IMG/VR virus record: IMGVR_UViG_3300047510_003180
Location: 1 to 33,615 of that record
Source of the DNA: a virus
Direction: 5' to 3' (one strand)
DNA length: 33,615 nucleotides
The translations under genes and the position numbers were made by a program. How positions within the stretch are numbered: the first letter of the stretch is position 1; each line of letters opens with the position of its first letter. This document shows, piece after piece, positions 1-33,615 of this stretch. A model generated the notes under the pieces. That model saw nothing but the letters and a program-made list of their open reading frames with translations. It was not told where the DNA came from and searched no databases.

Positions 1-2
1 CT

Positions 3-419
3 AGTATGTTGTTCCAGAGCGAAATTCCTATCATTAATATTCGTAGTATTGATATTGATCCAACGTGCGAACCTATCGCTGTTAATATGAATAAGATTGA
101 AGAAATGGTAGGGAAGTTTCGAGCAGTCACTGCCGATATGTGTGTTATTAGCAGTAATGCAGATGTTATCATTAATACCAGCTGTGAACATATTACACAG
201 TACGATTATGATACGTGGCTAAATGGTATTCCATCTAGCTCATTGCTTGTTTTACAAAGTAATAATTATCAAATTCCGGAGCACGTTCGAACAGCAAAAA
301 CATTAGATGAATTTAAAGAACAATCTAATATTAACATATTGTGGTCCGGAGAACTAGAATTGCCCTTATACAACCGATATATGATCATTGGAAGAAAGAA
401 TGTTACCTTATCCACATAA
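3..419 (+). CDS. SAM-dependent methyltransferase-like protein, C-terminal part (5' end outside window)
   Basis: The frame is open from the window edge, and the first ATG (base 6) has no ribosome site, so the real start lies to the left. The visible ~138 residues look like the second half of a class I methyltransferase fold. An IDIDP motif (acidic end of strand 2) comes first, then a VINTSCEH segment and a VLQSNNY segment, arranged as in phage class I methyltransferases of this kind. The glycine-rich SAM-binding motif I would lie in the missing part. The 3' end overlaps the start of the next radical-SAM gene by 20 bases, so the two are probably co-transcribed. The substrate is unknown. The family call is by pattern only. 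Confidence 0.6.
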   Translation, partial: SMLFQSEIPIINIRSIDIDPTCEPIAVNMNKIEEMVGKFRAVTADMCVISSNADVIINTSCEHITQYDYDTWLNGIPSSSLLVLQSNNYQIPEHVRTAKTLDEFKEQSNINILWSGELELPLYNRYMIIGRKNVTLST

Positions 420-1500
420 TATAAAATCAGTTCATATCGAATTAACTGACAAATGTCAAGCAGCCTGTCCTATGTGTTCGAGAAACGAGTTCGGCGGCAA
501 AGAACGCAGTCATATTAAAAATACTGAAATTACTTTAGAACAGTTTGTTCAATGGTTCCCTAGAGAATTCTTAATGAAACTTGATAGTTTTTATGCTTGT
601 GGAAATAACGGAGACCCTTTACTGGCTAAAGATTGTTTAGAAATATTCGAATATCTGGCTAATAACACTACTGATGATTGTAGACTTGCCATTCACACTA
701 ACGGAAGTTTGAGAAATAAAGAGTGGTGGACGAATCTTGCTAGAGTTCTGGGTAATAAAGGTTTGGTAGTTTTTGCTATCGATGGATTTAAAGGTCAGCA
801 TGAAATGTATAGGCGAAACACTAGTTGGGATAAAATTATTGAGAATGCTAAGACATTTATAGCTGCTGGCGGCAAAGCAAGATCAGATACTTTGTTATTC
901 AAACACAACGAAGATGAGGCAGAAAATCTAAAAGAATATCTACTTAGCATCGGGTTTGAAGAAGTTATTCTAAAACCAACACAAAGGTTTCACGGATTAC
1001 CTCAGTTCCCAGTAAAAGATCAATATGGTAACGTGGAATACTATATCGAAGGACCTACGAAACCGCAGTATAAAGAATACATTATGCAACCAAACATGGT
1101 TAAGTTAGTAGAAAAAGAAACTTATAATGCTCTAATTAAAAATTCTGAAATTGATCCGAAGTGTCAAACTGGTCGAGACTTATTTGTTAATACTTTTGGT
1201 AATGTGTGGCCCTGCTGTTTTGTACAGGCATTAAATGTCACTGACGGACTTGACTGGCAAGGTGCCGAATATGTTATTAGGGAAAGATTAAGACTATCCG
1301 CTGTAGATGTAGCAGATGATATTGGTATTCCAAATTTGCACGGAACTAATATCGTTGATATTTTGAATTCTTGCGGTTGGGGCGAAAGTCTTCCTAAACA
1401 TTATACCACTGATAAAAAATTAGTTTGTGTTAAAAGTTGTTCTACAAACTTACGAAAGTTGGTTGAAGATAATAACAAACCTCAAATACAATACTGGTAA
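400..1500 (+). CDS. Radical SAM protein with C-terminal SPASM-like cysteines
   Basis: A 366-residue radical SAM enzyme, expected to cleave S-adenosylmethionine with a 4Fe-4S cluster. The cluster motif CxxxCxxC is C19/C23/C26 (CQAACPMC). The usual GGEP is replaced by a NNGDP-type segment. A C-terminal group of cysteines (CQTG, WPCCF, CVKSC) fits an auxiliary-cluster SPASM-like domain. I chose the ATG at 400 because GGAAG lies just upstream; a TTG at 388 is also in frame. It is a clear paralogue of 10705-11775: both share a DGxxxxxxxYRxNxxWDKxIENAxxFIxAGG core and an FKHNE motif. It overlaps the methyltransferase upstream and converges on an oxygenase gene with 19 bases of 3' overlap. The substrate is unknown. 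Confidence 0.85.
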   Translation: MLPYPHNIKSVHIELTDKCQAACPMCSRNEFGGKERSHIKNTEITLEQFVQWFPREFLMKLDSFYACGNNGDPLLAKDCLEIFEYLANNTTDDCRLAIHTNGSLRNKEWWTNLARVLGNKGLVVFAIDGFKGQHEMYRRNTSWDKIIENAKTFIAAGGKARSDTLLFKHNEDEAENLKEYLLSIGFEEVILKPTQRFHGLPQFPVKDQYGNVEYYIEGPTKPQYKEYIMQPNMVKLVEKETYNALIKNSEIDPKCQTGRDLFVNTFGNVWPCCFVQALNVTDGLDWQGAEYVIRERLRLSAVDVADDIGIPNLHGTNIVDILNSCGWGESLPKHYTTDKKLVCVKSCSTNLRKLVEDNNKPQIQYW

Positions 1501-2162
1501 TCTAAAATAACACCTGCTCGGGTAATTGATTCAAAAGCACCTGTAAATGTATCTGGAGTCAGCGTGTTTAAATAAACTTCCTTTTCGCTGATTGCTTTGA
1601 AACCTGTAATTGTATTATTTTTTACACCTGCATTGATCAATGTCATAATCGGTGTGTACGCCAATTGCTTCCAATCATAGTCGCCTTCGATAATTTTAAT
1701 TTTAAGAAAAGGATCTTGTTCGTTGTATCTCGGTAAAAGAACACGCACATTAAGATGTATTCTAGTTCGAGGTCCCCAATTTGCCGCAACGTGTATTTTG
1801 CCTGTGTTCATATACCATAGTTGTCCGTCGGCAGGCAGATGGTATAATTTGTTGTCAGTTATATCAACTAAAAAACTGTAAGGATTGGTAATAATAGCAA
1901 GATGTATTCGATCATCTGGATCAGCGTGTGCAGTATATGACTCCGCAGATTCTAGTTTAAGAAGTCTAGCCTGCCCAATATTTCCTAAAGACTTTAATAC
2001 CTCACCTAACGGAGTTGATTCAAACTCCGGCAAAATTATCCAAGGATCATGAAAGAAAGATCCAGAAGGTTTATTCAAGTCTAGACGTTTTTCAAATACC
2101 AAATCATCAACTTGTTGTATAATGGGTTCTATAGAAAATTTTTGGTCGAGTTTAGTAAGCAT
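1482..2162 (-). CDS. Putative 2OG/Fe(II) oxygenase (aspartyl/asparaginyl hydroxylase-like)
   Basis: A 226-residue double-stranded beta-helix type protein. The iron-binding triad is visible as H79-x-D81 (YTAHAD) and H124 (GKIHVAAN), with R134 (TRIHLNV) placed to bind 2-oxoglutarate. This is the pattern of Asp/Asn beta-hydroxylase-like enzymes, which hydroxylate side chains, often on proteins. It is a single-gene minus-strand unit between two plus-strand units: its 3' end overlaps the radical SAM gene by 19 bases, and its start lies 10 bases from the divergent PP-loop gene. No clear ribosome site is seen. The substrate is unknown. Confidence 0.75.
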   Translation of the reverse strand: MLTKLDQKFSIEPIIQQVDDLVFEKRLDLNKPSGSFFHDPWIILPEFESTPLGEVLKSLGNIGQARLLKLESAESYTAHADPDDRIHLAIITNPYSFLVDITDNKLYHLPADGQLWYMNTGKIHVAANWGPRTRIHLNVRVLLPRYNEQDPFLKIKIIEGDYDWKQLAYTPIMTLINAGVKNNTITGFKAISEKEVYLNTLTPDTFTGAFESITRAGVILDYQYCI

Positions 2163-2172
2163 AATTATACTT

Positions 2173-2895
2173 ATGAAAGTAGATATACCGTTTGATAATA
2201 ATTGGAAAAGTGTTGCTATTGCGGTAAGTGGCGGCGCTGATAGCGCATTACTGACATTTCTAGTTTGTCAAACAGTAACAGAAAGAAATATTAATCCTTT
2301 TACTGTACACGTTATTAATAACATTAGATGCTGGAAGACTAAGCCCTGGCAACAAAGCGATTTTAAAAAAGTTTATAATTGGTTAGTTCAACGATTTCCA
2401 AAAATTAATTTTCAAATACACACAAATTTCGTACCTCCTGAACTAGAATGGGCCAATAAAGGTCCTAGCATTATCGATGAATACGGTAAGTTAGTCAGTG
2501 GAGACACACTAGAATTAAGATCCTTTGCAGAATTTGTATGCATCAATCAGGATGTTGATGCATATTTCAATGGCGTTACACGAAATCCAAAAGGCGTTGA
2601 TTTTCAGGGAATGCATACTAGAGATATAGAACCTACCGAAGAAAATCGTCATCTTAAACTAATGATACATATGGGAAAACTGGTATCGCATCCTTTTAGA
2701 TTTTTAGATAAAAGTTGGATAATTAAAAAGTATTATGAATTAGAGCTAGAGGATCTACTTAATACCACTAGAAGCTGCGAAGGAACTGTTCCAGGTTTAG
2801 ATTATACTAATTATAAACCTTATCAATATGTTCCGGTGTGTGGAGAATGTTTCTGGTGTAAGGAACGAGAGTGGGGAATTAAATGTCAAGATTAA
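2173..2895 (+). CDS. PP-loop ATP-pyrophosphatase, QueC/ExsB-like
   Basis: A 240-residue protein with a PP-loop motif SGGADS at residues 19-24, which activates a substrate by adenylation. A C-terminal cysteine set C202, C223, C226, C229 (RSCEG then CGECFWC) matches the zinc site of QueC (7-cyano-7-deazaguanine synthase). The spacing between the first two cysteines is longer than I recall for standard QueC. The open frame extends to 2122, but the ATG at 2173 is a better start because it leads straight into the domain and avoids the divergent gene. No QueD, QueE or FolE homologue is present in the window, so a 7-deazaguanine role is unproven. It may adenylate another carboxylate or amide substrate. 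It overlaps the SGNH gene by 13 bases. Confidence 0.65.
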   Translation: MKVDIPFDNNWKSVAIAVSGGADSALLTFLVCQTVTERNINPFTVHVINNIRCWKTKPWQQSDFKKVYNWLVQRFPKINFQIHTNFVPPELEWANKGPSIIDEYGKLVSGDTLELRSFAEFVCINQDVDAYFNGVTRNPKGVDFQGMHTRDIEPTEENRHLKLMIHMGKLVSHPFRFLDKSWIIKKYYELELEDLLNTTRSCEGTVPGLDYTNYKPYQYVPVCGECFWCKEREWGIKCQD

Positions 2896-3515
2896 TTACA
2901 TTTGGGTGTTCATATACATTTGGACATGGTTTACCCGACTGTCTAGATCAAGAAGTTGATGGTTGTAGAATACCTCCAGAAACTGCTAGTAATCTAGGTT
3001 GGCCAGTTATTCTAGCAAACAAAATGAATAGAACACTGATAAACGTGTCTAGGCCAGGATCTAGTAATTTAGAAATACTATATTCTATATTAAGTTTTGA
3101 TTTTCAATCAACCGATCAAATTGTTGTTATGTGGTCACATAACATTCGAGATATTATCTTTACTGAGGATGATATGAACCCATTATTACGTTTACGACTA
3201 GGACCTTGGAGTAACGAACGATATGCACAGCAATGGGTATTAAAGGTAACTGAAAGAGATTATTGTTTAAAGACCTGGATATATATTCAACATTCTGATT
3301 TATTTTTTGAAAAGAAAAATATTAAATGGCTTCATTATCCGGCAGCGCCTCACGAATTATTAGAATTTAAATTTAATTTTATCAATTCTGATCATATTTG
3401 TTTCGACGGATTTAAAATAGTCGATGATGCTGAAGATAATAAACATCCAGGTTTGAAAACCCAACAATTAATAGCCGACAAGATTTACAACCAATTGTAT
3501 GAACAATCAAAGTAA
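2883..3515 (+). CDS. SGNH/GDSL-like hydrolase
   Basis: A 210-residue protein with SGNH-fold blocks: FGCSYTFG near the N-terminus (nucleophile Ser10), PGSSN at 58-62 (block II/III Gly and Asn), and a late DxxxxxxHPG segment (H188) providing Asp/His. SGNH enzymes are esterases, lipases or acyl transferases, often acting on glycans or lipids. It has no obvious signal peptide. It overlaps the PP-loop gene by 13 bases and the twitch radical SAM gene by 17 bases, so translation is probably coupled. A second SGNH protein is encoded at 13327-14055. In an enzyme island like this a role in trimming or transferring acyl groups is possible, but that is inference. Confidence 0.6.
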   Translation: MSRLITFGCSYTFGHGLPDCLDQEVDGCRIPPETASNLGWPVILANKMNRTLINVSRPGSSNLEILYSILSFDFQSTDQIVVMWSHNIRDIIFTEDDMNPLLRLRLGPWSNERYAQQWVLKVTERDYCLKTWIYIQHSDLFFEKKNIKWLHYPAAPHELLEFKFNFINSDHICFDGFKIVDDAEDNKHPGLKTQQLIADKIYNQLYEQSK

Positions 3516-4764
3516 AACATTTTGTATACATCCTTTCACAGGATTGGCAACACGAGAAGACGGTGCAGTCAAGGTCTGCTGCCGTAGTCAGCCTGTGGGT
3601 TGGATACAAGAACAGAGCATAGAAGATATTTGGAACAGCGAAACTATATGTGAAGTTCGCAGGCAAGTGCTCTGCGGTGAGCGTCCTGAAGTCTGCAAAC
3701 CCTGTTTTGATCTAGAAGATCAAGGTGTAGAAAGTCTGCGCCAACGACACATCAATGGCGTCATACCTGAATCAAGAATTAATTTATATCCCAACGCACT
3801 AGATAGCCTACGTGAAGATTACACAATGCCGTTTGAATTTCCTACAATGGAAATTAAACTTAATAATCTCTGTAATTTAAAATGCAGAATGTGCAATCCG
3901 TTAGATAGTACTAGCTGGAAAGACTGGGATTATGTCAAACCTTTTTATGAAAAAGAAAATAACTACCTTGTTCCCACAGTGGCCAAGTTGGTGCGTACTC
4001 CCGGACAGTACATTGGTCCTTTTGATGACACTGAAAACTGGTGGGTTAGTTTCGAAAAACTTTTGCCATATTTTCGTAGAGTAGAGTTTGCGGGAGGAGA
4101 ACCTTTGATGGATCCGCAGCACTATAAGATCTTAGATATGTTAAAGCCTTACGCTAAAAACATAGAAATCAAGTATGCTACTAACGGCACTACGTTAGGT
4201 ATAAGTCGAGATAGAACTATTCACGACTACTGGCCATATTTTAAATCTGTAGCAGTGAATGTTAGTCTTGATGGTATACATAGTGTATATGATTATATTC
4301 GTACCAATAGCAACTTTGCAGAAGTCGAAAAGAACATCAAAGAAATACAGACAATACCAAATGTCAGTAGAGTAGTAGGGGCATTTACTGCACAGGCTGG
4401 AAATATTTTACAGGCAGCAGAGTGTATCGATTATTTTATCAATGAAATGAACATAGTATTCTACAGCCATCGTGTAAGTTATCCTAATGTACTATCGGCC
4501 CAAGTACTACCGCAGGAATTAAAAGACTTAGCCATCAGCAGATTGCAGACAGTATCTAACAGAATTTGTACATTCCCTAACATAGAAAAATATCCTATTC
4601 TAGAAAAAATTACCCAACAACAAATTAAAGATAATATCAACTATCTGCGAGCCAGGGATCAAAGTCATTTATGGCAAGATTTTTTAGAATTTAATCGTAA
4701 ATTAGATACTACAAGAAATCAAAATTTATTAGAGGCTGTACCGGAGTTTACTGCATATGTATAA
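3499..4764 (+). CDS. Twitch-domain radical SAM protein
   Basis: A 421-residue protein. The N-terminal ~80 residues form a cysteine domain of the twitch/SPASM type (C9 in FCIHPF, C27-C28, C66xxC69, then EDQG), with the sequence IEDIWNS typical of such domains. The radical SAM core follows with C125/C129/C132 (CNLKCRMC) and GGEP at 199-202. Placing the auxiliary-cluster domain before the core is a permuted order compared with classical SPASM maturases. Paralogues are at 6614, 18149 and 19359. It overlaps the SGNH gene by 17 bases and the next radical SAM gene by 8 bases. Base composition at 3540-3720 is slightly richer in G+C than in its neighbours. The substrate is unknown. Confidence 0.85.
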   Translation: MNNQSKTFCIHPFTGLATREDGAVKVCCRSQPVGWIQEQSIEDIWNSETICEVRRQVLCGERPEVCKPCFDLEDQGVESLRQRHINGVIPESRINLYPNALDSLREDYTMPFEFPTMEIKLNNLCNLKCRMCNPLDSTSWKDWDYVKPFYEKENNYLVPTVAKLVRTPGQYIGPFDDTENWWVSFEKLLPYFRRVEFAGGEPLMDPQHYKILDMLKPYAKNIEIKYATNGTTLGISRDRTIHDYWPYFKSVAVNVSLDGIHSVYDYIRTNSNFAEVEKNIKEIQTIPNVSRVVGAFTAQAGNILQAAECIDYFINEMNIVFYSHRVSYPNVLSAQVLPQELKDLAISRLQTVSNRICTFPNIEKYPILEKITQQQIKDNINYLRARDQSHLWQDFLEFNRKLDTTRNQNLLEAVPEFTAYV

Positions 4765-5656
4765 GGTTACTTCAGCTTGGCCTCACCAAGATCAGCTTAA
4801 AGTAGAATGGAATCTAGGTAAACGCTGTAACTACGATTGCAGTTATTGTCCTTCTGAGATACACGATAATGTTAGTCCCCATACAGATATCAATCTTTTA
4901 GAGAGAGCAGTGGATAGACTCTGCGAAATAGGCAAGCCTTTACGCATCAGTTTAACGGGTGGCGAACCTTGCGTTCACCCCGACATAGAAGATCTTTTAG
5001 ATTATTTTAAGAGAAAAGACATATTTTGGGTCAACTTAACTACTAATGGAACTAGGGGTTATCGTTGGTATTTAGATCATGAAATGTTTTACAATCACAT
5101 AGTATTCAGTCTGCATTTTGAACAAGACTGGCATAGAATTTTTGATACAATATTAAAATATTATGATACTACCGAGAGAGATTTTTTTGTGAATGTAATG
5201 GCACATCACAAGTATATGCATAATGTCAAGACTGTAGTCAAGAAGTTTGACGAATTAGGAATTAAATATGCCGTTCGTAGAATACGATGGACCGAAGGCG
5301 ATCATAATGTATTCGATGATCTTAAATACGACGGACAAGACCTACAGTGGATATTGAATAAAGACGCTACAGCTAAACCTAATTGCCGTATAGACGATGA
5401 AAAAATCATTCATTCTAACGATGTAATCAAACAACATTTAAATCAATTTAAAGGGTGGCGGTGCAATGCTGGACTTGAAAGCCTAATGATTAATTGGGAC
5501 GGTGATGTACATCGTGCAACCTGTCGAGTTGGCGGAAGTTTGGGCAACATCTACCAAGGTACTTTTGCAGTCCCGCAACAGCCCATCGAGTGTACTAGAG
5601 ATTGGTGTACCTGTGCAGCAGATATACCTCTGACGAAGGTGAAGACGATTGAATAA
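4757..5656 (+). CDS. Radical SAM protein with C-terminal cysteine cluster
   Basis: A 299-residue protein with cluster motif C24/C28/C31 (CNYDCSYC) and GGEP at 68-71 (LTGGEP). The C-terminal part carries several cysteines (WRCNAG, ATCRVGG, CTRDWCTC), consistent with one auxiliary iron-sulfur cluster. It is closely related in layout to the protein encoded opposite it at 5595-6617, which has the same WxCNxGxxSL and CxCxxxxxL features. The two genes converge and share 62 bases at their 3' ends. The start overlaps the previous gene by 8 bases. The substrate is unknown. Confidence 0.85.
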   Translation: MYKVTSAWPHQDQLKVEWNLGKRCNYDCSYCPSEIHDNVSPHTDINLLERAVDRLCEIGKPLRISLTGGEPCVHPDIEDLLDYFKRKDIFWVNLTTNGTRGYRWYLDHEMFYNHIVFSLHFEQDWHRIFDTILKYYDTTERDFFVNVMAHHKYMHNVKTVVKKFDELGIKYAVRRIRWTEGDHNVFDDLKYDGQDLQWILNKDATAKPNCRIDDEKIIHSNDVIKQHLNQFKGWRCNAGLESLMINWDGDVHRATCRVGGSLGNIYQGTFAVPQQPIECTRDWCTCAADIPLTKVKTIE

Positions 5657-6617
5657 TTTTCTTAGTGAGATTACTTTCTGGTTGACACCAACAACTTAAT
5701 TTAGAGCAAGTAGTTGACCTAAGAGCTGGTTTGAAATTTTCTATAAAATCTTTATCTCTAATATTATATTGAAAATCTAAATTATAAAGATTGTTTCCGC
5801 AAGCGCCTGTTAAATTTCCATTTTTGTCTATGAACAGACTATCAATGCCTAGGTTACAGTCCCAACCATAGAAATTATTGATCTTCTTCAGTATGATTTC
5901 GTTGTTTTTAACATTAATCTTACTGCCGTCTTCGGTAACTACACTAGTTTTTAACAAAGTATGTTTGTTATTGATTAGGAACCAAAAAGGATTAGCCTGA
6001 CGCAGTCTATGTTTCTTTAGTATTTCTTTTTGTTCTTCGTTGTAATTTATAGTACTATGATAGATCTCTTGTATATCTATACCCCATCTACGTTGGCTTT
6101 TCTTAAGGCGTTTTACTAAATCCATGCATTTGTCCCAATGATTAGGATCCATTAATACCAGACCTGTGATAATTACCCGTTGGTCATATAGACAATCGGC
6201 AACTTTGATAAAGTGATCTACATCCACACTCTCATGATGACAACTAAGTATAACCTTATCCATATACTTGCCATATTGTTCCCACCAGCGTAGTGTTCTA
6301 GATCCGTTAGAACTCATACTGAATATACAATCAAAGTTATCTTTAAAATGTTGTATGAAGCGTCCGAACTCTGGCCACATAGTGGGTTCGCCGCCTATGA
6401 TGTGTAATTCAAAAGTTTTTTTATCTAGATTTTTAATGTAGTAATTTAATAAGTGTTCTAAATTTTTAACAAACAAATCATATTCGGGCCACCGATGTGT
6501 GCCTTCATTGCTACCTGGAAAACAATACCAACATTTGTAATTACAGGTATTGCCTAGCATGATTTCAATCCGTAATTTATTTTCAGGCCAACGGTGTTTA
6601 ACTTCTACAATTTTCAT
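5595..6617 (-). CDS. Radical SAM protein with C-terminal cysteine cluster (paralogue of the convergent gene)
   Basis: A 340-residue protein with C25/C29/C32 (CNYKCWYC), GGEP at 75-78 and a C-terminal cysteine group (WDCNLG, GACGNN, SKLSCWCQ). It resembles the plus-strand neighbour 4757-5656 along its length, so the pair looks like an inverted duplication or two related insertions. Its last ~20 residues are encoded in the 62-base overlap with that neighbour. It is the distal gene of a five-gene minus-strand operon (10664 to 5595) and starts by a 4-base ATGA overlap with the gene before it. Confidence 0.85.
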   Translation of the reverse strand: MKIVEVKHRWPENKLRIEIMLGNTCNYKCWYCFPGSNEGTHRWPEYDLFVKNLEHLLNYYIKNLDKKTFELHIIGGEPTMWPEFGRFIQHFKDNFDCIFSMSSNGSRTLRWWEQYGKYMDKVILSCHHESVDVDHFIKVADCLYDQRVIITGLVLMDPNHWDKCMDLVKRLKKSQRRWGIDIQEIYHSTINYNEEQKEILKKHRLRQANPFWFLINNKHTLLKTSVVTEDGSKINVKNNEIILKKINNFYGWDCNLGIDSLFIDKNGNLTGACGNNLYNLDFQYNIRDKDFIENFKPALRSTTCSKLSCWCQPESNLTKKIIQSSSPSSEVYLLHRYTNL

Positions 6618-7999
6618 ACTAGATGTGACAGCTCTGGAAATATTGATTGAAAGCTTGTGCCTCTAATCTCATCTAGATTATTGATATATTCTTTAAATGC
6701 AGGTAATTGATCTGTGTGATCTTCTGCATCCATAAAATCTAATACAGCTTGCCAACGACGCCAACCGTAGGGATTGTCCTTCCAATAGTCTTCGTCTTGC
6801 CGGTAATTTTCGTGTAACCAGTTAGATAGCTCTGCGAATTTTCTGCGAACTTCGACTTTGTCTTCGGAGGGTAGACAATGTATGCTTAAAAATGTTGGTA
6901 TGTACAATAGGTGCATATTGAAGATCCCACCACCCATCTGTACATTGCCCGGTACTAGGCCCAGATTAATTTTCTTAAAATTTTGTTGTACTTTCCAACG
7001 AGCAAAGTCTGGCAAGTGTTTGATATTCAATATCTGTATAGCAGTGGCTATACTAACTTGTACGTTGTCTGGTGTTCGATCTAACTTGTGTAGATTTTCT
7101 ACAATAGTTGCCCACTCACTAGGATATCTAATATACCAATTGCGTTGATCTGTAGCATCTAAACTAACAGCAAATTTAACTCTATTAAAAGGCTTCCATA
7201 GTTCTAGAATTTCATCATCTAATAAGAGTGCATTACTATTATAACGAATTAAAATTTGATCAGCATAACCCTGTCTAATGATTTCTTCCAAGAAAAGTTT
7301 ATGCTCCTTGATCATTAAGGGTTCACCACCTGCGAAATACACCTGTTTTAGATTAGGTATCTGAGCATACATCTCTTTCCAGAAGTCCGGATTCTCATAC
7401 CAAGTGTTGTTAAATTTATCACTGTTCCATTCCATCTGTTCAGCAACAATAGGTATGGTAGTTTTTTTCATTAATTTTTCGTAATCTTGTACCCAACGAC
7501 TGCTGTCGTGAGGCGAACACATTACACATTTTAGATTACAGGTGTGTCCTAATCTTAAATCTAGATAAGTGAGTTTATCCGGTATCGTTCCGTCTTTTTT
7601 AGTTTGACGAACTAGCTCTTCTAAATCGATACCGTCATTCATCCACGTATAAGTTTCCCAGAGCCTTTTACTAATTACACCTTGATCTTCTTCACTTATA
7701 CATTTACCACAACTGGCAGGTATTTTACCTTCCAACATAGTTAGACGTACATCTCTCATGTATTGATTATTCCACGCCTCTAAAGGTTTACTAATACCAA
7801 AATTTGCAGGTACGCCCTTTTCATTCTTTACTAAACCTACACCATGATCTGTGCCGGCACCGCTGGCATTGGCTGAACAACAAAGCCGCATATCACCATT
7901 AGGCCTTGTGGCAAAATGAATCCAAGGCAATATACAAAAGGTGCGACTGCCTGTTTTTTGTTCGAGAAGTTGGTAAAACTTTTTTTTATCGTTATTCAT
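6614..7999 (-). CDS. Twitch-domain radical SAM protein
   Basis: A 461-residue protein with an N-terminal cysteine domain (FCILPW at 21-26, CC at 40-41, CGKC at 97-100, EEDQG) followed by the radical SAM core with C154/C158/C161 (CNLKCVMC) and a downstream FAGGEP. It has the same permuted layout as 3499-4764, with an insertion between the CC pair and the EAW segment. It is joined by 4-base overlaps to both the upstream gene (7996-9474) and the downstream one (5595-6617), so translation is coupled. The substrate is unknown. Confidence 0.85.
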   Translation of the reverse strand: MNNDKKKFYQLLEQKTGSRTFCILPWIHFATRPNGDMRLCCSANASGAGTDHGVGLVKNEKGVPANFGISKPLEAWNNQYMRDVRLTMLEGKIPASCGKCISEEDQGVISKRLWETYTWMNDGIDLEELVRQTKKDGTIPDKLTYLDLRLGHTCNLKCVMCSPHDSSRWVQDYEKLMKKTTIPIVAEQMEWNSDKFNNTWYENPDFWKEMYAQIPNLKQVYFAGGEPLMIKEHKLFLEEIIRQGYADQILIRYNSNALLLDDEILELWKPFNRVKFAVSLDATDQRNWYIRYPSEWATIVENLHKLDRTPDNVQVSIATAIQILNIKHLPDFARWKVQQNFKKINLGLVPGNVQMGGGIFNMHLLYIPTFLSIHCLPSEDKVEVRRKFAELSNWLHENYRQDEDYWKDNPYGWRRWQAVLDFMDAEDHTDQLPAFKEYINNLDEIRGTSFQSIFPELSHLV

Positions 8000-9474
8000 T
8001 TACAGTTAAACTTTTTTTCTTTATATTCATTAATATGCTTATCTCTATTATAGCATTTAATTTCTTGATTGTCTTGATGAAAACCAATATTAAATGCCGT
8101 ATCAAAATCTACACCATTCAACAACATTTCGTTACCAATGTTCCAAATACCCTGTTTGAAATCGTACTTATTTGAATTAGTCCACCAGTGATTACATAGT
8201 TCTACAGCATCGAATATATCCAAATGTTCTGTGCTCCATAGCAACTGTTTGTCTAATCCCCATTTAAAAAACATCTGTCTGATACTTTCTGGAAACAAAT
8301 CTACAGTTCTATCTGTAATACTAAATCCTTTTTCACGCCACTTGAGGCTGAACTCCGAAGGATTGTGATCATCCATAGGTATAATTAAAGGATTAACAGC
8401 CATAGCCTCGCCCTGCCAATTATCAATCAACCATTGGAAACCACGATGAGTACTTTCTTTAGTTTCGTGAGGTAAACCAACTATAAGACTTACCTCTCCT
8501 CTGTAAGGACCTTGTTGTTTAAAATACTTTCTTATTTCTACTAGCCCAGGTAACAATCTATCTGGATGCATTCCTTTGCCGATGCTTTTAGCACTTTCAT
8601 AATTCGTACTTTCTATACCGTAGAACTGCCCAAACAATCTCATTCTAGCAATATGTTCTAAGTCTTGCGGGCGCGATACCATTAGATCGGCTCTAAGAAA
8701 TCCGCTGAAAAAAGGTTGAAAGTTTAGTCTATCAACAACATCAGCAAACTTGATTAATTTTTCTGTGCGATCATTGATAGTTTCGTCTGCTACATAATAG
8801 TTTTTTATACCGTAGCGTTCGTAGGTAGTTCGTAATTCTCGTTCAAAATCTTCAGCATCTCGACTGTAGTCTCCTTTAACACCTAGAACAGGAAAATTAC
8901 AGAAGTCGCATTTAAATTTACAACCTCGTCCTAGCTCTATTCCTAACCATTCGTTAGATAAAAGAAAGTCTCTGTCCTCGTATTCTATTAATAGAGATCT
9001 CATAGGAAATGATGGATAAAATTGATTGGCTTTGATAACCTTTTTATTGCCTAAATACTTTGCATCAAAGGATATTTTATTGCTGTTGCCGGTTAGATAC
9101 TTGGTTAACTCTAACATAGCGTTCTCGCCAAACCCATCTACCCAGTAATCAATATTCTTAGCTGGAGTAGTCATTAGGTCCTGACCGCCTATGACTGTCT
9201 TTAGGTGAGGCCACTCTGTTTTTAACCAAGAGGCATATTGTTCAAGAGTATCTGACCAAGCATTAAAAAAACTACTAAACCCTACAAATACAGTTTTTGA
9301 TGTAATTCTAGATTTACTTAATTCTTTTAACTCGTCTAAAGTCCAGGACATACCGAAGTCAATAACTTCTACGTCCCATTCGTGTTGCCTTAGCCAAGTT
9401 GCTATTCTATATACTCCTACTCCTCTTCTAATTAAAACAGAATTTACATGGAATAGTAGAGCATGATTACTCAT
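7996..9474 (-). CDS. Radical SAM protein with B12-binding-type N-terminal domain
   Basis: A 492-residue protein. The first ~130 residues have a Rossmann-like layout (VGFSSFF, VIGGQDL, DGFGEN) as in B12-binding radical SAM proteins, but the cobalamin-ligating DxHxxG motif is not seen, so B12 may be bound base-off or not at all. The core has C185/C189/C192 (GCKFKCDFC) and later LIVGLPHET, typical of the Elp3/MiaB-type TIM barrel. A paralogue is encoded at 11768-13372. Members of this superfamily often methylate unactivated carbons or phosphinates; no such activity can be assigned here. It overlaps the SDR gene by 8 bases and the twitch gene by 4. Confidence 0.82.
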   Translation of the reverse strand: MSNHALLFHVNSVLIRRGVGVYRIATWLRQHEWDVEVIDFGMSWTLDELKELSKSRITSKTVFVGFSSFFNAWSDTLEQYASWLKTEWPHLKTVIGGQDLMTTPAKNIDYWVDGFGENAMLELTKYLTGNSNKISFDAKYLGNKKVIKANQFYPSFPMRSLLIEYEDRDFLLSNEWLGIELGRGCKFKCDFCNFPVLGVKGDYSRDAEDFERELRTTYERYGIKNYYVADETINDRTEKLIKFADVVDRLNFQPFFSGFLRADLMVSRPQDLEHIARMRLFGQFYGIESTNYESAKSIGKGMHPDRLLPGLVEIRKYFKQQGPYRGEVSLIVGLPHETKESTHRGFQWLIDNWQGEAMAVNPLIIPMDDHNPSEFSLKWREKGFSITDRTVDLFPESIRQMFFKWGLDKQLLWSTEHLDIFDAVELCNHWWTNSNKYDFKQGIWNIGNEMLLNGVDFDTAFNIGFHQDNQEIKCYNRDKHINEYKEKKFNCK

Positions 9475-10024
9475 TTAGATCTATACCTAGATTCTCTTTG
9501 ATCTTTGACCTAGTATAATCAGTTAGTTTAAGTTCAAAGTCCATTTGATTAATTCTAGGATTTTCGATCCACCAATCGACTGCGGAAACAATATCACTAT
9601 AAAGTATAGGATGGTCGCAACTGACAGCATTTTCTAACATAGATATTTTCATATACAAGATGTTAGATGTAGACTTTGAACTTAATTTCTTACATCTCTG
9701 TTCTAGTTGATGTTTGATTTCGCCGTAGGGTCTACAATTAGGATACATCTGTTCATAGTAATCTCCAGCGATAGATCCCATAACGATTATCTTAGGCACT
9801 GTGCCTTCTAGTCTGTTTAGCAGATCAATTTGATGAGTTTTAACAAATGAGTTGTTAATAAACAGATCGCAATCTTTTGATAGTTCAACAATTTCTTCTA
9901 ATTTATCGTTGATGTCGAATCCATTAGATCTAGAGAATCCCTGCACTTCCCAACCTTTGGCTGTGAAATGATCATAAAGAATTTTACCTATTCCAAAAGT
10001 ATGACCGGTGATAGTACATTTCAT
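9467..10024 (-). CDS. Short-chain dehydrogenase/reductase (SDR)
   Basis: A 185-residue, compact SDR. The nucleotide-binding motif TGHTFGIG is at 6-13, an NNS (in place of NNAG) at 57-59, the catalytic Ser in GSIAG (S84) and the YxxxK pair Y100/K104 (PYGEIK). All parts needed for an NAD(P)H-dependent oxidoreductase are present, although the protein is shorter than the usual ~250 residues. It lies between an oxygenase and a B12-type radical SAM gene in the same operon, consistent with a multi-step modification route such as oxidation followed by reduction. That route is inference. Confidence 0.78.
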   Translation of the reverse strand: MKCTITGHTFGIGKILYDHFTAKGWEVQGFSRSNGFDINDKLEEIVELSKDCDLFINNSFVKTHQIDLLNRLEGTVPKIIVMGSIAGDYYEQMYPNCRPYGEIKHQLEQRCKKLSSKSTSNILYMKISMLENAVSCDHPILYSDIVSAVDWWIENPRINQMDFELKLTDYTRSKIKENLGIDLNE

Positions 10025-10037
10025 CTTGTACTTATTG

Positions 10038-10664
10038 TTAAATTGCTCCAGTGATCTCTAATAATGAATTGACATCTTCAGCATCGACTGAAAATATAAT
10101 GTGAGGTCGATCCTCAGTGTCTTCATTATGTACGCTGTGCATCTGGGTAGTATCTACTAGATATATTGATCCGGCCTCTAGATTGTATCTTTCTCCTGCG
10201 TCGTCAAAATCAAAATATGCCTTTTTTGGACTATAGATAGGAATATGTACGTGCCACGATTCATCTACGTGTGTAGGAATATACGATCCGGGATAAGAAA
10301 GGCTAACTCCCATTCTATAACCCATGGGAAATTTATTAGCGATTCTTTCCGCTATACCAAAATATAATTCAGTATTCCATTCCGGAGAAGGTACTTTAAC
10401 AAGTACATTCCAAGGTGCGCAGATTCTCGACTGATCTTCTAAATAAGATTGTATGCTCCATCCGTGGGGCATTCTATTTAAATCGTGTTCTACATTGTCG
10501 CCAAATTCGTTAATCTGATCTGTGGTATACGCTTCTTTCTTGATATAATTTTTCTGTTCGCTGTGTACAAACTTTTTATGCTGAAAATTTTCAACGATAG
10601 CCTTGTAATAATCTCTAAGCTCTTCGATATTCACAGTGACGTCTAATTTATAAATTCGTTTCAT
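10038..10664 (-). CDS. Putative 2OG/Fe(II) oxygenase (aspartyl/asparaginyl hydroxylase-like)
   Basis: 208 residues from the ATG at 10664; a TTG at 10685 extends the same frame. The triad is H132-x-D134 (YIPTHVDES) with a distal His at 176 or 179 (QMHSVHN) and R186 (DRPHIIFSV). The segment between them (HVHIPIYSP and GSIYLVDTTQMH) is typical of Asp/Asn beta-hydroxylase-like proteins. It is the first gene of a five-gene minus-strand operon, with 13 bases to the SDR gene. An AATAAATA element sits 8 bases upstream of the ATG, too close to be a confident promoter. The substrate is unknown. Confidence 0.77.
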   Translation of the reverse strand: MKRIYKLDVTVNIEELRDYYKAIVENFQHKKFVHSEQKNYIKKEAYTTDQINEFGDNVEHDLNRMPHGWSIQSYLEDQSRICAPWNVLVKVPSPEWNTELYFGIAERIANKFPMGYRMGVSLSYPGSYIPTHVDESWHVHIPIYSPKKAYFDFDDAGERYNLEAGSIYLVDTTQMHSVHNEDTEDRPHIIFSVDAEDVNSLLEITGAI

Positions 10665-10704
10665 AGTCACATATTTATTGCCCAAAAAAACTAACAGTAA
10701 ATAT

Positions 10705-11775
10705 ATGATGTTTTATGACACTATAAAAGAATTAGATATTGAACACAGCTCGGTCTGCAATGCTGCTTGTCCTAGTTGCACTAGAGAACTACGTCCGGGA
10801 GATTATAGCTGGTTTAAACAAACTTGGTTACCCGAAGAGTTTTACAGAGAACGTATTCCACAAGAAATCTTTGATAACTTAGAAAGTATTTTCTTTAGCG
10901 GCATGGTTGGTGATCCTTGTGCTGCTCCAAATTTTTTAGAAGTCTGTAGAATTATCAAACAGAGAGCACCTCATATTAATATCAAAGTTAGTACTAATGG
11001 AGGAATGCGTAATCCGGAATGGTGGGCCGAATTGGCAAAGATCTTAGATAAAGGATCCTGGGTCCGATTTGCTATAGATGGTTTAGAAGATACCAATCAT
11101 ATCTATAGAGTTAATGTTCGATGGGATAAGACTATTGAAAATGCTCGATCATTTATCGATGCCGGCGGCGAGACCGAATGGCAATTTATCGCATTTAAGC
11201 ACAACGAACATCAAATTGAACAGGCTAGAGACTTTGCTTTATCTATAGGTTTCGATAGATTCATTGTTCGTAAGAGTCATAAGTTCTTATTAGACGCACT
11301 TTTTGAAATGCAACTCGCAGGTACGGGGGGCATTAAAATAGAAAAGCCTACACAGGACAAGTATGTGCATCCGTTGATATTAGAAAAATCTAAACCTTTT
11401 AAACTCAAAGAAGCATTAGAACTTTCTAATAACAGTCCTATTACTTGTGAAGTACAAGGTCGCAAGGCTATGTATATTTCTGCAGAAGGATTTTTATTTC
11501 CCTGTGTTTATACCGGAACTTGTGTACATTTATCAAAAAGCAAAGACCTAAATGACAGTTGGGGTCAACTATGGTCAGAACACGGTAGTGATAAAATTAA
11601 CCTAATGAAAAATGAGTGGCACGATATTCTTAACGGCGATTTTTTTAACAATATACAGAAAGGTTGGAGTTGCGGCTACAGTAATGGACGCTTGGCTGCT
11701 TGTGGATTATTCTGTAGTAAGTCCGCAGCAAGAATTTTTGACTCGTGCGTAAATTACGATATTACAGATGTATAA
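10705..11775 (+). CDS. Radical SAM protein with SPASM-like C-terminus
   Basis: 356 residues from the ATG at 10705; the frame also has a TTG at 10678, which would overlap the divergent gene. The cluster motif is C18/C22/C25 (CNAACPSC). It shares with 400-1500 the blocks DGxxxxxxxYRxNxxWDKxIENAxxFIxAGG and FKHNE, so the two are paralogues about 10 kb apart. The C-terminus carries CEVQG, FPCVYTGTC, WSCGY and CGLFCSK, enough cysteines for auxiliary clusters. It overlaps the next gene by 8 bases. Confidence 0.85.
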   Translation: MMFYDTIKELDIEHSSVCNAACPSCTRELRPGDYSWFKQTWLPEEFYRERIPQEIFDNLESIFFSGMVGDPCAAPNFLEVCRIIKQRAPHINIKVSTNGGMRNPEWWAELAKILDKGSWVRFAIDGLEDTNHIYRVNVRWDKTIENARSFIDAGGETEWQFIAFKHNEHQIEQARDFALSIGFDRFIVRKSHKFLLDALFEMQLAGTGGIKIEKPTQDKYVHPLILEKSKPFKLKEALELSNNSPITCEVQGRKAMYISAEGFLFPCVYTGTCVHLSKSKDLNDSWGQLWSEHGSDKINLMKNEWHDILNGDFFNNIQKGWSCGYSNGRLAACGLFCSKSAARIFDSCVNYDITDV

Positions 11776-13372
11776 TGTTATTCTTTTTACAGACACCCCT
11801 GGCACAGATTGGTTAAGCAGAGGTTACGGTTGTTATCGTTTAGCCACAGAGATCAGAGAAGCAGGATTTACTGTACTTACAGTTGAATACGGATCTAGCC
11901 TTACGTGGGATCGATATAAGGAAGTAATTGATCAGGCAGTTGGGGATGACACCTTAGTTGTTGGTTATTCCACAACCTGGTTCCCTTACAGGAATCTTAA
12001 TAAGATTAATCCTAGATATTCTGTAGGTTTCAAAAGCAACAAGGAACATACAGATTTTAAACACGACAAACATTCTTGGTATTATGAAAGCCTTAGTCAT
12101 TGTTTTAGTCAAGAGGATCCGGACAAATGGGTTGATTATGTTAAACAAAAAAATCCTAAAATTAAATGTATAGTAGGTGGTGCTAAATCTAACGAATATG
12201 TTTTTGAACCTAATGTAGATAATATATTCATTGGATTCAGCGAGAATATGATTCTAGATTATGTTAAAAGTCTCAGCGGCCAAGGACCAAAAAGAATTTT
12301 TAATAAAATAGTTAATTATGATCCCAAGGCATCGGATCCACGATTTGATTTTAAAAGTTCTTTTACAAGATATGTCGATACAGATTGTCTAGTCCAAGGA
12401 GAATTATTAACATTAGAATTTGCTAGAGGTTGTATCTTCAATTGTAATTTTTGTTCTTATCCTCATCGAAATCAACAGACCAGAGATTATATCAAATATA
12501 AAGAAAATATTCGAGCAGAGTTAATGGAAAATTGGGAGAAGTGGGGATGTACTAGATACATGATCACCGACGATACATTCAACGATGCCACAGAAAAATT
12601 AATACACATTAAAGAAGTAATCGAAACTTTGCCTTTTAAACCTAAGTTTTGGGCGTATTGTCGAATGGATTTATTTCATAAATTTCCAGAACAGATACAG
12701 CTGATGAAAGATATTGGTGTTACTGAAATCTATTACGGTTTAGAAACCTGGCACGACAAGACTGCTAAAGTAATTAACAAAGGTGGTAAAATAGAAAACA
12801 AAATTTCTGCTATGAAAAAGGCTAGGGAAATCTGGGGATCTGACGTATACGTTACAGTAGGCTTAGTTATGGGATTACCTCACGACACAGTCGATAGTGT
12901 ACAACAGGCCTGTGAGTGGTTTAAAGCTGAAGGACACAAATATATCGATTGGTTTAACGTATCATCATTAACAGTGTATCCCCCTACCGATAATTTAAAA
13001 TATAAATTCTTTTCAGACATAGAAAAAAATTTAGACAAGTACGGATACACATTCCCGGACGTAGAAAATAATCCTATAGAATGGAACAGACACGACGATG
13101 GCGATATCTGCAGTAAAAGTCAGGCTGATCAGTTAATGGACTTTTGGATGAAAGAAATAGGTCCCTACCAAGCTCCTAGAAAACAAATGTGGTTTTCTAA
13201 TGCTCTTACAACAATAGATCCTAGATTAGATTACGAGTATCTTTTACATACGACTAGAGATGAATGGAATGATATTTTTAGAGGATTTAATCCTACAGAA
13301 TATTATTGGAAATACGTAAATTTTTACTATTGGCCGAAACTTTTAAGTATGTTACGGAAAAACAATTCGTGA
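11768..13372 (+). CDS. Radical SAM protein with B12-binding-type N-terminal domain
   Basis: A 534-residue paralogue of 7996-9474. Both begin with a short strand followed by RGxGxYRxAT. The N-terminal Rossmann-like part has VVGYSTTW and CIVGGAKS but no DxHxxG cobalamin motif. The core motif is C222/C226/C229 (GCIFNCNFC), with VTDDTFND and LVMGLPHDT further on. It is ~40 residues longer than the paralogue because of an insertion near residues 75-120. Its 3' end overlaps the convergent SGNH gene by 46 bases. The pairing SPASM-type plus B12-type radical SAM in one operon suggests successive steps on one substrate (inference). Confidence 0.82.
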   Translation: MYNVILFTDTPGTDWLSRGYGCYRLATEIREAGFTVLTVEYGSSLTWDRYKEVIDQAVGDDTLVVGYSTTWFPYRNLNKINPRYSVGFKSNKEHTDFKHDKHSWYYESLSHCFSQEDPDKWVDYVKQKNPKIKCIVGGAKSNEYVFEPNVDNIFIGFSENMILDYVKSLSGQGPKRIFNKIVNYDPKASDPRFDFKSSFTRYVDTDCLVQGELLTLEFARGCIFNCNFCSYPHRNQQTRDYIKYKENIRAELMENWEKWGCTRYMITDDTFNDATEKLIHIKEVIETLPFKPKFWAYCRMDLFHKFPEQIQLMKDIGVTEIYYGLETWHDKTAKVINKGGKIENKISAMKKAREIWGSDVYVTVGLVMGLPHDTVDSVQQACEWFKAEGHKYIDWFNVSSLTVYPPTDNLKYKFFSDIEKNLDKYGYTFPDVENNPIEWNRHDDGDICSKSQADQLMDFWMKEIGPYQAPRKQMWFSNALTTIDPRLDYEYLLHTTRDEWNDIFRGFNPTEYYWKYVNFYYWPKLLSMLRKNNS

Positions 13373-14055
13373 GTTTTCGTACCTGGATGCTTTAAATCTC
13401 TGCCGTAATCAATTTGATTAGTGTTGTCAACTTCAATGACTCTGATGTTTTGATATTCTAACATCGAAACTATAGTGTCTCTGATAATTTTACTATAATG
13501 ATCAAAGTAATCAGTGTCGATAACTGAATTAAAATTTCTCCAATCCTGCTCAGATATTCTATCACCGATATCGGATTTACAAGACCAGGGACCTATAGGA
13601 ACAATTTTATCTTGATATGCTCTAAAGGTTCTGACTATCTGTGGCCATTTTATGATCACTGCCTGTGGTTTAAGTTTTATGTGTTTAAACCAGGAACTTA
13701 GATTGAATGACACGAGGTCATAACCCGCTCCTTCTACAGCAAGATTGTAATAATCAATTCCTAGTTGCTGTGAAACCAAATAAGGAAAAGTTTCTTTTAA
13801 TGAAACAGCAGAACCTACTGTGATACTACAGCCTAAAAATAAAATAAAATCTTTGTCTAGATTTTCTATTTCTTTAGATCTATGACCGTAAGAATTTCTA
13901 TCATATAAAACTCGTTTTGTTCTATAGATCCAATCTTGAGATTGAGATTTCAAATTACCAACAAATACCTGTTCGGTGTCCTGACCGTAAAGGCCAAATT
14001 CTGATACTCCGGATTCGCAGTATCCTACCAATTTTTCATTATACAGTTTTAGCAA
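13327..14055 (-). CDS. SGNH/GDSL-like hydrolase
   Basis: A 242-residue protein with block I LFLGCSITVGS (Ser77), a glycine block (AVEGAGYD) and a C-terminal DLKHPG (D220, H223) giving the Asp/His pair. The N-terminal ~65 residues before the SGNH core are extra compared with 2883-3515 and are unassigned. The only usable start is a TTG at 14055; no in-frame ATG exists before the core, so start choice is uncertain. It stands alone on the minus strand, with its 3' end inside the preceding plus-strand gene (46-base overlap). Confidence 0.58.
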   Translation of the reverse strand: MLKLYNEKLVGYCESGVSEFGLYGQDTEQVFVGNLKSQSQDWIYRTKRVLYDRNSYGHRSKEIENLDKDFILFLGCSITVGSAVSLKETFPYLVSQQLGIDYYNLAVEGAGYDLVSFNLSSWFKHIKLKPQAVIIKWPQIVRTFRAYQDKIVPIGPWSCKSDIGDRISEQDWRNFNSVIDTDYFDHYSKIIRDTIVSMLEYQNIRVIEVDNTNQIDYGRDLKHPGTKTHELFFRNILKSFGQ

Positions 14056-14097
14056 TTTATTACCAAATAAATAGTGTTATATTTAATATACAATAAA

Positions 14098-15270
14098 ATG
14101 TCAGAAATTTTTTTTCAAATTAACCAATTTAATCAACTGGACTTCGACTCGGTATTTAAACACGTAGAATCTCTAGGCGGCCATCTTTTAGAGCCAACAG
14201 TTAGTCTGTGCCATCAGTGCCATTATCATATACCGGGATATACCTACTATGTTAACGACCAATTATGGATGATTAAAAAATGTAAAATTCACGGTATCAC
14301 AACACATATGCTCGAACGTGATTACACTTTTTATAAAAATTTAATTTACACCGATGCTTCTTTTACATTTACTAAAAAAAGCATCTTAACAGAAGTAACG
14401 GATAGATGCAATGCTGATTGCCCTCATTGCTATCATATTCCTGATAATAAAACATTAGATATTTCGATAGATGAAATAATATCTAGAATCGAAAAATGGA
14501 ATCAGGGAGATGTTGATATTAACTTTGCAGGAGCAGAACCAACAATAAGAAAAGATTTTCCTGAATTGGTTAGGCGTGTAAAAGAAAGATGGCCTAATAA
14601 TGCTCTTGGAGCATTAACTAACGGTATTAGACTAGCAGACAAGGATTGGTTATTGGAAATTAAGGAAGCAGGAATTACTGCTTTAACTATAGGATTGAAT
14701 CATCCTAGCTATCTTAATAATGAAACACTAAGAAAGAAACAATTACAAGCGATTGATAACTGTTATGAGTTAGGAATGATGACATATTCGATTGGTTATA
14801 CTATGGCAAGTCTAGAAGAGTTACATTTTATATTAGATGAAATTTGTAGCAATCCTTGGACACCAGTACATTTTAGAATACGATACGGAAGCGACATAGG
14901 TCGTTATCCTAATCAAGAAAGAATGTACGTAAGTGACACATATAAAGCTATTAAAATTTGGTGCGAAAAAAATGGTGTACCGTTCGAAGATATACCCGGG
15001 GATAATAATCTATATCATACGATGGTCAATGTTAATGGAAAGTCAGTCCGAGTAATACAATGGTGCGATGAAACAGATATTCATATGGAAGAATTGTTAA
15101 CTGGACCTTATTGCGACTTTGTTTCAGACGGTGTGACTAATTTCTTGCATCAAATAATCCGCAGAGACATAGAAAAAAATCAAGGAATTCGATTGCCGGA
15201 TAGACCTCCTGCTAGATATCTTATGGAAAATAGATTTAACGTAGAATCTTTGGAGTTTAAAAATTTATGA
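14098..15270 (+). CDS. Radical SAM protein with N-terminal zinc ribbon (Tes/MJ0619-like layout)
   Basis: 390 residues from the ATG at 14098; a GTG at 14074 is in frame. Residues 38-65 form a CxxC...CxxHG zinc-ribbon-like element (C38, C41, C62, H65), followed by the radical SAM motif C104/C108/C111 (CNADCPHC). This order is characteristic of the group containing archaeal tetraether lipid synthase (Tes) and MJ0619-type methyltransferases. An FAGAEP segment replaces GGEP. Tes couples hydrocarbon tails of lipids; that activity cannot be inferred for this shorter protein. It heads an operon with three oxygenases, joined to the first by a 4-base ATGA overlap. Confidence 0.75.
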   Translation: MSEIFFQINQFNQLDFDSVFKHVESLGGHLLEPTVSLCHQCHYHIPGYTYYVNDQLWMIKKCKIHGITTHMLERDYTFYKNLIYTDASFTFTKKSILTEVTDRCNADCPHCYHIPDNKTLDISIDEIISRIEKWNQGDVDINFAGAEPTIRKDFPELVRRVKERWPNNALGALTNGIRLADKDWLLEIKEAGITALTIGLNHPSYLNNETLRKKQLQAIDNCYELGMMTYSIGYTMASLEELHFILDEICSNPWTPVHFRIRYGSDIGRYPNQERMYVSDTYKAIKIWCEKNGVPFEDIPGDNNLYHTMVNVNGKSVRVIQWCDETDIHMEELLTGPYCDFVSDGVTNFLHQIIRRDIEKNQGIRLPDRPPARYLMENRFNVESLEFKNL

Positions 15271-15842
15271 GAATGATAGAATTTGATCACGACGATTTTG
15301 TAAAATTTTCTAAAGATGTTTTTAAAACTCTAGATTTTCCTATTGATTACTATAAAGGAACTGCGGTTTGGAATATGGCCTCTGTTAGGCCTGATTTGAT
15401 AAATCAAGCTAAGAATTTTTTTCCTTGGTTATCAGGAAATGTTGCAGCATTTTTTTTACAACCAAATTCTCATTGTCCTATTCACGTTGACGATCATGAC
15501 AATGTATCTTATTTCAACGCACTCAATGTATTAATTGAAGACAATAACGGAAATCATAAAACATATTATTATGATGTTCCGGGAGGTTGGAACATACACG
15601 ATCAGGGTACAATATACGGATGGGGTGACGAGTATGTTGAAGGCGATCAAAAAATTCAAAGAGTATTTTCGCACACTGTAACAAAACCAACATTGTTTAA
15701 TCATCAACAATTACATAGTATTGAAAATTTTGATGGTAAGATACGAATAGTATTATGTTGGCAAATACATAAAGATTATAGTATAGAACATTTGAATTTA
15801 TGGTTAGAAACAAATAATTTTAATCCTAAGGTACTTTATTGA
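15267..15842 (+). CDS. Putative 2OG/Fe(II) oxygenase
   Basis: 191 residues. The triad is H73-x-D75 (CPIHVDDHD) and a distal His (H146 or H150, in FNHQQLHS), with R160 (KIRIVLCWQI) for 2-oxoglutarate. The long loop between them is rich in Gly, Tyr and Trp. It is translationally coupled to the zinc-ribbon radical SAM gene (ATGA) and to the next oxygenase (TGATG). It is about the size of phage-encoded Asp/Asn hydroxylase-like proteins. The substrate is unknown. Confidence 0.7.
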   Translation: MRMIEFDHDDFVKFSKDVFKTLDFPIDYYKGTAVWNMASVRPDLINQAKNFFPWLSGNVAAFFLQPNSHCPIHVDDHDNVSYFNALNVLIEDNNGNHKTYYYDVPGGWNIHDQGTIYGWGDEYVEGDQKIQRVFSHTVTKPTLFNHQQLHSIENFDGKIRIVLCWQIHKDYSIEHLNLWLETNNFNPKVLY

Positions 15843-16417
15843 TGTTGTTAAATTATAAACAGTATCGTCACTATAATTTGATAGATAATATTCTGTTAGT
15901 AGTTCAAGAAGAATTAAAAGAATATTTAAAATATAAAAAACAAAGTGATATGGCTTCTCTTGATTGGTTCGAAAATCAATATGGACATCAGTTACCTATG
16001 AGAGATATATTAAAGTTATGGTGGACTGTTCCTAGTATAAGAGCAGGTAATTATACTGAATGGTCTTTATTGATGCCCAATATGTCTAAGGCAGCTTACG
16101 ATTTACCAGGGATAGTTAATTTTAGTTTAAACTGTATATCTCCGGGGGGTATGATTCCAGTACATTCTGATTATACTTATGACATGAGAGAAGATTTATC
16201 AAACATTAAAAAAGCCTTTGCGATAATTGTTGCGGTTGATATACCTGCCGGGTCTCTAGACGAATGTGGCTTTGAACTCAACGGTAATAAAATTTATCTT
16301 AAGACCGGTGATATTATTGCATTTGATGGAAAATTTCCTCACGGTTCTTGGAATTATACTTCTCAATGGAGGTACACATTGAATATGGATATAGAGGAGT
16401 CGTACTGGAATGTTTGA
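15842..16417 (+). CDS. Putative 2OG/Fe(II) oxygenase (aspartyl/asparaginyl hydroxylase-like)
   Basis: 191 residues from the ATG that shares one base with the stop of the previous gene (TGATG); a TTG one codon earlier is also in frame. The triad is H108-x-D110 (IPVHSDYTYD) and H167 (KFPHGSWN), with R177 (QWRYTLNMD). SPGGxIxxHxD and the HGxWN segment are good Asp/Asn beta-hydroxylase features. It is the second of three oxygenases in a row, which differ enough in sequence that they are unlikely to be recent duplicates. Confidence 0.75.
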   Translation: MLLNYKQYRHYNLIDNILLVVQEELKEYLKYKKQSDMASLDWFENQYGHQLPMRDILKLWWTVPSIRAGNYTEWSLLMPNMSKAAYDLPGIVNFSLNCISPGGMIPVHSDYTYDMREDLSNIKKAFAIIVAVDIPAGSLDECGFELNGNKIYLKTGDIIAFDGKFPHGSWNYTSQWRYTLNMDIEESYWNV

Positions 16418-16994
16418 ATATTTAAATTATGTACAAATCCCGATCGATTTAAGAGATCATATTTTAGATTTAGCATTTAAAAATTCTTCTTATCAGGCGG
16501 AGAGGTTTGAAAAATTTTATATCGATAATAGAATAGAAGAAGCCATAGACGAAAGTTATCCTACTGTAAAATTAGGATTAGGTATATCTCCTAAAGAAGC
16601 TGAGAAAGTTTCCGGTATGTGTACAATGACTATGTTTCAATCAGATAAAGTTACAGATTGGGTTAGAAATAATATCAATGATTCTTTTATGGCTGTACAC
16701 ATTCAAAACTTCGATCGGGGGAGTTTATTCTTTCCTCACGTAGATCTAATTAGAACAAAAGCTTTAAATTATCTTATTGAAAGCGGCGATGCTGATACAA
16801 TATTTTTCGAACCTCTCGAAGAGTTTAAAAATTTAGTTCCGCAACCTAGTACATATATACCTCATAATAGAATACGAGAAATTAAAAAAATTAAAATAGA
16901 AACAAATAGATGGCACCAACTAGATGTTACTAAAATTCATAATGTAGAAAATATTAAATCTAGAAGATTAGCAATCACTGTTAGTTTCGCTTAG
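16410..16994 (+). CDS. Putative 2OG/Fe(II) oxygenase
   Basis: 194 residues. The triad is H110-x-D112 (FFPHVDLIR) and H177 (TKIHNVEN), with R185/R186 (SRRLAITVSF). The layout matches the two preceding oxygenases, though overall similarity looks low. A GAGGAG ribosome site lies about 10 bases before the ATG, inside the end of the preceding gene (8-base overlap). Its 3' end overlaps the convergent aminotransferase gene by 27 bases. Confidence 0.68.
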   Translation: MFEYLNYVQIPIDLRDHILDLAFKNSSYQAERFEKFYIDNRIEEAIDESYPTVKLGLGISPKEAEKVSGMCTMTMFQSDKVTDWVRNNINDSFMAVHIQNFDRGSLFFPHVDLIRTKALNYLIESGDADTIFFEPLEEFKNLVPQPSTYIPHNRIREIKKIKIETNRWHQLDVTKIHNVENIKSRRLAITVSFA

Positions 16995-18152
16995 TACTGA
17001 AACGAGTTTATTTTTTAAAGAATCAAAATAGTCAAATTCGGCGGTGATAGGAATCATCACTAAAACTCCATCTCGACTGCTATTCCAAATCCCCATATGC
17101 ATTCCATGTTTGTAAAAAATAGATTCTTTTTCTAAATAGTTTGATATTTCTGTTTTTAAGATTAGATTAAAACATACTCCGAAGTTTCTATAGTCTTTGA
17201 TTAATTTTTGATTTTTTAAATCATCAAATAATGATCTTGCAGTTGAAATAATTGTATCGTGCATCGATAAAATATTTTCTTTTTCGATTATGTCTAGATA
17301 TTTTAAAACACTAATGATCCCGGCCATAGGAAAACTATAACTGAATCCGTGCATCAACATTTGTGGTTTAACGACATCTGCAACACGCTGGTTACAAAGA
17401 GTTGCACTTAAGGGAAAATAACCTCCTGTTATTCCTTTTCCTATACAAAATATATCCGGTTGAACACCGTACATTTCGAACCCGAATAAGGTCCCTGTTT
17501 TTCCTCCGCAAAATGCTATGTCATCGATGACTAATAATACGTTATTTTTATTGCAAATATCTCTCAGATTTTGAAAATATTCTTGACCTAAATCAATTAG
17601 GCCGCCTTGCCAGGAACAAGTTTCTATTATTACTGCTGCGGTATCGGAATCGATTTGATCTAGTTGATCATATGAAATAATTTGACAATCATTATGACGC
17701 CCAAAAATATTTGTAATATATTCACTTCCGCTCACACTAGAACTCATATATGTCGAACCGTGATAAGAGTGTTGAAAACCTATAATTTTTTTCTTTTTTC
17801 CTTGATGAAACATATGAACTAGTTTAATTGCACCCTCTATAGCATCACTGCCTGATAAAGAATACATTGGATAATAACCGTTAGATAAATTATAAAGTTT
17901 TTGAGAAAGCAAAGTAGTCAAATAATTAGCTGTAACGAAGTCTCCTTGACAGAAAGGGTATTTCTTTAATTCGTCTGTAACCGAGTCAATTAAGTCTGTT
18001 CTTTTAAATCCGAGTAAGAAACAACCACTACTACCTAATCCAAGATCTAAAATATCTCTCTCGTCGTCTTTAAAACCGTATTTGGTTATTTCTGTTGATT
18101 TTTTAACAGTCGGCAACGGATCGTTTATGCTAAATGGAAATAATTGTTTCAT
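16968..18152 (-). CDS. Class III PLP-dependent aminotransferase (glutamate-1-semialdehyde aminomutase-like)
   Basis: 394 residues, typical length for the family. Motifs: SGSDAIE at 100-106 (phosphate binding), SYHG at 129-132, VIDD with D210/D211, and the PLP lysine K239 in IGKGITGG. These features are shared by GSA aminomutases and by sugar or amino-ketone aminotransferases, so the substrate cannot be named. It is joined by a 4-base ATGA overlap to the twitch radical SAM gene 18149-19366. The operon is thus kinase-like protein, two radical SAM proteins, then aminotransferase. A route that makes a carbonyl and then transaminates it is a reasonable inference. Confidence 0.85.
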   Translation of the reverse strand: MKQLFPFSINDPLPTVKKSTEITKYGFKDDERDILDLGLGSSGCFLLGFKRTDLIDSVTDELKKYPFCQGDFVTANYLTTLLSQKLYNLSNGYYPMYSLSGSDAIEGAIKLVHMFHQGKKKKIIGFQHSYHGSTYMSSSVSGSEYITNIFGRHNDCQIISYDQLDQIDSDTAAVIIETCSWQGGLIDLGQEYFQNLRDICNKNNVLLVIDDIAFCGGKTGTLFGFEMYGVQPDIFCIGKGITGGYFPLSATLCNQRVADVVKPQMLMHGFSYSFPMAGIISVLKYLDIIEKENILSMHDTIISTARSLFDDLKNQKLIKDYRNFGVCFNLILKTEISNYLEKESIFYKHGMHMGIWNSSRDGVLVMIPITAEFDYFDSLKNKLVSVLSETNSDC

Positions 18153-19366
18153 TCGTACCTCTTAATAAAAGGATATAGTTTTTGGTAGTTAGTTTTTCTA
18201 GTGATATCGTATAGATCCAGAACTCTGGTTCTTTCTGTCACTACTTCGTTAAAATCATTTATTTGACTTTGTAAAATTTCGATAGAATCTAGGATACCTT
18301 TCTTAAATCCTTTGCTATCACTTAATATTTTTAAATCTTTATTTGAACATTTTTTGAGAAGACATATAGCTTTTTCTTTTTGTTCGGGTTCTAGATATTC
18401 AAAAGAAAAATAGTCTGGTTGAAATACGATTCTAAGTACAACATCTAACCATTCTATATTATATTTTTCTGCTGTCTTTTCGAAAGTGTCTAGAATTTCT
18501 TCTATATCAAATATATTGAATATACTTATGGTAAAAGATATTCCAAGATTTCGATTGCCTGCTGAAATTAGTTTGTCTAAATTTTTTAAGAAATTGGAAT
18601 AAGTAGCAGGATATCTTATGAGCCTAAATTTTTCATCCTCTATATGATCCCAACTAATCCATAGTTCTTTTTTTGGAAATTGAGTTAGCTTAGATAACAT
18701 ATCGTCAGTTAAACTAGTGAGATTTACTGTAGTTGATAAGTGTATATCTGTATATTTGTGTCTAATACAATAATCCAAGAGATTGTGTGTTACGGGACTA
18801 ATTAATGGTTCACCACCCTGTAGTTCTAGTTTAATCTTATTCTTTAATAAACTTTCGATATTTTCTAAGATATAATCGCCTGCATAGAAATTACCTTGAT
18901 TAATTTCTTCAATGACTTCGAGCCATTTAGGCATTTTTATATTTTCAGTTCTAAACAATTTTACTTCTTTCTCATGCTGAGAACTCTGATAATGATTACA
19001 AGTAATACATTTTAAATTACAAGTATTATCTGATTTTAATCCTAACATCGAAGGTAAAGACTTTGTTTTTATGTTAATGTCTGTGTTTAGATTCTTAAAC
19101 ACTTTATTGAACTCTTGACGTTGACTGGTTGTTCCTCGAAGCTCTCTATTCCAACATACTTGACAATTTTTGTTTCTAACACCATTGAGTAAATCTTGTC
19201 TTAAGTTAACAAAATAATCATCGTTCCACGCTTGTTCTATAGTGTGAGTATTAATGTTACTATTTTTTGTATCGCCGGTCTGACTGTGACCGCAGGCTAC
19301 ATAATCTCCGTTACGCTCTAAATAGACATTAATAAAAGGCATAATACAAAATGTTTCTTTATTCAT
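18149..19366 (-). CDS. Twitch-domain radical SAM protein
   Basis: A 405-residue protein with an N-terminal cysteine domain (C7 in FCIMPF, C25, C68xxC71) and radical SAM motif C116/C120/C123 (CNLKCITC), followed by QGGEP. The CC pair of other twitch paralogues is a single Cys here (ACGHS), so the auxiliary cluster may be coordinated differently. It is a close paralogue of the adjacent upstream gene 19359-20666 (shared IRYPATYSNF/IRYPADYSVF and IFNIFD(I/F)E segments, and ERTRVL near the C-terminus), so a tandem duplication is likely. Overlaps are 8 bases upstream and 4 bases downstream. Confidence 0.85.
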   Translation of the reverse strand: MNKETFCIMPFINVYLERNGDYVACGHSQTGDTKNSNINTHTIEQAWNDDYFVNLRQDLLNGVRNKNCQVCWNRELRGTTSQRQEFNKVFKNLNTDINIKTKSLPSMLGLKSDNTCNLKCITCNHYQSSQHEKEVKLFRTENIKMPKWLEVIEEINQGNFYAGDYILENIESLLKNKIKLELQGGEPLISPVTHNLLDYCIRHKYTDIHLSTTVNLTSLTDDMLSKLTQFPKKELWISWDHIEDEKFRLIRYPATYSNFLKNLDKLISAGNRNLGISFTISIFNIFDIEEILDTFEKTAEKYNIEWLDVVLRIVFQPDYFSFEYLEPEQKEKAICLLKKCSNKDLKILSDSKGFKKGILDSIEILQSQINDFNEVVTERTRVLDLYDITRKTNYQKLYPFIKRYE

Positions 19367-20666
19367 AATCTTTTAAGTAAGGAAACATTGTTCTGTAATC
19401 TGTATTTCGAATTTGATCGTAAATTCTCAAAACTCGAGTTCTTTCTCTGCACACATCAGTGTGGTCAAGATTTTCATCTCCCATATAACCCGGCACGCTA
19501 ATCACACTTTCTACAAATTCTGGATTATCACGGAATATTTTATAATCATAATTGCGTGTCATAAAGTTGTTGATTCGGTCAGTTATTTCTTGTTTTTGAT
19601 CTAATTCTAGGTAGCGTAGACTAAAATAATTTGGATAATAAATTAATCCAAAGTTTATAACAAAACGATTAGTAGTTCTATGTGCAATAGTTTCCCATTC
19701 GGTAAAGATATCTTCGAAATCGAAGATATTAAAAATACCCCAGGTAGTACTAAGTTTTTTCTCTATATGTTCATATTCCCAAAGTTTTTCAAAATTTCTT
19801 TTAAACACCGAATAGTCTGCGGGATATCTTATAAAATTAAATTTTGCAGGATCAATATGGTCGTAGCTAATACATAGCATCGGATATTTGAATTGATTTA
19901 GCAATCCTATGGTTTTAGGATTGATCACAGATAGGTTTGTGATGATCTGTAACATCATATTTTTTGCATAACCTTTTTCCACACATTGCTCTAATAATCT
20001 TTGTGTGGTTTTGTTGACCAACGGCTCCCCGCCTACTAGACTCATGTGTATGGCCTGTTGCAAACTAGGGTCTAAATTTTCTACTATTGGTTCGATATCT
20101 AAATCTCTAGGATTAAAATCTTCAACCTTAAAATTAAATTCTTTTACTCTATTGTCGAACATCTTTAGAAGGCCAGGAAGCTCTATACCTTTAGATGTCA
20201 TTTCTTCTTGTTCGTCTTGATGTAGACTACTACTGCCCGGATAGCACATAATACACTTTAAGTTGCACTGTGTTCCTACTTTCACATCAAGGTCAGTTGG
20301 CGGTGTTGATAATGCACCTCCATTGGCCAGAGCATCGTTAACAAATTTATCATAATCTGGATACATAAAGTGTTTCTCGTCATTGGTCTTTTGACGCTTA
20401 CTATATGCACCCCCTGCTTCATAATTCCAGCAGTATTCGCAGGTGGGATTTTTAATTCCATTTAATAGATCTAATCTAAGCTTTTTATACTGATCGCTGT
20501 TCCATACCTCTATTACATTATCCTTTCTCATATTATAAGGAGTACCGTCGGGTTTGGCCACAACTATTTCTTCGCTGCAACAACAAGCTCGATAATTGCC
20601 GTCATTAGTAGAGCTTATGTGCGTAAACGGCAAAAGACAAAATGTAGGATGATTCTTATAATCCAT
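19359..20666 (-). CDS. Twitch-domain radical SAM protein
   Basis: A 435-residue protein with FCLLPF at 9-14, CCC at 28-30, CEYC at 76-79 and radical SAM motif C134/C138/C141 (CNLKCIMC), followed by VGGEP. Tandem paralogue of 18149-19366. The segment between CEYC and the core (about residues 85-128) is longer than in the neighbour. It overlaps the upstream kinase-like gene by 11 bases. The substrate is unknown. Confidence 0.86.
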   Translation of the reverse strand: MDYKNHPTFCLLPFTHISSTNDGNYRACCCSEEIVVAKPDGTPYNMRKDNVIEVWNSDQYKKLRLDLLNGIKNPTCEYCWNYEAGGAYSKRQKTNDEKHFMYPDYDKFVNDALANGGALSTPPTDLDVKVGTQCNLKCIMCYPGSSSLHQDEQEEMTSKGIELPGLLKMFDNRVKEFNFKVEDFNPRDLDIEPIVENLDPSLQQAIHMSLVGGEPLVNKTTQRLLEQCVEKGYAKNMMLQIITNLSVINPKTIGLLNQFKYPMLCISYDHIDPAKFNFIRYPADYSVFKRNFEKLWEYEHIEKKLSTTWGIFNIFDFEDIFTEWETIAHRTTNRFVINFGLIYYPNYFSLRYLELDQKQEITDRINNFMTRNYDYKIFRDNPEFVESVISVPGYMGDENLDHTDVCRERTRVLRIYDQIRNTDYRTMFPYLKDYE

Positions 20667-21246
20667 AAACTTTCTCGTAGATTTTAGGCAAAATGTTTCC
20701 AGGCCATTTTATATAATCATTGAACGCATACTTCATTAGAATTCTCATGTCTAATTTTCCGTCTGTACTGATCTTTTCAATAAGATCTAATCGATCGCTA
20801 TTTAAGATGGGTTTGTAAAAATCTATACTTATAGGTTGCTCAGAATAATCACTGGCAGAATAAAAGTTAAATGCGTGAATTTTATTTCTCGAGTCTACAT
20901 AAAAATATTTCGGATAGAAACTAGGCTTGTAAATTCCTTCTCGATCAAGATCAATAACAATAGATTCTAATTGACTAACATAATCGTCGGGAATAATATC
21001 TTCGCAGGTATTTCCGTACCAACGAAAAACAATGCGCCTAGTAATTTTATCCATAGTAACAATTTCGGGAGACCAGCTATACTTCTGTAATCGTTCCAAG
21101 TATCTCACTTCTCGAGAAAAACTGCTGTTAATTAAGTCTTCGGGATACCAGTTACCTTCGGGGTTAAAGTCCATGCAGAAAAGTCTACCGTCGTTGGTGA
21201 TTAGGCTTCTATAGATTCCACGATTTGAATTATATAATTTGAACAT
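20656..21246 (-). CDS. Kinase-fold-like protein of unknown function
   Basis: 196 residues, not firmly recognised. The layout suggests a small phosphotransferase fold: an N-terminal strand region, SREVRYLERL (possible helix C with Glu), a hinge-like VFRWYGN, and REGIYKPSFYPKYFYVD followed by HAFNFY. In a kinase the last two would hold the catalytic loop and the DFG Asp, which here reads Asn. A related protein is encoded at 24207-24893, with similar blocks (SKWNREVKYLIEM, LGLYKYSMHPSSYFIVD). It heads the minus operon of two twitch radical SAM genes and the aminotransferase, with an 11-base overlap. Confidence 0.4.
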   Translation of the reverse strand: MFKLYNSNRGIYRSLITNDGRLFCMDFNPEGNWYPEDLINSSFSREVRYLERLQKYSWSPEIVTMDKITRRIVFRWYGNTCEDIIPDDYVSQLESIVIDLDREGIYKPSFYPKYFYVDSRNKIHAFNFYSASDYSEQPISIDFYKPILNSDRLDLIEKISTDGKLDMRILMKYAFNDYIKWPGNILPKIYEKVYGL

Positions 21247-21269
21247 TTTTTCTCTAGTATTTACGCATC

Positions 21270-21277
21270 TATAAATA
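21270..21277 (+). promoter_or_regulatory. Exact T4-late-type TATAAATA element in a divergent gap
   Basis: TATAAATA lies in the 35-base gap between divergent genes 21246 (minus) and 21282 (plus). A T4-like late start would fall about 6 bases further on, at or just inside the ATG at 21282, so it would give a leaderless transcript or be chance. A near match CGTAAATA points the other way at 21258-21265. Confidence 0.35.
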
Positions 21278-21281
21278 CTCG

Positions 21282-21824
21282 ATGAAACTTATTGGGAATA
21301 CTCTACATCTCATAGATTGGGATACTGTTATTAACACAATTAAAGATCGATCTGGAAACACACTAAAGTATAATGATAGTTGTTTTCCAAAAACTGACGA
21401 CTTTGATCGGTTAGATAAAATTTGGACAAAGGCAGGATATCTAAGAAACTCTGAAGTAGTTGAGTGGACTAACTACTTTCCAGGAGATGATTTTGATAAA
21501 ACAGTTGTTGATCAATTTCGCAATATAGTTAGAGCAGAACCTTGGATGGTTTGGATTAGTAGAATACGCCCAGGAAAAATGGCTCCTTGGCATTTTGATG
21601 CACACAGCAAAATTAAAGATTTAGACAAATTAGGAACGCCGGTTAGATTTACTTGTTATATTCAATCACCGCAACCAGGACACGTTAGCATTGTAGAAAA
21701 CAGTTCAGTCTATATGCCGGATAAGGGAAGCATATACCAGTGGCCTAGTCATGATGCTTGGCATTGCGGTATGAATGGAGGATTAGAGGATAAGTTTATG
21801 TTTAATTATTGGGGTTATAAATGA
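21282..21824 (+). CDS. Putative 2OG/Fe(II) oxygenase, halogenase-linked
   Basis: 180 residues. The facial triad is H104-x-D106 (APWHFDAH) and H161 (DAWHCGMN). The residue after the distal His that is usually Arg appears to be Lys (K171, EDKFMFNYWG). It overlaps the halogenase gene by 4 bases (ATGA), so the two proteins are made together and may act on the same substrate. No ribosome site is visible before the ATG; the gap to the divergent gene is 35 bases. Confidence 0.65.
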   Translation: MKLIGNTLHLIDWDTVINTIKDRSGNTLKYNDSCFPKTDDFDRLDKIWTKAGYLRNSEVVEWTNYFPGDDFDKTVVDQFRNIVRAEPWMVWISRIRPGKMAPWHFDAHSKIKDLDKLGTPVRFTCYIQSPQPGHVSIVENSSVYMPDKGSIYQWPSHDAWHCGMNGGLEDKFMFNYWGYK

Positions 21825-23395
21825 ACGTAATAATTGTAGGAGGCGGAACAGCCGGATGGATGACCGCCGGATGGCTAGTTAAAAAGAATAAGAATGTGTC
21901 AATAACAGTAATTGAAAGCCCTGACATTCCAAAAATCGGAGTAGGTGAAAGTGTAACACCACACGTAGCTAATTTCTTTATAGAATTAGGAGTTCCCGAA
22001 GAACACTGGATGTATCATACTGGAGCAATCTATAAATTGGCTAATAAATTTGTTAATTGGAAAACAAATACAGGCGAAGCTGAATATTTTAGTTTTAATT
22101 ACACAGGGGACTCCCGATTATTCTATAAAGAAAATAGTGTGCCGTTGTCGAAGGACGACTGGCAAATTAAAAATCTACGATCATCAGATATATTATTAGA
22201 TTTATGTAATCAAGGTAAAATCGATAAATTTGGTAGTTATTTTCATACTCAGCATCATTACATGGAACAAAATCGAGCACCGTTTATTGATAACGAATAT
22301 TTGCTTAATCCGTTGTTTAGTTGGAGTCATCATATCAATGCTGAACTAACTGCTGAATACATACGAGATCACATTGCTATTCCAGCAGGGGTTGTTCATA
22401 TACAAGCCAAGGTAGTAGATGCTAGTATGCAGGGCGAAAATATCACTTCAGTTATTCTAGAAAATGGCGAAGTGATTACCGGCGATGTCTTTGTGGACTG
22501 TACAGGATTTAGACGATTACTAACAAATAAGTTAGGATGGAAAGTTAAAGAATATTCTGATGCCGCAGTTGACCGTGCATGGGTTTGTCAAATTGATTAT
22601 ACTAATCGTGAGAAAGAAATGGTCAATTATAGTCAGACTATTGCACACCCGCACGGTTGGATGTTCAGGATTAGTCTATATCATCGAATGGGGACCGGAT
22701 ACATCTTTAGCTCTAATCATACTACCGAAGAAAAAGCTAGAGAATATTTTCTTAATCAAATAGGTGATATGGATCGTAGATTTGATCCTAAATTAATAAA
22801 ATGGAATCCTAGTAGATTAGAGCATGCCGCTAATGGAAATACAGTAGCAGTGGGGTTAAGTTTTGGGTTTGTTGAACCTATGGAGGCTAATGCACTCTAC
22901 ACTATTATTACTACTATTGGTAAGTTGAGCGAGGCTATAGATAATAATTTAGACTTTGAGTTATTAAACAAAAATGTGTGTTATAGTATGGATGACATTG
23001 CTGACTTTGCAATGTTACATTACAGCCTAAGTCAGCGCACCGATACTAACTTTTGGAGTGACATGAGAAGTCGTAATGTTAATAATGGTCATATCGATCT
23101 GCTATACAGTAAGTATACTAATCCAATGCATTCGATGTCTAGTTGCATCGATGGAACTACATTATTTCCTGACTACATGTGGGCACACTTAGCACAGGCA
23201 TGGGGAGTTGATACTAGCTCCTGGAATATTAAAGTTGATACGGCAACTCAAGAACTTGCCAAACTTTATTATGAATATCAATACAATAAACATAAGATAG
23301 CCAGCAGCAAATGTAACAATAATTATTTATGGCTAAAAAAGAATCGATTCAACAATTTAAATTCCCAAGAATGGGAACGTTTAATACGAGGTTAA
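21821..23395 (+). CDS. Flavin-dependent tryptophan halogenase family protein
   Basis: 524 residues, normal length. FAD-binding GxGxxG is GGGTAGW at 7-13; IGVGES is at 39-44. Lys72 and Lys76 lie in YKLANKFVNW, where the catalytic lysine of tryptophan halogenases is found. GFVEPMEA at 349-356 corresponds to the conserved GFLEPLE segment. The WxWxIP signature that separates halogenases from monooxygenases reads WMFRIS at 280-285, so its second Trp and the Pro are replaced. It could halogenate a substrate other than free tryptophan, such as a protein side chain, or may have lost activity. It is flanked by two putative 2OG oxygenases, one coupled and one convergent (15-base overlap). Confidence 0.88.
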   Translation: MNVIIVGGGTAGWMTAGWLVKKNKNVSITVIESPDIPKIGVGESVTPHVANFFIELGVPEEHWMYHTGAIYKLANKFVNWKTNTGEAEYFSFNYTGDSRLFYKENSVPLSKDDWQIKNLRSSDILLDLCNQGKIDKFGSYFHTQHHYMEQNRAPFIDNEYLLNPLFSWSHHINAELTAEYIRDHIAIPAGVVHIQAKVVDASMQGENITSVILENGEVITGDVFVDCTGFRRLLTNKLGWKVKEYSDAAVDRAWVCQIDYTNREKEMVNYSQTIAHPHGWMFRISLYHRMGTGYIFSSNHTTEEKAREYFLNQIGDMDRRFDPKLIKWNPSRLEHAANGNTVAVGLSFGFVEPMEANALYTIITTIGKLSEAIDNNLDFELLNKNVCYSMDDIADFAMLHYSLSQRTDTNFWSDMRSRNVNNGHIDLLYSKYTNPMHSMSSCIDGTTLFPDYMWAHLAQAWGVDTSSWNIKVDTATQELAKLYYEYQYNKHKIASSKCNNNYLWLKKNRFNNLNSQEWERLIRG

Positions 23396-24184
23396 GTGAT
23401 CAATACCTAACTTTTTTCGAAAAGCTTCTGTAAATTTTCCGTCAATGCGTAAGCTGTAACTTTGTTCGATGATCTTTTCGCCGCCGTGCCAGTCTTGATC
23501 GTTCCACCAAGCAGCACGAGTGTTTAGATAAACTTTATTTTTTGTATCCGGATCCCAAATATAAAAGGCTTTTTTAGTATTGGGTCTAATATGTATGAAT
23601 TCATTACGATGTGGAAATGTAATGTTCATACCGTTCTTAGCATCTAGATCCCTGTGTTCAAATGGTATACCATCATGATCACAGTGAAAGAAAATAACAC
23701 GACCGATGTGTTCAAATATACCTCGATCGATGGTAGATTCCACCCACTTGACTACATTGGGAAAATACGCAGCTTCTTCTGTAAGTTTGCGAGGAGCCGT
23801 GCGATCGTCCCAAGAACCTTCTTCCCATAAGAAATAGTAAATGTAGGGATCGTACGCACCTAGAGCCATTTTTAGATAACGAGTAAATTTGTTTCTAGTT
23901 TGATGGTCTTTGATATTTGTATAAAGATCCCATCCCCCTCGTTTGATAGGGTCATTATCCGGTAAGGATAGATATTCTTCTAGTGCTTGGTAGATAGGTT
24001 TCCAATGGGGAGTGTAGCTCATTTCTTCAAAGGTAAATCCCGGTGCCATCCAAGTACCTTCTTTGGCATAGGGGCGTGCCTCGGCGAACCCACGGATGAT
24101 TTCTGGTTGCAGTTTATCAAAAGTCTGCATATCCAAAAATTTTTCCATATCGAAATAGGTTTGGCCGTTTATTCCTCTGATCAT
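23381..24184 (-). CDS. Putative 2OG/Fe(II) hydroxylase, larger type
   Basis: 267 residues. After a ~150-residue N-terminal part of unknown role, the C-terminal half has H177-x-D179 (FEHRDLD), a distal H233 (DQDWHGG) and R246 (YSLRIDG). The segment between holds FIHIRPNTKKAFYIWD, similar in style to hydroxylase-like proteins of marine myoviruses. The ATG at 24184 follows a CTAGGAAAAAT ribosome site. It converges on the halogenase gene with a 15-base overlap and diverges from the kinase-like gene at 24207 across 22 bases. Confidence 0.6.
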   Translation of the reverse strand: MIRGINGQTYFDMEKFLDMQTFDKLQPEIIRGFAEARPYAKEGTWMAPGFTFEEMSYTPHWKPIYQALEEYLSLPDNDPIKRGGWDLYTNIKDHQTRNKFTRYLKMALGAYDPYIYYFLWEEGSWDDRTAPRKLTEEAAYFPNVVKWVESTIDRGIFEHIGRVIFFHCDHDGIPFEHRDLDAKNGMNITFPHRNEFIHIRPNTKKAFYIWDPDTKNKVYLNTRAAWWNDQDWHGGEKIIEQSYSLRIDGKFTEAFRKKLGIDHLTSY

Positions 24185-24206
24185 ATTTTTCCTAGATAAT
24201 TACTGT

Positions 24207-24893
24207 ATGAAGTACGAATACTACTATAATAATGTTCCCGGCATTGGTTTAACAAGGAACAACCTTATTTACACCAGTCTTATCAGTGACGATAAAAAAA
24301 CTTTTGTCATGTGGTTTCACAATGACAGCGAATATCATCGAGGTCAAAATGAAGTAATTGATTCAGAGTTAATGAAATCTAAATGGAACCGTGAAGTAAA
24401 ATACCTTATAGAAATGTCTTGGAAGTATGAGGATAAAGTCCCAAAAATACTAGAGATAGATCATCAAAATCAAAAAATATATTTGGCTATCGATGGTTTA
24501 GATTTTTGGAATCGCGCAGGCTGTTTGACAGAAAACTATAACAGCGTATTACCCGATTGGCAAGATCAAATGTTAAGAATATTAACTGCTCATAGATCTT
24601 TGGGATTGTACAAGTATTCAATGCACCCGAGCAGTTATTTTATTGTTGATGGTCAATTAAAAAGTATAAATTATTTCTTTTGCTATCACAAAAATGAAGG
24701 ACCAATCTCTATCAAAGACCATTCAAGTCATATACATTCTAATAGACAAGTAGAAATGCGTAAACATATAGATAGGCTAGGAATTAGTTGGACAGAACCT
24801 CAACCTTTGGCACTCCTGCAAGACCTCTGCTGGGAAAGTTTTAGAACAAATTATCCTAGCGATTTTATTGAGAAGGCAAAATGTATAAAGTAA
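24207..24893 (+). CDS. Kinase-fold-like protein of unknown function
   Basis: 228 residues, related to 20656-21246. Shared blocks: SKWNREVKYLIEM (SREVRYLERL in the partner), VPKILEID, an IDGLDFW hinge-like segment, and LGLYKYSMHPSSYFIVD followed by SINYFF. The HP of HPSSYF could belong to a catalytic loop; the expected metal-binding Asp of DFG is replaced by Asn (INY), as in the paralogue. It overlaps the following GNAT-like gene by 13 bases. The fold call is tentative. Confidence 0.4.
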   Translation: MKYEYYYNNVPGIGLTRNNLIYTSLISDDKKTFVMWFHNDSEYHRGQNEVIDSELMKSKWNREVKYLIEMSWKYEDKVPKILEIDHQNQKIYLAIDGLDFWNRAGCLTENYNSVLPDWQDQMLRILTAHRSLGLYKYSMHPSSYFIVDGQLKSINYFFCYHKNEGPISIKDHSSHIHSNRQVEMRKHIDRLGISWTEPQPLALLQDLCWESFRTNYPSDFIEKAKCIK

Positions 24894-25435
24894 TTCCTTG
24901 GTCAGAAGATTTAGATCTCGATCAATTTTATATTACAGCAAGGGCTAAAGGTTTTGAAAATAATTCTAGTCAACAGATGTTAGTCGATTGTTTTCGTAAA
25001 GAAAAAGAATGGCAGGTATGGATTTTATTTTATAATGATATAGCCGTAGGCAGTGTAGCAGCACATAGTTTTCCAGAGATGGGGGAGAACGCATACAGAA
25101 TCGCTGCTAGAACCTGTGTGTTTACTGATCATTTACCTACAACTACACTACGTACTAGAAATCAAATAGTTACTCATCAGCACGTTACTAGTCAGTTTTT
25201 AATTCCAGTATGTATAGAATGGTGCCCTAAAGATTCTAAATTATACATAACCAGCAATGAAAACTCTGCAGGAACACAAAAATTAGTGCATCGAATATTT
25301 GGTCCTGCTATGGAGGGGACTGGGCAAATGAAAAGGATTTGCGAAATGTATTATCGGGGAACTTACCAAACTGTGTGGCAGTTATTCCCCGATTGCTTTT
25401 ATAAAGAATTAAACAAATATCCTAGATGGAATTAA
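24881..25435 (+). CDS. GNAT-like protein, function unknown
   Basis: 184 residues. An early helix region is followed by WQVWILFYNDIAVGSVAAHSF, which resembles strands 2-4 of an N-acetyltransferase fold, and YRIAARTCVF. No confident acetyl-CoA-binding (R/Q)xxGxG loop is found, so the call rests on the strand pattern only. The gene is coupled to the kinase-like gene and overlaps the tail-fibre gene tail-to-tail by 4 bases, so it may act near virion fibres (inference). Confidence 0.35.
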   Translation: MYKVIPWSEDLDLDQFYITARAKGFENNSSQQMLVDCFRKEKEWQVWILFYNDIAVGSVAAHSFPEMGENAYRIAARTCVFTDHLPTTTLRTRNQIVTHQHVTSQFLIPVCIEWCPKDSKLYITSNENSAGTQKLVHRIFGPAMEGTGQMKRICEMYYRGTYQTVWQLFPDCFYKELNKYPRWN

Positions 25436-26988
25436 GGTTCAATAGCCATTTGTCTCCAACCACCACCTAGATAAACTACCGCCTGTTGCTTACCAGGCGC
25501 CGTTGTTGGATTCCAACTTGTACCGTCAGCAATAGCTACCATGCCATTTGCAGGAGTTGCTGGGGGTGCTGTTAATACTGCTAATTTAGCAAAACCGTTA
25601 ATGTCTAGCGTTGCTGCTGGTGCTGAAAAACCACCATTAATAGAAACTCCGGTTTCTGTAATTTGAATACCTTTAGCCTGAGAAACATCATTATTAGGAA
25701 TCGTTACTAAAAATATTTTAGCTGGAGTATCACCGGATCCTACTGTGTCTACTTGAATTTCAAGTGCAGCAGAAGCTGTGTAAGTTGATCCGTCATAGGA
25801 TAACCAAGACTGTGACCAAATTGAATCTCCACTTGATAATACCGTGGGCGCAGCATCAGTTCCTCTGTGAGCATAACTTAGGAAAGTTGGAACTGACCCT
25901 GTTGTATTTTTAAGAAAGGTTTCAATAATGGGAGCTGATGAATTGCTGATTAATCTAATACCTGTATCGTCTACTGCTAATGAGCCGGATATTACTATTT
26001 CGCTTCCTGCAGAACTAGAAGTAATCGAGTTAGCAGAAATAGAAACAATGCCGTTGCTGATAAATGGATCTATTCCGCTTAATAATAGCACAGAGTTATC
26101 GTTGAATATCGATCCAACTACATCGCCTTCTAAACTACCTGTTACATTACCAGTTAAATTACCTGTTACATTGCCAGTTAAATTACCTGTTACATTGCCA
26201 GTTACTGAGCCTGTGAATACAGCATCGGTGCCGTTGGTTCCGGAATCTAATACCACCGCGCTATTTGCTGCTCTAACATCGCCTTTTAAATTTCCTACCA
26301 CATCGCCGATAAAGCCATCAGGAGCTGTAATCAAACCTGTACTCGAATTCACTAATACAGTACTGTCATCTGCTACGATATTGATATTATAATTACTGCC
26401 AGATACTACCCCGTCTCCTAACCCGGAACCGGAGCCTATTGCTACACCCCCAACAGTAGATCCTGCTGGTAAATTAATCGCAGATCCTGTAGCAGTGATA
26501 ACAGCGTTTCCTACATAAAGACTGGAACCGCTCAAATATAAATCTTTAAATCTTTTAGAAGCACTACCTAAATCATAGGTAGAATCTACATAAGGAATCA
26601 CATTGCTTCTAATAGTATTATCTAGATTAATTGCTCCTAGTATTCCATCTACTAATATTGTGCTAGTATCATCAGTGAATACTGAACCTTTAATATCTAA
26701 AACAACAACTCCACCTCCTACGGTCGCTGAAATTTTGTTAGCGGCGTCGTCATAAAAGAATGATATACCGGTGTGTGTACCAGATGAAAGAACGCTGGCT
26801 ACAGCATCTTGAGCATCCTCGATTCCGAACGATGATACTGTATTTCCGCCAAGAGTTCCGGTAATTCCCCCGTCTGCGCTGTCACCAACAAAAACCTGTT
26901 TTAATGTAGTATCATAGATCAATTCGCCTATGATGGGCCTAATTGATGTTCTTTCCGCTGTTGTTCCTCTGCGAATTTGTAAAGGCAT
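25432..26988 (-). CDS. Tail-fibre-like structural protein with Gly/Asn/Thr repeats
   Basis: 518 residues, acidic and Gly/Ser/Asp/Val-rich. It begins with MPLQIRRGTTAERTS and GELIYDTTLKQVFVGD, a module found at the N-terminus of many phage fibre proteins. The middle has xGNVTGNLTG repeats (three 24-base copies at 26135-26206) of the kind that form fibrous beta-structures. The C-terminal LDINGFAKLAVL and GGGWRQMAIEP end is typical of marine phage fibres. AGGAG at 26998-27002 is a good ribosome site, and CATAAATA at 27023-27030 is a T4-late-type promoter. It is the only clear structural protein here and a candidate substrate of the enzyme island (inference). Confidence 0.75.
   Translation of the reverse strand: MPLQIRRGTTAERTSIRPIIGELIYDTTLKQVFVGDSADGGITGTLGGNTVSSFGIEDAQDAVASVLSSGTHTGISFFYDDAANKISATVGGGVVVLDIKGSVFTDDTSTILVDGILGAINLDNTIRSNVIPYVDSTYDLGSASKRFKDLYLSGSSLYVGNAVITATGSAINLPAGSTVGGVAIGSGSGLGDGVVSGSNYNINIVADDSTVLVNSSTGLITAPDGFIGDVVGNLKGDVRAANSAVVLDSGTNGTDAVFTGSVTGNVTGNLTGNVTGNLTGNVTGSLEGDVVGSIFNDNSVLLLSGIDPFISNGIVSISANSITSSSAGSEIVISGSLAVDDTGIRLISNSSAPIIETFLKNTTGSVPTFLSYAHRGTDAAPTVLSSGDSIWSQSWLSYDGSTYTASAALEIQVDTVGSGDTPAKIFLVTIPNNDVSQAKGIQITETGVSINGGFSAPAATLDINGFAKLAVLTAPPATPANGMVAIADGTSWNPTTAPGKQQAVVYLGGGWRQMAIEP
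26135..26206 (-). repeat. Three 24-base tandem repeats in the fibre gene
   Basis: Three successive 24-base copies, differing at a few bases, encode an eight-residue unit (NVTGNLTG). A related NVTG block precedes them in the protein. Such repeats can change copy number by slippage and so alter fibre length. Confidence 0.85.
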
Positions 26989-27022
26989 AGTAATCGACTC
27001 CTGGAGCTATCTCTTGTTGTAT

Positions 27023-27030
27023 TATTTATG
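27023..27030 (-). promoter_or_regulatory. T4-late-type promoter for the fibre gene
   Basis: CATAAATA on the minus strand matches the T4-family late -10 element (TATAAATA) at 7 of 8 bases. A start about 6 bases on leaves a leader of roughly 30 bases with an AGGAG ribosome site 9 bases before the ATG. No -35 hexamer is evident, as expected for a late promoter. Confidence 0.6.
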
Positions 27031-27054
27031 CCGTCTGTTTCAGAACCTAGAGCC

Positions 27055-27082
27055 AAAAAATTAGGGCTCCGAAGAGCCCTAA
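27055..27082 (-). terminator. Rho-independent terminator after the metallophosphoesterase gene
   Basis: On the minus strand a perfect 9-bp stem (TTAGGGCTC paired with GAGCCCTAA) closes a UUCG tetraloop and is followed by six T. It lies 16 bases after the stop codon at 27099 and separates the sigma70-driven genes from the fibre gene. Confidence 0.92.
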
Positions 27083-27098
27083 AAGTACGTAGATAATG

Positions 27099-27704
27099 TC
27101 ACATCGTAGGACCGTTGCCGTTCCTAAACCCTATTTGCCCACCTTCTTCTTCGATGCGTTTAATAACATCTTCAAACAAAATAGGAGCAAAGTCCGGTGT
27201 TTGCTCTACACAAACACAATGATATCTAACATCGATCTCGTCGCTGTACAAGATTTCTCCTGTACGTACATCAACACCACGAGCTTTTTTTACACGATTA
27301 CTGTGTAAGTGTCCGTGTATATTAACACCGAAACGACCTAAACTTGCTTCGTGAACAGGAATATGACTTAATATCATTCCGTTCATAACGTGGTATGCAC
27401 GTAACTCACGGAAATACGTACGGTATTCATCGTCACGAAAAATATCGTGGTTTCCTCGGATTAATACTTTATCTCCGTTTAACCGGCCTAATGTTGCCAT
27501 CGCCTTACGGTTAATAACAACGTCACCTAAATGGTAAACTTTGTCAGTGGGCTTGACTCTTTCGTTCCAAGCCTTGATCATTGCTTCATCCATTTCGGCA
27601 GGGTCATTCCACGGCCTTAACTTTGTAACCCCATCGTCTCGAGTGAAACGGCACACGCCAGCGTGGCCGAAGTGCGTATCACTCACTAAAAATACGCTAG
27701 GCAT
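27099..27704 (-). CDS. Calcineurin-like metallophosphoesterase
   Basis: 201 residues with the complete metallophosphoesterase motif set: D9xH11 (SDTHFGH), HLGD with D61, GNHD at 84-87, H114 (LSHIP) and HGHLH at 130-134. It is expected to bind two metal ions and hydrolyse phosphomonoesters or diesters; related phage proteins are annotated as phosphatases of unknown target. It has a strong ribosome site (AAAGGAG) and its own consensus sigma70 promoter, and it ends at a strong terminator, so it forms a separate early-type transcription unit. G+C content is higher than in the radical SAM island. Confidence 0.88.
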   Translation of the reverse strand: MPSVFLVSDTHFGHAGVCRFTRDDGVTKLRPWNDPAEMDEAMIKAWNERVKPTDKVYHLGDVVINRKAMATLGRLNGDKVLIRGNHDIFRDDEYRTYFRELRAYHVMNGMILSHIPVHEASLGRFGVNIHGHLHSNRVKKARGVDVRTGEILYSDEIDVRYHCVCVEQTPDFAPILFEDVIKRIEEEGGQIGFRNGNGPTM

Positions 27705-27732
27705 AGTGCTCTCCTTTCTAGGTTAATGTGTT

Positions 27733-27761
27733 ATTATACTACGGTGTGCTCAAAATGTCAA
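27733..27761 (-). promoter_or_regulatory. Consensus sigma70 promoter for the metallophosphoesterase gene
   Basis: The minus strand has TTGACA (27756-27761), exactly 17 bases, then TATAAT (27733-27738): a perfect host-type promoter. The -35 box lies inside the 3' end of the upstream small gene. Confidence 0.9.
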
Positions 27762-28041
27762 CTACACGATCCTTTTGGTGTTGCTGGAAAGCCACACCTT
27801 TACTAAGCCATTCTTTAACTAGCGTAGAATTACCCCAACTACTGTATGGAGCATTGTCAAGTAGCCATTGGACAGTGCCGGGTAACATTTTTTTATTCCA
27901 TGGATCTGCATACAATACAGCACCAACTAGATCATTGGACAATACAGCCATACCAAAACTACCAGGTTCGAAACCATAATCAAAATATCGCTGGAATGCT
28001 TCTTGCATATCTACAGTCATTTCGTATTCTTCGCCCATCAT
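27739..28041 (-). CDS. Small protein of unknown function
   Basis: 100 residues, acidic, with aromatic residues (FDYGFEPGSFGMAVLSNDLVG, LYADPW). No family is recognised and there is no signal peptide or membrane segment. The start is ATGATG with AAAGGA upstream; either Met is possible. It lies 11 bases downstream of the SprT-like gene in the IF-1 operon. Confidence 0.6.
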   Translation of the reverse strand: MMGEEYEMTVDMQEAFQRYFDYGFEPGSFGMAVLSNDLVGAVLYADPWNKKMLPGTVQWLLDNAPYSSWGNSTLVKEWLSKGVAFQQHQKDRVVDILSTP

Positions 28042-28052
28042 TTATCCTTTTT

Positions 28053-28460
28053 TTATGCTATTGCTCTACGAAAAATTAATTCTTGTTTTGAAAATGCTTC
28101 CACTTCCCAAGGACAGTTTAGATACTTTGTCCTTTTATTATAGCATTTACCATTCCAATAATTTACACCTTTTTCGGTTTTAAGAATTCCCCTGGCTAAC
28201 TGTTTAACATGAACCATTTCGTGAGCTAGTGTAATTCCCATACGTTCTAAAGATTGAGGCTTTATTATAACGATAAGACCGCCTACTTGCCTAATGTAAG
28301 TAGTTTGGCCATCAGTATCTTCGTCTACATCACTTCTACTAACCTTTACAAATAGAGCTTTGCGACTCTTTGTTAGGCCTAATTGTTTTATCATTGAAGG
28401 TAATATTCCTTCAATGAATTGTTTAGTTCTTTTATTTCGTGCGTGAACTAGATACTGCAT
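28053..28460 (-). CDS. SprT-like zinc metallopeptidase
   Basis: 135 residues with a zinc-peptidase HExxH at 80-84 (LAHEMVHVKQ) and a later PWEVEAF segment whose Glu (E119 or E121) could be the third ligand, as in small SprT-like or minigluzincin-type domains. The preceding strand region (YIRQVGGLIVII) is in the expected place. It starts on the last base of the phosphatase gene stop codon region (1-base overlap), so it is coupled. Similar small peptidases are common in T4-like phages; the target is unknown. Confidence 0.68.
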   Translation of the reverse strand: MQYLVHARNKRTKQFIEGILPSMIKQLGLTKSRKALFVKVSRSDVDEDTDGQTTYIRQVGGLIVIIKPQSLERMGITLAHEMVHVKQLARGILKTEKGVNYWNGKCYNKRTKYLNCPWEVEAFSKQELIFRRAIA

Positions 28461-29023
28461 TAAATATCACCTTCTCTTTCTCTGCGAGCTCTGCGCTCTG
28501 CAGCCAGTGTAAAAACTTTTTCGTTGTCGTTGGTCCATTCTACAGTCTTAGGAAGAATGATTCCGAACTCAGTTGTTTGACCGTTAATGGTGTGAGGCTC
28601 ATTTTCGTCATAGGTCCAACCTAATGCCTTCATCATACGATGTTTTACCAGCAGGTTAGGGCTACGAAAAGCTTCAGTATCACGGAAGCCTAGCATAACA
28701 CCGATCTCACAAACAGCACCAGAGCGACAAACGCCTGCGTGGCAATGAACAACAACGTTCATACGCTGTTCAAATGCGTGTTGTAACAATCGAACAAGCT
28801 CGTCGGCCTGCTCTTGTGAACATCGCATCGCCTCATCTAAGACATGATCTTTTTCCTCAACATCCAAAAATTGGAATTGATGAACTTCTCGGAACTGATA
28901 TTTCGGGGTAGGAAAATCCCCAGGAGGATCGCAGATCTGTATCAACATAGAATTGATACCTGCATCAATATGGAAACCTTTACGTATATCGCTGAGTGCT
29001 ACGTTTTGTATCCAAGGTGCCAT
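28460..29023 (-). CDS. Dual-specificity protein phosphatase-like
   Basis: 187 residues with the cysteine-phosphatase loop CxxxxxR at C94-R100 (HCHAGVCRSG) and a possible general acid in FLDVEEKD (D54). It should dephosphorylate Tyr, Ser or Thr residues or small phosphates. The C-terminus is a basic tail (RRARRERE). Its ribosome site AAAGGAG is strong. It follows IF-1 by 12 bases. Confidence 0.8.
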   Translation of the reverse strand: MAPWIQNVALSDIRKGFHIDAGINSMLIQICDPPGDFPTPKYQFREVHQFQFLDVEEKDHVLDEAMRCSQEQADELVRLLQHAFEQRMNVVVHCHAGVCRSGAVCEIGVMLGFRDTEAFRSPNLLVKHRMMKALGWTYDENEPHTINGQTTEFGIILPKTVEWTNDNEKVFTLAAERRARREREGDI

Positions 29024-29035
29024 AGCACTCTCCTT

Positions 29036-29254
29036 TTACAATCTATATGTTACACGACCTTTGGTAAGATCGTAGGCACTTACTTCTATTTTAACTTTAT
29101 CACCTAAAATTATTTTAATCTTGTGTTGCTTTAATTTACCACCGGTATAACAAAGTATAGGATTAGGCATTTGCTCTAATTTAACTCGATACATACTACC
29201 GGGAAGAACTTCTTCTACAACTCCAACTAATTCTATTAAGTCAGATTTTGACAT
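29036..29254 (-). CDS. infA: Translation initiation factor IF-1 homologue
   Basis: 72 residues, the same length as Escherichia coli IF-1, and collinear with it: IELVGVVEEVLPGSMYRVKLE, then GDKVKIEVSAYDLTKGRVTYR, which matches the GDKVxVExxxYDLxKGRIxxR end of IF-1. IF-1 is an OB-fold protein that binds the 30S A site during initiation. Unlike cellular IF-1 it has a PNPILCYTGGK segment in the middle. No ribosome site stands directly before its ATG; a 9-codon upstream ORF overlaps the start. A consensus sigma70 promoter lies just upstream. It heads the operon with the phosphatase, SprT-like and small genes. Confidence 0.92.
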   Translation of the reverse strand: MSKSDLIELVGVVEEVLPGSMYRVKLEQMPNPILCYTGGKLKQHKIKIILGDKVKIEVSAYDLTKGRVTYRL

Positions 29255-29270
29255 AGGTATTTTTAATCAT
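29241..29270 (-). CDS. Nine-codon upstream ORF overlapping the IF-1 start
   Basis: ATG at 29270 reads nine codons (MIKNTYVKI) and stops with TGA at 29243-29241, inside the IF-1 gene in another frame. GGAG at 29280-29283 sits 9 bases before this ATG and about 25 bases before the IF-1 ATG. Ribosomes should therefore load on the short ORF and reach IF-1 by coupling or reinitiation. Translation has not been shown. Confidence 0.45.
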   Translation of the reverse strand: MIKNTYVKI

Positions 29271-29292
29271 TTTGTGATTCTCCGTTTATTAT

Positions 29293-29321
29293 ATTATAAT
29301 ATCTTTTTGATTATGTGTCAA
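29293..29321 (-). promoter_or_regulatory. Consensus sigma70 promoter for IF-1
   Basis: TTGACA (29316-29321), 17 bases, TATAAT (29293-29298) on the minus strand. The expected start near 29286 gives a leader of about 32 bases. The -35 box begins 2 bases from the CCA end of tRNA-Gly(GCC). Confidence 0.9.
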
Positions 29322-29322
29322 T

Positions 29323-29396
29323 TGGAGCGGGTAGCGAGAATCGAACTCGCAAATCAACTTTGGCAAAGTTGTAGGTTACCATTACATCATACCCGC
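29323..29396 (-). tRNA. tRNA-Gly (GCC)
   Basis: Acceptor GCGGGTA/TACCCGC, anticodon stem CAACT/AGTTG with loop TTGCCAA (anticodon GCC), T-loop TTCGATT, discriminator T and encoded CCA. It starts one base after the stop codon of the oxygenase gene on the same strand. Confidence 0.96.
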
Positions 29397-29397
29397 A

Positions 29398-29970
29398 TTA
29401 ATAATATTCGACATCTGCTGCTAGTATAAATCTATATTTGTTGCTTTGAACTATACCAGGTCTGTGCCATTTATCACCAGGATAAATTAACCAACTATAC
29501 TCCGAAGGTCTAACAAAAAATTTATTGTCGGACTCTAATCCGTCAGGAGCAAATTCTGTTCCGCAGTAGTCTAAGTCTTTGACATCATCTGGTATATGGA
29601 GATAAAATATTCCGCTCATTATTTTACCTTCGGGCTTCTGTGGATGCCAGTGATGGTGCCATAATTTTTCACGGTTTTCGGCACTTTCAAGATTTGTCAT
29701 GAACGACCAGGCCATCATATTAGATACTTTTACTTCTCGACCCAGATACATAAACACAGAAAATAAAAAGCTCATCCTGTATTTTAACCAAACTGGTTCT
29801 GGACGAGCGAAGATGTTTTCTTTAGTTTGATATTTGGGACTATTGGTAAAATAATTACCGTCTGAAATAATGTTCTTGATTGTACCTATAGCTGATTTAT
29901 TATCGTCTGCAGTGATTACAGAGTTAAAATCAAATTTCCGGAAGATATCGTTTTGATCTATGACTTGCAT
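29398..29970 (-). CDS. Putative 2OG/Fe(II) oxygenase inserted between two tRNA genes
   Basis: 190 residues. A histidine-rich WHHHWHP (about 104-110) precedes SGIFYLHIPDD, and PGDKWHRPG with H169 and R180 (KYRFILAAD) follows. This is the layout of the phage 2OG oxygenase family with H-x-H/D...H...R (PF13759-like). The ATG is 6 bases after the CCA end of tRNA-Gly(TCC), and the stop codon is 1 base before tRNA-Gly(GCC), so it sits as a cassette between the two with no room for an ordinary ribosome site. Confidence 0.72.
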   Translation of the reverse strand: MQVIDQNDIFRKFDFNSVITADDNKSAIGTIKNIISDGNYFTNSPKYQTKENIFARPEPVWLKYRMSFLFSVFMYLGREVKVSNMMAWSFMTNLESAENREKLWHHHWHPQKPEGKIMSGIFYLHIPDDVKDLDYCGTEFAPDGLESDNKFFVRPSEYSWLIYPGDKWHRPGIVQSNKYRFILAADVEYY

Positions 29971-29976
29971 TTTGTA

Positions 29977-30053
29977 TGGAGCGGGTAGGGAGAGTCGAAC
30001 TCCGCATTGTCAGCTTGGAAGGCTGCTGGACGCCCCTTGTCCTATCTACCCGC
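29977..30053 (-). tRNA. tRNA-Gly (TCC)
   Basis: Acceptor GCGGGTA/TACCCGC as in the other Gly tRNA, anticodon loop CTTCCAA (TCC), T-loop TTCGACT, CCA encoded. Its acceptor stem matches that of tRNA-Gly(GCC) although the D and anticodon arms differ. Confidence 0.95.
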
Positions 30054-30071
30054 ATATAACTATTTACACTG

Positions 30072-30146
30072 TGGCCTCGCCACCAGGAATCGAACCTGGA
30101 TTTAATTCTTAGGAGGAACTCGTTCTATCCATTGAACTACAGCGAG
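30072..30146 (-). tRNA. tRNA-Arg (CCT)
   Basis: Acceptor CTCGCTG/TGGCGAG, anticodon stem AGTTC/GAATT with loop CTCCTAA (anticodon CCT, reading AGG), T-stem CCAGG/CCTGG, discriminator G, CCA encoded. The 5' end abuts the TAA stop of the small gene 30147-30329 with no gap. Confidence 0.94.
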
Positions 30147-30329
30147 TTAATCTTCATCCGGTGGATTGGCCAACGGACTTGTAGATGGTTTTTTCTTTGA
30201 CCAAGATGAATAACTTTCACCTTCAACTCTCCCACTTTGATTTGGTTTGAGTTGTTGCACTACTCCGCCCTTAGCGAAAAATTCTTCTAGCGCTCGATCC
30301 AATGCTGCTTTTTCTTCTTCTTTAGTCAT
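30147..30329 (-). CDS. Small charged protein, unknown
   Basis: 60 residues: a helical acidic N-terminal half (TKEEEKAALDRALEEFFAKGG) followed by VVQQLKPNQSGR and a Ser/Pro-rich tail. The EEFFAKGGxVxQL pattern resembles a short segment seen in some small regulatory proteins, but no family can be named. AAAAGGC lies upstream of the ATG. Its stop codon touches the 5' end of tRNA-Arg(CCT). Confidence 0.55.
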   Translation of the reverse strand: MTKEEEKAALDRALEEFFAKGGVVQQLKPNQSGRVEGESYSSWSKKKPSTSPLANPPDED

Positions 30330-30347
30330 ATTGCCTTTTATAAAAAT

Positions 30348-30425
30348 TGGTCGGAGTACAAGGATTCGAACCTTGGACCCCCTGGTCCCAAACCAGGTGC
30401 GCTAGCCAGACTGCGCCACACTCCG
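30348..30425 (-). tRNA. tRNA-Pro (TGG)
   Basis: Acceptor CGGAGTG/TACTCCG, anticodon stem CCTGG/CCAGG with loop TTTGGGA (anticodon TGG), T-loop TTCGAAT, CCA encoded. Confidence 0.96.
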
Positions 30426-30432
30426 AATAAAT

Positions 30433-30506
30433 TGGTTGCGGGACCTGGAATCGAACCAAGGACTAGAGCTTATGAGACTCTCGAGATACCCCTTCTCCAT
30501 CCCGCG
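30433..30506 (-). tRNA. Initiator-type tRNA-Met (CAT) with non-standard anticodon stem
   Basis: The acceptor starts CGCGGGA and ends TCCCGCA-A-CCA, so C1 and A72 are unpaired, and the D-stem GAGA/TCTC has the A11:T24 pair: both are initiator hallmarks. The anticodon loop is CTCATAA. The anticodon stem is AGAGT/GCTCT, so only the middle of the usual three consecutive G:C pairs (30:40) is kept, with A29:U41 and U31:G39 on either side. It was probably derived from an initiator tRNA. Confidence 0.9.
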
Positions 30507-30510
30507 ATAA

Positions 30511-30677
30511 CTTTAGTTGATAGTACTCGCCGTCTATGACAACGTGTCTATTTAGGAGTCCGGTGCTTCCGTTCCACAGCATCTAACAACAGTTATTTCA
30601 GACCTAGTAACATGCCATACTATGTCGCGTAGTATATGCGTCCATATACGATACCTGTCGAGTGCTATCAACTAAAG
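30511..30677. ncRNA. Candidate structured RNA closed by a 19-bp inverted repeat
   Basis: Arms 30511-30529 and 30659-30677 pair over 19 bp with one exception (positions 30524/30664). In a plus-strand RNA that position is a U-G wobble, in a minus-strand RNA an A-C mismatch. Inside is a perfect 7-bp hairpin (GTATATG/CATATAC at 30632-30649) that competes with an 8-bp stem at 30617-30635. No ORF of note lies inside. The neighbouring genes are on the minus strand, so the direction is open. I could not match it to tmRNA, RNase P, 6S or a group I intron. Confidence 0.5.
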
Positions 30678-30861
30678 TGTCTAGCCACGGTTCCCTGTCC
30701 GCCCTAAACTGAGTTGTTACCCTGTCCACTGTATTTTGCTTCTGGTGCCGTTACAGTTCGTACCTAGGATTTTTCAAGTCGCTCCTAAAGAGAGCCTTGC
30801 GGTAGATCCTACACACCGTACCTTCTATCGCTTGGTAATGGCGCACTTTCTTCCTGAAAAG
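30678..30861. other. Non-coding stretch beside the inverted repeat
   Basis: 184 bases with no good ORF. On the minus strand it contains short local stems (GTAG-GAT-CTAC; GCTC-GAGC; CTGTA-TACAG) and a doubled GGACAGGG motif. It lies between the terminator-like hairpin after 30877-31455 and the inverted-repeat element, so it may be part of the same RNA or a tRNA precursor leader. Confidence 0.4.
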
Positions 30862-30881
30862 TGTAACAGGGGTCTGTTACA
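30862..30881 (-). terminator. Terminator-like hairpin overlapping the stop codon
   Basis: TGTAACAG and CTGTTACA form an 8-bp stem with a 4-base loop; on the minus strand it is followed by CTTTTC. The stop codon of 30877-31455 is within the stem. The T-tract is short, so it may only partly stop transcription or act as a processing or stability hairpin. Confidence 0.5.
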
Positions 30882-31455
30882 GTAAGCCTTCTGCCTGCAG
30901 GGTAGCCACTGTGTCATCAGCCAGAGGAATCTCTGTCTTGATGTTAAGCTCAAGAACCTCATCGTTGATCTTTTGCTTGGACTTCTTCAAGCTAAGGATT
31001 TCTCCTTTGGCCTGATCGATCTGTTCTTTACTGACCACAGTAGTACTCACTGTGTCACCGTAGCCGTAGATACGACTACGAGCTTCGTCCTTGAGACTTT
31101 TGATTTTCTCAAGTTTACCTTTAATCACTTCGAGATCAGTAAAAGGTTTTAGATCAGATAACTGTTCTAGTTGACCAATACGTTTATCGATAAATGCTGC
31201 TTTGGCCAAGGCAGTATCAATGCCGCTGGCCGCATTAGCTGTACCAACTAAGGCTCGAATGTTATACAGAGCCATTGTTAGTTTTTGACGACGAGCATCT
31301 GCAGCGAACAGTGCTTCGTTGGCTTTGGTTAGTTCAATTCCGGGATCCTGGAACTCGTTGAGTTCGACTGTGGTGTCGAACTTGATATTCTTTACTGCAT
31401 CGTTGATGCTGTTCTGGATGGTGTTGGCTTTCCTCAGAGTGATATTCATTCCCAT
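30877..31455 (-). CDS. Helical, probably coiled-coil protein of unknown function
   Basis: 192 residues, rich in Ala, Lys, Leu, Ile and Glu with long predicted helices: about residues 38-75, and 115-175 with heptad-like spacing ([33 protein letters not shown]). No enzyme motif, signal peptide or membrane segment. Its ATG overlaps the rpoZ 3' end by 10 bases with GGAAAAATCGAA upstream, so it is coupled to omega. Codon use is richer in G and C than in the left-hand island. Function not recognised; a partner of RNA polymerase or a virion protein are both possible. Confidence 0.6.
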
Positions 31456-31676
31456 TTCGATTTTTCCTTTTTCTTCAATTTAGTTAGATATTCTGATTTG
31501 GTATACTTGCCTTGTTCAATCTCTCTTAGAGCTGTAATAGTAGGTGATGCATCTTTTCCATCTACTCGTTGAATTGATCCGTTCTTTAATTCTCTAGCTC
31601 TCTGACTGGCAACTAAGACTAGATCAAATCTGTTACCAATTTGATTTACTGCTTCTTCTGATGAAATTCTTGCCAT
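31446..31676 (-). CDS. rpoZ: RNA polymerase omega subunit homologue
   Basis: 76 residues starting [20 protein letters not shown], which matches bacterial omega ([28 protein letters not shown] in E. coli reads the same way), then [14 protein letters not shown] and [13 protein letters not shown], equivalent to VIALREIEEG. Omega binds the beta' C-terminus and helps assembly and stability of RNA polymerase. The copy is slightly shorter than the E. coli protein at the C-terminus. It has a TAAGGA ribosome site and its own promoter. Omega is usually host-encoded, so a phage copy is unusual. Confidence 0.9.
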
Positions 31677-31689
31677 CTTGTTTCCTTAT

Positions 31690-31718
31690 ATTATACTGAC
31701 GGGTCAACGAAAGGTCAA
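31690..31718 (-). promoter_or_regulatory. Sigma70-type promoter directly upstream of rpoZ
   Basis: TTGACC (31713-31718), 17 bases, TATAAT (31690-31695) on the minus strand, one mismatch in the -35 box. The start would be close to the TAAGGA ribosome site of rpoZ, so the leader is very short. Confidence 0.8.
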
Positions 31719-31968
31719 GTAATAGACCGGACAATAGACAACGAAAGGTTTGTAATCTTTCTTTGACAATGTGCAAATAACAATACACAGAGGTCTATAT
31801 ATTTCCGATTAACAAATGACATTCTATTAGGGTCGGATCACATAAACACGGTCCAATTTTCAAGGTTGGATTGTAAGTTCGGATTAGGCTGGTAGCCTAA
31901 GCCTGTGTCTGTGTCTATCCTCATCTACCTTTCATCTCACCGGTTGCGTATTGCTACACAACAAAACT
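31719..31968 (-). ncRNA. Candidate leader or small RNA between two promoters
   Basis: About 250 bases transcribed from the consensus promoter at 31969-31997 and ending at the rpoZ-proximal promoter. No ORF of note. It holds a perfect 7-bp hairpin (TTAGGCT-ACC-AGCCTAA), a 5-bp TCCAA/TTGGA stem and, near the rpoZ end, an 11-bp stem with two mismatches (31740-31770 region). CAACGAAAGG occurs twice near its left end (31705 and 31739). It could be a regulatory 5' leader of rpoZ or a stand-alone RNA. Confidence 0.45.
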
Positions 31969-31997
31969 ATTATAAAACAAAAATGACCTTTTGTCAA
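31969..31997 (-). promoter_or_regulatory. Consensus sigma70 promoter
   Basis: TTGACA (31992-31997), 17 bases, TATAAT (31969-31974) on the minus strand: a perfect match. It lies 16 bases beyond the CCA end of tRNA-Thr and faces the leader RNA and rpoZ. Confidence 0.9.
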
Positions 31998-32013
31998 GTC
32001 ATTTTGAGCATCT

Positions 32014-32087
32014 TGGTGCCGCTTGATGGAATCGAACCAACGATTGATGCTTACAAGGCAACTGTTATACCATTTAACTAAAGCGGC
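32014..32087 (-). tRNA. tRNA-Thr (TGT)
   Basis: Acceptor GCCGCTT/AAGCGGC, anticodon loop CTTGTAA (TGT), T-loop TTCGATT, discriminator A, CCA encoded. One T-T mismatch in the anticodon stem. Confidence 0.94.
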
Positions 32088-32093
32088 GACATT

Positions 32094-32167
32094 TGGTGGA
32101 GGATAACAGAATCGAACTGTTAATCTCGGCTTGCAAAGCCGATGTTATCCCATTTAACTAATCCCCC
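32094..32167 (-). tRNA. tRNA-Ala (TGC)
   Basis: Anticodon stem TCGGC/GCCGA with loop TTTGCAA (TGC). The acceptor GGGGGAT/ATCCTCC contains the G3:U70 pair that identifies alanine tRNA. Discriminator A, CCA encoded. Confidence 0.96.
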
Positions 32168-32183
32168 AAATACTGATAACTAC

Positions 32184-32363
32184 TTATTCTGTTGATGGTT
32201 CTTTACGGCTTTTTTCTCTCTTTGGTTGGATAGCGGCAGCAAGTTCTGCACTAATCATAGCCCGCTTCCAATCATGGCGCTGTTGCTGGCTAGAGAATCT
32301 ACTTAGTGCTAGGCTAGTTTTTAGAGGTTTGCTCATTCGATAATTTGGACCCGGTTTCAACAT
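32184..32363 (-). CDS. Small basic protein between tRNA genes
   Basis: 59 residues starting MLKPGPNYRMSKPLK, rich in Lys and Arg at both ends, with a central HDWKRAMISAELAAAI helix. A ribosome site (AAAAGGAAAAATAA then ATG) supports translation. No family recognised; not a match to bS21 or another small ribosomal protein that I can see. It ends 16 bases before tRNA-Ala. Confidence 0.6.
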   Translation of the reverse strand: MLKPGPNYRMSKPLKTSLALSRFSSQQQRHDWKRAMISAELAAAIQPKREKSRKEPSTE

Positions 32364-32383
32364 TTATTTTTCCTTTTAAAATT

Positions 32384-32478
32384 TGGTGGAAGCGGAGGGA
32401 TTCGAACCCTCGGACCATAAGTTCATTACAATCGACGGTTTAGCAAACCGCTGCCTTCAGCCTCTCAGCCACACTTCC
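32384..32478 (-). tRNA. tRNA-Ser (GCT)
   Basis: Class II tRNA of 95 bases with a long variable arm; acceptor GGAAGTG/CGCTTCC, anticodon loop TTGCTAA (GCT), T-stem GAGGG/CCCTC, CCA encoded. Confidence 0.95.
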
Positions 32479-32483
32479 TAACT

Positions 32484-32558
32484 TGGTGCATCGTAATGGA
32501 GTCGAACCACTGACATTCGCCTTGTAAGGGCGACGTTCTACCGCTGAACTAACGATGC
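32484..32558 (-). tRNA. tRNA-Val (TAC)
   Basis: Acceptor GCATCGT/ACGATGC, anticodon stem TCGCC/GGCGA with loop CTTACAA (TAC), discriminator A, CCA encoded. Confidence 0.96.
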
Positions 32559-32565
32559 AAAAATC

Positions 32566-32649
32566 TGGTGCCCCAGAGGAGACTCGAACTCCTACGCCTT
32601 GCGACACTGGCTTCTAAGACCAGCGTGTCTACCATTCCACCACCGGGGC
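32566..32649 (-). tRNA. tRNA-Leu (TAG)
   Basis: Class II tRNA of 84 bases with a variable arm; acceptor begins GCCCCGG, anticodon stem CTGGT/GCCAG with loop CTTAGAA (TAG), T-loop TTCGAGT, discriminator A, CCA encoded. Confidence 0.95.
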
Positions 32650-32657
32650 ATTTGTAT

Positions 32658-32686
32658 ATTATGTATTCTTTGTTGACAAATGTCAA
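32658..32686 (-). promoter_or_regulatory. Sigma70-type promoter inside the tRNA cluster
   Basis: TTGACA (32681-32686), 17 bases, CATAAT (32658-32663) on the minus strand, between tRNA-Arg(TCT) and tRNA-Leu. It should drive tRNA-Leu, Val, Ser, the 59-residue gene, Ala and Thr. The -35 lies in the 14-base palindrome TTGACAAATGTCAA (32673-32686). Confidence 0.8.
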
Positions 32687-32694
32687 CAGTATTC

Positions 32695-32766
32695 TGGCGC
32701 CTCTGGAGAGATTCGAACTCCCATAACCTGGTTTAGAAGACCTGGCACCGCTCCATCGGCAGAGGC
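32695..32766 (-). tRNA. tRNA-Arg (TCT), short D-arm
   Basis: Acceptor GCCTCTG/CAGAGGC with discriminator G and CCA; anticodon loop CTTCTAA (TCT, reading AGA). The D-arm is compact (CCG/CGG stem directly after the acceptor) and the anticodon stem has an A-A mismatch, so folding is weaker than in its neighbours. It starts one base after the TauD-like stop codon. Confidence 0.88.
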
Positions 32767-32767
32767 G

Positions 32768-33615
32768 TTACTTAATCCAATCGACCATTTCTTTCATACG
32801 GTCTGTATATATTTGAGAAAACTCAGTTTGAAAGTAAGGTATATATGGCTGAGGCTGAATTCTATTGTAATCGTGTTGTATTCTATAACACATTCTGTTA
32901 GTAATACCGCCTAATCTTCTATGCAACGTTATAGAGTTATCAAACAAACATAAATCCGATTCAGATTGATACCAATGATCATAAATGTATTTGTCAACAA
33001 ATAAACCATCTTGTATATGTTTTAATAATTTATCTGACTCTTCATCAGACATACCTTCTATCTTATAGATAGTGTTCACACTAAAATGTAATCCTTTGTG
33101 CCCGCCTGGACTTTTAATCACAAGAGGTATTCTAGAATTATCAACCGGACACATATTTCTATGCATTATAGAATCCTGTTCTTCCATTAATCCAGGATTA
33201 ATTTTTCCCGGAGTAAATTTATGAACCAATATCATTTCATCTAATTCTTTTCTAAAACTTTCACTTTGAGATTCGTAATAATCAACAGTTGTTATAAAAC
33301 CAGTCGCACTGCCAACAACACCTGATTTTCCTAACAGCGACACTCCAGGAGTAAAGCATAAGTCTCCCGATTCATTACTGTGCCAAAGTAATTCACCGTC
33401 GGCAAACATACCCAACGGATCACCTTTTTCATCTCGCATCCCTGTTACTTTACAAATAGCGGTAGGAACACCTTTTTCTACTAACATAAGTTTTCCCGAC
33501 GACATTAGAAATTTTTTGTCTTCTTCGGAAATAATCGACGAATCATTAGCTACTTCTCTGAATATCTCATTAATAGATAAATTATATTTTTTCTGTAAAT
33601 TATGTGCTTGATTAG
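32768..33615 (-). CDS. TauD/TfdA-like 2OG/Fe(II) dioxygenase, 5' end outside window
   Basis: The frame runs open through the window edge with no stop, giving about 281 visible residues; the first internal ATG (33505) is in the middle of the domain, so the start lies beyond the right edge. It resembles TauD/clavaminate-synthase-like enzymes: an LLWHSNESG metal-binding segment, SATGFITTVDYYESQSESFRKEL, a long central insert, and LCLFDNSITLHRR with the distal His and Arg. The first ligand motif reads H-x-N rather than H-x-D/E. Its stop codon lies 1 base before tRNA-Arg(TCT), so gene and tRNA are probably one transcript. Confidence 0.72.
   Translation of the reverse strand, partial: NQAHNLQKKYNLSINEIFREVANDSSIISEEDKKFLMSSGKLMLVEKGVPTAICKVTGMRDEKGDPLGMFADGELLWHSNESGDLCFTPGVSLLGKSGVVGSATGFITTVDYYESQSESFRKELDEMILVHKFTPGKINPGLMEEQDSIMHRNMCPVDNSRIPLVIKSPGGHKGLHFSVNTIYKIEGMSDEESDKLLKHIQDGLFVDKYIYDHWYQSESDLCLFDNSITLHRRLGGITNRMCYRIQHDYNRIQPQPYIPYFQTEFSQIYTDRMKEMVDWIK

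Follow-up and report, generated by a model that had tools for sequence, protein, structure and literature searches.

The window, meaning the whole 33,615-base IMG/VR virus fragment that was analysed, carries on its minus strand a compact block in which a tRNA-Gly gene is followed by a consensus sigma70 promoter, a GGAG Shine-Dalgarno (SD) motif, a nine-codon ORF (the mini-ORF) and a gene for translation initiation factor IF-1 (Table 1). Only 1 nt lies between the 3' end of the tRNA and the -35 hexamer, and the position of the promoter predicts a transcript start at ~29286, which leaves no more than ~32 nt between the predicted 5' end and the IF-1 AUG (from TATAAT it is 22 nt to the mini-ORF ATG and 38 nt to the IF-1 ATG). 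The GGAG motif is separated from the mini-ORF ATG by the 9 nt AATCACAAA, and the mini-ORF stops inside IF-1, overlapping it by 14 nt, with IF-1 in the +1 frame. The perfect promoter, the GGAG placed 9 bases from the short ORF and the end of that ORF inside IF-1 had all been described in a sequence-only reading of this DNA, and each was recovered here. The IF-1 protein matches PF01176 with 63.5–64.5 bits (cut-off 30.2) over profile positions 1–64 of 64, which places it in that family, and the nearest cellular IF-1s share 45–61% identity with the phage protein and come from many phyla, mostly Proteobacteria. The next gene in the presumed operon encodes a dual-specificity phosphatase-like protein, and such a gene is also found 3' of IF-1 in the related viral loci L007, L010, L013, L017, L024 and L163.

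Table 1. Features of the window and, where a locus number is given, of related viral contigs.
Feature	Location	Strand	Details
tRNA-Gly (gcc)	29323..29396	-	ARAGORN; Rfam tRNA 60.2 bits
Consensus sigma70 promoter	29293..29321	-	TTGACA (from 29321), 17-nt spacer, TATAAT (to 29293); 12/12
Shine-Dalgarno GGAG	29280..29283	-	9 nt 5' of mini-ORF ATG, 25 nt 5' of IF-1 ATG
Nine-codon leader ORF, MIKNTYVKI-stop	29241..29270	-	ATG ATT AAA AAT ACC TAT GTC AAA ATC TGA
Phage translation initiation factor IF-1, 72 aa	29036..29254	-	PF01176; no SD of its own
Dual-specificity phosphatase-like gene	28460..29023	-	Next in presumed operon; own strong SD (-9.1)
Structured RNA, ~135 nt	31968..~31830	-	After perfect promoter 31997..31969
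RNA polymerase omega-like subunit	31446..31676	-	PF01192, 50.5 bits
Eleven tRNA genes among small genes, several consensus promoters	29323..32766	-	
Radical SAM gene island	1..25000		
Tail-fibre-like protein	25432..26988	-	Major-tropism-determinant N-terminal domain (PF18454)
Gene X	L011:5790-6011		MYKV... family
Gene X	L067:5769-5991		MYKV... family
Metallopeptidase-like gene (MEYVIEAR...)	L102 (L015 contig) +1937, relative to IF-1		
Metallopeptidase-like gene (MEYVIEAR...)	L169/L047 ~+1107, relative to IF-1		

We note several other features of the window. The tRNA-rich region upstream of IF-1 also encodes an RNA polymerase omega-like subunit, whose gene lies near the IF-1 and tRNA genes and begins 13 nt after an 11/12 promoter, as well as a structured RNA of ~135 nt that is conserved in 21 distinct copies in related contigs. 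This RNA has three hairpins with compensatory changes (judged by eye) and an invariant core ACCGG...AGGTAGATGAG...AGAC...CGTG..GTG..CCG, gave no match in Rfam 15, and is possibly a new phage ncRNA. The opposite end of the window holds an island of radical SAM genes, of which five were confirmed with Pfam (some with a SPASM or weak B12-binding match) and others are similar-looking, together with a tryptophan-halogenase-like flavoprotein (PF04820, 297 bits), a class-III aminotransferase and several 2OG oxygenase-like genes. The island is unusual phage cargo and perhaps serves the modification of peptides or small molecules. It is followed by the gene for a tail-fibre-like protein (Table 1).

The IF-1 ATG had been described as lacking an adjacent ribosome site, and its anti-SD duplex energy was found to be +0.6 kcal/mol, compared with -6.6 kcal/mol for the mini-ORF ATG and -5.4 to -9.1 kcal/mol for the neighbouring minus-strand genes at 27.1–29.0 kb. 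The arrangement is that of a coupled leader, with an upstream ORF that has its own SD and a stop ending at +14 of IF-1, and with an IF-1 start that is without a strong independent initiation signal. It is not that of a leaderless message, as the start codon of IF-1 does not lie within a few bases of the predicted transcript start. AU-rich sequence surrounds the IF-1 start, this region is not more structured than shuffled versions of it (z 0.28), and no RNA structure masking the IF-1 start was found beyond chance in the window or in L007. Unlike the window, L007 and L015 have an SD near the IF-1 start, which in L007 is an AAGGA within the mini-ORF ahead of IF-1 (-6.1) and in L015 a possible SD (GAGGT) close to the IF-1 ATG.

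Overlapping genes are common in the window genome (several pairs), and the overlap alone is nothing special there. In dinucleotide shuffles of the window leader, an overlapping mini-ORF appeared in 35% and an SD-led one in 4%, and the window mini-ORF taken singly is only weakly significant; relatives were therefore searched. An SD-led nine-codon ORF was found at exactly -16 of the IF-1 ATG in L007 and L017 too, where the chance of one at exactly this position in a composition-matched random leader is ~0.0025 and ~0.0026, respectively, and it is because of this recurrence that the mini-ORF stands above chance, with the architecture conserved beyond what chance would give. When all viral contigs were scanned for the nine-codon ORF pattern, the IF-1 cases were confined to the window clade, L007/L008 and L017, and there are only three examples of SD-led nine-codon leaders outside near-identical contigs.

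The window promoter and the 38-nt distance to IF-1 are the same in L007. The two leaders are identical at 16/38 positions (13/35 excluding the ATG) and the IF-1 coding sequences at 82.9%, and despite this near-random divergence both leaders retain the promoter, length, SD, ATG and open frame. The mini-ORF peptides (MIKDVYVKN in L007, MTKRIYAKE in L017, MYNIISKNG in L163 and MRSNVKKRFN in L015, each followed by a stop) differ among loci, with the common C-terminal YVK forced by the IF-1 codons, and such differences are expected if ribosome delivery alone matters. It should be noted that the mini-ORF stop follows largely from the IF-1 K-[S/T/N]-D codons and adds no independent evidence.

Scans of viral contigs, confirmed with tblastn, yielded 82 distinct IF-1 loci whose upstream sequence was long enough for analysis (the contigs are metagenomic and include many near-copies, and our counts are of distinct sequences, not independent events). 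In 72/82 loci IF-1 is preceded by a long ORF, which has at least 45 codons or runs off the contig and whose end falls within -18 to +23 of the IF-1 ATG, the commonest overlaps being +14 (20 loci) and +8 (16 loci). Mini-ORFs are present in five of the 82, with nine codons each in the window clade, L007, L017 and L163 and ten in L015, and in a further three (L010, L013 and L019) a 12/12 promoter has its -10 box ending 5–6 nt before the IF-1 ATG, which is then the predicted first base of the message. Two loci, L080 (at a contig end) and L109, were not assigned to an arrangement, and the eight assigned loci without a long upstream gene are accordingly divided between mini-ORFs (five) and predicted leaderless starts (three). 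Absence of the short ORF from related phages had been named in the sequence-only reading as a refuting observation, and most of them do lack it, but a longer overlapping gene or a leaderless start is found instead. What is conserved is therefore the architecture and not the short ORF as such, and the absence of a private ribosome site is a lasting feature of this phage IF-1 gene.

In the nearest relatives the gene just 5' of IF-1 encodes a small protein of 72–78 aa (MYKV...), referred to here as gene X, which is widespread beside phage IF-1 and has nothing convincing in Pfam or PHROGs and no match among isolated phages. The X promoter has the layout TTGACA-17-TATAAT-6 nt-ATG, with the ATG exactly 6 nt after TATAAT, and X is predicted to be very often leaderless. 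We surveyed promoter–ATG distances in all IF-1-bearing loci (1.69 Mb including overlapping copies), which contain 140 distinct perfect-promoter contexts. Measured from TATAAT, the first ATG opening an ORF of at least 50 codons lay 6 nt away in 30 contexts, 5 nt in one and 7 nt in four; none of the 140 fell at 8–20 nt, and all others were at 21 nt or more. The 6-nt cases were X or IF-1 in all, to which the L163 nine-codon ORF can be added, and both genes in these relatives have their ATG at the predicted transcript start with no SD. The 7-nt cases are all from one metallopeptidase-like family (Table 1), which may have a near-leaderless start after a perfect promoter.

This 6-nt start is retained by X away from IF-1 in L042, L045, L048, L165, L305 and L340. 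Across 20 clusters of X/IF-1-type promoters the spacer and linker sequences average 41% alike, and the hexamers (perfect by construction of the list), the spacer length (17, once 18) and the linker length (6, once 5) persist; the end of a tRNA lies near the -35 box, at ≤12 nt in 14/20 and ≤2 nt in 13/20. Promoter perfection at X is not merely an effect of the filter, because under a looser threshold (9 of 12 or better) 23 X starts still had 12/12 and a single one had 11/12. Matches of 9/12 near an ATG inside MazE-like genes lie within coding sequence and were judged spurious, and a broad scan of viral contigs with the promoter pattern, from which no counts were taken, returned mostly unrelated genes among the matches listed.

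An IF-1 tree of 216 nt (short, so that only starred branches were counted) grouped the window with L007 (98 support) and L017 with L009 (97 support). In the other members of the group, either X or IF-1 is predicted to be leaderless or, in L015, a mini-ORF is present, and L009 itself carries gene X at the place of the L017 mini-ORF. The SD-led nine-codon leaders thus have at least two origins.

The sequence anatomy of the locus, its distribution and its recurrence are directly observed, and from these we infer that the mini-ORF is translated and that IF-1 is reached by reinitiation. We suggest, with a probability of about 0.68, that the nine-codon ORF serves as a leader cistron, loading ribosomes and feeding them to IF-1 in a naturally bicistronic start. 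Host RNA polymerase would transcribe from the consensus promoter just 3' of tRNA-Gly, and a ribosome would then bind GGAG, read nine codons and terminate 14 nt within IF-1, after which the ribosome or its small subunit would restart at the SD-less IF-1 AUG, 11 nt back. The leader peptide itself would be unimportant, and since the IF-1 start region is unstructured, the leader would act through ribosome delivery rather than by opening a hairpin. In relatives, a long overlapping or abutting upstream gene, or a leaderless IF-1 AUG at the 5' end, would do the same job. That upstream short ORFs can hand ribosomes on to a coupled gene is a general proposal in the literature (PMC12548453, PMC4633059). 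According to the first of these, a review, coupling works best at -4 to +3 nt and declines with longer overlap, and as the -14 spacing seen here is outside this range, modest efficiency is predicted. Coupling or reinitiation had been proposed in the sequence-only reading, and it gains support from the lack of an SD at IF-1, from an IF-1 start that in nearly all relatives lies within an upstream frame or adjacent to its end, and from mini-ORFs that arose at least twice in lineages lacking the long upstream gene.

Ribosomes might alternatively initiate directly at the IF-1 AUG, assisted by S1 or as 70S particles near the 5' end, with the short ORF adding little. Direct initiation is possible at an AU-rich start with no stable structure around it and only ~32 nt from the predicted 5' end, and the predicted leaderless relatives suggest that the gene manages without an SD; however, a strong SD is retained at the mini-ORF position in diverged lineages, strong SDs precede the neighbouring minus-strand genes, and we consider this explanation unlikely. 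We think it very unlikely that the mini-ORF is a non-functional remnant left by deletion of gene X. In L163 the descent is clear, as eight of the nine mini-ORF residues match the start of an X homologue and the X promoter and 6-nt linker are retained, so that X seems to have been shortened to a leader there, and the L017 mini-ORF occupies the place of X in its sister L009. The window leader, in contrast, has no significant similarity to the head or tail of X (for the match to L009 X, p ~0.09), and we do not claim such a descent for it; the window and L007 leaders have moreover kept SD, ATG, frame and length while becoming near-random in sequence, and an origin as a remnant is in any case compatible with a present function.

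An RF2-like +1 frameshift at the mini-ORF TGA, which would give IF-1 an altered N-terminus, is suggested by the TGA stop and the +1 frame of IF-1, but it was rejected as next to impossible: the codon before TGA is ATC, AAC and GAG in the window, L007 and L017, respectively, so that there is no conserved slippery codon, the window has no internal SD at the site, and the IF-1 ATG is the start used by relatives in which X is a separate gene. The sequence-only reading had also supposed that synthesis would be early and self-limiting. A consensus promoter of host type is compatible with early synthesis. An overlapping upstream ORF could in principle titrate ribosomes off the main ORF, and the short ORF would then be an attenuating regulatory uORF through which IF-1 lowers its own synthesis. 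This seems highly improbable to us, as IF1 is reported to stimulate the initiation routes concerned rather than to oppose them, and the peptide is not conserved, which argues against nascent-peptide sensing. IF1 strongly stimulates 70S-scanning reinitiation, and depletion of IF1 to 25% greatly cut coupling in vivo (PMC12548453); leaderless translation is stimulated by IF1 in vitro (PMC9031893). As both coupling and leaderless initiation are stimulated, positive feedback is predicted, and we infer that any feedback of IF-1 on its own synthesis is more likely to be positive than negative. A more speculative extension, which we regard as doubtful, is that IF-1 is made almost only via IF-1-favoured routes (reinitiation following a short or long overlapping ORF, and leaderless starts at a 5' AUG) and very rarely from a private SD-led start, and is thus insulated from competition for SD sites and self-amplifying, with the tRNA–promoter–AUG cassette a dedicated and recurrent device.

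Several elements of this arrangement have known counterparts. In the coupled and leaderless small ORFs of mycobacteria (Shell et al. 2015, PMC4633059), the stop of a short ORF likewise overlaps the downstream start, the coupled architecture is in some cases conserved when the peptide is not, and the short ORF may be initiated leaderlessly, as is predicted for L163. That work highlights RTGA (4-nt) overlaps in actinobacteria, whereas the phages described here have 14- or 8-nt overlaps, and the window leader is SD-led with an initiation factor as its target. The engineered bicistronic design (PMC6302717) also consists of a promoter, a first SD and a short leader ORF overlapping the gene start, and the SD that it places inside the leader is matched by L007 but not by the window clade, which is without a second SD; the phage arrangement differs in being natural and in having a leader of nine codons. 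Leaderless mRNAs such as that of lambda cI (PMC9031893) resemble the relatives in which the ATG of X or IF-1 is at the expected sigma70 transcript start with no SD, although the window itself is not leaderless, the starts of the relatives are predicted and the message encodes IF-1. The IF1 of huge phages has been interpreted as one element in taking over the initiation of host translation (Al-Shayeb et al. 2020, PMC7162821), and the passages of that paper that were searched say nothing on how the IF1 gene itself is initiated. Phage IF1 (in the same passages), leaderless messages, coupled short ORFs and engineered bicistronic leaders are therefore already known, and our searches of open-licence PMC papers turned up no account of a phage initiation factor arranged in these ways.

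An SD-led start belonging to IF-1 itself is very rare across diverse related phage contigs, and loci that lack the coupled upstream gene have instead a mini-ORF or a start predicted to be leaderless. Both of these initiation routes are reportedly stimulated by IF1, and this leads to a simple and testable proposal in which a feed-forward loop would contribute to the takeover of translation. The natural minimal leader cistrons, with their independent origins, also provide material for studying reinitiation.
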